A stretch of DNA of 64,000 nt. It comes from Tetracentron sinense. Taxonomy: Eukaryota; Streptophyta; Magnoliopsida; Trochodendrales; Trochodendraceae. Location: NCBI GenBank assembly GCA_015143295.1, contig CM026567.1, forward strand, positions 14,650,416 through 14,714,415. Direction: 5' to 3'. Of this stretch, positions 1 through 64,000 are shown piece after piece (the stretch's first letter is position 1; each line of letters begins with the position of its first letter). A model generated the notes under the pieces. It did no database searches. It was given only the letters and a program-made list of their open reading frames with translations, and was not told the origin of the DNA. The position numbers and the translations under genes are program-made.

Positions 1-2095
1 GCCAAGGTTGAAGCAGTGATGAGTTGGAACCAACCCACTTCAGTTTCAGAGATACGTAGCTTCTTGGGTTTGGCTGGTTATTATCGATGATTCATAGAGG
101 GATTTTTAAAGATTTTCTCGCCGTTGATGCACCTGACGAAGAAGGATGTGAAGTTTGTCTGGGATGAAAAATGTGATAGGGCCTTCCTTGAGTTGAAGTC
201 TAGATTGACATCAGCACCAGTCTTGACCATTCCGGAAGAGAATAAGGGACTTGTTATTTATAGTGATGCATCACACCTTTGTGTTAATGCAGGGAGGCAA
301 AGTGGTTGCCTATGCTTCTCGCCAGCTAACGGTGCATGAGAAGAATTACCCGACTCACGACCTAGAGTTAGCTGCTGTAGTGTTTGCCTTGAAGATTTGG
401 AGGCATTACTTGTATGGTGAGAAGTTTGAACTCTTTTCAGACCACAAGAGTTTGAAATATTTATTTTCTCAGAAAGAGTTGAACATGAGGTAGTGGTGGT
501 GGATGGAGCTTTTGAAGGATTATGATTTTACTCTTTAGTATCACTTTGGTAAGGCGAATGTAGTAGCAGATGCCTTGAGTCACAAACCAAGAGGGTTAGT
601 AGCACTTATGATGATGAAAGAATGGTGTATGTGGGAGGCAGTCTCAGAGTTTGATATTAGTCCAGTTCGGGAAAATGCCAAGGCATTCCTTTTTAATCTC
701 ACTGTCCAGCCTACATTGGTTAGTAAAATTATCCAGGATCAGTTGCAAGATGAGAAATTGCAGACTCGAGTTGCAGAGGCAGTTCTGGGGGACAATACAG
801 TGTGGACTGTAGGGCCGGATTGAGGTTTGAGATTCCAGGGAAGACTATGTGTTCCGGATATGATTGATCTTCAAAAAGAAATTTTAGATGAAGCACATCA
901 TTCTAAATATACAGTTCATCCAGGAGGTACAAAGATGTATAAAGATCTTTGTAGACACTTTTGGTGGGATGGTATGAAGCGGGATGTGGCGGAGTTTGTA
1001 TCGAAAGGCTATACTTGCCAACAAGTGAAGGCTGAGCATCAGAGGCCAAGGCCATTGCAACCTTTACCCATTGCAGAATGGAAATGGCATAGAATATCGA
1101 TGGATTTTGTGGTCGGGCTACCAAAGTCAAGACAAGGGTATGATGTGATTTGGGTTATAGTAGACCGTTTGACCAAATCTACTCATTTTCTTCCAGTTCA
1201 TACTACTTACTCTATGGATGTGTTGAGCAAGTTATACGTTAAGGAAATAGTCAAACTTCACGGGGTTCCGACATCAATAGTTTCAGATCGAGATTCTTGA
1301 TTCACCTCTCAATTCTGGAAGAGTTTTCAGAAGGTCTTGGGAACGTCATTGGACTTTATTACAGCTTTTCACCCCCAAAGTGATGGTCAGACGGAACGTG
1401 TGAATCAAGTAATTAAAGACATGCTTCGAGCTTGTCTTTTAGATTTCAAGGGTGGCTGGGAAGATCATCTATCCTTATTAGAGTTTGCATATAATAACAG
1501 CTACCATGCCAGTATCGGTATGACACCCTTTGAAGCATTGTATGGCAGACTGTGTCGATCACCTATTTGTTGGGCGGAAGTGGGTGATAGTAGTTTTCTT
1601 GGGCCAGAGTTGGTTCGGGAGACTACGGAGAAAGTGGCGGTGATTAGAAAGCGTTTAAAAACAGCTCAAAGTGGGCAAAAGAGTTATGCAGACCGGCGAA
1701 GGAGGAGTTTGGAATTTGCAGTGGGTAACCATGTCCTCAAAGTAGTGGCTTACAGACTTGCCTTGCCGCCCAGTCTTGCTAGTGTGCATAGTGTGTTCCA
1801 CGTATCCATGTTGAGAAAATACGTGAGGTATGAATCGCATACAATCGATTTCAGTACCTTGGAGCTTAGACAAGATGCTTCTTATGTGGAGGAGCCAATC
1901 CGGATTGTAGACTGGATGATGAAGCAACTTCAGGCACAGTCCATTTCGTTAGTGAAAGTTCAGTGGAACCATCATAACGAGGATGAAGCTTCGTGGGAGT
2001 TAGAGTCGGAAATAAGGGAGAAATATCGCACATCTTCTCAACCGAAGTATGTCAATTTCGAGGACGAAATTCTCTTTAAGGAGGGTAGAATGTAG
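1..2095 (+). pseudogene. Ty3/gypsy pol remnant: RT end, RNase H, integrase
   Basis: Degenerate polyprotein of an LTR retrotransposon that would copy and insert the element. In order: the end of reverse transcriptase (SFLGLAGYYR, about 60-90), RNase H (VIYSDASH near 255; [20 protein letters not shown] near 310-370) and integrase (zinc-finger region near 890-1030, MDFVVGLP near 1100, SDRD near 1285, AFHPQSDGQTE near 1365-1400). The acidic catalytic positions of integrase are still visible, but the first zinc-finger Cys looks replaced. Stops or frameshifts lie near 88, 290, 492, 536, 822 and 1298. An internal deletion near 1735 joins the integrase core directly to the AYRLALPPSLASVH segment. The reading frame ends inside the start of the 3' LTR. 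It cannot make a working protein. The 5' part lies outside the window. Confidence 0.95.
2078..2090 (+). other. Polypurine tract of the gypsy element
   Basis: A purine-rich stretch (aaggagggtagaa) lies directly before the TGTAGC start of the LTR. This is where plus-strand priming takes place in LTR retrotransposons. It fixes the left edge of the LTR and shows that this is the 3' LTR of the pol remnant before it. Confidence 0.85.
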
Positions 2096-4018
2096 CAACT
2101 CAGAAATTCTGTAATTAAATGTTAAGATTTATTTTAGTAATTTCTTAAATTGGATAATTTAGTAATATTATATTGTGATGTTTGGGTAATAAGGTTTAAT
2201 AATCTTGGGGGGAGATAAATAGAAAACGGGAATAACATAAAAATGTTTAATGTCGAACTGTGACCAAACACCCTACATCAGGATAAGGGACTAGTATTAT
2301 ATAAGATAATGATAACCTAATCTCGCATTATCTTTAGGAAACCTAATCTAGAGATAAGAGGAAGAAAGGTGAGACTAGGGTTTGGAGATTGAAGAAGGTG
2401 GATTCAAGGCTCAGGATATAGAGCTCTCGCTAAGGAAAAATCAAGGGCTTGACGAAATCTCTATTTGAGATTGTTCATCTCTTCGAACCTAAAGCTCTAT
2501 GGTTGAGGCAAGTGAATACTCCTTGTTATTCTTTAAATCCATAGTAGATGTGATATTCTTGTTATATTGGTAATAAATAAATAAGTATGATTTAGATGGA
2601 AATAAAGATATTGTGAAAATTAGAGTTCATCTCATTTTTTAAACCCTAGAACTCTAGAGTTGAAGCTATTGATTTAATGACAAATCATTGAATATATGTT
2701 ATTGGAGTGTTTTAATGTCTAAATTAGGTCTATGAACAATTAAATTTGAAGAAGGAAGAATGATGGAAGTCGGAGTTTAGAAAATACAAAAAAATATAGA
2801 GTTTTTGAGAATTTCCGAGTTGGGCGATCGATCCCCTGGTTGGACAATCGATCGCCCATATAAAAGAAAAAAATGGAAGGTCTCGGGTCGATGGGCGATC
2901 GATCGCCCATCACCTACAATTGATCGCCCGTTGCCAGCGATCAATCGTCATGCTCCATCTTGTTTGCTTGTGTTTTATTAGTTCAATTAAATGTAGGAAA
3001 TTAACTTAGAGACTCCTTACATTAGAATCATTGTTGAAACTTAGAAATTATGAATATTAGAGCACCCTTATTTAATTAGATTTTATTTTAAATTGTTATT
3101 CATATTGAATTCCATTATCTTGCATCATGATGTATCTGTATTAATTTTGTATCTGTCAAATGCTTGCATGATGAAATTAAATTGTCTAAATTTATATGGA
3201 CCCTGCCCAGCGTCACTAGAACCCTCTCGCTATGACGATATAAGACGTCATAGAGTTATAGCGGAGAGGATACTGTGAGCATTACCTTGGTTAATAAATT
3301 CACATTTAAATTAGTCTTGCTATGTGTGGTATGGGACGCCATAGTGCAGAAGATTTAATATTTAATTCTGCAAAACTATTATAATTGTTGAACAAATTGT
3401 AGACCTTACCGAAGGAGTACGATTTCATCCTAGGCCTTGAGGTGTTGTCAGGGGCCGCCAACTAGAGGTACAGGTGAGTGATGTCGTCCTAGGCCTTAAG
3501 GTGTTGCCAAGGGCCACTAACTAGAGGTACAGGTGTGCAATCCAAAAATCGTATTGCGAGGCGTGCCTAGGGCCGCAAATGTGAACCAAGTAATTCAATT
3601 GGAGAAGATGAATTGACTTGTATTTTAGTTTAATATCTTTTTCAATAAATGATATATTGAAGTATATATATTCATTGTTGTATGTATTCATCTTGCTGAG
3701 CTTGGGCTCACCCTTACTATGTTTACTTATTTCGGGAAATCAGTGAAGGTTCTTAGGAGTTCTTGAGGAGCGTGAAGTAGAAGAATACTTTTTAAATCTC
3801 TCATATAGAGTGAGTATTTGTAGGAGAGAATCATTTATGGATCTTAGTTACACTTAATACTTAATTCGAACCTTTAGTTATACTCGTATGTTATTGAATC
3901 TGAATCATTTTATTTAGTTGATAAAATGCGTTTACTATTGGGGTTTGTCCTAGGTTCATGCTTCGAGAACATATATAAATATAAGATATATTATGTATAT
4001 GGATTTCAGGGCATGACA
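2091..4018 (+). repeat. Family-A LTR (3' LTR of gypsy element)
   Basis: The LTR starts TGTAGCAACTC after the polypurine tract and ends GGGCATGACA, giving TG...CA termini and 1,928 bp. A near-identical copy starts at 59299. It carries a cluster of GATCGATC palindromes at 2822-2945, a tandem duplication of about 65 bp at 3435-3535 built on the words 'cctaggcctt' and 'aactagaggtacagg', and a short stem-loop (TGAGC/GCTCA) at 3697-3710. The small ORF at 3093-3278 lies in the LTR and has no recognisable domain. Confidence 0.9.
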
Positions 4019-4796
4019 CTTTCTCTTAAGACATACTCTCTATTTGATTTGAGAAAGTATTGGTGAAAAACATGTCCTCTTAATGGAAGACAATAACATG
4101 TCTTTTCTATAAAGGAAGTGAGTTTGAAAGAAAGTGATACTAACACTGCCCAACCCAAATTGGCCCACCCGTCGGCATCTTCACATGCTATGACCCAATA
4201 ACCCGATGTTTACGCTTCAAATGTGTTTTTTTTGGGTAACAGAGGGTGTCCGAAACCATTCGAAGCATTGACTAGTCCTTTTGGGTGTCAGTACTAACCC
4301 ACTCAAAATTTTCGCAAACATAAAAGGGTAAGAGCATCTCCAACGCTTAGCTAAATCAACCTGTCAAAGCTAAATTTTAGCTTTGACTTTTGACAGACAT
4401 GCTCCAGTGCAGAGGTAAAACCTATGCCAAAAATAGCTTCCGCCATTCCTCATACCATATATGGCGTGAGAAATGGTTTGCTATCATAAAGTCATTTTGC
4501 TTTTGACCAATGACCTTTTTCCTTTTGTATTTACACTGTTGCCACAATGGCTATACAATCCATTGGTTTTTATTGCAACAACTATTTTTACACTTTTTCA
4601 CCACTTTTTTACCACAACGGCTATTTAAAGTTGCCACATTTTTTTACCACAACAACTATTTTTAATAGGCGGAATGGAACCCCGAACCTCCTCCCTAAGC
4701 AAGGGATACACTACCACTGGGCTATGGGGTGTGTACCTAAGCATTACTTCATACTAAAAATATTTTTGTGTATGTTTGGTGATAGAGTCGTATTCT
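4019..4796. other. Intergenic stretch with repeat fragments
   Basis: No gene is seen. At 4331 the words 'agagcatctccaacg' begin a stretch typical of short plant transposon remnants, followed by a perfect 25-nt palindrome at 4363-4387. An imperfect 'ccacaacnnctattt' repeat lies at 4570-4660. The 97-aa ORF at 4547-4840 is low-complexity and crosses these repeats, so I do not count it as a gene. Confidence 0.5.
4660..4738 (-). repeat. Possible tRNA-derived SINE head
   Basis: Read on the minus strand, 'tagcccagtggtag' fits the RNA polymerase III A box and 'ggttcggggttcc', about 30 bases further on, is close to a B box. This is the layout of a tRNA-derived SINE head. It does not fold convincingly as a full tRNA gene. 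The body and tail of the SINE could not be delimited. Confidence 0.35.
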
Positions 4797-5133
4797 TCTC
4801 TAGTTGTATCCAGTTTTGCCAAAACCAGTTACGCCCCTGAGGTGGCCACATGTCCCTTTTGACACCTCTTAACTATGGTTAAGATTCACTCAAATCTAAG
4901 GTTCACCCACCTATCCTTGGTTGTTAGAAAAAATAACAAAAAATATTTTTAACCATGGTTACAATTTACCAACTCTTGGGGTTAATTCTTTAAAAATTTT
5001 TTTTCTAAAAACAAAAGATAGGTGGGTGAACCTTAGGGGTACGTGAATCTTAACCATAGTTAAGGACTGTAAAAAAGGACATGTTGTGAAAACGGGAGTA
5101 AACGGTTTTGTCAAAAACCGGTTAGTCTTGGAT
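4797..5133. mobile_element. MITE of about 340 bp with long inverted repeats (copy 1)
   Basis: The left arm (4835-4920: ggacatgt-like, 'ttaactatggttaagattca', 'ggttcacccacctatcctt') is repeated in reverse complement at 5022-5110. The whole therefore folds into a long hairpin. A second copy with the same arms is at 56085-56425, and a weak third remnant with 'gtggttaagattcac' is near 8570. It lies directly upstream of the P450 and may supply or disturb promoter sequence. Confidence 0.8.
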
Positions 5134-5284
5134 TGGTGATAAAATGGAAACTTCAAAGACGAGTTAGACTTTTCTGACTGTCAAAAATTCTACCCATCAC
5201 CACTTGCCCAGTAATTCTACGATCGAGCATCCTTCCGTGGAAAATCCGTTGTTAAGATTCAGATTTCACATCATAAATGAATGA

Positions 5285-5292
5285 TATAAAAG
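5285..5292 (+). promoter_or_regulatory. Candidate TATA box of the P450
   Basis: TATAAAAG lies 39 bases before the ATG at 5331. If transcription starts about 30 bases downstream, the upstream in-frame ATG at 5277 is excluded. The 5' leader would be short. The equivalent site in the duplicated copy near 57050 is changed to 'gatttaagag'. Confidence 0.4.
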
Positions 5293-5330
5293 CTCTCATC
5301 TCTTTCAAAATTTACAGTAGTGAAGTAACC

Positions 5331-8250
5331 ATGAACACAAATCTTGTAGAGAAGCTCATGGGTACAATTTATGAGAGCAACCCAAAAGACCAACTCTCTC
5401 GAGTAGCAGTACTCACACTTTTTGTTGCGACAGTCTCCATTTTCTTGTTCATATGGAGCTTCAAGAAATCCAGAAAGGGAAGAGTGCAATTGCCACCAGG
5501 CCCTCGCGGATTACCAATAATCGGATACGTCCCATTTCTAGATTCGGACCTCCACCGATCATTTGCCGAATTGGCTAAAATCTATGGCCCGATCATGAAG
5601 CTACAAATAGGAAGCAAACTCAGTGTAGTACTGAGTTCAGCTTCCCTAGCAAAAGAGGTCCTTAGAGACCAGGACATCACCTTCGCTAACCGTGATCCAC
5701 CTATAGCAGCGTCGACTATAGCGAATGGCGGTGCCGATATCGCATGGAGTCCGTATGGCCCAACCTGGCGCATGTTGCGCAAATATTACCATGAGATGCT
5801 GCATAGCAGCAGTTTAGTTTGCTCTGCACGTCGGAGAGATGTGGTTGAGAAGGCAGTAAGAGAAGTGTATAACAAGAATGGTACACCCATTAACATTGCC
5901 GAGCTATCTTTTCTAACAATCTTCGAGGTTGTAATAAGCATGTTGTGGGGTGACACAGGGGAGGAGAGTGATATTAAGGGCGAGTTTTATGAAATGGCGG
6001 AAAAGTTGGTTGAGCTGATGGACAAAAGCAACATCTCAGATCTCTATCCCATTCTTGCACCGTTTGATATCCAAGGTGTTGAAGGAGAAATGAAGAAGCT
6101 GATGCAGCGTTTCGATCACATCTTTGATCCCATTATAGATCAGCGGCTAAAGCTGAAAGGAGAGCGAATACCCAACAAGAAAGGAAACAAGGACTTCTTG
6201 CAGTTCCTCTTGGAGCGTGAGGAGCAAGAAGATAATGAAAATCCCATGACCAGGACGGAAATCAAGGCCTTAATAATGGTATTATATATATATTTTTATA
6301 TCAAACAAACACTATCCCAACTCTCACACACACCCACGTGCCACGTGACACAAGGTCATATAATTTCAAGGCTTCGGATTTGTCCTGGTGGACGTGGACG
6401 CTCAGGCATCCCCAAACCATTGGGCACCTGAAGATAAAAAGGGAGAGAAGTCATATCATTTTCTCCCCAGATTTTGACTTCTCCCCACTTGATATCTCTC
6501 CCCTCGTAAAGCCTCCTTTAACGGCCATAAAACAAGATTTAGTCTAGGATACTCTCAAAGTGTACTCCCATCTATACTCCAGAATCCTAACCATTTATCT
6601 CAATTATTAAACGGTTAGGATTTATGTTCATGTGACATGTCCTTAATTTAACAAGTATTGGTTTCAAGGCCTTAATAATGGTATTATATATATATTTTTA
6701 TATCAAACAAACACTATCCCAACTCTCACACACACCCACGTGGCCACGTGACACAAGGTCATATAATTTCAAGGCTTCGGATTTGTCCCGGTGGACGTGG
6801 ACGCTCAGGCATCCCCAAACCATTGGGCACCTGAAGATAAAAAGGGAGAGAAGTCATATCATTTTCTCCCCAGATTTTGACTTCTCCCCACTTGATATCT
6901 CTCCCCTCGTAAAGCCTCCTTTAACTGCCATAAAACAAGATTTAGTCTAGGATACTCTCAAAGTGTACTCCCATCTATACTCCAGAATCCTAACCATTTA
7001 TCTCAATTATTAAACGGTTAGGATTTATGTTCATGTGACATGTCCTTAATTTAACAAGTATTGGTTTCTGATCGGGAGTAAGAAATACAAGAGAGTAGGG
7101 CTAGCACGTAGTTATTATTATCAAAAGAGGGGAGATTATGGAAACTGTTTAAACTGTTAGATTATTCTTCGCATTCCTCTTTATTATAGGTTATGTTTGA
7201 GTGAGGGGTATATGACTCTATTTAACCCAAGGTTTGAAATTTTCTTGCGATATTGAGAAATTTGGGACCCCTCTTGAAACTGATATCTTTTTTTTGGAAG
7301 GTAGAAAAAAAGAAGAAGAAAGATATCAGTTTCAAATATGTCACCCTTACATGCCATTCCAAGGGTCACACTTATGTGATCTTGTACATATAAACCAGTT
7401 CAATCGGATGATCGTGACTATAAATCCTGTCTGGCTAGCTCGCGGTATTCTTTATAATGGTACAAGTTAATGTCATAGAACATAAGATAACGATCACCCA
7501 AGAGATATATATTTCGTATGGGAGATCTTCATGTAGATTGTAACCATCCACTTAAGTGATGAATTATATTACATAGTTACGTTCTGCTTACTTAAACAAT
7601 ACCCTTACAAACATGATTAACAGGAAACTGCCATGGCCGGAACCCACACGACATCGAACACGTTGGAGTGGGCAATGACAGAACTGGTGCACCATCCGGA
7701 GGTAATTAGAAGAGTCCAAGAAGAATTAGACGAGGTGTTAGGGGTGGACAACATTGTAGAAGAGTCCCATCTGCCCAAATTGCAGTATTTGGATGCAGTT
7801 GTGAAGGAGACGTTACGCCTGTACCCGGCTGCGCCGCTCTTAGTCCCACATTGTCCAAGTCTATCTTGTGTGGTGGGTGGATACACTATCCCTAAGGGTG
7901 CCAAAGTTGTTGTGAACGTGTGGGCTATCCAAAGGAACCCTGAGGTTTGGAACAATCCTTTGGAGTTCCAACCAGAGAGGTTTTTAAAGGACAAAGGCAA
8001 GTATGGTTACAATGGCAACAATTTTAATTATCTTCCATTTGGATCCGGAAGGAGGATGTGTGCAGGGCTTTCTCTAGCAGAGAGTTTGCTAATGTACACA
8101 TTAGCTTCGCTCTTGCGTTCGTTCCACTGGCAATTGCCAAAGGGCATGGAGATTGATCTTTCCGATAAATTCGGGATTGTTTTGAAGAAAAAGGTACCGC
8201 TCGTTGCTATCGCCACACCAAGATTATCTAATTTAGAACTCTACGCATAG
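5331..8250 (+). CDS. CYP706: Cytochrome P450, CYP706-type (two exons)
   Basis: ER-anchored haem mono-oxygenase that would use electrons from NADPH-P450 reductase; the substrate cannot be told. Exon 1 is 5331-6278 and exon 2 is 7624-8250, joined in phase 0 (ATG|GTATTA donor, TTAACAG|GAA acceptor). The product is about 524 residues, normal for the family. Visible parts: N-terminal membrane helix (residues about 24-44), proline hinge LPPGPRGLPIIG, C-helix WRMLR, I-helix AGTHTTSNT, K-helix ETLR, PERF motif FQPERF, and haem loop FGSGRRMCAG with the Cys ligand. The phrases DLHRSFAELAKIYGP and WSPYGPTWRMLRK, and the single intron just before the I-helix threonine motif, fit CYP706. I chose the ATG at 5331 because a TATA-like box at 5285 would lie between it and the in-frame ATG at 5277. 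Odd point: the usual acidic residue of the I-helix motif is His. The gene appears unbroken, but function is inferred. Confidence 0.88.
6262..7066. repeat. 402-bp tandem duplication spanning the P450 splice donor
   Basis: The segment 6262-6663 is repeated almost base for base at 6664-7066. I see one inserted base ('acgtgccacg' becomes 'acgtggccacg') and two or three substitutions. Each copy begins with the last 17 bases of exon 1 and the GTATTA donor, so the intron now holds a second pseudo-donor at 6681. Each copy ends in a small hairpin (atcctaacc ... ggttaggat). The middle, with 'gagaagtcat' and 'ttttgacttctccc', resembles the MITE inserted in gag at 46287-46471. Confidence 0.92.
7274..7335. 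repeat. 17-bp perfect inverted repeat in P450 intron
   Basis: The arm at 7274-7290 (TTGAAACTGATATCTTT) is matched by its exact reverse complement at 7319-7335, with an A/G-rich loop of 28 bases. It lies in the intron, about 290 bases before the acceptor. It may be a transposon scar; nothing shows that it is processed. Confidence 0.7.
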
Positions 8251-9338
8251 CATAATGAGCTTCTGATTAGTGGGATCGTCTCATCTGGTGATTGTCGGTC
8301 GAATAAGGTTGATTATATATGAATGGTGCATCTCCTCTTTACAGGGAGAATTGTATCTTTTTCTCTTAATTATAATAAAATTGGGCAATGTAGCTGGACA
8401 CAGCTTGAGAGGTTCTTCTACTGACCTAATTAAAAATTGATGTTTATTTCTGGATTTTGACAACAATACCCGATTTTATTGTCATCTGATTTTTTTTTTT
8501 TTTCAATTTAGGAGAATGCTTAATTCTCATTGGTCCACGCCTCAATTCTAAATACTCACCAATTGTGGTTAAGATTCACTAATCCTTAGGATTAAGCAAT
8601 TCAACCTTAGTTTTTCGAACAAAAAAAAAAAAAAAGGACACGACGAAAGATAATTAGAAACGGGTCCATTAATCACTACTCTTCAATTTAATATTATATG
8701 ATTTTCTTATAATAATTTTTGCCCTTTTACTTTTTTCCGTGCATCGCATGGGTGTATTCTAGCATGTTACCACTAGCATTGATTGAGAATACAGCTAGCA
8801 TTCCTCTTTGCTAGAGATATGATCCCATCCAACTTAATAGCACTTATACCAGCAGATTACCTATACGTAGGATTCATGTAGGGTATTGGTCGACGGTCAG
8901 GGACTCCCCTTCTTATGGTATCTCTCTCAATTAGAATTTTTTTAATTAGATGAACCAAATGTGTAGTCTTCTAATTATAATTATACAGTTTCCTTTAAAC
9001 GTTGGCTCCCATATGAGGTCATAATTAGAGCAATCTCTATAGTTTCATTAGAACAAACAGTGGCTTTTTTTGGTCCATTTTTTATACTTTCATTACAATC
9101 TCTATTCAGTGCATTGCACGGGTGTTTGCTAGTATATTATATATCTATATGTCAGAAAGGAGGTTAAAAGAAGTCAGCAAAGAAAGAATAAAGTTTACAA
9201 GGAAATAAACTCAAGTAAGACCGAGATAAAATGACCCATTACCCAACAAGCATAGCACCACTATAACATAAGACTCTTATTCTTTTTCTATTCAAATGGA
9301 CCATACCATGTAGACCCACAAAAAGTCATTTGTTTTAT
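8251..9338. other. P450 3' flank with Helitron-like ends
   Basis: No gene is seen. A remnant of the 4797 MITE family is at about 8520-8600. Two hairpins followed by CTAG lie at 8737-8762 (ccgtgcatcgcatgggt, then CTAG) and 9107-9132 (gtgcattgcacgggt, then CTAG). This is the form of Helitron 3' ends: a GC hairpin, about 10 bases, then CTRR. No matching 5' TC end or helicase was found, so these would be non-autonomous or truncated copies. Confidence 0.5.
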
Positions 9339-9515
9339 GGAAAGTAATTGAAAACTCTGGATAGTAACTACTATCCTACTATCGAGAGCAAGGCCGGACG
9401 ATTGAAAATCAAACGGCATTCTTTTAATAGTGGGCCCCACTTAATTTAATGAACCTTTGGATTTTTGATCTCGCGGCCATTGCTCTCAATAGTAGGTAGT
9501 TTTAAATCACTTCCC
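9339..9515. mobile_element. hAT-type MITE, 177 bp (copy 1)
   Basis: Ends 'ggaaagtaattgaaa' and 'tttaaatcacttccc' are roughly inverted. The element is flanked by TTGTTTTAT at 9330-9338 and again at 9516-9524, a target duplication of 8-9 bp. The inside has 'actatcctactatcgagagc' and near the far end 'gctctcaatagtagg'. The same family is at 56805-56988. The 8-bp class of duplication suggests mobilisation by a hAT transposase. Confidence 0.8.
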
Positions 9516-9524
9516 TTGTTTTAT

Positions 9525-10434
9525 TATCAAAAAGGGTTCTATTATCAAAAAGGGTGAAAGTATATAAATACATGCAATCCATTGATGTTTGGTAACAAAG
9601 CTTAAGTTGTTTAAATTATATTGAACCAAAAAATATTAGTTCTGTTGATTGGCCTCTAGTTTTTTTTTGGGTTAAATTCTAATTAATAAACTCACGCACA
9701 CATACGGTTTAGACCAACAAAACAGGCCCTATGAGACTTAAGCAAACACCACCTCTTTAAAAAGGCTCTTTCTGACGAGGGGGAGGGGGAGGAGCCAGTA
9801 CTAAGCACAGAGGATGACTTCCTTTGTCCTGATGCTCGTTTGTTGAACGTAAATAGAGGAAAACAAGAATTTCACGGGAAAATGTCACCGCCGCGTTTAC
9901 ATAAAGAAAGTAACACTTGGGAAAATGCAAATTTTCCAATGGGAACTCATTGTTTCCCCATGTTACATCAAAACAAAGGATTTTTTTTTTTAGCGCACAG
10001 AAATGGAAGGTGGAGAAAGCCCGTTAAAACAACTTATAACCGCAGAAAATTAGGATGATCAATACACGGTTATGAGAGCTCGCCACGCGATCTGGGATGT
10101 CTTATTTGCAACCTTCGGTTCACTATCCTATCTCCTAGTAGGATGAACACACTCTTATTCTTGGGGCTCCGGCCCCCTCACCAACTGCTTAGCATTAGTT
10201 GATTTATGTTCAATGCTTTAAAGGCTATCACCAGGCCTGGAGAAGCAAATCCTCTACGAGTAAATTCGCCCGTGATGCGGCCCTAATAGAAGGTTGGCTG
10301 TGGGCTAGGATGCACAACTGGTTCCCTTCCGATCAAATTCCCGGACCTACCCTTGGGGCCAGATTCAAACCCTTTCGGTTTGGGGCCAGTTTAGATAGAT
10401 TCACTCAGAGGCTGAGAATTGGAATATTTGCCAA
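9525..10434. other. Intergenic, no feature recognised
   Basis: Nothing with a clear family is seen. The 72-aa ORF at 9840-10058 and the 60-aa ORF on the other strand overlap each other and show no domain. A short GC-rich patch lies at 10150-10190. Confidence 0.4.
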
Positions 10435-12060
10435 TTTTCTCTTGAAAGGGGGAAGGCTAAGTGGCTATACTCTCCAAAACGCACTCTTTGTAGCCTTCCA
10501 ACTTCCACCTCTCCTATTTTCAATCCTGTTGTCCCGGTGGCGAACTAGGCTAGAGAGGATTCGAAGGGACTTCCCTTGGAATGAAAAGGTCTACACTAAG
10601 AAGTTCCACTTAGTAAGCTGGAAGTTGGTTTGTCGCCCCAAGGAGGTTGGAGGCCTTAACCTCTGGGCATTTAAAGTCGTAAACAAAGTTTTGTTGGGTA
10701 AATGGTTGTGGTGATTTGGGGAGGAACGGAACAATCTGTGGAGATAAGTCATTATGACATGTTATGGGGAATGCAGTTGATGGTCCTCGAGAGGGTCGAC
10801 AAAGCCACACGGGGGTGGGTTTGTGGATAGCGATTTTGAACTCTAGGGCCGATTTCGACAATCATACCAGATTTGTCATTGGAGATGGGGAGGAGGTAAA
10901 GTTCTGGTCCGATTTGTGGTGTGGCCCTAACACTCTCAAACAGGATTTCAATGTGTTATTTGTGCTCTACTTGAACCAATCAGGGTCGGTATCATCTTCT
11001 TTTGAGATTAGGTGCAGGTCAGCAGTTTGGGTCCCTAGATTTAGGCAACCTTTGCAAGATTGGGAGGTGAGTAGTTTTGCTAGCCTGATGGAGCATTCAT
11101 AGTGACAAAGTTGGGGTTCGGGAATAATTCGGCAGAGGTCAAGTTAAAAAAAAAAAGGGAAAAATTAGGAAAAATTGGGAAAAATAAATTAATAAATATT
11201 AAAATATACCGAACAATTTGATTAAAAAATATACAAAATAAGTAGTTTTTTTGTCAAGTTTGAGAAAATAATTGGGGAATAACAAAAATAATCTGGAAAG
11301 ATTGCGAATAATTCGGAAAATTCACGAATAATTCAAAAAATTTGCGAATAGTTCACCAATAATTCAGGAATCCAATAATTCGGCAAAGCAAAAATGCGCA
11401 AACAATTCGCGAGTTTTTAAAAATAACAGAGTTTTTTGTTACAGAGGGAGCGTTTAGAGTCAGTGGTTTCAAACCCTATTGTTAGGGATTCCTGAGAGTG
11501 GTTCAGGGAAAACAAAGGTCGGTTTACTATTAGATCCTTCTTGCGGGCCAGGAGTGATTATCCTCACTTAGCCTTCCTTGTTAGAGTGGTGTGGTATGCA
11601 TACATGTTATCCAAAGTGTCTTTTTTTCTTTGAACATCTTTTCTAGATAAAATCTTGACAGTTGATCATCTTCAAAGCAGAGGTTGGATCACCCCAAATA
11701 GATGTGTTGTGTCTTGCAGCAAAGGAATCAATCGATCATTTGCTCCTACACTGCATCTTTGCGTCCACCCTCTGAAGCTATTTTCTAGCTTTTTTTGGAG
11801 TTGCATGAGTTTTTCCTATTCCTTCCAGATCTTCTTATCTTGTTGGTAGTTGGCCTCATTGGGTCCTCGTTTGGATCAGTTGTGCGCACTCCTCCCGGGG
11901 GCTATATCTTGGTCTATATGGAAAGTGCGAAATAGACGGATTTTTAAGGGCACCTCTCTTCCTACGGACCGTATGATCAAGAGGGTTAGTTAGTTCCTTG
12001 AACATGCACACAATAAGGCTTAGCCTCTTAGGTTTAAATAAGTCTTTAAGTTATTTTATT
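10435..12060 (+). pseudogene. L1-type LINE remnant (RT C-terminus, zf-RVT)
   Basis: Fragments of the plant non-LTR reverse transcriptase follow in order. KGGRL lies near 10446, RLERIRRDFPWN near 10545, KFHLVSWKLVCRPKEVGGL near 10600-10660 and LLGKWLW near 10700, ending in a stop at 10715. Further pieces lie after frameshifts at 10760-11100. The zinc-binding domain appears at 11645-11770 (ILTVDHLQSRGWITPNRCV, then HLCVH after shifts). An insertion rich in 'gaataattcg' words lies between, at 11110-11430. The element is dead and truncated at the 5' side. Confidence 0.85.
11110..11430. repeat. AATTCG-word repeat stretch
   Basis: Many short words of the type 'gaataattcgg', 'cgaataattc' and 'aattcgcgag' occur around an A-rich core. 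This is a repeat style seen in non-coding plant transposons. It separates two parts of the LINE remnant, so it probably entered after the LINE. Confidence 0.5.
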
Positions 12061-12074
12061 ATATATGGTATCAC

Positions 12075-12300
12075 ATATAGAATGGAAGGCCGGGCCAAGC
12101 CGGGCCATGTGCTTACCAAGCCCGCCTCTCAAGTAAGAGGGCCTTCCAAAATTGGGCTCAGCCCTAGGGCCTTGTTAAGGGAAAAAAGGGCTCTATTTTG
12201 AGGGCTTTGAAGGGCCGGGTAGGGCTAGGCCCCCTCATCAGAGGGCCGGATTGATAGTCCTATGTGGAGGGGTGTCAAGGGGCCCTATTTGGGCCACAAA
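12075..12300. repeat. GGGCC-rich repeat
   Basis: A GC-rich island in AT-rich surroundings with repeated 'gggccgggc', 'gggcctt' and 'gggct' words in both orientations (ccgggccaagccgggcc near 12092; gggccgggtagggctaggcccc near 12211). It looks like a short foldback-type repeat. No coding is seen. Confidence 0.5.
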
Positions 12301-12990
12301 AACCTCTTGTAAATTGTCCAGGCTTGAAGCTTATTCAAAATCGCAAATAAAAGCCCATAGGCGTGTCATCAATTTAAAGAATTCCTTTTGATGATCTTGC
12401 ACCAGAAAGCTCCATAGGCGTGTCATCAATTTTCTCTGTGGCTCTTAATTTAATTTTCTTCTAGACTAGTATTGCAGTGACTTATAAGTACTTCTGAGTT
12501 TTGACTTACTGTTAGTGACAGTATTTAGTTCATACTTCATAGACCTATTTTCTTTGTGGGTGATTGAATTCATGGTTTTAAATTTCGTCCGATATATCGA
12601 TATAGCAGCTGAAATAGTCATATCGCTGGTAGGGATATAAATCCCCTGGGTTACTGTCTTTCTACAATTTATCACCAATATATTGGCGAAATGTCACACA
12701 ATATATTCCATGTTATTTCGGGCTTTTTCTTATATAAACATGCATTATATCGGTCGAAATGTTGGAAATTGCGACCGACTTAGAGAGATTTTTTCCCTAG
12801 ACTATTTTTTCACCAAATAATTACATAAGTTTTTAATCTATTTGCTCAATATTAATGCTGATTAGGTTCATTATCATAAATTCCTTATTCCAAAATTTTG
12901 AGATTGACAAAATGAATCCGGTTTCGCCATTTTGTTTAATAAAAGCCAAATCTTCAGTTAAGTTGCATGTTACCAAATCTTTCATAACTA

Positions 12991-13162
12991 GAGCAATGCT
13001 AGGTCCACTTTCCGGTCGTCCACTCTCACTTATTTTTGGACAAGATGAAAAAATAGAATTACACTTTTTTGTGGGTCCCATCACATTAATTTTGTCTTCT
13101 TGTATAAAAATAGTAAAAACTACTGGAGAGTGGACAACCAGAAAGTGGACCTAGCATTGCTC
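12991..13162. mobile_element. MULE-type MITE, 172 bp, with 10-bp target duplication
   Basis: The left end (GAGCAATGCTAGGTCCACTT and on) and the right end are inverted over about 37 bases with two or three mismatches. TTCATAACTA stands directly outside both ends (12981-12990 and 13163-13172). A 9-11 bp duplication with long inverted ends is the mark of Mutator-like elements. It has no coding capacity and must have been moved by a transposase elsewhere. The two ORFs that cross it on either strand are not genes. Confidence 0.93.
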
Positions 13163-13179
13163 TTCATAACTAATTCCAT

Positions 13180-13610
13180 CCATGCCATTTTTGACCTTAC
13201 CCTTTATTCAAATCTTTCAATTTTCACCAATTGACCTCTTACTGGAGCCGTTAGTGATCTTCACTGAACTTGTCCAAACCATCTCAATCGACTCTCCTTT
13301 ATTTTATAACCTATTAGAGTTATTCTCAGATCCTTTTGAATTTGCTTATTTCTGATCTTATCTTTCCTTGTTTTTCCACCCATCCATCTCGACATCCTTA
13401 TCTCGGCTATATTAATTATGTTAATACGCTACTTGTTAATAGCCCAACATTTTGTTCCATAAATCATAGATTGTCTTATCATTGTCTTATACAATTTCCT
13501 TTTAACTTGATTGGTATACGCCGGTCACATAAAACCCCAGAAACACTTCTTCACTTTAGCTATCCAACTCTCTCCATCATTACGAATAATTGAGCAAGAT
13601 GCCAATAATC
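13180..13610 (-). pseudogene. RTE-clade LINE remnant, 3' end of RT ORF
   Basis: Translated on the minus strand, this gives the usual end of plant RTE reverse transcriptases. SGVLCDRRIPIKLKG is at about 13510-13560, MIYGTKCWAIN at about 13440-13475, AEIRMSRWMGGKTRKDKIRN at about 13345-13415 and ESRLRWFGQVQ at about 13265-13300. Several frameshifts and stops break it. It is truncated at both ends. Confidence 0.85.
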
Positions 13611-14377
13611 AAAATCACATGATCTGGGGTGATGAACTAGTACTACCGCCCTCTTGGTCAGGACAAAGACGTTGATTTCGAGCCTCCACAGGACCACTAC
13701 TCATGTGGTTCTAATGTAACTCTTGTTGTGAAGTGGAGTCTTATGCATTTGTTGGCCATCATTTGAGTTTGCATTTTTTCAATATTATTGTTGTATGTAT
13801 TGACACTTTGCATATATTATATTAATATTGGATCTTAATACACCACCGCCTGCTTGTCTTTTTCCCTTCCAGATGCATCTTTATGTACAATGTTTGTTTT
13901 TTGACCCATTGATTCCTAAGTATGTATTTATTTTTATTCTAAAATTCCCTAATATGTTTTTCTTCCTATTATCCCACAATTTTTCCCTTGAATGGTGAAA
14001 ATCCCTCTATTTCAAAAACATCTTGCGATCTATCCTACAATATTTCCCTTTTAAGAGTTGTGATATTTCCCATGATATTGACTTTTAAAACCTTTCCGGA
14101 AATGGAATCAACCTTGTTATAGTGGCTAGCATTTCTAAATTCCTCGTCTTCACTATTTTAACCATTCCATCATGATCGAAATGGAGAGACTACTTATACG
14201 ATGAAAGGTCTTATTCAATACTTCGTGGTTTCCGTGTCAACTGGGTTGTATGTCCAGTTGTCCATTGCTTCATAGTTTTTATATATTTCTGGATAAAATA
14301 AAACATAGAATTTCACAAAAATAAACTTGATGAAATTTCGACTGGATTCTCAACCTTCTGTGTATTCTATTTTGCAG
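13611..14377. other. Non-coding stretch before SAC9 exon
   Basis: AT-rich, with a T-rich tract leading to the acceptor TTTTGCAG at 14370-14377. This is probably part of a former SAC9 intron. No upstream SAC9 exon (SAC phosphatase domain, WW domain) was found here or further left. Confidence 0.4.
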
Positions 14378-15173
14378 GAAAGGAAGCTAAACTTCATAGA
14401 AGCCAGGAAGCTTGAAATTGAATGCCTCCGGCTGAATCTTTCTGCTGCTGAAAGAGATAGGGCTTTATTATCAATTGGCACTGATCGTGCTACTATAAAT
14501 CCGAATGGTTTACTTGTTGATTCTTACATGGGAAGATTATGCAGATTAGCAAACACCCTTGCATTGCTGGGGCAGGCTGCACTTGAAGACAAAGTTACTG
14601 CTGCCATTGGTCTTGGGACTGTTGATGATGATGATGTTATAGACTTCTGGAATATTACTGGGATTGGAGAGACCTGCTCTGGTGGTATGCGTGAGGTTCG
14701 TGCTGAAACTGAGCCACCTGGACATGGTCTTGTTTTGTTCTCATTGTGAAAGAAAAGTTTGCTGTGCTGGGAGGGGAGCTCTCCTGCTTGCAGGCTATAA
14801 CTCAAGGGAGCTGGCAAGCTCTAATGGTTTATCGAGCCACAGTGGGTCGAGCCATGGCAGTCAAAGTAATGGTTTCTTCACAAACCGTTCAGTAACACTC
14901 GATGGGGTTATCTGTACATCTTGCGGCCCTGAAATTGTGCTTGATGCATTGATATTGGACTATGTCAGGGTGTTAATTAGCTTGCGAAGAAGTGCTTGCG
15001 CAGACAGTGCAGCACATAAAGCTTTGGACCAGGTGATAGGATTTCCCTCACGGGACTCTCTTACTGAAATTAACAGAACTTCTGATAGTCAGCAAACTGT
15101 TGAGATCCTCAGAAAATTGTTTAACGGAGAGGAGTCACTTGCTGAATTTCCATTTGCCAGCCTTCTACATTCG

Positions 15174-16442
15174 GTAAAGTCTCGGTTCTTATTGTATTCT
15201 GGTTTCAGCATTTAATTTGTTAAGAAGCATTATTTTTTTCCAATTTCCTTTTTTTTTCTTGCTCGTCACTACACATACCTTTGCACATAGTTTGGATATA
15301 TATCTTCAGAGTTCAGAATTATTTGATCTTTCACAGCTTATCCATGGTTGTGCCTTGGTTATGTAATTATTACCCATCCTAACTATCAACTATCACAGTT
15401 TAATTTTAGATAGTGGTCTTTCTACTCTGTTCTTTGTAAATAAGTTAAAACTAGTCTACCATTCTTATGCTCACAATAACCTTATCAAAACATATGTGCC
15501 ATTGCATATTCTACCTTCTGTGCGTGGTTTTCTGAAGACCATTTCTGGTTAACTTATTTTGTTTTTCACCCAGCAACTACAAACCCATTTTCAATTTCAA
15601 TTTGATTGATAATGAGATATATTGCTTGAAAGGAGGGAAGATTACAAAAAATATAGAACTATAAAGAAAAAAAGAGCAAGAAAGAGAAGCATGGTTACAT
15701 CATCATTGTCTGTCTTTGGCTAACTCAATTGCCTTGGCGCTGCCACGCTGGCTGACCTTGGGACTAAAGAGAACGGGATGTTAAAGAGGCCGAATCCTGA
15801 ATTTCCTTGAAGATATAGAATAAGTTCTAAGTTTATTCTTCTTCCTGGATGCCCAGTTGATAACATTGCTATAATCGTCCTAACTACAGAAGCCTTTAAA
15901 TTTCAATATTGGAGGTACTGATACAGTTTCTAGGCTTTCTATTAACGGACTCATAAATAATAGACATCATATAAATATAGCAGCGACTTGTTTGAGTCAG
16001 ACATTGAGACCGATTGATAGTGGTATCATTCCCAACTGTGTCAGGTATGAAGCTCAGTCTTTATTCCTCAGTATGATATGTAGTGCTGGTTAACGGACAA
16101 AGGTGCTTGCGAATAGCTTCAGCTTGGCTCATTAAAAGCTCGTTCATTTAATAAATGAGCCAAGCTTGAACATGATTTTTGAGCTTGATTAATAAACGAG
16201 CTATGCTCGAGCACACATGTGCTTGGCTCGATAGATACTCAACTCGTTAGTCGTTGGATGGTCATGGTTGATATTTATGATGATGTACATATACATGTGA
16301 AAGCGTAAGTCTTTTCATACATATATATATGTATATTTTTTTCAATAATTATTTTCTTATTGTTGTACCTAGGTCAATCAAAATATTATTTTAGCTTTAC
16401 ACCTATTGAAACCATTGGTCCCACATGAGAAAAATATTCTCA

Positions 16443-16490
<48 letters not shown>

Positions 16491-17795
16491 AAAGCAAAAC
16501 TATTTTCTTTGTCATTTCAAATGTTTGTCATTTCAATGTCATCTCCACTTTTCAATGTTTTGCTGTTACAAAAAAGCCATGTTATTTTTCCACATGAGAA
16601 AAGAGGAACACATTTTTGTAATAATTCTAAAGCCGAGCCGAGCCGAGCTGAGCCACACCTTTACGAGATTTTTGACGAGCTGAACTTGAGCAATAGTGTT
16701 GAAGCTCGAGACGAGTTTGAACACATATATACTATAACGAGCCGATCTGAACACATTACTAATTGGTTGAACAACCTACTAATAGGTTAATATCAGCCCT
16801 AATGATATGTGTTCATAGGTAGGCATGCATGTCTTGGACACTGACCTGACACGTCCTCGCAATTATGATAATATTTTTCATGCAAATTTGTTAGTTGTGT
16901 TTATTAGATTTAAAATTCTAAATATTATATTATGGGGGCATTTCCTCTCCAGAATAGGGGTGGACTGGTCTTTCCCTCTTTCTTTCACAACTTCTTACCT
17001 TGTTGGAATCTGGTAAGGGATGACAGTGTTCAGGGGGAAATTTGGTTGGCTCTTCCTGGAGCATTATCTTGGATCGAATGGTGTGAGAGAAAAAGAGGGT
17101 CATTGAGGACTCTGCCTCGCTTTCATCATGCATATGCGCACTCATCCGATTGCTGTCTTTGAATGGATTTTAATTCGCCATGCGGGGGAAGACTTGGGAG
17201 GATTGTTGTTGTGATCATTCCCTTCCTTGTTGTGTTGTTTAGGGTTGTTTCATTTTTGTTTTTCATTAAACTGCGTTTATGTACTTGTAAAGTCTTTGCC
17301 TGTTGTACTAACCCTGTAATCTTTTTCATATTTTAATATATGCATTTTGATTACCGATCAGATAGAAAAAATATTATTGTTTAGTCTTTAATACTGGAAA
17401 ACAGAGAGAGATAAATTAAAGATTTCCTCCCTAGTATCTATGCCAATTCCAACATGTATCTGGTATTAATGTCCAACTTGGGTCGATGACACATCTTTTT
17501 GGAAAACGCTAGTGTCCTTCTTTAAGGAGTTTAGTATTTAGTTGAACACATCAACAGATTTTCATTATGGCTTGGTTGTGTTAAAATTCAGATGACTTCC
17601 ATCTATTTTATTAATTTAAAAGAAAAACAGAGAGAAAGTGCTACAATTAGTAGAATTAAGGCCATTTTATGTGATCTGTATGGTACAAGACTAAAAATGC
17701 TATGTTGTATCAATTCATTGATAAATATGAATTTGGATATTTGATTGATTTTACCATTTTAGGTTGATGTCTAACTTGGTTATATGTTATTGCAG
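15174..17795. other. SAC9 intron with repeats
   Basis: An intron of 2.6 kb in the broken SAC9. It holds a 'gagcttgg/ccaagctc' inverted-word stretch at 16110-16245 and an 'agccgagccgag' stretch at 16630-16660. It also holds a compound microsatellite at 16443-16490. Short ORFs here (for example 16932-17162) have no recognisable domain. Confidence 0.6.
16443..16490. repeat. Compound microsatellite (TC)n(TA)n(TG)n
   Basis: Runs of TC, then TA, then TG dinucleotides follow one another without a gap. The ORFs that cross it are artefacts. Confidence 0.95.
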
Positions 17796-18349
17796 GTTGA
17801 AACAGCAACAGGCTCGGCATCATCCTTGTCATTGCTTGCTCCATTTGATTCTAAATCACAACATTCATATTGGAGAGCTCCTCCTAGCACCTCCTGTGTT
17901 GAATTTGCTATTGCTCTTGGTTGTCTTTCCGACGTCTTTGGGGTCATCTTACTTGTTAGTCCATGTGGCTATTCAATGGCTGATACTCCTACCGTACACA
18001 TCTAACTCCCCATATTTTAGTTTAGTGAATGCAGATACTAGAATCTTAGCCTGATCCGCCCGTATTGATCTTAGTACATCAGCCCGTTCGTGTCCTTACC
18101 TTAGTTGATTAGCTCAGGCTTGTCTAGACCTTACTTCATCTACTAGATCCCGTCTCAATCTTACAAATATCATGCCAGGCCAATTGTCAGCCTCAATTCA
18201 ACAGCTCAGAGAGATCAGACATTTGTTTATTCGTAAATGGCAACTCAGTAATATGACAACTCATATACGACAAATTGAGAATAAGACGAAACCTTGTAGC
18301 AATTAAGACCAACCTATCCCAGATATTTGGACAGGCTATCTGTCTAAAC

Positions 18350-18790
18350 CAATGTTACCTGGTTCGTCGGTTTGAATTGGGGTTCGCAATTTGCCTTTCT
18401 AAAGTGAACCCGGTTCGCCTGGGGTAGGATGAAACAGTTCATTTACTTAGTTCTTTAGTTTGGTTCGCTAGCTTGGCTTGCTTATATATATATATATGTA
18501 CCGTGTAAATAAATATATTATAAATATTTATTTATAAAAAAACATTAAAAATAGGTTTTATGGCCGGTTCGCAAACCTAAAAAAAAATTCGCCGAAAAAG
18601 TATAAGTTCACCGAACTTAAAGAAGAAATTCGCCGAACCCAAACAAAAAATTTGCCGAACCTAAACAAAAAGTTCGCCGAACCAAAGCTATTGGGTTCAG
18701 GTAGCGGGTTCGCTCATTTTCACGAACCCAAACAAACTGAACCGCAAATTGGTTCGCTTCGAACCAGTTCGCGGTTCGTACTAGTAGGTA
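18350..18790. repeat. GGTTCG/CGAACC-rich repeat
   Basis: Repeated 'ggttcg', 'ttcgccgaac' and 'gaaccc' words, denser at both ends and inverted towards the centre, around a TA-rich core at 18480-18545. It is probably a non-autonomous transposon inside the second SAC9 intron. The 60-aa ORF at 18652-18834 is made of these words. Confidence 0.55.
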
Positions 18791-19923
18791 GCGAACTATA
18801 TAACATTGATCTAAACATTAATGAGTTCTTATAGTTCACAACCGTCCTTTGCATGCATTGACCCTTGGAGGTTTATATGCCTATAAATATACGGATCAAA
18901 GGAGACAAATGGATCCTTTTTCTAAACTCTGAAACCTTTGAACATATTGACTTCTCTGCATTTCTATTCAATCCAATTTTGACTTAAACATTGAAGTGTT
19001 TTTGAGAGGTCAGACAACCATTCCACAAAATTTTCATCCCTCTAACCTGTTAGTTGTATATATATATATTTACGAGTAAAATGCAAATGTGAAACCTGTA
19101 TATTGTCTCAACTATGAATTAAAAAAAATACTCACAGGCTACTCTTCATCCAATCTGGTTATTTTTGTTTTCCACGTTTCAGTATATCCGTTCCTTGTGT
19201 ATGTTATTGGACGTGAGGAGATAAATTGTAGAAAATAACTCTTGTAAGAAGTTGTAGGTGTGGAATAGGTCTTGTCTCTTGAGTCATCGACTGTTTTGAG
19301 TTTTAAACTAGGATTTTGACTTCTTAACATCTCTAATATGATAATAAACTTAGCAGTCATATTGGTGGATACTAAACCTATTTTGGATAATGATATTAGT
19401 TTACGGCTTTCCTCAGTTTATTGAGAAATCGACTGGCTCTCTGCCCCATAGTATGTGTTTCTTATGTCTACTTATCTGTCTACCTAATACTATATTTTTA
19501 ACATGCTGGTTTTCACAGTTAACTATGTCAATGAGTGGAACTTTTCTTTCATATTCTGCACTCTGATTTTCTTATTTCCTGCTACCTTTATATTTTTCTT
19601 TGATAAGTCCCTCATTATTGTTAGTACAGGTGCAAATATGGGCCAGCAATAAGATAAATAAGGAAGAACGGTCGTGCATGGGAAAATGGGACGTCCAATC
19701 CCTAATCACATCCTACTTGGAAGGACGGGAAAAATAAGGTAGAGGCAATAACACTCCGAGGCATGTGAAATTTACCTTGCGGAATCCCATTCGATGTCAT
19801 ATCATTTGGATAACACTACGTCTTCTGCGTGCTGGTTCAAAGTCTGCTAGTTTAGGGAAAGACTTCAATCTTCTGTCTCTAGATGAAAACCCTTTCTCAC
19901 AACTTGATCGTAATGCGTCTTTT

Positions 19924-22832
19924 GTACTTGGGGTTTGGTGGGGCCCACCCCCAAAGTTTTTCTCCTTCTGGCAAGATAGTGGGGGCGTATATGGCTAGAT
20001 AGTGGGGCGTATATGGCTAGCAAATGCCTTAGTGATATTGATGCATCCCTGCTCTATCATTTATCAAGTGTTAGTATTTGTCTTTGCGAGTTAATCAATG
20101 GTGAGTAGATTTCTTCCTGAAGAGAAATTCTCTTCTAATATCTCGATCTGAATATAATTCGACGCTTTGTCTTGTACTTTTAAGTCTTATATTTTGATAT
20201 TATTCATTCAGAATTTATTATGCAAGAAAACTGATTGTCTGAATTTGTTTTATGTATTCCTACATTATACAACTACACCATGTGAGTTATATGTAACGAG
20301 GCGTGAATGACGACTTCTGGTCAAGGTTAAGCTTAGCATAGACCGTGCTCTCGGCTGCCCTTTAGCTTTCACGACTGTCATTTGCTCTAGGATTCTCCCA
20401 TGGTTAGTTTCCCAATTTTTTAAATTTCTTATCTTGTCCAATATTGTTAACAATTTGATTTTTTTTCTTATTTCTAAATTAGATTTATTCGTAAAGTAGT
20501 TAATAACACTACTATAACTATCTGGAAATTACGATAAAGGACTATTAGTTTTAGGTTGCGTCTTTCAATCGACGTCACTAATGGTATGTCTCACCCTTTT
20601 ATTTTAATTTTCTTTTGTATCTTAATAATCAATTTTTTTCACTAATGTTAGATGTTAGTCTATAACCTAATGTTAATTGTTAAAAAACGTAGAAAGAAAT
20701 TAGGATTTTACTAGTTATAGACTCGCTGGTCGTAGACATCCTACTCTTTACATTCCGACATGTACTTGGGGTTTGGTGGGGCCCACCCCCAAAGTGTTTC
20801 ACCTTCTGACAAGATAATGTGGGCGTATATTGTTAGATAGTGGGGGCGTATATGGTTAGCAATTGCCTTAGTTATATTGATAAATCACTTTTCTATTATT
20901 TATCAAGTGTTGGTATTTGTCTTTGCGAGTTAATCAATAGTGGGTAGATGTCTTCTTTAAGGGAACTAAGTACTCGATCTGTATATTATTCTTAACTTAG
21001 TTCTTGTACTTTTAAGTCTTATATTTTTATATTATTCATTTAAATTTTATGTGTAAGAAAACTGATTGTCTGAATTTGTTTTCTGTACTCTTACATTATT
21101 CAACTACATCATGTGAGCTATATGGAACCAAGCGTGAACGAAGACTTCTGCTCAAGGGCCATTAAGCCTAGTATGGACCTTGCTCTCGGCTGTCCTTTAG
21201 CTTTTGCGACTGTCATTTGTTCTAGGATTCTCCTATGGTAAGTTTCCCCATTTTTCAAATTTCTTATCTTGTCCCATATTGTTAACAATTTGATTTTTTT
21301 CTTATCTTTACATTAGATTTATTCGGTAAAGTAGTTAATTACAAAACTATAACTATCTTGAAATTACATCTCAGAATCAGTGACTTCTAGAAAAGGACTA
21401 TTACTTTTTGTTGCGCCTTTCAATCGACTTCACTAATTGTATGTCTCACCATTTTATTTTATTTTCGTTTGTATGTTAATAATCTAATTTTTACCAAATG
21501 CTATATGTTAGTCTAGAACTTAAAAGTATAATCGTTAAAAAAATTAATTTTGTTTTAGGATTTTACTATTGATAAACTAGCTGGTCTTAGACCTCCCACT
21601 TTCTCCATTTCGACAAGTACTTGGGTTTGGTGGGGCCCACCCCCAAAATGTTTCTCCTTCTGGCAAGATAGTTGGGGTGTATATGGCTAGCAATTGCCTT
21701 AGTTATAATGATGTATCCCTTCTTTATCATTTATCAAGTGTTACTATTTGTCTTTGTGAGTTAATCAATGGTGAGTAGATTTCTTCCTTAAGAGAAATTC
21801 TCTTCTAATTATTCGATTTGAATATAAATCGATGTTTAGTTCTTATACTTTTGAGTCTTACATTTTGATATTTTTCATTCAGAATTTATTATGTTAGAAA
21901 ACTGATTGTCTGAAATTGTTTTATGTATTCCTACATTATTCAACTATGCCATGTGAGCTATATATAACGAGGCGTGAACGACGACTTCTAATCAAGTTTA
22001 AGCTTAGCATGGACCGTGCCCTCGGCTGCCCTTCAGCTGTCGCGACTGTCATTTGCTCTAGGATTCTCCCATGGTTAGTTTCCCAATTTTTTAAATTTCT
22101 CATCTTATCCTATATTGTTAACAATTTGATTTTTTTCTTATTTCTAAATTGGATTTATTCCGTAAAGTAGTTAAAAACACCATTATAACTATCTGGAAAT
22201 TACAATGCAGAATCACTGACTGCTAAAAAGGACTATTTGTTATTGGTTTTGTCTTTCAATTGACGTCACTAATGGTATATCTTACCCTTTGATTTTAATT
22301 TTCTTTTGTATCTTAATAATCTATTTTTTTCACTACTGCTAGATGTTAGTCTATAACTTAAAGTATAATCGTTAAAAAAAGTAAAAAAATTAGGATTCTA
22401 CTATTTGTAGACTCGCTGGTCGTAGACATCCTACTTGCCATTTCGACAAGTACCTGGGGTTTGGTGGGGCCCACCCACAAAGTGTTTCTCCTTCTGGCAA
22501 GATAATGGGGGCGTATATTGCTAGATAGTGGGGGCGTATATGGCTAGCAGTTGCCTTTGTAATATTGATGAATCACTTTTCCATCATTTATCTAGTGTTA
22601 GTATTTGTCTTTGCGAATTAATGAATGGTGAGTAGATGTCTTCTTTAATGGAACTAATTACTCGATCAGTATATAATTCTCTATTTAGTTCTTGTACTTT
22701 TAAGTCTTATATTTTAATATTATTCATTGAAATTTTATGCTTAAGTAAACTGATTGTCTGAATTTGTTTTATGTACTCCTACATTATTCAACTACATCAT
22801 GTGAGCTATATGGAGCGAGGCGTGAACAATGA
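19924..22832 (+). repeat. Tandem array of about 850-bp units, part 1 (A-B-A-B)
   Basis: Units begin with 'gtacttggggtttggtgggg' at 19924, 20762, 21617 and 22450 (spacing 838, 855 and 833). Two subtypes alternate. Type A has 'gagtagatttcttcc' and 'ggtcaaggttaagc'. Type B has 'gagtagatgtcttc' and 'ctcaagggccattaagcc'. Order here is A, B, A, B; the fourth is cut by an LTR element. Each unit has, at fixed places, donor-like 'aatggtgagtag', 'catggtaagt' or 'catggttagt', and 'aatggtatgtct'. An acceptor-like 'gatgcag' also occurs in many units. A frame with CELYVTRRERRLL is open in some type A units but stops in type B, so coding is not supported. The family is not recognised. Confidence 0.93.
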
Positions 22833-25085
22833 TGTAGTGACCCTAAGTTAAATTAAATACACTTAGGGGTAAATTGGTAAATTATACCTTGAGGATAATT
22901 TAGTAATTGATTTTTGGTGTTTGATCATATGGCTAACCTTGGTGGGGTAGGGCTAACCCAATGATTTAATTTAATGAGTTAAATTAATGAAATCTAGGTT
23001 ATAAACAAACAGACCTTAGTGGGGGTATATTAGTAATTCTCTAAATAGAGTTTAGGATAAATAGAATTGTTTAACCTAATAGTCATATTTTGCTAAACTT
23101 AAATTAGGAGAAGTGAGATACGATCGTTTTGGGAGGAGAGGAGGAAAGCGGCTGTAGGGTTTGGAATTCTGTCGGATCCCGTGGAGAACCTGGTGATGGG
23201 ATTTGGATCATCTAAGTTAGCGTCGAAGCTGTCCTAAGCAATCATTCTCTTGCATTCTTCTCAAAAATCAAATCTAGAGGCAAGTGAATATTTCTATAAT
23301 TTAGATGTAGGGTGTGTTATGATGACACAATATTTTAATGTGTTTTTCTTCTTGTGTTAATGATTGTGTGTATGAAAATATGCTAGATCGATAAATATTT
23401 TATACAGGTATTATTCTGATTTTTTTTAATATGCTATGAGTGATTTTAATAAATGATATAATAATATATTAGATTTTAAGGAAGAAAATATAAGAGATCT
23501 AGGAGATTAAAATTAGTGATTTTCGGAATTGAGTTAATTTAAATGAGATTTATCTAATTTCGGTATTTGGGTCATAACTTTATGACATTAAGTCCGATTT
23601 TGGTCCGATAGTACATCGTTTCGAAGAGCTCGAAAAGATCTACAACTTTCGTGAAGAAAGTTTTCCCAAAATCAGTATTTTTGTGGGTCAAAACCTTAGT
23701 TGAAAATCAAAAACGGGAAAAGTGATATTTTTCACATTAATTTTTCTAAGATACTTTTATTAAATGTATACATTATTTGAGTGTGAGAACATTGTTTTGT
23801 TGAGATTTCTTTATAACTAATTGGTTAGTTTGTTAGATGGTTGAAAGATACCTCTAACAAATTTAAATAATTAATTACTAAATAATTTGTTAGTAACTTG
23901 ACTTATATTTTTTTTAGTTAATTTGTTGGGTGGTTGAAAGATACCCCTAACAAACTTAACTAATTAGTTACAAACCAATTGGTTAGTGACTGAGCTCTTT
24001 TATGCTAGTATAAGGGTTTTACTAAACTCACTAGCATAAAAAAGGGTTTTTCCAAGCCTTTGGAGGTTTGTGAAACCCTGAACCCAATTATCATGGGAGA
24101 TTGAGAATTTGTAGGGTTATAAATATGTGATATTTATAACTAAAGTTTCAGTTGCAGAAACACAACTGAAACCCCTTTTGAAATAAAGTATGTTATGTCG
24201 GCCTAGTTATTAATTGTAAATTATAGCATTGTAGATTTTAATTATCAATTATGATGTTGACAATTATAACTGTCATTTAATGTTTTGTTATATTTTCATA
24301 ATAGTTGGAATTCATCTTCTAAAATAATGGTGATTCAATAAAACATTGTTTTAACCTTGGTTAAGGGTCATTCAAGGAGTAAATTGTGTAAGACCTCCTT
24401 AAATTGATCATAGGGTGATGTTGTGTACCACCCAATGATGGTTTCAGGGTGGTGTAGAGTACCTACCCAGAAACAGAGGATTGAGTTGAGTTGTGTAAGA
24501 CACTCAATTCTCAGATGGGTGAACTGTGAGACCCAAGGGATAGGGTAAACTGTGTGAGACCCAAGGGATAGGGTAAGCTGTGTGAGACCCCAAGGATTCC
24601 CTTGTTTAATAGGGTAAGTTGTGTAAGACCCCTATTGACCGGACTGAGCCATAAGTAAAGACTTAATTGAATAATATGCTTAATTTCTTAGTCATCTTAT
24701 CATATGAATTATTAATGCATTTAAATTATAGTGTATTCTCTTGTTGAGCTATAGGCTCACTCTTGTTGATTCTTCTTTTTCAGGTGGTGATTAAAAAGAA
24801 TAGGAATTGCTCTCATTTGAGCAAGTGAGACCAGCCTTAAAGTTTTCTTCTCTATTAGAGTGTGAGAGAACTATAGTGAGGTAAACTATATGAAATATTT
24901 GGATGATTTAGTTTTTTGGGAGAACTCATGTTGTTGAGTCTTTTAATTATGCTGGTTATTTAAATCTGTTTAATGGAGTATTAAATTATTTTAATTTTCA
25001 TTAATATTGGAATTTTTTTTCCGGTTCACGCCTTGATATTTATACAAATATTAGTATTATTGTGTATAGATTTCGGGGCATAACA
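22833..25085 (+). repeat. Gypsy 5' LTR (family C), 2,253 bp
   Basis: Starts TGTAGTGACCC and ends GGGGCATAACA. It is followed within four bases by a primer-binding site. The termini resemble family A, but the body differs. It has repeated 'gtgtgagacccaagggatag' words at 24530-24600 and a stem-loop TGAGC/GCTCA at 24745-24759. A paired 'gttaatttgttgggtggttgaaagatacc' stretch occurs twice near 23820-23960. It interrupts array unit 4. Confidence 0.88.
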
Positions 25086-25088
25086 GAT

Positions 25089-25100
25089 TGGTATCAAAGC
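25089..25100 (+). other. Primer-binding site (initiator tRNA-Met)
   Basis: TGGTATCAAAGC follows the LTR by three bases and matches the usual TGGTATCAGAGC primer-binding site of plant gypsy elements, apart from one base. It fixes the element's orientation as plus. Confidence 0.85.
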
Positions 25101-25247
25101 ACTAGGTTTAGAAACTCTGGTATAACAAGAGTGACACCCAAGAAAGTTCTTAGGGTCCTTGAGTTGTGTTTAGCTAAATAGTTGTTCTTCCTTCCATTAT
25201 TATAGTATTACCGGACTAATTATTTTCCTTATTGTGTGATAAGGATT

Positions 25248-26483
25248 ATGTCTGGAGGTAGGAGAGGACGAGGTAGAGGTGGTGGTAGGGCACTAGGAGG
25301 CCCTGCAGGTGAATGAAGTATACCGGGTCTTGGGAGAAACGATAAGGCTTCTGGAAGAGACTGCTAGGCAGATGGGTAATAGGTTTGATTCATCTAGCCA
25401 ACAGTCATTGGATACTCTGATGGCAAGTCTGATAAAAGAATTCAAGAGATTGAATCCATCAAACTTCAGTGGAACTGTGGATCCGATGGAGGCAGATAAA
25501 TGGATCCTTGAGTTGGAGTAGATCTATGAGATAATGGATTGCACTGAGGTTCAGCAGAGGAAACTGGCAGTATTCCTTCTGAAAGGAGAAGCACATCACT
25601 GGTGGGATTTGGTAGCTAGGACTGAGGATGTGGTTGAGATGGGATGGGAAGAATTTAAGGAGAGGTTCTATGCTAAGTACTTTCCAGAGACTGTTCATGA
25701 GCAGAAGGCCTTAGAGTTCATTAATCTGACTCAGGGATCTCTTACTGTCAGTCAGTATGAGACAAAGTATGCTGAGTTGTCTCGCTTTGCCACATACATG
25801 GTGGAAGATGAGGTGCGCCGAGTTCGCAAGTTCGAATAAGGCTTGACTCTTTCTATTAACAAGATGGTAGTAGGACATCGACTGAGAACTTATTCAGAAG
25901 TTGTGGAGCGGGCCGTAGTGATTGAGCAGGATAATGCAACTTACCAGAGAGGCAGGGAGCAGAGGTCAGCAGTGCCTCAATAGAATCAGAAGGGTCAGTT
26001 TAAGGGACATTAGCAGCCATGGAAGCGTCAGAAGACGAATACACCAGGTGTGTCCTCTGTAGTGGTTCCAGTCGTGCCTGTTCAGCGAGCTGAGCCAAAA
26101 GCTTTTTATGGGATGTGCTACAATTGCAGGGAGAAGGGACATCTTGCTAGAGATTGTCCGAAACCCAAGACGGATCGACCTCAGACTCAAGCTCTCAGTT
26201 AGTAGAAGAACCAGAGCCGAGTATTTGCTGTAGTTCAGAAGGATGCAGAGGCATCAAATGCGGTAGCTGAAGGTACACTTTCAGTTTATAACAACATTGC
26301 TAGAGTACTTTTTGATTCGGGAGCTATACATTCTTTCATTTCAGTTACATTTATGAATGCAGTGGGCTTAGTGCCAGAATCTATAGATTTAGCATTATCG
26401 GTCGTGACACCATTGAGAAAGTCAACTACTCTTGATCGAATCTGTAGAGAGTGTCCAGTTAAGTTTGGGGAGAGAGTTCCTGT
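25248..26483 (+). pseudogene. Gypsy gag and protease remnant
   Basis: The ATG at 25248 opens a Gly/Arg-rich start (MSGGRRGRGRGGG) that stops at once; a shifted frame continues. The gag core is seen at 25420-25840 (LNPSNFSGTVDPMEADKWI, FLLKGEAHHWWDLV, FYAKYFPETVHEQKALEF). The zinc knuckle CYNCREKGHLARDC lies near 26119-26160 and the protease motif VLFDSGAIHSFIS near 26310-26345. Stops occur near 25520, 25838, 25980, 26010 and 26202. Homology ends near 26484, where a minus-strand LTR begins, so the rest of pol is lost. Confidence 0.92.
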
Positions 26484-27569
26484 CATAAAGCATTTAAGGC
26501 AATTTTAAAAACCTGAACCTGAAAATTTTTCTTTAAATAAATCTTGGTCAAATCTAATGTCTGAAATAAATACTAAAACATCATAACTAATTCCAATCAT
26601 TCATCCTGATCCCCAATGATCAATTTAATCTAATTATAAATCAAAAATCAAGTCTATTACAATGTCTTAACTCAAAATATAAATACTAAAAACTAATTCC
26701 CAGGAAATAGCCAACGGTCCAAATTTCATTCACCATCGGGGTAATCACATGTTGGCTCTTCCTCTTCTTCCTCGTACTCTTCCTCTTCCCAAGGTCCCGG
26801 GACACAAATATCAAATCTAGCACCTGCCGACAACAACAGTCATCGACTAAGTAACAAGTTACTCAGCGTATATATAAAATCCTATTTAACAATATAACAA
26901 TATTTAATATAAACATAATTTAGAATTCAACATAACATGTGAACATATAACAATTTAGAGTGTGGAAACATAATTCAATTTCAATTCTTACACATGATCA
27001 CTTGTACTTATTTCTCTTGTTTATCTTACTTATTTTCTTGTTCGTGAATGTATCCAACAACATGCAAATGCAATAACTTAATATAACTCTATCCCATATA
27101 TTGGGTAGAGAATAACATAGACCCTACTTTCCGAGGTACCACACGGTTTACACATTATCCGATGCATACGGCTTGTCTACACATTATCCAGTGTATACGG
27201 CTTGTCTACACATTATCCGGTGTATACGGCTTGATTACACATTCGCCGGTGTATACGGCTGGTCTTGCCTTGATGGTCTTGCCTTGAGTGAAATAATTAT
27301 GATTGTAAATCATGCATAAATTTAAACATGCAGAATTTCCCATAAATTGATCAATATAGAACAAAAATCTATCAAGTTTTCATAATAAAATCATAACTTA
27401 AAATATTTTCTAGTCATCATATATATTTTTCCATAAGAAAATCATCACTTAAAATACTCTCTAAACATCAGGTATATTTTCCATAAGAGAATTATAATTT
27501 AAAACACTGTCAAATCATCACATGTATTTTTCCATGAGAAAATCATGATTCGAAACATTCTCTAATATA
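26484..27569 (-). repeat. Partial gypsy LTR, minus orientation (family B relative)
   Basis: It shares the words 'aaagcatttaaggc', 'cacaaatatcaa', 'cctgccgacaaca' and 'gttactc..cgtatata' with the LTRs at 33023, 47491 and 52427, but is diverged. Both LTR termini are missing. It contains four copies of a roughly 30-bp 'cattatccggtgtatacggct' repeat at 27155-27265 and a roughly 64-bp 'ttttccataagaaaatca' repeat at 27375-27560. A stem-loop lies at 26847-26866. Confidence 0.8.
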
Positions 27570-28200
27570 ATGGAAGACATTATGAACCGCCGCCATGTGA
27601 GGAGGCAGGTTAACCCTGTATGCCACTTCTCCTACTCTCCTGATAATTTCGAAAGGTCCAACATACCTTGGGCTTAACTTGCCTTTCTTACCAAACCTCA
27701 TAATCCCCTTTGTGGGAGATATTTTGATGACGACAAAATCTCCAACTTGAAATTCCAAGTCTCTTCTCCAGGTGTCTGCATAACTCTTTCGTCTACTCTG
27801 AGCAGTCTTTAATCTTTCTCTTATCAAATTAACCCTGTCTGCGGTCTGTTCAACTAGCTCGGGACCCAGAAGTTTTCTCTCTCCTACATCCCAACAAAGA
27901 GGAGATCGACAACTCCTACCATACAAGTCTTCAAATGGTGCCATCTGAATGCTTGCTTGATAACTGTTGTTATAAGCAAATTCAACTAAGGGTAAATGCT
28001 CATCCCAACTGCCTTGAAAATCAAGCATACAAGACCGGAGCATATCCTCAATAACCTGATTCACTCTTTCTGTCTGACCATCTGTTTGAGGATGAAATGC
28101 CGTGCTGAAATCCAGGCGAGATCCCATGACTTGCTGAAAACTCCTCCAAAATCTTGATGTAAACCTTGTGTCTCTATCAGAAACTATACTGACAGGTACT
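27570..28200 (-). pseudogene. Gypsy integrase fragment, minus strand
   Basis: An unbroken frame read leftwards from 28197: VPVSIVSDRDTRFTSRFW, FHPQTDGQTERVNQVIEDML, EFAYNNSYQASIQMAPFE, KGKLSPRYVGPFEI and HNVFH. It holds the second Asp and the Glu of the catalytic triad plus the C-terminal binding part, but lacks the first Asp and the zinc finger. It fuses directly into the partial LTR at about 27570, so the end of pol and the start of the LTR were deleted together. It has fewer lesions than the gag beside it and comes from a different, younger copy. Confidence 0.9.
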
Positions 28201-31200
28201 CAATGGTCAATGGTGAGTAGATGTCGTCTTTAAGGGAGATTCTAACTAATTACTCGATCTGTATATAATTCTCTACTTAGTTCTTTTACTTGTAAGACTT
28301 ATATTTTTATAATATTCATTCAAATTTTGTGTAAGAACACTGATTGTCTAAATTTGTTTTATGTACTCCCTTACATTATTCAACTACATCATGTGAGCTG
28401 TATGGAATGAGGCGTGAACGACTACTTCTGCTCAAGGGCCATTAAGCCTGGCATGGACCTTGCTCTCGGCTGCTCTTTAGCTTTCACGACTATCATTTGC
28501 TCTAGGATTCTCCCATGGTAAGTTTCCTCATTTCTTAAATTTCTTATCTTGTCCTTAATTGTTAACAAATTGATTTTTTTCTTATTTCTCAATTTGATTT
28601 ATTCAGTAAAGTAGTTAATTACATAACTATAACTATTTGGAAATTACGAATCAGAATCAGTGACTTCTAAAAAAGGACTATTACGACTTCACCAATTGTA
28701 TGTCTCACCCTTTTATTTTATTTTTCTTTTGTATGTTAATAATCTAATATTTCACTAATGCTAGATGTTAGTCTATAACTAAAAGTATAATCGTTAAAAA
28801 AAGTAAAATTTTTTTAGGATTTTATTAGTTATAAATCCGCTGGTCGTAGACATCCCACTTTCTCCATTTCGACAACTACTTGGGGTTTGGTGGGGCCCAC
28901 CTCCAAAGTTTTACTCCTTCTGTCAAGACAATGGGGGTGTATATGGATAAATAGTGGGGGTGTATATGCCTAGCAATTGCCTTAGTTATATTGATGCAGC
29001 CATTCTCTTATCATTTATCAAGTGTTAGTATTTGTCTATGCGAGTTAATCAATGGTGAGTAGATTTCTTCCTTAAGAGAAATTCTCTTCTAATTGCAGGA
29101 TCTGAATATAATTCGATGCTTAGTTCCTGTACTTTTAAGTCTTATATTTTGATATTGTTCATTCAGAATTTATTATGTAAGAAAACTGATTGTCTTAATT
29201 TGTTTTATGTACTCCTACATCACACAACTACACCATGTGAGCTATATGTAATGAAGCGAGAATAACAACTTTTGGTCAAGGTTAAATTTAGCATGGACCG
29301 TGCGTTCAGCTGCCCTTTAGCTTTCACGACTGTCATTTGCTCTAGGTTTCTCCCATGGTTGGTTTCTCAATTTTTTGAATTTCTTATCTTGTCCTATCTT
29401 GTTAACAATTTGTTTTTTTTCTTATTTCTAAATTAGATTTATTTGGTAAAGTAGTTAATAACACCACTGTTACTATTTGGAAATTGTGATGCAGAAATCA
29501 GTGACTGCTAAAACAGGTCAATTAGTTTTAGGTTGTGTCTTTCAATCGACATCACTAATCATATGTCTCATCCTTTTATTTTAATTTTATTTTGTATCTT
29601 AATAATTTATTTTTTCCCCTAATGCTAGATGTTAGTCTATAACTTAAACTATAATTGTTAAAAAAAGTAAAAAAAAAAAGGATTCTACTATTTATAGATT
29701 CGCTGGTTGTAGACATCTTACTCTTTCCATTTCGACAAGTACTTGGGGTTTGGTGGGGCTCACCTCCAAAGTGTTTCTCCTTCTGGCAAGATATTGGGCA
29801 AGTGTATTGCTAAATAGTGCGGCCGTATATGGCTTGCAATATCCTTAGTTATATTGATGAATCACTTTTCTATCATTTATAAAAAGTTAGTATTTGTCTT
29901 TACGAGTTAATCAATGGTGAGTAGGTGTCTTCTGTACGGGGACTAATTACTCGATCTGTATATAGTTCTCTACTTAGTTCTTGTACTTTTAAGTCTTATA
30001 TTTTTATGTTTTTCTTTCAAATTTTATGTGAAAGAGAAGTTATTGTCTGAATTTGTTTTATGTACTCCTACATTATTAAACTACATCATGTGAGCTATAT
30101 GGAACGAGGCGTGAACGACGACTTCTCTTCAAGGGCCATTAAGCCTAGCATAAACCTTGCTGTTGGCTGCCATTTTGTTTTCGCGACTGTCATTTGCTCT
30201 AGGATTCTCCCATGGTAAGTTTTCCCATTTTTTAAATTTGTTATCTTGTCCTATATTGTAAACAATTTGATTTTTTTCTTATTTCTAAATTAGATTTATT
30301 CGGTAAAGTAGTTATTTACACAACTATAACTATCTGGACGTCATGAATCAGAATCAGTGACTTCTAAAAAGGACTATTAGTTCTAGGTTGCGTGTTTCAA
30401 TCGACGTCACTAATGGTTTGTCTCACCATTTTATGTTAATTTTCTATTGTATCTTAATAATTTATTTTTCACTAATGCTGCTAGATGTTAGTCAATAACT
30501 TAAAGTATAATCGTGAAAAAATGTAAAAACAAAATTAGGATTCTACTATTTATAGACTCGCTGGTCGTAGACATCCTACTCTTGCCATTTCGACAAGTAC
30601 TTGGAGTTTGGTGGGGCCCACGCCCAAAGTGTTTCTCCTTCTGGCAAGATAGTGGAGGCATATCTGGCTAGATAGTGGGGTGTATATGGCTAGTAAATGC
30701 CTTAGTGGTATTGATGCATCCCCGCTCCACCATTTATCAAGTGTTAGTATTTGTCTTTGCGAGTTAATCAATGGTGAGTAGATTCCGTACTGAAGAGAAA
30801 TTCTCTTCTAATATCTCGATCTGAATATAATTCGATGGTTTGTTCTTGTACTATTAAGTCTTACATTTTGATATTATTCATTCAGAATTTATTCTGCAAG
30901 AAAACTGATTGTCTGAATTTGTTTTATGTATTCCTACATTATACAACTACACCATGTGAGTTATATGTAACGAGGCCTGAACGACGACTTCTAGTCAAGG
31001 TTAAGCTTAGCATGGACCGTGCTCTTGACTGCCCTTTGGCTTTCGTGACTGTCATTTGCTTTAGAATTCTCCCATGGTTAGTTTCCCAATTTTTTAAATT
31101 TCTTATCTTGTCTAACATTGTTAACAATTTGATTTTTTTTCTTATTTCTAAATTAGATTTATTCGGTAAAGTAGTTAATAATACCACTATAACTATTTGG

Positions 31201-33022
31201 GAATTACGATGCAGAATCAGTGATTACTAAAAAAGGACTATTAGTTTTAGGTTGCGTCTTTCAATGGATTTCATTAATGGTATGTCTTACCCTTTTATTT
31301 TAATTTTCTTTTGTATCTTAATAATCTATTTTTTTCACTCATGTTAGATGTTAGTCTATAACTTAAAGTATAATCGTTAAAAAAAGTTTTTTTAAAAAAA
31401 GGATTCTACTATTTATAGATTCGCTGGTTGTAGACATCCTACTCTTTCCATTTCGACAAGTACTTCGGGTTTGGTGGGGCCCACCTCCAAATTGTTACTC
31501 CTTTTGGCAAGACAATGGAGGCGTATATGGCTAGATAGTGGGGGTGTATATGACTAGCAATTCCCTTAGTTATATTGATGCAGCCCTTCTCTGTCATTTA
31601 TCAAGTGTTAGTATTTGTGTGTGCGAGTTAATCAATGGTGAGTAGATTTCTTCCTTAAGAGGAATTCTCTTCTAATTACTGGATCAGAATATAATTGGAT
31701 GCTTAGTTCATGTATTTTTAAGTCTTATATTTTGATATTATTCATTTAGAATTTATTATGTAAGAAAACTGATTGTCTGAATTTTTTTGATGTACTTCTA
31801 TATCATACAACTACACCATGTGAGCTTATGTAATGAGGCAAGAACGACAACTTCTGGTCAAGGTTAAGTTTAGCATGGACCGTGCTCTTGCCTTTAGCTT
31901 TCGCGATTGTCATTTGCTCTAGGATTCTCCCATGGTTAGTTTCTCAATTTTTTGAATTTCTTATCTTGTCCTATCTTGTTAACAATTTTTTTTTCTTATT
32001 TCTAAATTAGATTTATTCGGTAAAGTAGTTAATAACACCACTATTACTATCTAGAAATTGCGATGTAGAAATCAGTGACTGCTAAAACAGGACTATTAGT
32101 TTCTAGGTTGCGTCTTTCAATTGACGTCACTAATGGTATGTCCCACCATTTTATTCTAATTTTTTTTGTATCTTAATAATCTATTTTTTTCACTAATGCT
32201 AGATGTTAGTCTATAACTTAAAAAATAATCGTTAAAAAAAGTTTTAAAAAAAATTTGGATTTTACTATTTATAGACTCGCTGGTCGTAGAATCTTTCTCT
32301 TTCCATTTCGATAAGTACTTTGGGTTTGGTGGGGCCTTCCCCCAAAGTGTTTCTCCTTCTGGCAAGATAATGGGGGCGTATATATCCTAGATAGTTGGGG
32401 TGTATATGGCTAGCAATTGCCTTAGTTATATTGATGCATCCTTTCTCTTTCATTTATCAAGTGTTAGTATTTGTCTTTGCGAGTTAATCTGGTGAGTAGA
32501 TTTCTTCCTTAAGAGAAATTCTCTTCTAATTACTGGATCTGAAATATTTCGATGATTAGTTTTTGTACTTTTAAGTGCTATATTTTGATATTATTCATTC
32601 AGAATTTATTATGTAAGAAAACTGATTGTCTGAATTTGTTTTATGTACTCCTACAATATACAACTACACCATGTGAGCTCTATGTAATGAGGTGTGAAAG
32701 ACTTCTTCTGGTCAAGGTTAAGCTTAGCCTGGACCGTGCTCTCGGCTGCACTTTAGCTCTCGCGACTGTCATTTGCTCTAGGGTTCTCCCATGGTTGGTT
32801 TCCCAATTCTATAAATTTCTTATTTTGTCATATATATTAAACAATTTGATTTTTTTCTTATTTCTAAATTAGATTTATTTGGTAAAGTATAACACCACTA
32901 TGACTATCTGGAAATCACGATGCAGAATGACTGACTGCTAAAAAAGGACTATTAGTTCTAGGTTGCATCTTTCAATCGACGTCACTAATGGTATGTCTCA
33001 CCCTTTTATTTTAATTTTTTTT
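28201..33022 (+). repeat. Tandem array, part 2 (B-A-B-A-A-A)
   Basis: The array resumes within a type B unit at 'caatggtgagtag' (28201). Units start at 28876, 29739, 30597, 31460 and 32315 (spacing 863, 858, 863 and 855). Order after the partial B is A, B, A, A, A. The last unit is cut by an LTR at 33023. The stretch 'gtgagtag' to 'gtgaac' of type B is present on both sides of the 22833-28200 insertion, so that insertion is not a clean one within a single unit. Confidence 0.92.
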
Positions 33023-35775
33023 TGTCACGCCCCAAAACCCCACCTGTGAGAATATGAGATCTTGGCACGTGACTTACTTAACAAACCATCCTGTTAAAGC
33101 ATTTAAGGCATACTAAAATATGATCTTAAAAATTTTCTTCAATTAAAACATCAATTAAATTCATAATCATTGACTGCAACTGAAATAAAATAAATACTAA
33201 CCCTCCATCATGATCATCATCAAAATAAACTAAACATAAATATCTATAAGGTTAATTAAAGTCGCCCTAAAATTTGACCACAAACAAATTTAAATTCAAT
33301 AGTAGGGCCAAGTCTTCCTCGGAATAATCACCTTCCGGTTCCCCGAAGTATTCATCTTCTTCCCATGGTCAGGGCGCACAAATATCAAAACCTGAACCTG
33401 AACCTGAACCTGCCGACAACAATAGTCATCGGCTGAGTAACGAGTTACTCCACGTATATAACAAACCATAGTGAACAATATAAAGAACATTAAATTACAT
33501 GCATTTTACAGATTCATATATCAGTTCACATACATAATCAGAGTGCGGAAACAACCAAATACATTAAGTCAATTTCTTTCTTTTCTTGCTTTCTTACTTT
33601 CCTCACTTTCTTACTTTTTTTTTCTTACTTTTCTTACATTCTGACTTTTCTTCTTTTCTTATTTTTCTTTGAGATCTTTCTTGAAACCAGATATCTAGTA
33701 CCATTGGAAACTTATCTTGAAGCAAGGCACTAGCATCTTTGGAGATCTTTCTTTTCTTACTTTTTATACTTCATACTTTATCATTCCATGAACAACACAT
33801 TCACATACATTAGTAATAACTTAAAATACCACTTTACCGTATAAGGAAAGGGGTTACTATACTTTACTTTACCGAGATACCACCCTTCATACATTTTCCG
33901 GCACGGACGGCTTAGTAAATTTTCCTGTACGACGACTTACTTACTTTGGCATACATCTTGCCCTTTTTGATGGTATCCGGTGGTGCAAAACACATACATG
34001 CATTTCTGTTTTCGTGTGTCTTTCTTTCTTACTTTTCTTACTTTACTTTTGGTCTCACTTAACATCTTATTAATATCTTTAATTCTTCTTTCATACTTTT
34101 GCATATTTTTCATTTATGAGTGCACAATGATATACTTCTTATTTAAATCGCACCTAAGACTAACCGTCAAGGGCCATAGGACATCTCACCATAGCGTCAC
34201 ATACCACTATGTTAACCAGGCCTAGGCAAACATGACTTTCATTAGAGGTTCATTTACCCAATGGTATATCATGTATTAAGAAGTATAACAGAAATACAAA
34301 ACCTTTCACATTTCCTATAATTTGACAAATCAAACATTACTGTTGCTATTAAAATATTCATACATCATGATCTATCAATAACAATTATCATGAAATTTAA
34401 GCATAAAATTAAACTCACATATTATTAACTTATTACAATTAAATCATCCATTCAATTCTATCCATTATCACATTCTCTTCATAAATCCACATACTTGAAA
34501 TAATTTTCCCAATCCCCTTGTTGAATCATAATTAATTTAAAGATGGTTCTTCACATCAAAATTTAACTATTCAAAAATAATAAAACAATATCTTAAATAG
34601 GTTCTTATATCCTATGTTAATCATCCAAGAATAATAAGCTGAAATTATAGATCTAGTTCTTCACATCTTAATTTAACCATCCAAGAATAATAGACTGAGA
34701 TCGTAATATAGTTCTTCACATCCTATTTTAACTATTCAAGAATAATAAATTGATCATAATATGGTTCTTCACATCCTATTTTAACCATTCAAGAATAATA
34801 AACTGATCATAATATGATTCTTTAATCCCTATTTTAACCGATCAATTATAATGAAACAAAAATCATAGACATGTTCATAGATCCTACATATCCTTACATC
34901 TTTCCTTAGGTTTACTCATTTTTATTCATCCCTTCAGGTTAATATTCAAAATATGGGTCACTAGATCAGTTATTTACCTCACTTGATCGTTTCCCTACGA
35001 TCTATCGCTTGCGAATAAGGCTGTATATCGATCTCCAAGTCTCATTTTTCCTTTATTTTGATCTAATCCTTGAACTCCTCAAGATTCCCCATTTTGATCT
35101 CTTAGGAAGCTCTCTCTTTTCTCTTTTTTAGATTTAGAAGCCTATGGAAACCCTAACTCACGAGTTGGAGGGTTATTTATAGTGTTTGGGAACCAAAGAG
35201 AACTTAAAAAGTCAAAAATCGGCGTTTTCGCGCATACCGATCGATCGGCGAGTTTTGGCCACCGATCGATCGGTGCTAGTTGGCTGAGCGGTCGGATCCC
35301 TTTATTTTTTTTCTGCCCCTTGCTCCGGTATTTTGCCCGTAACTTTTGACTCGGTTATCCGAATTAGACGATTCAACTTGCGTTGGAACTGTTATTCGAA
35401 GGGGAACAATTTCTTGTACAATAGGCAAGCCCCAATTTCAAGTTTATGAAGGTTAAAATGTCTCATCAAGTTGGATGAAGGTGAAAGCGAATCCCAAAAC
35501 ATTTGAGTTAATACTGAGAACCCAATGTTTGAACCCTTAGACTCCTAGAAGTTAGAAAATAGGTACCTTAGCCTAATTTAAGCAATGAGGTGCCCCTTAA
35601 ACCCAAAACTCTTAATTTAATAATAATAAGTTAATCACTATTATTATTATTATATAAGAGTTTACTAATTTAGGTATCCCACATTAATTTTCATAGGAAC
35701 ACATGCATTTAAAATCGGATGCATATTCCAAGGAATTTATGTAAATGGCACGAATGCCGAAAAACTAAATTTCGG
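33023..35775 (-). repeat. Near-complete solo LTR, family B, minus orientation
   Basis: Starts 'tgtcacgccccaaaacccc' and runs parallel to the LTR at 47491-50318. It ends at 'actaaatttcgg', about a dozen bases short of the LTR terminus. No internal element sequence is attached, so it is a solo LTR from recombination. About 25 bases of the array unit are lost at the junction. It holds roughly 53-bp repeats ('ggttcttcacatcctatttt') at 34545-34830, GATCGATC palindromes at 35240-35275 and a stem-loop at 33435-33450. Confidence 0.88.
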
Positions 35776-37700
35776 TAATGCTAGATGTTAGTCTATAACT
35801 AAAAGTATAATCGTTAAAAAAATTAAAAAAAATTACGATTCTACTATTTATAGATTCGCTAATCGTAGACATCCTACTCTTTCCATTTCGACAAGTACTT
35901 GGGGTTTGGTTGGGCCCACCCCTAAAGATTTTCCTCTTTTGGCAAGATAGTGGGGGCGTATATGGCTTCCAATTGCCTTAGTTATATTGATGCATCCCTT
36001 TTCTATCATTTATCAAGTGTTAGTATTTGTCTTTGCGAGTTAATCAATGATGAGTAGATTTATTCCTTAAGAGAAGTTCTCTTCTAATTACTCGATCAGA
36101 ATATAATTCGATGCTTAGTTCTTGTGCTTTTAAGTCTTATATTTTGATATTATTCATTCAGAATTTATTATGTAAGAAAAATGATTGTCTGAATTTGTTT
36201 TATGTACTCCTACAATATACAACTACACCATGTGAGCTCTATGTAACGAGGCGTGAAAGACTTCTTCTGGTCAAGGTTAAGCTTAGCCTGGACCGTACTC
36301 TCGGCTGCACTTTAGCTTTCGCGACTGTCATTTGTTCTAGGATTCTCCCATGGTTGGTTTCCCAATTTTATAAATTTCTTATCTTGTCCTATATTGTTAA
36401 CAATTTGATTTTTTTCTTATTTCTAAATTAGATTTATTCGATAAAGTAGTTAATAACACCACTATGACTATCTGGGAATCACGATGCAGAATCACTGACT
36501 GCTGAAAAAGGACTATTAGTTCTCGGTTACGTCTTTCGATCAACGTCACTAATGGTATGGCTCACCCTTTTATTTTAATTTTCTTTTGTATCTTAATAAT
36601 CTATTTTTTTCACTAATGCTAGATGTTAGTCTATAACTTAAAGTATAATCGTTAAAAAAAGTAAAAAGAAAAATTAAGATTTTACTATTTTTAGACTCCC
36701 TAGTTGTCGACATCCTACTCTTTCCATTTCGACAAGTACTTGGGGTTTGGTGGGGCCCGCCCACGCCCAAAGTGTTTCTCCTTCTGGTAAGATAATGGGG
36801 GCGTATATTGCTAGATAGTTGGGGTGTATATGGCAAACAATTGCCTTAGTTATATTGATGAATCACTTTTCTATCATCTATCAAGTATTAGTATTTGTCT
36901 TTGCAAATTAATCAATAATGAGTAGATGTCTTCTTTAAGGGAAATTCTAACTAATTACTCAATCTGTATATAATTCTCTACTTAGTTCTTGTACTTTTAA
37001 GTCTTATATTTTTATATTATTCATTCAAATTTTGTGTAAGAAAACTGATTGTCTGAATTTGTTTTATGCACTCCTACATTATTCAACTACATCATGTGAG
37101 CTATATGGAATGAGGCGTGAACGACGACTTCTGCTCAAGGGCCATTAAATCTGGCATGGACCTTGCTCTCGGCTGCCCTTTAGCTTTCGGACTGTTATTT
37201 GCTCTAGGATTCTCCCATGGTAAGTTTTCCCATTTTTTTGAATTTCTCATCTTGTCCTAAATTGTTAATAATTTGATTTTTTTTCTTATTTCTCAATTAG
37301 ATTTATTTGGTAAAGTAGTTAATTACACAACTATAACTATCTAGAAATTACAAATCAGAATCAGTGACTTCTAAAAAGGACTATTAGTTTTAGGTTGCGG
37401 CTTTCAATTGATTTCACCAATTGTACGTCTCACCCTTTTATTTTATTTTTCTTTTGTATGTCAATAATCTAATTTGTCACTAATGCTAGATGTTAGTCTA
37501 TAACTAAAAGTATAATCGTTTAAAAAAAATAAATTTTTTTTAGGATTTTACTATTTATAAATTTGCTGGACGTAGACATCCCACTTTCTCCATTTCGACA
37601 AGTACTTGGGGTTTGGTAGGGCCCACCTCCAAAGTGTTGCTCCTTCTAGCAAGATAGTGGGGGGAGGGGGAGGGGGGAGGGGGGAGGGGGGAGGGGTGTA
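35776..37700 (+). repeat. Tandem array, part 3 (A-B, truncated end)
   Basis: After the end of the interrupted unit, unit starts are at 35895 (A), 36736 (B) and 37602 (cut short). The last unit stops about 100 bases in, after its G tract has grown to a run at 37659-37696. No SAC9 exon follows. Confidence 0.92.
37659..37696 (+). repeat. G-rich expansion with G-quadruplex potential
   Basis: Other units read 'gatagtgggggcgtatatgg'. Here the tract has become a run of G blocks of four to six bases separated by single A's. At least five such blocks follow one another, enough for a four-tier G-quadruplex. Confidence 0.85.
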
Positions 37701-38540
37701 TATGGCTAGATAATGCCTCAGCAAATTGTGCTCCCAATATGGCAACTCAAAAAATATACTCAGCTTTAAGTTAGAATATGACGGATCTCGGATTGGATTC
37801 AAATCTGTCGGATTTATAATGAGATTGGATTTGGATATAGCCAAATCCGGTCCGAATTTGACCCGTTGACAACCCTAAATACACAACCTAGTCAATTTTG
37901 AACTCTATCTGAGTTATATTGAATCCACGGTGTAAATAAGAGAAAAGTATGCCTCTTTCTCTTGGAAAATAGGAAAGGGTATGAAGCAAGGGTTTTGGTA
38001 GTGAACTATTGAAATGTCGACATTTTGTGCAAAACTTTGTATTTTTACAACTGTATTGAACCAAAATATCCCCCATAATATGTGCGATATTTTTGATATT
38101 TTGCAAAAGATTGTGATAAATATGCAAAAAACTATGAAAAGTATAACTACATCTGAAGGATTATTTCCCCCATTTGCGAAAAACTGAAATTTTGGCCGAA
38201 ATCACTTTTCATACGAAATTTAGAACCGTGCTTGTTACCAACATAAGTAATTTCTTACGTCTTTATGCATACTGAATTTTTTGAACCATTGATAAGTAGT
38301 CTTTATTGTTAGATTCTGTATCACTTGCTATTATATATGTTTCTTCTCCTCGTAAAAGATCTTAACTTAAAACAAAATGAATTGAATAAGAATGAAGTCC
38401 TTCAAGGGGAATCACAAATGGCCATACAGTTCCAGATCATTAGTGTTTCTAGCCACTCCTTGGAAAGCTTATGTTTGAAAGGAGTTTTTGGCCAATGGAT
38501 ATGGGGATATGAAAAATCACTATTTAAGATGGCAGAGATT
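37701..38540. other. Non-coding stretch
   Basis: No gene is recognised. At 37775-37880 there are 'gacggatctcggattgg' and 'ccaaatccggtccgaatttgaccc' words of a style common in plant transposons. The 83-aa ORF at 38325-38576 runs into the LINE tail and has no known domain. Confidence 0.4.
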
Positions 38541-40080
38541 TTTTTTTTTAATAGGCAAACGAGCTCATCATATTAATAATTGAAAAAAAGGAAACAAAGA
38601 TTCACAAAGAGTGAACAGGGCTATAGAGGGGGATTGCTATAAAGAGAGCAGAAAAGAAAAATCAAAGTTGGAGGCCATAAAGATAAGTAACCTCCCAAGT
38701 AAAACCAGGTAGAGGACCACAAATAAAAGTATAACTCTCATTAGATCGGGAATTTAATCTCTCGCCGCCCTGTTGCTACACCCCTAACCGAACCCATGCT
38801 CCCAGAATTCTGCATGCTCTCTTGGTCACTCTTCCCCTCGATAAAGAAGAGTTCTCAAAAATCCTCATGTTATGCTCTTTCTATATGGACCATGTGACCG
38901 CCCATAGGACAAGTGCCCAATAGTGTTCTAGTTGTGGACCCATTAAGCCCGGCTGCCAGCAAAATAGGAAACTCTGGAAGGAATAGGGAAAAACCCATGT
39001 AACTCCAAAATGAGTTTAAGAAGCTCCAGATGTTATATGCAAAAGGGCAGTGCAATCGCAAATGATTGACTGATTCCTCTGCTGTAAGGCACATCACACA
39101 TATGTTTATGAGATTCCAGCCTTACTTTGAAGCATAGTTGCAGGGAAGGCTCGCTTCCCAGGAACTTCGTTTCCCAGACTCGCTTTCTAGGACAGACTCG
39201 CTTCCTAGGAAGCTTGCTTCTTCGGATTGACTCGTTTCATAGGAAGCTCGCTTTCATCACATCCCATCTAGTAATCAAAGGAAGCTGTATGTGTGAAGTA
39301 ATGTCGTAGACCACAATCTATATCCTAGGGTGTAGACTCTAAGCAAGTATTGTTGGTTTGGAACGTAAGACACCTACTTTTTCACAAAAATTTCATATAA
39401 GATAAAATCAAAGGTATAACTACCCATAAATAACATAATGGTAATGAGAAGCTTGTAACTCATTTCTTGCTTCCCGTTTCTTAAGGTTTTTTTGAGTCTC
39501 ACTTCCTGCTTCTCGCTTTCGCTTTGTTTCTTGTTTTCGCTTCCTGCTCTGGTAATTATGTTTGAAGATGATCAATTGTCAAGATTTTGTCCAGAAAAGT
39601 AGTCCATAGAAAAATGATGCCTTGGATGGCATGCCTGCATGCCACACCACTTTACTAGGGAAAACTGAGTGAGAATAATCATTTCAAGCCCGCAAAAAGG
39701 AGCTAACAATAAACCGACCTTTATTATCCATAGACCACACTCGAGAATCCCTAGAATTGAGATTACGTTTTACTATCTCTAGTCTCCCCAACAGAGATAA
39801 ACAAACACACTTCCCAATCATGTAATGGTCTAATAAAACGTGGGGCCCAGACTGTGGTCCCGCCCCTCCTCTCAAAAAAGGAAGCCACCACCCCTTCCTG
39901 GTCTAGAGAAAGCAGTTGAAGCGAGTGGCTTGAGATAGAGGGGAAAATTCCATGGAACATTTTCTTCTTTAGCCAACAATTACATGTTCTGAATTCCTTC
40001 AGCATTCACTATTTGAACATGTCCAGATGTGCCAACATAAGCTTTCCCTTGCTATTTGAAAATATTCCACCACTGCCAAC
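38541..40080 (-). pseudogene. L1-type LINE remnant, minus strand
   Basis: A T run at 38541-38550, followed by 'aataggcaaacgagctcatc', is the reversed poly(A) end of a plant LINE. Reading leftwards, zf-RVT pieces appear: a DQLSRFCPEK-like stretch with 'aagatgatcaattgtcaag' at 39565-39590, and AEESVNHLRLHCPFAYNIWSF at 39035-39100. Upstream RT pieces appear at 39690-40005 (VWAPRFIRPLHDWEV). The same zf-RVT domain is found in the plus-strand LINE at 11645. Frames are broken. Confidence 0.8.
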
Positions 40081-41377
40081 AACTTGTCTTCTGGGGCTTC
40101 CCACTTGGATTCCTCTGTTGCTTCATCAAAATTGAGAGATGTATATTGGCACTTGTCTGTGACTTATGTATGTGAACAACGGATGTTGCATTGCCACATT
40201 TTTTAGACAACTTACTTTGATTCATTATTACCTTTATAAATAATAGAATACTCTGGTAAAAAATGATTGTTCCCTTTCTTTAATCTTTTGGTGATTCGTG
40301 TTTTTCTTTTTCAGTTTTCTTTAATATTTTATGGCTAGTCAAGAAGATATGTAAAAGAAAATTAGGCAAAAGAATTCCGAATTTCAACAATTGGCTGTTT
40401 GCACTGAGTGTTGTGCAAGTATCAGCTTGATCATTCATGTGATTTATTGCTACACAATATAACCATTTATATTCTTCAATTTGGTCAGTGCATTAAAAAA
40501 TTACCACAGGCCTCAAAATCGACTAGCAGCAGAACTAATCACACAAAAAGAGTCGCCCTCCATTCCACAGAAATCTTGAACTCTTGTGAATGCAAGAATC
40601 AACTCCCTAGTCTACTTCTCACAAAAAGAGTCTACCCCCATTTCACAGAAATCTTCAGCTCTTGTGACTGCAAGGATCACTGCCCTATTCTACATCTTCT
40701 CCATAGGTCCCAAGACCACCTTCTGAATGTCACCCCTCTTGCGAATCAGCCTACCCATCCTGGCTGGGCTGCCATTGCCTAAAGAGAGAAATTTAGGTTG
40801 ATTCTATGGTTGCTTCTTCTAATCTGCTCAACTACTGTCCTTTTACTACCTTGGAGAAGTGCACTCCAACCAAATTATTTAAAACTAATATCTAAAAACT
40901 TTTATCACTCTTTACCAATTACTAGTAATGAATACACCTTCAAAAACCTGCAATATTTATCTTGAAACATGCGATTGTTCCTTTTTAAAATAGGCTTCAA
41001 CAGAACACAAATGATATGATGCTCCGAAGAATTTGATAAAAAGCACTAGTAGACCACCTACATTACAATCCCTTCCAACACATTTCTTGAAAGCACCCAT
41101 TCAATTTCAAATAATGTAAAGGCATGGTATCAAGTTATGTATGCAATTTAAATGAATGTACAAATGTTCTATGTATTTCTGAGCCTCTTTGCAAAGATAC
41201 TTGTGCTCGTGAGAAATCTCCATTAATGGATAAGATGGTAAATGGTGAGGTATGGGGATTTTATTCCTCACCACCATCCAAGTGAAGGAAACCACTTTTG
41301 AAGGGGCCGACGTGGTTCACACTTTGTTTCAATTATTTATTAGATCTTTCTCTCATTTTCTTCTACAGATAGTTGAA

Positions 41378-41480
41378 GAAGCTGGTGGGAGTGAGTGGGA
41401 CTGTTACTTGCATGGATGGTGGAAGATTCTGTGTATTTGACAGATCTGTTCTGGTTTCAAATGGTCTGCTGCATGCTAAG
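41378..41480 (+). other. Exon-like segment, product unknown
   Basis: The frame 'KLVGVSGTVTCMDGG...' through 'VSNGLLHAK' is open. It is followed by gttagt, a plausible donor, at 41481. No clean acceptor in the same frame is seen: the nearest, ttctacag, leads into a stop. With the segment at 42664 it may be a relic of a host gene that I cannot name. Low certainty. Confidence 0.25.
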
Positions 41481-42366
41481 GTTAGTAACCCTTTCCTTTT
41501 CATGTACAAATTTGATAGGGATGTTTACATCACCTGGACACGGACACTTGTCTCAGTGTTGATAGGAAACAAATTCTGTGACTCAAGAAAAATTGAAAAC
41601 TTTATTATGCTATTGTATTTATAAAGTAATTTCCAGAAAAAAGCGTATTCATAAAGTATCTGACTTCATTTTTTTTCTTTGATCATTTACCATGACTTGT
41701 TGACTTCTTAAGTAGGCAACTCGGTTGGTTAGGGATATCTATTTGGGTCACATCTACATGTGTAATACTAGAGGTGATGATGGGATATTCTGGGTCAATG
41801 AGCCTGTGCATCGAGTCTTGTGTAGGATGGTGGTATATTATAATTTATAATGTAGTGACCTCACTGCTATTACTTTTTCTCTCATTATGTATAAAATTTT
41901 TCACAAAACCAATAGAAAAGTTTATCTGCTTTGATATTGAAAAAGTCATAATATATAGAAAAGGGGATTCGTTTTTTATAGAAGGGTAGTGACGTCCTCA
42001 CTCAAGTGAGGGTATGCTCGAGCTGGTATTGATCAATGTGTTGACCAAGGGATGTGGACCAATACAAGATTGTGTGTAGTATTTCAATTCCCTTGAGTTA
42101 TTCTCCTGAATAGAATTACTTTCCAAGTAAAACATGTATACAATACAAAGAATCAGAAAGGGAAGGCTAAATTACTTACTACTAGGTGTCTGACAATTTC
42201 TAGCACTGCAAATCTTTGAGTCTCCTTGCTACATGGTTTTTCCTTTACTTATGAAGACCCATAACTTTAATTTGTTAACTTTTAACACGTGTATTGTAAT
42301 ACCACTCAATATTGTGATTATCAAGAGTTGATTAAATCTTACAGACATTCTATTTGAGCCCGTTAT

Positions 42367-42397
<31 letters not shown>

Positions 42398-42663
42398 TTT
42401 CCCCTTGATGTCCTGTTTTCCCCAACTCGAAGTTCTGTGCTGATTATCGGTGAAACTTATTACAATACCACTGAATATTGCAACTTGAATAGATACAGTT
42501 GACCAAACCACAAAATATCAGATAATTGGAGGTGTAAATTCTGGGTAAAATTAGTGTATAAACCAGAAAAAAATAAAATAAAGAACGAAAAGCATTGGGA
42601 CCTACTTAGTTTGAAGTTTTGGTGTTACCCAAGCAGCTAATATTTGGATGCTTGTGAGATGCA

Positions 42664-42762
42664 GCTTTTGGAGAGAATAGGTCCTGCAAGAGAGAAGCTG
42701 AAGAACAATGGGATGGATTTCTCCCTTTGGTTTAAGCCAGAAAAATACATCACAGATTTTTG
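42664..42762 (+). other. Exon-like segment, product unknown
   Basis: After 'gagatgcag' the frame LLERIGPAREKLKNNGMDF continues as SLWFKPEKYITDF, then a stop at 42760. The composition is less AT-rich and protein-like. It may follow the segment ending at 41480 in phase. I do not recognise the family. Confidence 0.25.
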
Positions 42763-43827
42763 AACTGCCCATTAATGTTCTTTTTCTTTTGATCTCTGCT
42801 AGAAAATCTCTACTGCCAGCAGCTTTTGTTTATATACTTGTCTGTTGTGCCATAAATAATATTCTGTATCATTACCCAATAAATGACTGCTTTGGCTCCC
42901 AACTTAAAGTTATTTGTATTATGGTGTATGTATATATATATATATATCTAAATGCAAATGTCCTAGCTACTGTGCATATTTCACACATATATGTTAATTC
43001 CCGACGTATGGGCTGATCAAGAGCCCTTGGTTCACTACCCATGTCCGTTGCAACTAAAACTGGAAAGAGACTGAGTTTCACCCACTAGATCTTGTTATAA
43101 TGCAATCTCTTCAATCATATGATTTGAACAGAGGATTTTGCTCTCCATTTTCTATCTGAAACCAAAGGCACTAAGTATGATAAGGGAAACACTCAAACTG
43201 TGAAACTGATATTGAGAATTTGAATACAGAACTTTATTTCTCACAGATTTAGCTGGGAAATCAGGAGTTATAACTAAAAGTTAAATCCATTGCTCTCTTG
43301 GCTTGGCTTTCAACTTCCTTTTGTGTTCTTATGATTGTTTGAACAACCTTGTATATAGCTGTTAGCAGTTAAGAAACCTTTACCATGTAGTATAAAGAAT
43401 CCATCAAATGAAGTAAACTCAGTTGAGTTCCATTCCAACAGTGAGTTCTTTCATGTGATTTATATGTACCAAATAAACCTTATTGGCATCACTTCAATTC
43501 ACTGAAAGCCACAATTAGAGAGCTCCTTGAAAATGTTGTCTATAAATATCATATCCCAATCCACAAGAACCAAACACTCATATGTGTGTGTTGCTAATGT
43601 TCACTATGTTAGTAAACTTGGTAACACCAAGACATTTTCTCTTATATTAATTATTAAATTTACTAAAGTTGAGGATAGTTTAGTCTTTTCATACGAAACT
43701 AGTCAGTAAATACATGAAAGAAGTAAGTTTGACTTCTCTTATATTTCTTCTCTATTTCAATTAATAATTTTTCCTTATGAAAACACTAAACTACCCTTAT
43801 ATATAATAAAATGTTTTTCAGTATATT

Positions 43828-44880
43828 ATAATGAACAAAAAAAGACTAGTGAATGTAACTAGAGCTCTTCTCCTAGGTGCCAATGTTATATTTCCAAAAT
43901 TCTTCTGGTTTAAAGTTGTTTTAACTGATTTTTTCTTTATTAATGGTAGGTCATCTAGTGTTTTAAACTTTCAATCTACATATCATGTCCCGAAGTCAAA
44001 CCGGCCTCTATTTTTTGTTTCTCAAAACAATCATTGAGTGATTGTGCTATGTTTATGTCTTGGAGGCAAGCAGGACTGAGACTCCAAAGCTCTCAAATTT
44101 ATTTTCTTGGATATCTTACTTCTCAAAAAGGATACAAGTGTTATCATCCTCCTACCAATTTGTTTCTATGAATGTCACTTTTTTTTTTTTGATCTGTTCG
44201 CAGCTTCTACTCAAAGGGTAGTTCTGGCTCTCTTCAGGGGGAGATTGAGAGTAAAGATGTCTGAAACTGCTCTTCCTTTTCTGTTATCTGTTACCCAGTC
44301 TTTGAAAACTTTTCGATAGTTTTACTACTACATGAGCAAATGTGCCGGCAGACCTACAGAGCTTAAATTCTATGAAATAAGACATAAATTCTAATTACTC
44401 TCTAAAAGGGAAGATGTACTCAATATCCAATTGCTCATTTTGTTTTTATAAAGTATTTTCCCTATCTTACAAGTCTTTTGTTACCTTGTTATCCTCTCTT
44501 TCTAGTTTTAAAAGCTTTAAAAGAACAAAAATGGGGGGAAGCAATGACCAAAGCGATGAAGGTTTTGAAAAAAAATGCTACATGGAAACTAGTCGATCTT
44601 CTTAAAGAAAAGAAATATGTGAGAAGTGGATGTATACTGTGAAGTACAAGGCCGATGGAGAGATACAAGGCGAGACTGATTGCTAAAGGTTTTACTCAAA
44701 ACTATGGAATTATCAGGAGATTTTCGCACTAGTGACAGAGATGAATTCTATAAGAGTAATTATATCTTTAACTGCAAATCAATCTTAGCCCTTGTACCAG
44801 TTGGATGCAAAGAATATTTTTTTTCTCTTATGGAGAACTAAAAAGGAAGAAGTCATGCACTTGCACCAATTAGAGCTTCT
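43828..44880 (+). pseudogene. Ty1/copia pol remnant (integrase end, RT start)
   Basis: Broken frames match copia pol. An integrase core piece, FINGRSSSVLNFQSTYHV, is near 43935-43990. The stretch FLGYLTSQKGYKCYHPPT is near 44105-44160. The start of reverse transcriptase is near 44550-44830 (AMTKAMKVLKKNATWKLVDL, VKYKADGEIQ, and in another frame a QLDAKN piece near 44800). Several frameshifts are present. Confidence 0.8.
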
Positions 44881-45948
44881 CGCGGACGGATCTTGTCTCT
44901 GTGCATGCCCCTAGGTCTACATTAGGGCATCCCCAAATGGATGCCTAGAGCACAATCCCCTAGCAAAGTCCTTTGAAATGATAAGCATCTGCTAAAATAT
45001 TATGATTTAACTTTTGAGGCATGCTAGCCCTATATTTCTAAACAATGAGATAGTTGGTTAAAGAAAGAACAGGTGTTGCGTTGCTTTTTGGCTGAGAGTA
45101 AAGAATGCCTGTTAGCATGCCTCTAAAATTTTAGTGAACAATGCTCCATATTTCAAAAGGTATTCATTTTTTAAGACTTGCCCCCAGCCCTATCTGGCAC
45201 ACCCCGATCATTGTAGCTCGTGGCTATCAATCTTTAAACTGAGTTATATCTCCTAGTAGATGTGGGGTGCACCTTCGAGGTCTTTGTATATATATATATA
45301 TTGGAACGAGGGTATCTGGGCCTCTTAGAGCACCCACTAAGTCCCTCGGGCGTGCAGATCCCCTTAAATACACATTGCGAGTGCATGATTGTGGTATTGA
45401 AGAATCATTAATTGGTTCCTAGAAATGGAAGTCTTCACCCGAACCTCGAATCGTCGATTTTTGAAAATCATAACAAGACCAGGACGACTATTCCTATTGA
45501 TTGATCAGTCTCTCCCCGAATCACGGATCAGTGACTCTCAAGGAACTCGGTAGCAAGGTTTTAGAGAATCGGAGCAGGCACCAACAAAGAATAGGTTGAA
45601 TGAACCTGCGCGGCGGGTCGCCTTTTTAATTCTATAGATAGAAGAAACTATTAGTTAGGCCGACTACTCTACTCACCTTTCCATACTTTGTATCTGGAGT
45701 GCTTCACTTAATATCCTATGCAGTATTGGGCTTCAAGGTCGACTCAACTTCCCGAGCTCGCCCGATCACTCAAAGCTGCTTGCTTCGCCAGTTCACTACC
45801 ACCCCTCAAGTCGGGAGGGAGGTGCTTTTTTCGGGTTTGGTTTGAGAAAAAGGTTTCGAGTGGGATTTTGTTTTACATAACTATTTTCTTCTTCTTCTTA
45901 GTCGTATTATCTGCTATCAAATGGTCTTCTTACCCCGTGGAGAAGGTG
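44881..45948. other. Stretch without recognised gene
   Basis: Denser in GC than its surroundings at 45330-45850. The start of the 141-aa ORF at 45718 (MQYWASRSTQLPELARSL...) has no known domain and a hydrophobic run near residue 50-65, ahead of the gag at 45952. It may be the leader or LTR of that gag element. An organellar origin was considered but cannot be shown. Confidence 0.35.
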
Positions 45949-45951
45949 ATT

Positions 45952-46868
45952 ATGGCTGAAGCGACTAGAGGACAAGAGGCTAAATGCATGGAGGAGTCCA
46001 TCAAGCACCTCCCTGACAGTTTGAACAAACAAGCCGAGGCTCTCAATGAACTTATGCTATTGGTAACAACTATGAATCTTAAGTATGAACAGTTGGTCGA
46101 CAAAATATCCTCACCAATGAGCAATGCTCATAAAGAAACATAATGTCATTCACACGACACTATGGGATCTTCTAATGGACCAGTGCAGGCTCGATTTGCT
46201 AAAGGTGAATTTCCAAAGTTCTATGGGGACGAACCAACAGGGTGGGTATTCCATTGTGAGAGATTTTTTGAATTTAACAGGCATCGGATTACCTCTGGTG
46301 CACGCCCGAGGCCCAGTGCAGCATTTGGTGCTAAAAAAGGGGAGAAGTCATTTTATTTTCTCCCCTGTTTTTTGACTTCTCCCAGTTGATATTTCTCTCC
46401 CTTTTTATCCATCATGGCACATGATGAATGGATGCCTGAGACCCAGCCTCGAGCGTGCACCAGAGGTAATCTGTTGCCAATTTAACAATACTGAAGAAGC
46501 TTATAAGGTACAACTATCTTCTATATATCTAGAAAATAAAGCTATACAATGCTTTTTTCAGTGGTGCGAAAAAAGCAAAGGGTCAGCCATTATGCTCTCT
46601 GTTTGGACAGACCATGTATGAGGATTCAAAGGGTGAGTTGACAAAGCTTAGGCAAATCAGTACAGGAAAATTTCGAAGAGCTAGCCAGCAGAACGAACGA
46701 CCTGCCAAAAGAATTATTTGTAAGTTGTTTTATAAGTGGGTTATATTAAGGAAGGTGAAACAAAGCAAGAATAAAATTCAAATTCACAAGAAATCTGGAA
46801 GTGATTTGCAGCAACAATCAAGCCGAGAATCATGCCTTGTAACTTATGCATTTGTTGTATTTAAGTAA
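45952..46868 (+). pseudogene. Second gypsy gag remnant, split by a MITE
   Basis: Starts MAEATRGQEAKCMEE with a helical region up to a stop at 46141. It goes on in another frame with ARFAKGEFPKFYGDEPTGWV and ERFFEFN (46190-46280), is cut by a MITE at 46287-46471, and resumes with YKVQLSSIYLENKAIQCFF. Near 46660-46730 a shifted frame reads FEELASRTNDLPKELF. This is gag of a gypsy class different from the 25248 copy. No pol follows. Confidence 0.8.
46287..46471. mobile_element. MITE of 185 bp inside gag
   Basis: The ends are inverted over about 26 bases (GATTACCTCTGGTGCACGC, then a one-base mismatch, then CGAGGC). It lies between two halves of one gag domain. The middle, 'ggggagaagtcat' with 'ttttgacttctccc', resembles the middle of the segment duplicated in the P450 intron. 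A target duplication was not made out. Confidence 0.8.
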
Positions 46869-46879
46869 ATAAATTCTGT

Positions 46880-47490
46880 AACCGATGTACATGTCAGTTT
46901 TGATAGCTGTATATTTCCTTAGATAGATTTGTAAGGTCTATATAAAAAACATCCGAAGGATCAATACAAAAGTGTGTTGAAATTTCCATTGTGAGCTCTT
47001 GAAATATTTACTCTTCTATATGGTATCAGAAGACCATCTCTCCAACGAGAATTTGATCCTCATTTCACCAATGTCTTCCGCAAATCAGCCTATCTCTTCC
47101 TCAAAAATTCCTCTTGTTGTTTTTAACATCACAGCTGATCAATGAGAAACTCACCCTCATCTTTTCCCCAATGGCGAGCTCAATTTGAGGCACTCCTAAT
47201 TGGCTATGATCTAATGGATTATGTCAATGGAGAATCGCAATACCCCCCTTCTGATGGAACCCCACAGTCTATAGCCAAGAAAAACCACTGGGTTAGGCAA
47301 GATAAGGTAATTCTTAGTGCTATTCTTGCATCTACTTCACCAACAATCACGTCCCTCATTGTCACAGCCAAAACCTCGTATGAGGCATGGAAAAAATTAT
47401 CAACTATGTATACAAGCAAATCGCGTACAAGGGCAATGCAACTCAAGGAAGAACTGACCTTGATTTAGTATGGAACTCGACCAATCCCAG
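46880..47490 (+). pseudogene. Ty1/copia 5' end and gag fragment
   Basis: A U5-like end at 46880-47020 is followed by 'tggtatcagaagacc' near 47023, a primer-binding-like site. Gag follows at 47142-47468: FPQWRAQFEALLIGYDLMDYV, HWVRQDKVILSAILAS and SYEAWKKLSTMYTSKSRTRA, as in copia gag proteins. The frame ends at a TAG at 47466, 22 bases before a minus-strand LTR cuts in at 47491. Its downstream half is not in the right flank. Confidence 0.85.
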
Positions 47491-50318
47491 TGTCACACCC
47501 CAAAACCCCACCTGGGAGAATGTGAGATCTTGGCACGTGATATACTTGACTTAATCTATTTAATAAGCTTTAAAGGCATACTAAAATCTGAATTTAAAAA
47601 TTTCTTCAATTAAAACATCAACTAAATTCATAATCATTGACTGCAATTGAAATAAAATAAATACTAACCCTCCATCATGATCATCATCAAACTAAACTAA
47701 ATATAAATATCCATAAGATCAATTAAAGTCTCCCTGAAATTTGACCAGAAACAAATTAAATTCAAAAGTAGGGCCAACGATCAAGATCCTGTTCTTCCTC
47801 GGAATAATCACCTTCCGGTTCCTCGAAGTATTCATCTTCTTCCCACGGTCGGGGCACACAAATATCAAAACATGAACCTGAACCTGAACCTGCCGACAAC
47901 AAAAGTCATCAGCTGAGTAACGAGTTACTCCGCGTATATAACCGACTATAGTGAACAATATAATGAACATTAAATTACATGCATTTTACAGATTAATACA
48001 TCAGTTCACATACATAATCAGAGTACGGAAACAACCAAAAACATTACGTCAATTTCTTTCTTTTCTCACTTTCTTACTTTTCTTACATTCTTACTTTTCT
48101 TCTTTTCTTACTTTTCTTTGAGATCTTTCTTGAAGTCAGACAACTAGTACCATTGAAAACTTATCTTAAAGCAAGGCACTAGCATCTTTGGAGATCTTTC
48201 TTTTCTTACTAATTTATACTTTATACTTTATCATTCCATGAACAACACATTCACATGCATTAGTAATAACTTAAAATACCGCTTTACCGTATAAGGAAAT
48301 GAGTTACTATACTTTACTTTACTGAGATACCACCTTTCGTACATTATTCGGCACAGACGGCTTAGTACATTTTCCGGTACGACGACTTATTTACTTTGGC
48401 ATACTTTTCGCAATTTCTGATGGTATCCGGTGGTGCACAACACAACATGCATTATCGCTTTCGTGTGTCTTTCTTTCTTACATTCTTACTTTTCTTACTT
48501 CATTTTTGGTCTTATTTAACATCTCATTAATGTCTTTAATTCTTTCTTCACACTTTTACATATTATTCATTCGTGAGTGCACAATGATATACCTCTTGTT
48601 TAAATTTCACCTAAGACTAACCGTCAATGGCCATAAGACATCTCACCATAGCGTCCCATACCACTATATTAACCAGGCCTAGGCAAGCTTGACTTTCATC
48701 AGAGGTTCGTTTACTCAATGGTATCTCACGTATTAAGGAGCATAAAAGAACATACAAAATCTCATATTTTCAATGATTCGACAATATAAAATCACGGTTT
48801 ATATTAAAGCACACCGAAGTCACGATCTAATGTAAATATAAAATCCTTTTTTTTTAAAGTTTAAATCAAGATCAATATCCTAATTATAATACTTCTCATC
48901 AATCAGAATTTTCATGGATTGCAACATAAAATCACACTCACATATAATTAAATCCACAATAATTAATCCATTCAATTTACATTCATTCATCCCATTCTCC
49001 TCATAAATCCACACACTTCAATAAAATTTACCAATCCCCTTGTTGAATCATAATTAATTTTTAATAGGGTTCTTCACATTCTAATTTAGCAAATCCATAG
49101 TTAATAAGAGAGAGATCAAAATACGGTTCTTCACATCCTATTTTAACAACTCTATCAATAATAATGTAGAAATCAAAATACGGTTCTTTACATCCTATTT
49201 TAACAAAGCTATCAATAATAATGTAGAAATCAAAATATGGTTCTTTACATCCCATGTTAACAAATCTATTAATAATAATATACAAATAATAATATGGTTC
49301 TTCATATCCTATTTTAACAACTCTATCAATAATAATGTAGAAATCAAAATACGGTTCTTCACATCCTATTTTAACAAATCTATCAATAATAATATAGAAA
49401 TCATAATATGGCTCTTAGATCCTACGTATTCTTACATCTTTACTTAGGTTTACTCTCTTTTTATTTATTCTTTTAGGTTAATATTCAAAATATAGAATAC
49501 TAGATCTGTTATTTACCTCACTTGATCGCTTCCCTATGATTTATCGCTTGCGAATATGGTTCTATATCAATCTCCCAGTCGCTTTTTTTTTTGCTCCAAT
49601 CTTTGAACTCGTTCAATTTCTCCCTTTTGATCTCTTAGAAAGCTCTCCATTTTCTTTCTTTTAGGTTTAGAAGCATATAGAAACCCTAATCCTCGAGTTG
49701 GAGGGTTATTTATAGAGTTTGGAGACCCTAAGGAGTTAAAAAGGGTCAAAAATCACGATTTTTCAGAAAATCCCGCTTTGGGCGATCGATCCCCCTTGTG
49801 GGCGATCGATCCCCCCCCTCCCCCCCAATTGTTTTTTCAGAATAGTCTTCGGTATTTTAGCCATAAGTTTTTATTCGTTTATCGGATTTTGACGATTCAA
49901 CTTGCATTGGACTCGTCATTCGAAGGGGAACAACTTTCATATTTTATAAAAGTTCTAATTCTTCTTTATTCATGGACTAATTTACTCCTAAAGCTGACTG
50001 GTTTGGAAATGGATTTCAGCAGGCTAGATTTGCAGCAGACCTGGTTTCAAAAATCTAACTTCTAACCTAACTCCGACTAAGAATCTGGAAAAATGATAAA
50101 CATGAACCTTGAAGAGGGTTTCAATACCTTTCCAAAAATTCAAGAATCACTCGATTCCGATTTACGGCGATAAAAGTATGACTTCTTGAAGTTGAGGGTA
50201 TATTAAGGCACATTTTTAATTCATCTTTTAGGAACGCATGCATTTAAAATCGGGCACATATTTCAAGAATTCATGTAAATGACACGAATGTCGAGGAACT
50301 AAATTTTGGGTCTTTACA
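47491..50318 (-). repeat. Family-B LTR (3' LTR), minus orientation
   Basis: Reads 'tgtcacaccccaaaacccc' at the left and 'gggtctttaca' at the right, TG...CA ends when reversed; 2,828 bp. It contains six copies of a 57-bp repeat at 49072-49415 (spurious ORF MYIIIDRF), GATCGATC palindromes at 49783-49812 and a stem-loop at 47915-47930. Confidence 0.93.
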
Positions 50319-52426
50319 TCCTCCCCTCAAAAAAGAATTTCGTCCTCGAAATTACATACAATAAACAAACAAATTGGATACTTTTCTCGAATTAGTTTGC
50401 CTAAGTGTGTCAATCAAGTGTACAAGCTACATACTCATATAATACAAACATCTATCGGATAGAATCATATTAAACGTATTATAATAAACCTAAATTAGCA
50501 CAAAATTTGCTCATTCTGTTAAGGCTTCTCATTTAAGGTTATCTTAGTGTAGGACGTACCTTGCATCGCATCATTTGATGTTTGGGTATTTTATTTTGAG
50601 ATAACAAAGACTTTGCCTTGTGTAGTCGGACGAGGTGATTGAGATGAGCTCATTGGACGGATAAAGCTCACGATTACTTAATTATAAATGGGGAGTTCTT
50701 ACCTAGTATACTTAAAAGAATCTCATGTAATTATTATTTATTATTATATATATATTTTTTTTTTCCTCTATTATTATAATAACATTTGTAATCATAACTT
50801 TTTCTTTCTTTTAATCTTTAACTCTAATAAAATTTATTATATTTTAAAAAATTCATGTCATTATATCAGCTATTTTATTTATTTATTTTTACTCATATAA
50901 TAACACTTATTTATATTTATTTACAATGGAGGTTGATTTTTTTTTTTGTAGTTCTAATCAAATTAAAGATTATCAAAAGAAAAGTCCATGTAAGCTCTAA
51001 TTATTATACACCTATTTCTTGATTTATTACATCATTTATAATATAGAGAGCTTGATATACAAATAGTCATCATTTATTATGAAGAAAATATTAATTAACT
51101 AAATTCATAATTAAATTAAATACATTAAGAAAATTCTAAGATATGAGATCTAAAGGGATCTCGTTAATTTTAGAATGCCAGTGTACTTAGGAGACATTTT
51201 TCCATAATTTCATTATGGTTATTGAATTATATCAATACCTTTAGACTTTTATAAATCGTAAATTGGTGGTCGTTCAAACGAATTACATTAAGGAATCTTT
51301 ATCTTAGAAGGTTTCTTGGCGAATTCATAGTAAGCCGGTTGACAGGTGGGTCTTCCGTTTTGATGCTTTTAAGATTTGTATGATGTTTATGTTGTGTATG
51401 ATGCTTATGAGATGTATATAATGTTTTGTAGTTTGAGACCTAAACTATTCTTCGAGTTTATAATATATATTTATCACTTTGGATTGAGCACTGGGTCTAG
51501 AACGTGCTGCAGAATTAATGCGTATCTGTATCTAGAAACGTGCATCAAATATCCATGAGCTTATCCAAAATTATATATATATTTATTTATTTAGTTATTA
51601 TTATTATTATTATTATTATTATAACGAAGGAATGTGTCGAAAACCGTATCGGTTAAAACATATTTTAGGTACTCATTGATCAGTAAGGTACATAAGATAT
51701 ATACATAAATACATGTTGCAATCAGGTGCAAAATTATATATTATATAACATATCATGTTTCTCATATAATAATACAATAACATATTTACAATTATCATAG
51801 ATATTTTATATTCAAACTATATTAGATAATAGCAACCTTGGTTGTTGTGTCTCATGACGAAAGTTTTAAAATCAAATAACAAATCATAAGTCTAACTGAA
51901 AAATTATTTTAACCTAGGCTTAAAATAATTTTAAAACTTAAGTTTTAAAGAATTTAAATTTTAGTTGTTCAAGATTTTCCTTCAATATACTTAACCTTTA
52001 GGAATTCAATGCTTTAACTTTATTGTTATCCGACCCGAATTTAAGAATAACTCATAAGTCTCACTTGAACACCAGACATTCTAACATATAATTATTACTG
52101 TGTCATTTAAACTCCTAATAGCATATAATAACATATAATAACAATAAATAACTTTTATTAGCATACAATTTCATAATAAACCTAAGTCCTATCGAACCTA
52201 ATGACACCACATCCGTCATGGTATCAATCCGGATTTAAGACTAATTCATTTTTCTATCTTGATAAATCTCCTTAATCCTCATGATCCTAAAACTATCCCA
52301 TATAGGCCTAAAGTCTTTTGCTCTGATACGACCTCTGGTATCAAACTCGAAGTAAAATAACTCTACTTCTAACTTAGAAGACACTTAGCCCTAAGTGACC
52401 TAATGCCTTTGCTCTGATACCATCTC
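50319..52426 (-). mobile_element. Internal region of a non-autonomous LTR element
   Basis: About 2.1 kb between the two family-B LTRs. The polypurine tract (reverse of tcctcccctcaaaaaag) is at 50319-50335. The primer-binding site, exact reverse complement of TGGTATCAGAGC, is at 52411-52422. No gag or pol is seen: the region is very AT-rich, with (TTA)n at 51596-51622. It would depend on proteins from a related gypsy element. A partial duplicate of the primer-binding neighbourhood is near 52311-52340. Confidence 0.88.
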
Positions 52427-55358
52427 TGTCACACCCCAAAACCCCACCTGGGAGAATGTGAGATCTTGGCACGTGACTTACTTGACTTAATACATTTAAT
52501 AAGCTTTAAAGGCATATTAAAATTTGAACTTAAATTTTTTTTTCAATTAAAACATCAACTAAATTCATAATCATTGACTGCAATTGAAATAAAATAAATA
52601 CTAACCCTCCATCATGATCATCATCAAACTAAACTAAACTAAACATAAATATCCATAAGGTTAATTAAAGTCTAATTGGAATTTGACCAGAAACAAATTA
52701 AATTCAAAAGTAGGGTCAATGATCAAGATCCTGTTCTTCCTCGGAATAATCACCTTCCGGTTCTCCGAAGTATTCATCTTCTTCCCACTGTCGGGGCACA
52801 CAAATATCAAAACCTGAACCTGAACCTGCCGACAACAAAAGTCATCAGCTGAGTAACGAGTTACTCCGCGTATATAATAGACCATAGTGAACAATATAAT
52901 GAACATTAAATTACATGTATTTTACAGATTTATACATCAGTTCACATACATAATCAGAATAAGGAAACAACCAAATACATTACGTCAATTTCTTTATTTC
53001 TTTTCTTACCTTCTTACTTTTCTTACATTCTTACTTTTTTTTATTTTCTTACTTTTCTTTGAGATTTTTCTTGAAGCTAGACAATTAGTACCCTTGAAAA
53101 CTTATCTTGAAGCAAGGCACTAGCATCTTTAGAGATCTTTCTTTTCTTACTAATTTATACTTTATACTTTATCATTCCATGAACAACACATTCACATGCA
53201 TTAGTAATACCTTAAAATACCGCTTTACCGTATAAGGAAAGTGGTTACTATACTTTACTTTATTGAGATACCACCCTTCGTAATCCGGCATGGATGGCTT
53301 AGTACATTTTCCGAAACGATGACGAACTTACTTTGGCATACTTCTCGCTCTTTCTGATGGTATCCGGTGGTGCACAACACAACATGCATTATCGCTTTCG
53401 TGTGTCTTCTTTCTTACATTCTTTCTTTTCTTACTTTACTTTTGGTCTTATTTAACATCTCATTAATGTCTTTAATTCTTTCTTCACACTTTTACATATT
53501 ATTCATTCGTGAGTGCACAATGATATACCTCTTGTTTAAATTTCACCTAAGACTAACCGTCAAGGGCCATAGGACATCTTGCTATAGCGTCCCATACCAC
53601 TATGTTAACCAGGCCTAGGCAAGCTTGACTTTCATCAGAGGTTCGTTTACCCAATGATATCTCACGTATTAAGGAGCATAAAAGAACATACAAAATTTCA
53701 TATTTTCAATGATTCAACAATATAAAATCATGGTTTATATTAAAGCACACCGAAGTCACGATCTAATGTAAATATAAAATCCTTTTTTTAAAAATTTAAA
53801 TCTCGATCAATATCCTAATTATAATACTTCTCATCAATCAGATTTTTCATGGATTGTAATATAAAATCACACTTACATATAATTAAATCCACAATAATTC
53901 ATCCATTCAATTTACATTCGTTCATCCCATTCTCCTCATAAATTCACACACTTCAATAAATTTTCCAAATTCCCTTGTTAAATCATAATTAATTTTTAAC
54001 AGGGTTCTTCACATTCTAATTTAGCAAATCCATAGTTAATAAGAGAGAGGTCAAAATACGGTTCTTCACATCCTATTTTAACAACTCTATCAATAATAAT
54101 GTAGAAATCAAAATACGGTTCTTCACATCCTATTTTAACAAAGCTATCAATAATAATGTAGAAATCAAAATATGGTTCTTTACATCCTATGTTAACAAAT
54201 CTATCAATAATAATATACAAATCATAATATGGTTCTTCATATCCTATTTTAACAACTCTATCAATAATAATGTAGAAATCAAAATACGGTTCTTCACATC
54301 CTATTTTAACAAATCTATCAATAATAATATAGAAATCATAATATGGTTCTTTACATCCTGTGTTAACAAATCTATCAATAATAATATACAAATCATAATA
54401 TGATTCGTCATATCCTATTTTAACAACTCTATCAATAATAATGTAGAAATCAAATACGGTTCTTCACATCTTATTTGAACAAATCTATCAATAATAATAT
54501 AGAAATCATAATATGGTTCTTAGATCCTATGTATTCTTACATCTTTACTTATGTTTACTCATTTTTTATTCATTCTTTTATGTTAATATTCAAAATATGG
54601 AATATTAGATCTGTTATTTACCTCACTTGATCGCTTCCCTACAATCTATCGCTTGCGAATAAGGTTCTATATCAATTTCCCAGTCGCTTTTTTTTTGCTC
54701 CAATCTTTGAACTCCTTCAATTTCTCCCTTTTGATCTCTTAGAAAGCTCTCCATTTTTTCTCTTTTAGGTTTAGGAGCATATAGAAACCCTAATTCTCGA
54801 GTAGGAGGGTTATTTATAGAGTTTGGAGATCCTAAGGAGTTAAAAAGGTTCAAAAATCACGATTTCCCAGAAAATCCCGCTTTGGGCGATCGATCCCCCC
54901 CCTCCCCAAATTTTTTTTTTCAGAACAGTCTTCGGTATTTTAGTTATAAATTTTTACTCGTTTATCGGATTTTGATGATTTCAACTTGCGTTAGACTCGT
55001 CATTCAAAGGGGAACAACTTTTATGTTTTGCAAAAGTTCTAATTCTTCTTTATTCATGAACTAATTTACCCCTAAAGCTGACTGGTTTGAAAATGGATTT
55101 CAGCAGCTCAGATTTGCAGCAGACTTGGTTTCAAAAATCTAACTTTTAACCTAACTCCGACTAAGAATCTGGAAAAATGGTAATCATGAACCTTGAAGAG
55201 GGTTTTAATACCTTTCAAAAAATTCAAGAATCACTCGATTCTGATTTGTGGGGATAAAACTATGGCTTCTTGAAATTGAGGGTATGTTAAGGTATCATTT
55301 TTAATTTATCTTTTAGGAACGCATGCATTTAAAATCGGGCACATATTTCAAGAATTCA
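52427..55358 (-). repeat. Family-B LTR (5' LTR), minus orientation, truncated
   Basis: The partner of the LTR at 47491. It starts 'tgtcacaccccaaaa' next to the primer-binding site and ends at 'caagaattca', about 40 bases short of the terminus. It has nine copies of the 57-bp repeat at 54003-54515, against six in its partner. Stem-loop at 52851-52866. The ORFs at 53996-54391 and 54623-54853 are repeat translations. Confidence 0.92.
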
Positions 55359-56084
55359 ATACAAATTCGGATATACCACTATCTACTCCGAATCCGCTCC
55401 GTTTACAGCCTAGTCCTACTATCAATTAAAAAAATGGAAATGGAAAACGGACCCAAGGTTCTCTTCCAAATGGACCACCCACTTACAACTTGACATATGG
55501 AGGTGAAACTGTTGTTTAATTTTGGAAAATACTTAACGGATCTGGGCTTTAATTTTTAACCTTATTTCTCTTTCTTAGTGTGTTGAAATTTGATTGGTGT
55601 GGTCAGCTTGGAAGAGGACCTTGGGGTCCTCTTGTCAGAATTCTTTAAAAATGAGTAGTGATTAGCGGGCCCGTCCGCTACTTAAGTTACCGTCCTCAAT
55701 CCTCATGTCCTTTTTAATCCCCATTTAACCCTAATTAAGCTGAACTTAATTAAAGTTAAGATATTAAAAAAAAAAAAATTTCATGGTTTGGAATGTCAGC
55801 GAGTTGGGTTTGGGTCAGGCCTGCCTAGGCCTGATTAATAAAAAGGCCAGTCCGCTCAATTTAGGAAAATAAGGAAAAAAAAAGTTGTTTTGGAGGGTTT
55901 TTAATAACCTGGACCTGTGGGGCCCTCCCAAAAAAAAAACTCGTCTTATTGGGCCAGGCCAATCCGATTAGAAGCTTAGTCTACCGAACCATCGCGCGTA
56001 AGTCTCTAAGCCCAAGTTCGCTCAACTATGTCACACGTGCCTAAGTCTCGGTAAAGGAAAGAATGTTGGGGAAAAGAGTCGTAA
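55359..56084. other. Intergenic with repeat words
   Basis: No gene is seen. 'aattcggatataccac' and 'ccgaatccgctccg' words stand next to the LTR truncation. A GC-rich 'aggcctgcctaggcct' stretch is at 55818-55835 and 'gggccctccc' near 55920. Confidence 0.4.
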
Positions 56085-56425
56085 TCATCTCCAGTTGTAA
56101 CTGGACTTGGGGGAGTCCAGTGACCCCACTGACACTGCCATGTGTGCCTTTTGACTCCCATTAACTGTGGCTTAGATTCACCCATCCTTAGGATTCACCT
56201 ACCTATCCTTGGTAGAAAAATATATTTTTAAAAAATTAACTCTATTGGTGAATGAATTTTAACTGGTGTTAAATTTATTTTTTAATATTTTTCTACGAAC
56301 TAAAGATAGGTGGGTGAACCCTAGGGGTGGGTGAATCTTAACCATAGTTAAGGAGTGTCAAAAGGGACATGTGACAACGTCAGTGGTGTAATTGGACTCC
56401 TCTAAGTCCGGTTACAATTAGAGAG
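56085..56425. mobile_element. MITE of about 340 bp (copy 2 of the 4797 family)
   Basis: Arms with 'gattcacccatccttagg' and, reversed, 'ccctaggggtgggtgaatc' are joined by an AT-rich loop. The ends are 'tctccagttgtaactgg' and 'ccggttacaattagagaga'. It is followed by sequence that also follows copy 1, so both copies come from one insertion that was later duplicated with its flank. Confidence 0.82.
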
Positions 56426-56709
56426 AATCACGAGGTGAAAAATAATAACACGTGTATTTTCCTTAAAAAGAGTAATTTAAAGGAAAGTGTAGCTAAGTAT
56501 TACCCCGCAGTGTGTGGTTGATGATAACTTTTCTAGCTGACAGAAATGCTACCCGAATCGCAATCTTCCATAGACGCAACGGGTGGCTAAAATTTCAAAC
56601 ATCTCTTATTTTTTTTTTTAAAACTATTAAAGTATTAAACATCTCCACGTGTGGCACTTACTCTTGCTGTAGAAAAATTTGGAGTTATTGTGACGGGGGC
56701 TACACTCTT

Positions 56710-57090
56710 CTTCTAGCTTAAAAATTGAAAACTTCAAACACAATTACACAAGTTAGATTTTTCTGAGTATTGAAAAATCTACCCAATACTTGCCAATAAT
56801 TCTAGGAAAGTGATGAATAACTCTCGATAGTAGGTCTACTATACTATCGAGAGTTGGACCATTGGATTTATCCATTGTTCCATCTCTTCACGTGCTTTTA
56901 AATGAGGGCCCCACCTAATGCTCGAAACCATTGGATCTTGAATCAAACAGTCCAAGTCCTGACTATTGAGAATTTCAAATCACTTTCCTAATTCTATGGT
57001 CTAGCATCGTGTTAGGACTTACGACTATGATACTTTTATATTATGAATGATTGATTTAAGAGCTCTTATCTTTTTTAACATTTTTTTTTG
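56710..57090 (+). pseudogene. Duplicated upstream region of the P450, no coding part
   Basis: Words match the stretch from 5140 to about 5320 in the same order: 'gaaaacttcaaa', 'gagttagatttttctga'-like, 'aaaaatctaccca', 'cttgccaataattcta', and later 'atgaatgat', 'agagctcttatc'. A hAT-type MITE (56805-56988) has split it since. It stops in the former 5' leader; no P450 exon follows. The TATA-like box is lost. Confidence 0.7.
56805..56988. mobile_element. hAT-type MITE, 184 bp (copy 2)
   Basis: Ends 'ggaaagtgat' and 'atcactttcc' are perfectly inverted. TAATTCTA stands outside at 56797-56804 and 56989-56996, an 8-bp target duplication. Inside lies a 'actctcgatagtagg ... actatcgagagt' hairpin. 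Same family as 9339-9515. Confidence 0.92.
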
Positions 57091-57100
57091 GTACGCAATC

Positions 57101-57334
57101 AGACATCTTTAGTTGTTGGATATTGAAAAAGAGACCAATGCTAAGGTTGTAGGAAACTGAAATTTCAATGAAGGAGGCTGGGGGCTATAATCCCCTCCAC
57201 TCATCTACAGAATACTCAGACATCTTTAGTTGTTGGATATTGAAAAAGAGACCAATGCTAAGGTTGTAGGAAACTGAAATTTCAATGAAGGAGGCTGGGG
57301 GCTATAATCCCCTCCACTCATCTACAGAATACTA
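57101..57334. repeat. Perfect 117-bp tandem duplication
   Basis: 57101-57217 is repeated at 57218-57334 with no difference that I could see other than the last base. The unit starts 'agacatctttagttgttgg' and ends 'ctacagaatact'. It is non-coding, and the identity points to a recent event. Confidence 0.95.
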
Positions 57335-57344
57335 CACTTGTACC

Positions 57345-58912
57345 CAAGAATAAAAAGGGGGTTTTCCCCATATTGCCCCTTTAGTATGGGGTTCTTTCCC
57401 AAATAACCAGGTTTTGAAAATCCTTTTCTAAATGCCCTTATCATCCATTTTTCATAATTCAGTATTTATGAAAAGTCTTAAATACCACTCCACTAATTTT
57501 GAAAGAAAAAAAGAAGAAGAGGGATTTAGGTTTGTGGATGAGAGATCTTCGTTCTCACCCCATTTCCGGCGAGACTTCTTCGTTTCCACCCCATTTCCAG
57601 CGAGAGTTCTTCATTCCAAGAAGAAGAAGAAGAAGATACGTACGTGGATGAGATGAATGAAGCTCACCCACTCCCCTCATCTTCCAAATACCCTTCCATT
57701 ACCATTTATACTAATTTTGAAAGAAGAATAATAAAAAAGAAGAAGAAAAGATGAAAAAATCACAAAAATCTAAGTTTCCCAAAGTTTTTTGCGCACAGGG
57801 TCGATACAATGCATCGACCTCGTGCATTTTATGCATCGACCCTGTGCAAAATGTATCGACCGCGTACAAAATGCACTAGGTCGATACAATGCATCGACCC
57901 CGTGCAAAATGCATCGTCCATGTACAAAATGCACTAGGTTGATGCAATGCATCGACCTCGTGCATTTTATGCATTGACTCCGTGTAAAATGCATCGACCG
58001 CGTACAAAATGCATTACTTTGATGCAATGCATCGATCTCGTGCAAAATGCATCGATCGCGTACAAAATGGACTAAGTTGATGCAATGCATCAACCTCGTG
58101 CATTTTATGCATCGTCCCTGTGCAAAATGCATCGACCGCGTACAAAATGCACTAGGTAGATACAATCATCGACCTCCTGCATTTTATGCATCGACCTCCT
58201 GCAAAATGCATCGACCGCGTACAAAATGCACTAGGTTGATACAATGCATTGACCTCGAGCATTTTATGCATCGACCCTGTGCAAAATGCATCGACCGCGT
58301 ACAAAATGCACTAGGTTGATGCAATGCATCGACCTCCTGCATTTTATGCATCGACCTCGTGTATTTTTTGCATCGACCTCGTGCAAAATGCATCGACCGT
58401 CGTCTTCAAGCTTGGAAACATGACTGTAAGTCATAGAAAATGGAAAAAAACACATGTAAACACATATATAACATGAAATTTAAGGTTTTGAACCATAAAT
58501 ACAATGATTATAAACATTTTTCCATGAATTAATCATACATGCAATGATTTTTTGGAATTTAGTTTTTTTAAAACACAAGAAACCCGAAAATGAGGGTTGT
58601 TCTTCGGTTAATGGCGTTTTTTCACGAAAAGAACAAGGAAAGAATGCTCTTGGAATAAAGATCTCTCTCCAGAAATGGGGTGGGAACGAAGTTCTCTCGT
58701 CGGAAATAGGGTGGGAACGAAGAACTCGTTGGAAATGAGGTAGGGATACCCAAAGTCTTTTCTTCAAATGATTTAGATAAAATGGGAAAAGTTCGCATGT
58801 GCGAATAGATGCACATGTGTGTGGGGGCATTTAGAGAAGGGTTTTTAAAACCTGGTTATTTGGGGAAGAACCCCATACTAAAGGGGCAATCTAGGAAAAA
58901 CCCCAATAAAAA
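57345..58912. mobile_element. Foldback-type element with long inverted arms
   Basis: The left end at about 57352-57437 ('attgcccctttagtatgggg', 'aaataaccaggtttt', 'ctaaatgcccc'-like) recurs in reverse at 58825-58912. A second inverted pair lies further in: 57545-57625 ('caccccatttccggcgaga') with 58640-58740 reversed. Between them is the minisatellite at 57783-58405. Total about 1.57 kb. No transposase is seen. Long inverted ends suggest a MULE or foldback class. Confidence 0.8.
57783..58405. repeat. Minisatellite, 20-bp monomer in 59/80-bp units
   Basis: Monomers of about 20 bases ('tgcatcgacctcgtgcaaaa' and variants) are arranged in higher units. The word 'aaatgcact' and variants return at intervals of about 58, 80, 59, 79, 80 and 80 bases, so units have four or three monomers. 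It yields long ORFs on both strands (for example 57770-58165 minus), which are translations of the repeat and not genes. Confidence 0.92.
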
Positions 58913-58992
58913 GGCATAGCATTCTTTATTATAATGAATTCTATAAGCGAAGCATTCTATAAGTGAAGCATCAACCCTTGGGAAGGATACTA

Positions 58993-59070
58993 ACCTTGTT
59001 TGCTCTATTGGTAGTAAGTGCATGACACCACTCGTTTGATCCGGGTTCCAGTCATGGGAGAGGGTGTGAT
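58993..59070 (+). repeat. Possible tRNA-derived SINE head
   Basis: 'tgctctattggtagtaag' resembles an A box, and 'gggttccagtc' about 30 bases later resembles a B box, each with one or two mismatches. It is not a functional tRNA gene. Extent uncertain. Confidence 0.35.
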
Positions 59071-59298
59071 TGTTGATTATCCACCCATTGCTTAACCTAC
59101 AACAGATACTAACCTTCCTAATCGGGGTTGTAGCTTAACTGTATGAATTCAAAAAAATAATTATAATTAAACATCCCAATGAGTTTCAATGGATTGGGCT
59201 TAGGCTAAGGTTTTTATATTTTTAACAAGCCCAGTCAAACCCAACCCATCTAGGATAGTTTTTTTAAAACCCGAATGGATAATGCTAGCATCACTTTC

Positions 59299-60868
59299 TG
59301 TAGCGACTCAGAAATTCTGTAATTAAATGTTAAGATTTATTTTAGTAATTTCTTAAATTGGATAATTTAGTAATATTATATTGTGATGTTTGGGTAATAA
59401 GGTTTAATAATCTTGGGGGAAGATAAATAGAAAACAGGAATAACATAAAAATGTTTAATGTCGAACTGTGACCAAACACCCTACATCAGGATAAGGGATT
59501 AGTATTATGTAAGATAATGATAACTTAATCTCCCACTATCTTTAGGAAACCTAATCTAGAGATAAGAGGAAGAAAGGGGAGACTAGGGTTTGGAGATTGA
59601 AGAAGGTGGATTCAAGGCTTAGGATCTAGAGCTCTCGCTAAGGAAAAGTCAAGGGCTTGACGAAATCTCTATTTGAGATTGTTCATTTCTTTGAAACCCT
59701 AAAGTTCTAGGGTTGAGGCAAGTGAATACTCCTTGTTGTTCTTTAAATTCATGGTAGATGTGATATTCTTGTTATATTGGTAATAAACAAATAAGTAATT
59801 ATGATTTAGATGGAAATAAAAGATATTGTGAAAATTAGAGTTCATCTCATTTTTTAAACCCTAGAACTCTAGAGTTGAATCTATTGATTTAATGATAAAT
59901 CATTGAATATATGTTATTGGAGTATTTTAATGTCTAAATTAGGTCTATGAACAATTAAATTTGAAGAAGGAAGAATGATGGCAGTCGGAGTTTAGAAAAT
60001 ACAAAAAAATATAGAGTTTTTGAGAATTTCCGAGTTGGGCGATCAATCCCCGGGCTGGACGATCGATCGCCCGTATAAAAGAAAAAAAGGGAAGGTCTCA
60101 GGTTGATGGGCGATCGATCGTCCATCACCTGCGATCGATCGCTCGCTGCCAGCGATCAATCGTCGTGCTCCATCTTGTTTGCTTGTGGTTTATTAGTTCA
60201 ATTAAATGTAGGAAATTAACTTAGAGACTCCTTACATTAGAATCATTGTTGAAACTTAGAAATTATGAATATTAGAGCACCCTTATTTAATTTGATTTTA
60301 TTTTAAATTGATAAATTGTTATTCATATTGAATTCCATTATCTTGCATCATGATGTACCTGTATTAATTTTGTATCTATCAAATGCTTGCATGATTAAAT
60401 TAAATTGTCTAAATTTATATGGACCCTACCCAGCGTCACTAGAACCCTTTCGCTATAAAGATATAAGATGTCATAGAGTTATAGCGAGGAGGATACTGTG
60501 AGCATTACCTTGGTTAATAAATTCACATTTAAATCAGTCTTGCTATGTGTGGTATGGGACGCCATAGCGGGGAAGATTTAATGTTTAATTCTGTAAAACT
60601 ATTATAATTGTTGAACAAATTGTAGACCTAACCGAAGGAATATGATTTCATCCTAGGCCTTGAGATGTTGCTAGGGGCCGCCAACTAGAGGTGTAGGTGA
60701 GTGATGCCATCCTAGGCCTTGAGGTGTTGCCAAGGGCCGCCAACTAGAGGTACAGGTGTGCAACCCAAAAATTGTATCGCGAGGCGTGCCTAGGGCCACA
60801 GATGCGAACCAAGTAATTCAATTGGAGAAGATGAATTGACTTGCATTTTAGTTTAATATCTTTTTCAA
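59299..60868 (+). repeat. Family-A LTR, copy 2 (truncated)
   Basis: Starts TGTAGCGACTCAG and runs almost unchanged alongside 2091-3655, including the GATCGATC cluster at 60036-60165 and the small shared ORF at 60316-60501. It breaks off at 'tctttttcaa', so about the last 370 bases of the LTR, with the stem-loop, and the primer-binding site are missing. Confidence 0.93.
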
Positions 60869-62161
60869 GGAACAGAAGGCTTCAGAGTTTATCCACCTGA
60901 CTCAGGGATCAATGTCTATTAGCGAGTATGAGGTGAAGTTTGCTGAGTTATCTCATTTTGCTCCTCATATGGTGATGGATGAAGTTTAGCGGGTCAGAAA
61001 GTTTGAGCAAGGACTAGCTCCTTCGATTCGAAAGATGGTGGTGGGGCACTGACTGACATCATTTGCTGTGGTGGTAGAGCAAGCTTTAGTTATTGAGCAG
61101 GACAATGCGACATATCATAAGCGTAAAGATCAGAAATTCGAGCAGAAGGGGAAGGAGAAGTTTGTACCTCATCAGGGGCAGAAGGGCCAGTTCAGGGGTC
61201 AATAGCAGTCTCAATGGAAACGTTAAAGGACAGCAACTCCAACCGAGTCTTCAACGATGGTTCCTATAGCACCAGTGCAACGTGCCGAGCCTAGAGACTT
61301 TGCAGGGACATGCTACAACTGCCAGGAGAAGGGACACTTTGCTAGGAATTTTTCTAAACCCAAAAGGATTGGGCAACAATAGGGCAAGGCTCCATTCCAG
61401 CCAAAAGGTCAGACCAGAATGAATGCAGTAATGCAAAAGGATGATGAGGCCTCAGGAGCAATGGTGGAAGGTACACTCCCAGTTTATCATAGCATTGCTA
61501 GAGTACTATTTGATTCTGGAGCTACACATTCCTTTATTTCAATTACATTCGTGAATGCTTTGGGTATAGTACAGAATCTCTAGATATAGCTTTGTCAGTA
61601 GTAACACCATTGGGAGAGTCAACGATATTAAATCGTATTTGTAGGGAGTATCCTATCAAGATTAGAGAGAGGGTATTGCCAGCTGACTTAGTAGTACTCG
61701 AGATGAGAGAATTTGATGTGGTCTTAGGTATGAATTGGCTTGCCGCCTTTCACGCCGAAATATCTTGTTTTGAGAAAATGATGATTTTCTCTATTCCTGG
61801 TGAGCTGTCATTCCAGTTTCGGTTTAGTCCTTCGGAGGAAGTGTTGTCTAAGGGATTTCTCTCTCATACAGAGGGATTGGATCAGAATATTATGCTAGAA
61901 CACATACCGGTGGTCTCGGATTTTGTGGAGGTATTTCAAGAGATACCGGGATTGCCTCCTAGGAGGGCTATGGATTTCGGTATTGATGTAGTGTCGGGGT
62001 ACTTCGCCAATATTGAAGGCACCTTATAGGATGGCACCAATGGAATTAAAGGAACTGAAGGATCAGATTCAAGGATTATTGAATCAAGGTTTTGTTCGGC
62101 CTAGTACTTCGCCTTGGGGGGCGACTGTTTTGTTTGTCAAGAAGAAAGATGGAACTATGAG
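60869..62161 (+). pseudogene. Gypsy gag-protease-RT remnant fused to the LTR
   Basis: Gag starts in its middle (EQKASEFIHLTQGSMSISEYE). The zinc knuckle CYNCQEKGHFARNF, near 61312-61353, has lost its last Cys. Protease VLFDSGATHSFIS is near 61505-61545. The linker to RT ([38 protein letters not shown]) follows. RT begins at 62020 ([25 protein letters not shown]) after a frameshift near 62010. Stops at 60988, 61051, 61202, 61226, 61379 and 61581. It is cut at 62162 by another LTR. Confidence 0.92.
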
Positions 62162-62987
62162 TGTAAGCACCCAATTTTTACACCCCGTAAACCTCAACTC
62201 ACCCCAGTAGAGCCTTTAAACCCTAAGCTAGACCCTAGTTAAACCCTAGGTAGGTCCTAAAGCCCTAGAACCAAAACCCCTTGGGCTCAAAGCCCATTAC
62301 CATTTGGATTACCCTATACCATAGACTAAACCCTAGGTGAGCCCTAGGACCAACCCTAGACCTAACCCTACCCTAAGCCTTAGCCGAAACCTAGGTTTAA
62401 GCCCTACGGGCTCAAGGCCCCTTTTTAAGTCCAAAAAACCAAAATCCCAAAGCCTAAGCCTTTTGGGGGACCAAACTTGGGCCCAACAACCCATAAGGGT
62501 CCACTAGGGTGGGGCCCACAACCCATGAGTTCGAAATCAGGCGGGAAAAAGCCCGAAGTAGGTGCCCTACATAGCTTTCGGCCCATAGTGTGTGAGGGCA
62601 TGGCCCAATGAAGAAATAAGCCCAGGGTGTCAGTAATCGAATTACCGACACCCCAAAAACACTCCTCTGTGGGAATGGCGGTAATTCGATTACTGCCATT
62701 CCTGAAATTCTGCATTTGTGTGTAGCAGGCTCCCCTGCAGCCACCTGGATGCCTTGGGTCCTCCCCTATTGGTTCCCATTGACTCTCCTAATGCCCGAAA
62801 TGCCGCTGGGCCCTCTCCCTTCTCCTTTATAAAAGCATGGCCACCCCCACAATTCAAACACGCCATTTTATCCTATGTAAGCCTTGTCCGAGCTTCACCA
62901 CCACCTCTATAGCCTTACCCTTTATCCCAGTAGGTCCTGTACCGCCTAATCATTCTTTAGGCCAAGCCCAAGGTCCTCTAGGTTCCA
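62162..62987 (+). repeat. LTR of another family with TATA box and twin palindromes
   Basis: Starts TGTAAGCACCC in the middle of RT. It is rich in CCCTAA/CCCTAG words (62215-62420), which look telomere-like but are irregular. Two large hairpins are at 62625-62653 and 62672-62702. A TATA box (TTTATAAAAG) is near 62826. It is followed at 62988 by another LTR in the other orientation, so its own 3' end may be missing. Confidence 0.7.
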
Positions 62988-64000
62988 TGTCGCGCCCCAG
63001 AACCCACCCTAGGAGTTAGAGTGAACTTTGGACGACTAATCATGACTTGCTTGACAACTAACCTGCAAAACCCACAGAGCATATACAATAGAGGATATAA
63101 ACAGCGGAAACATACTCTAACATAGCACAGCGGAAGACTACCATACCTCTATGTATATACATACGTAAATCCAAGTTTATACAAAAAGTCTCCAAAAGAA
63201 AGTGCGGACATGCCCGCCAAAATACATGAATCTAACTCTCATCTCACCCACAGCTAATCCACTCAGAATCTAATCACCACCTACTGATAACCCTCTACGG
63301 GAGGTTCCTCCAAAGGCTCCTCGGCGTACTCCTCTTCCACCCATGGACCAGGAGCACAAACATCAAATGGAGCAGCAGCTCCCTCAGAACCTGCCGACAT
63401 AAGAAGTACGGCTGAGCATGGAATACTCAGCGGGTACTAAATACTAACCAACAATTATAGCATAGAAATGGCAATACATAATCAGGAGCAATTCATATAT
63501 GTCAAACGGAAACAATTCACATCATACAAGGAAGTAAAGCAGTTTATAATCATGCTTGTAATTTGTAGAAAACCGATAAATCCTCTTGAAACATCGTGCA
63601 CTTGACTTGACTTGAAATATCTTTTTGTACTTGAAAGCTTGTCATGTCTATCTTGCTTGATTCTTGTATGTCGTGTCATGTCATGCATGTCATGCGTGCT
63701 TGCTTGTGATCATGTAACTTGTGAGATATCCTTGTGAGGTATCCTTGTGAGATGCCTTGAGAGGGAAGGGAGACCATTCTTTATGCAATGCACTTGCGAG
63801 GGAAGGGAGACCCTTCTTTATGATATGTATGTACTTGCGAGGGAAGGGAGACCCTTCTTCATGATATGCACTTGTGAGTGAGGGGAGACCCCTCGTGGAA
63901 TGTTGGTTCTTGTCTTCTTGTGAAAAGCGAGGTAAAACATATCGTAGGATATGTCCCACCTCTAACCATGTTCTTGAAAACCTCGATAAATCATGCCATG
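62988..64000 (-). repeat. LTR in minus orientation (family D), runs off window
   Basis: 'tgtcgcgccccagaaccc' is parallel to the family-B start. Shared words 'cctgccgaca' and 'actcagcg' follow in the same order near 63390-63435. It contains a stem-loop (GCTGAG/CTCAGC, 63411-63431) and about four copies of a roughly 45-50-bp repeat, 'gcgagggaagggagaccctt', at 63745-63895. The other end is outside the window. Confidence 0.8.

Follow-up and report, generated by a model that had tools for sequence, protein, structure and literature searches.

Pericentromeric segmental duplications can carry gene fragments. A primate satellite that arose from single-copy intronic sequence was reportedly described by Valeri et al. 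in 2018 (cited in PMC7004042). Plant satellites with dimeric higher-order organization consist of head-to-tail units of hundreds of base pairs found on several chromosomes, with A/B dimers, size changes by whole units, and transposon insertions. In Lathyrus sativus, satellites derive from LTR-retrotransposon tandem repeats, with short arrays dispersed and expansion near the primary constrictions (PMC7004042).

Here, we analyzed a 64,000-nucleotide stretch of the Tetracentron sinense genome (hereafter, the window), in which a tandem array of ~850 bp units adjoins a fragment of the SAC9 gene. The array is like the dimeric plant satellites in all the respects listed above, yet the arrays read here are short and poorly homogenized (12–18% mean divergence), and it resembles an ageing satellite more than a megabase array. 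It shares scattered short arrays with the L. sativus satellites, and related LTR-like sequence often occurs close to the arrays; however, no single element was found with the unit inside its two ends, and the element in the window is younger. The likeness to pericentromeric segmental duplications lies in a truncated gene with introns adjoining a satellite and in similar blocks on two contigs, although the centromere position here is putative. The primate case corresponds to the mechanism proposed in the original prediction, whereas the SAC9 region fetched lacks intron sequence of that kind, and the join lies inside an exon. We consider it very probable that the window holds an old, apparently non-coding, satellite-type family, that a broken SAC9 was joined to it later, and that the block was then copied.

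The array extends from 19924 to about 37735 of the window (Table 1). Units of 833–866 bp were confirmed as originally predicted, with the two subtypes arranged as A B A B / B A B A A A / A B; the strokes correspond to two insertions, both of which split the array. The nine complete units measure 838, 855, 833, 863, 858, 863, 855, 841, and 866 bp, while units 4, 5, 10 (in two pieces), and 13 are partial. Because the junction served to fix the tandem phase, the unit start at 19924 is a convention. Unit 7 is a mosaic that switches from B to A between alignment columns 639 and 709. The units are similar, lie head to tail, and have no evident coding content, as in a satellite.

Table 1. Positions of the array units, the SAC9 copy, the insertions, and the right flank in the window
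Feature	Position	Strand	Basis
Truncated, decayed genomic SAC9 copy, introns kept	12860..19923	+	tblastn with SAC9 proteins; Pfam PF24789; collinearity
SAC9 exon/repeat junction, one G common to both	19923..19924	+	same join at four loci
Unit 1, type A	19924..20761	+	unit coordinates, subtype columns, distances
Unit 2, type B	20762..21616	+	unit coordinates, subtype columns
Unit 3, type A	21617..22449	+	unit coordinates, subtype columns
Unit 4, type B, interrupted by insertion	22450..22832	+	unit coordinates, subtype columns
Insertion: truncated, apparently nested Ty3/gypsy-like pieces	22833..28206	.	ORF reading and sequence
Unit 5, type B, without 5' part	28207..28875	+	unit coordinates, subtype columns
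Unit 6, type A	28876..29738	+	unit coordinates, subtype columns
Unit 7, B/A mosaic	29739..30596	+	46 diagnostic columns
Unit 8, type A	30597..31459	+	unit coordinates, subtype columns
Unit 9, type A	31460..32314	+	unit coordinates, subtype columns
Unit 10 first part, type A	32315..33025	+	unit coordinates, subtype columns
Inserted element, TGTCAC... start, LTR-like by inspection	about 33023..35775 (edges to a few bases)	.	sequence comparison
Unit 10 last part	35770..35894	+	unit coordinates
Unit 11, type A	35895..36735	+	unit coordinates, subtype columns
Unit 12, type B	36736..37601	+	unit coordinates, subtype columns
Unit 13, fragment, G-rich expansion, array end	37602..37735	+	73.7% identity
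Right flank common to sister blocks	37736..40938	.	sequence comparison

Of the 13 array stretches read, 12 contained both subtypes, mostly in alternation. Among full-length neighbors at 12 loci, the subtype switched in 52 of 67 pairs, compared with 33.6 in shuffles (0 of 20,000 as high), in subtype counts where a third, more distant group, formed by some units of C7 and C20, was assigned perforce to A or B. The excess over chance, as expected of A/B dimers, persisted without three sister blocks (39 of 49 pairs; 0 of 20,000 shuffles as high), with an all-A stretch of C7 included (52/75 versus 36.5 shuffled; 1 of 20,000 as high), and with unit fragments counted as items (75/108 versus 52.6 shuffled; 0 of 20,000 as high). 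Alternation is not universal, as the stretch at C7:30.637–30.647 Mb is entirely A.

The family has many copies at several loci, as a satellite does. A 23-mer of the unit, at up to 3 mismatches, was found at 212 + 156 = 368 places in the genome, and a 31-mer at 169 + 118 = 287, with 0 for the reversed control in each case. Among the matches listed (the first 100 per search), unit words fell on C7, C8, C14, C16, C17, C19, C20, and C22. The arrays and flanks examined are a sample, as the genome search scored the best 12 of 804 candidates, and include arrays on C7, C19, and C20. Within the stretches read, array length ranged from a few kb to some 14 kb, with no more than about 13 units or pieces, and arrays were often broken by insertions; at C7:30.57–30.66 Mb, unit matches span about 91 kb, of which 10 kb was read. 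Sister blocks excepted, units did not group by locus (94 of 130 pieces, those of at least 650 bp).

Searches for coding, RNA, or other content in the unit were mostly empty. Five unit frames had no match in Pfam; neither a composite of unit frames nor unit 8's 150-aa frame had any at E ≤ 10 among 5.8 billion proteins; and one unit frame gave a single PDB match (E 0.78), taken as chance. A coding or captured-gene origin found no support in these Pfam, PDB, and protein database searches, and an RNA gene was rejected, the unit having no Rfam match. ORF lengths of the units overall were like those of shuffles (median 68 versus 66 aa). Frames of at least 100 aa occurred in 17 of 52 type A units versus 21 of 470 shuffled sequences (A and B units together), but the A units are related, so these 17 frames are not independent. 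Variability at the three codon positions was 0.133, 0.103, and 0.133, so third positions were not the most variable. The free energy of a hairpin at the unit start was no better than in shuffles (z −0.64), and neither an internal period within the unit nor kinship of the unit with a ~178-bp repeat was found. We found no related report of satellite DNA in Tetracentron in the literature, and the words "satellite" and "tandem" are absent from the accessible portions of the main text of the Tetracentron genome papers.

Transposon-like sequence accompanies several of the arrays. The array register is broken across the 22833–28206 insertion, as judged by the unit coordinates on either side; the Ty3/gypsy label of its pieces comes from ORF reading. 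The element in unit 10 has related copies at 47491 and 52427 and the sister array at C17:14.59 Mb carries it at the same position (98.7%). An alternative, which we regard as unlikely, is that the array forms part of a mobile element, the unit being a tandem repeat from within a transposon or a captured gene. Plant satellites are documented to arise from retrotransposon-internal tandem repeats (PMC7004042), and the long frames of type A units would fit such an origin. LTR-like sequence akin to the unit-10 element also lies within the array or ~2 kb of it at six loci (C17a, C17d, C20, C7b, C8c, and C14), beginning 8 bp past the array end at C8c, and a common 1-kb piece adjoins units on C7 and C20 (90.8%). 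Against this, neither the empty Pfam, protein, and Rfam searches nor the codon-position pattern suggests a coding element, and because the unit-10 element interrupts a unit in the window and in sister array C17a, it is later than the array at both. Elsewhere, the related sequence stands on either side of the array, at distances that vary among loci.

The window's SAC9 copy is a truncated pseudogene; its position 12860 is the start of the reference region compared, not a proven end. Using tblastn, SAC9 exon matches were found at 14378–15182 (with internal frame changes), 17784–18002, and 19630–19923 (with one in-frame stop), the last two of which also match PF24789. The copy is collinear with a more complete gene (L030) on the same contig, C17, at K2P 0.034–0.040. 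In L030, the exon is open through the junction point (TCTTTTG/GAGGGCC, the stroke marking the junction) and runs for 53 further codons before the splice donor. The original prediction placed the array start exactly at a SAC9 exon edge, with "gt" as in a splice donor; judged by the L030 exon, the join is instead mid-exon, and the GT is the repeat's own start, where the gene reads GGAGGG. None of the breaks in the 99 SAC9 protein models has either end at the junction residue, and two gaps, in P0043 and P0074, span it. All four truncated copies with an exon extending as far as the junction (the C17 window, C8:32.156, C8:32.367, and C8:32.680) showed the identical mid-exon join and the same repeat phase. 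Since the four share the exact join, it was probably formed once and then copied.

The 3' part of SAC9 was not found beyond the array in the window, and the array stands in place of the missing 3' exons. The suggestion that the remainder of the gene was replaced by the array thus holds for this copy in a weak sense, given that SAC9 ends at the array and has no 3' match in the window. The array nevertheless seems to predate the join and would have met a broken SAC9 rather than grown from it. Nothing indicates that the array functions in SAC9 expression.

Mean K2P distances among window units are 0.115 (A-A), 0.129 (B-B), and 0.175 (A-B). Unit 1 is at 0.053 from the first unit at C8:32.680 and 0.067 from that at C8:32.156. 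For SAC9, the C8 and C17 copies are 0.044–0.047 apart, about as far as from the more complete gene (0.034–0.046). Gene conversion, a caveat for any ordering of events, could make SAC9 copies seem younger. Because the units are on average 12–18% apart and the SAC9 copies differ by 3–5%, the repeat seems to predate the join, and from these divergences the order looks like array first, join later. Were the unit instead born at the broken SAC9, from unrelated sequence after the break, and then spread to C7, C19, and C20, the shared join and repeat phase of the four SAC9 copies would follow naturally. We nevertheless find this very improbable: mean window unit distances exceed the SAC9 distances about three- to fivefold, more diverged copies (about 72–81% identity) occur on C7, C8, and C14, and the units of C7, C20, and C8-33.19 point to a root outside the SAC9-linked arrays. 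Moreover, the C-terminal half of SAC9 (P0002) had no match at E ≤ 0.001 on C7, C19, or C20 (33 of 33 candidates scored).

The preferred history, an old satellite later joined by broken SAC9, would start with arrays made and reshaped by unequal exchange. A genomic SAC9 duplicate, broken in an exon, would then have been joined once to a repeat unit, perhaps by non-homologous joining at about 1 bp of common sequence. SAC9 fragment, array, and right flank would then have reached several places on C17 and C8 by segmental duplication, and transposons would have entered the array afterwards. The C17 blocks at 14.58 and in the window are 99% alike; their arrays differ by five units, and counterpart units have diverged by 0.4–0.9%. 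The right flank matches C17:14.60 Mb at 99.3% over 449 bp (up to the end of the sister stretch compared) and C8:32.67 Mb at about 86–88%. Such closely alike C17 blocks are a typical place for mis-assembly, and collapsed or mis-joined repeats could in principle account for the duplicated blocks as well as for the SAC9 join. An artefact of this kind is highly improbable, as the join occurs at four places and the window and C8 copies are 4–7% apart beside it, which is not expected from mis-assembly.

The more complete SAC9 region (15,462 bp, C17:34957928–34973389) was searched for the unit; it covers the C-terminal half of the gene with its introns. In that region, nhmmer gave no match at E ≤ 10, and the best blastn match (36.8 bits) was equalled by 2 of 40 dinucleotide shuffles. 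No unit thus appeared in a SAC9 intron of this half, nor does the array begin at an exon/intron border, and an intron origin of the unit was ruled out by the mid-exon join and the unit-free introns fetched. Amplification of a SAC9 intron beginning at the exon edge, as originally predicted, is highly improbable: the array does touch SAC9 directly, the repeat opens with GT, and the more complete gene has a large intron of about 5.6 kb, but the junction point lies inside an open exon, the fetched introns carry no unit, and the arrays of C7, C19, and C20 stand on contigs where no SAC9 was matched. This is in essence the outcome that the prediction had itself named as counting against it.

On C7, C14, C17, C19, and C20, a ~178-bp repeat lies at 0–144 kb from the closest units among the matches listed, and the surroundings contain many transposon ORFs; because of these two features, the surroundings may be pericentromeric. 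Among the matches listed, the ~178-bp repeat is also on C5, C9, C11, C15, and C23, where no units are listed, while many C7 unit clusters are more than 1 Mb from its listed copies. It has no exact degenerate match on C8 or C16, and its C19 version is only 58–67% like the C14 version. As a speculation that we would put forward with considerable doubt, the A/B family could be a Trochodendrales-specific pericentromeric satellite that marks ancestral centromeres together with the ~178-bp repeat, its arrays serving as joining points at which nearby gene fragments such as SAC9 are broken and spread between chromosomes.

Nothing known is overturned by the array, and the gene truncation is a minor story. 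The likely order of events is satellite, then gene break, then block copying, and one repeat family with sister arrays of differing age makes whole-unit gain and loss countable. The finding also explains a suspect gene model, P0003, a T. sinense protein that joins a P450 to the SAC9 fragment and is 100% identical to the window's P450 exon over 316 residues.

The original prediction described a tandem array of two subtypes in the order A B A B / B A B A A A / A B, and this was recovered: units of 833–866 bp run from 19924 to about 37735, and A and B are told apart by 46 diagnostic columns. Nine units are complete, while the remaining ones are interrupted by two insertions (the slashes) or by the array end; unit 7, counted 5' to 3', is B at first and A in its last part. 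The prediction had also placed the array start at a SAC9 exon edge with a GT as in a splice donor, and neither reading held. As a protein query, the window's SAC9 exons gave 99 SAC9 relatives (7,998 candidates scored), among them P0003, a named T. sinense protein. A more complete copy lies at C17:34957928-34973389 (C numbers are contigs of the T. sinense assembly; the window is C17:14650416-14714415), with five exon blocks corresponding to residues 2–668 of 668 of the SAC9 relative P0002. Across the join point (window 19923/19924) its exon reads ...GCGTCTTTTGGAGGGCCAGTTGAA... and continues for 53 further codons after the phenylalanine, to a donor CAAG/GTATAA. The corresponding window sequence is ...GCGTCTTTT followed by GTACTTGGGG, where the repeat starts. 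Because the exon runs on past this point in the more complete copy, the window join is inside an exon; the GT is the repeat's own sequence, with a G common to the SAC9 and repeat sides. The window SAC9 copy looks like a pseudogene, since its exon matches upstream of the join change frame and carry a stop.

Features of the window and of related loci (L numbers are fetched loci)
Feature	Location	Remarks
P450 gene	window 5277-8250	Pfam PF00067 listed for P0003
First insertion in unit order		5.4 kb of truncated Ty3/gypsy-like pieces; identity from ORFs
Second insertion (in unit 10)	33023-35775	2.7 kb element; relatives at 47491 and 52427
LTR-like family, window copies	33023-35775, 47491-50309, 52427-55358	internal tandem repeats of ~53-57 bp (34543-34839, 49063-49424, 54003-54530)
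LTR-like family, in or near arrays	L010, L014, L018, L022, L026, L041	
LTR-like loci	C17:14.59, C17:14.88, C20, C7:27.69, C8:32.67, C14:16.82	C17:14.59 is the same insertion as in the window
~178-bp repeat	L041 2101-3001; L024 (C19 locus) 1-5449	adjoins or neighbours units, five contigs in all

With the C-terminal half of SAC9 as a query, the 1.16 Gb T. sinense assembly gave matches on C17 and C8, isolated last-exon pieces (P0002 residues 602–668) at C15:21944669, C18:18765510, and C1:48883179, and no match on C7, C19 or C20. Truncated copies with the exon reaching the join point were found in the window and at C8:32.156, 32.367, and 32.680 Mb, and in all four the repeat is joined at the identical SAC9 position; the sister copies at 32.367 and 32.680 Mb have one T-to-G change at the join in common. 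For the truncated copies at C17 14.50 and 14.57 Mb, the join exon was matched in its first 25 residues only and not matched, respectively. The unit tree puts the three C8 first units together, adjoining the group of window unit 1, which also includes window unit 8 and its sister. Two of these C8 units differ from window unit 1 by 5–7%, compared with 14% on average between A units from separate loci. The array's right flank is common to the window and C17:14.60 Mb (99.3% over 449 bp) and to the window and C8:32.67 Mb (about 86–88%). The common join, close first units, and common right flank are as expected if the block was copied after a single joining. Most likely, the satellite family is old, and a broken SAC9 duplicate would have been joined to one of its units once, with the whole block then copied to further places.

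The repeat appears to predate the SAC9 join and is more widespread than it. A 23-base unit-start word was found at 368 genome places (at most 3 mismatches) and a 31-base mid-unit word at 287, with 0 for each reversed word; among the first 100 places listed per search, they fall on C7, C8, C14, C16, C17, C19, C20, and C22. The unit search of the genome, in which the best 12 of 804 candidates were scored, undercounts loci. In the unit tree, built from 94 pieces, the majority of A units and of B units are in groups spanning loci, a third group comes from C7 and C20, and grouping by locus is seen in sister blocks only. K2P distances between window units average 0.115 (A-A), 0.129 (B-B), and 0.175 (A-B). 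These exceed the 0.034–0.040 between the window SAC9 and the more complete copy, so that, judged by divergence, the array looks older than the SAC9 duplication.

That the 850-bp unit derives from a mobile element is conceivable but less likely. LTR-like relatives of the unit-10 element recur at six loci, inside arrays or no more than about 2 kb from them, with side and distance relative to the array varying by locus, and C7 and C20 have a 1-kb piece beside units in common; however, among the loci examined there was no instance of a unit between two ends of one element. Amplification of a SAC9 intron, as originally proposed, was not borne out, given the mid-exon join and the absence of the unit from the SAC9 region searched (C17:34957928-34973389), where nhmmer found none and the best blastn match was equalled in 2 of 40 shuffles. 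Taken over all units, the longest open frames resemble those of shuffles (median 68 versus 66 aa). Open frames of at least 100 aa occur in 17 of 52 A units versus 21 of 470 shuffled units, but they were not accepted as coding because A units share descent and variability does not peak at third codon positions. Searches of Pfam, Rfam, and protein databases gave no match to the unit; we found no internal period within it and no kinship to a ~178-bp repeat, and its GC-rich start folded no better than shuffles. Passages of PMC7004042 document satellites from tandem regions of retrotransposons and one primate satellite from an intron, so the kind of repeat is already known. This ~850-bp family appears undescribed within the literature searched: the words satellite and tandem are absent from the accessible main text of the Tetracentron genome papers (PMC7709256, PMC8810787), and nothing relevant was found for Tetracentron "satellite DNA".

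Neighbouring full-length units at 12 loci switch type in 52 of 67 pairs (shuffle mean 33.6; 0 of 20,000 reach 52), in 39 of 49 without three sister blocks (24.5; 0 of 20,000) and in 52 of 75 with a 10-kb all-A piece of C7 added (36.5; 1 of 20,000). The A/B dimer is common but not universal, because switches exceed shuffles yet the C7 piece is all A. That piece (C7:30637000-30646999, L045), type A only and with no alternation, is part of the C7:30.57-30.66 Mb cluster, the densest among the unit matches listed. Counterpart units of the sister arrays at C17:14.58 and in the window are 0.4–0.9% apart, whereas five consecutive units of the former have no such window counterpart (nearest 7.6–13%), as expected of gain or loss of whole units, as from unequal exchange.

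The ~178-bp tandem repeat lies directly beside units on C14 and C19. As it adjoins or neighbours units, it hints at putative pericentromeric surroundings of the arrays. One word of it was found at 409 places (up to 3 mismatches), concentrated, among the matches listed, in a small number of regions, C17:12.8-14.3 and C14:14.6-17.2 Mb being two of them. The listed copies nearest to listed units are about 45 kb away on C7, 144 kb on C17, and 11 kb on C20. Several findings weigh against a strict link: the repeat is listed also on C5, C9, C11, C15, and C23 without listed units there, most C7 unit clusters are >1 Mb from listed copies, a degenerate exact word found none on C8 or C16, and C19 and C14 copies are only 58–67% alike.

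Elsewhere in the window, the P450, which we take to be of a CYP706-like subfamily, contains a 403-bp near-exact tandem duplication (6262–7068, 99%). The public T. sinense gene model P0003 is this P450 fused to the window's SAC9 piece, the first part of the P450 being linked to the SAC9 fragment. A minisatellite with nested periods of about 20, 58, and 80 bp occupies 57831–58392.
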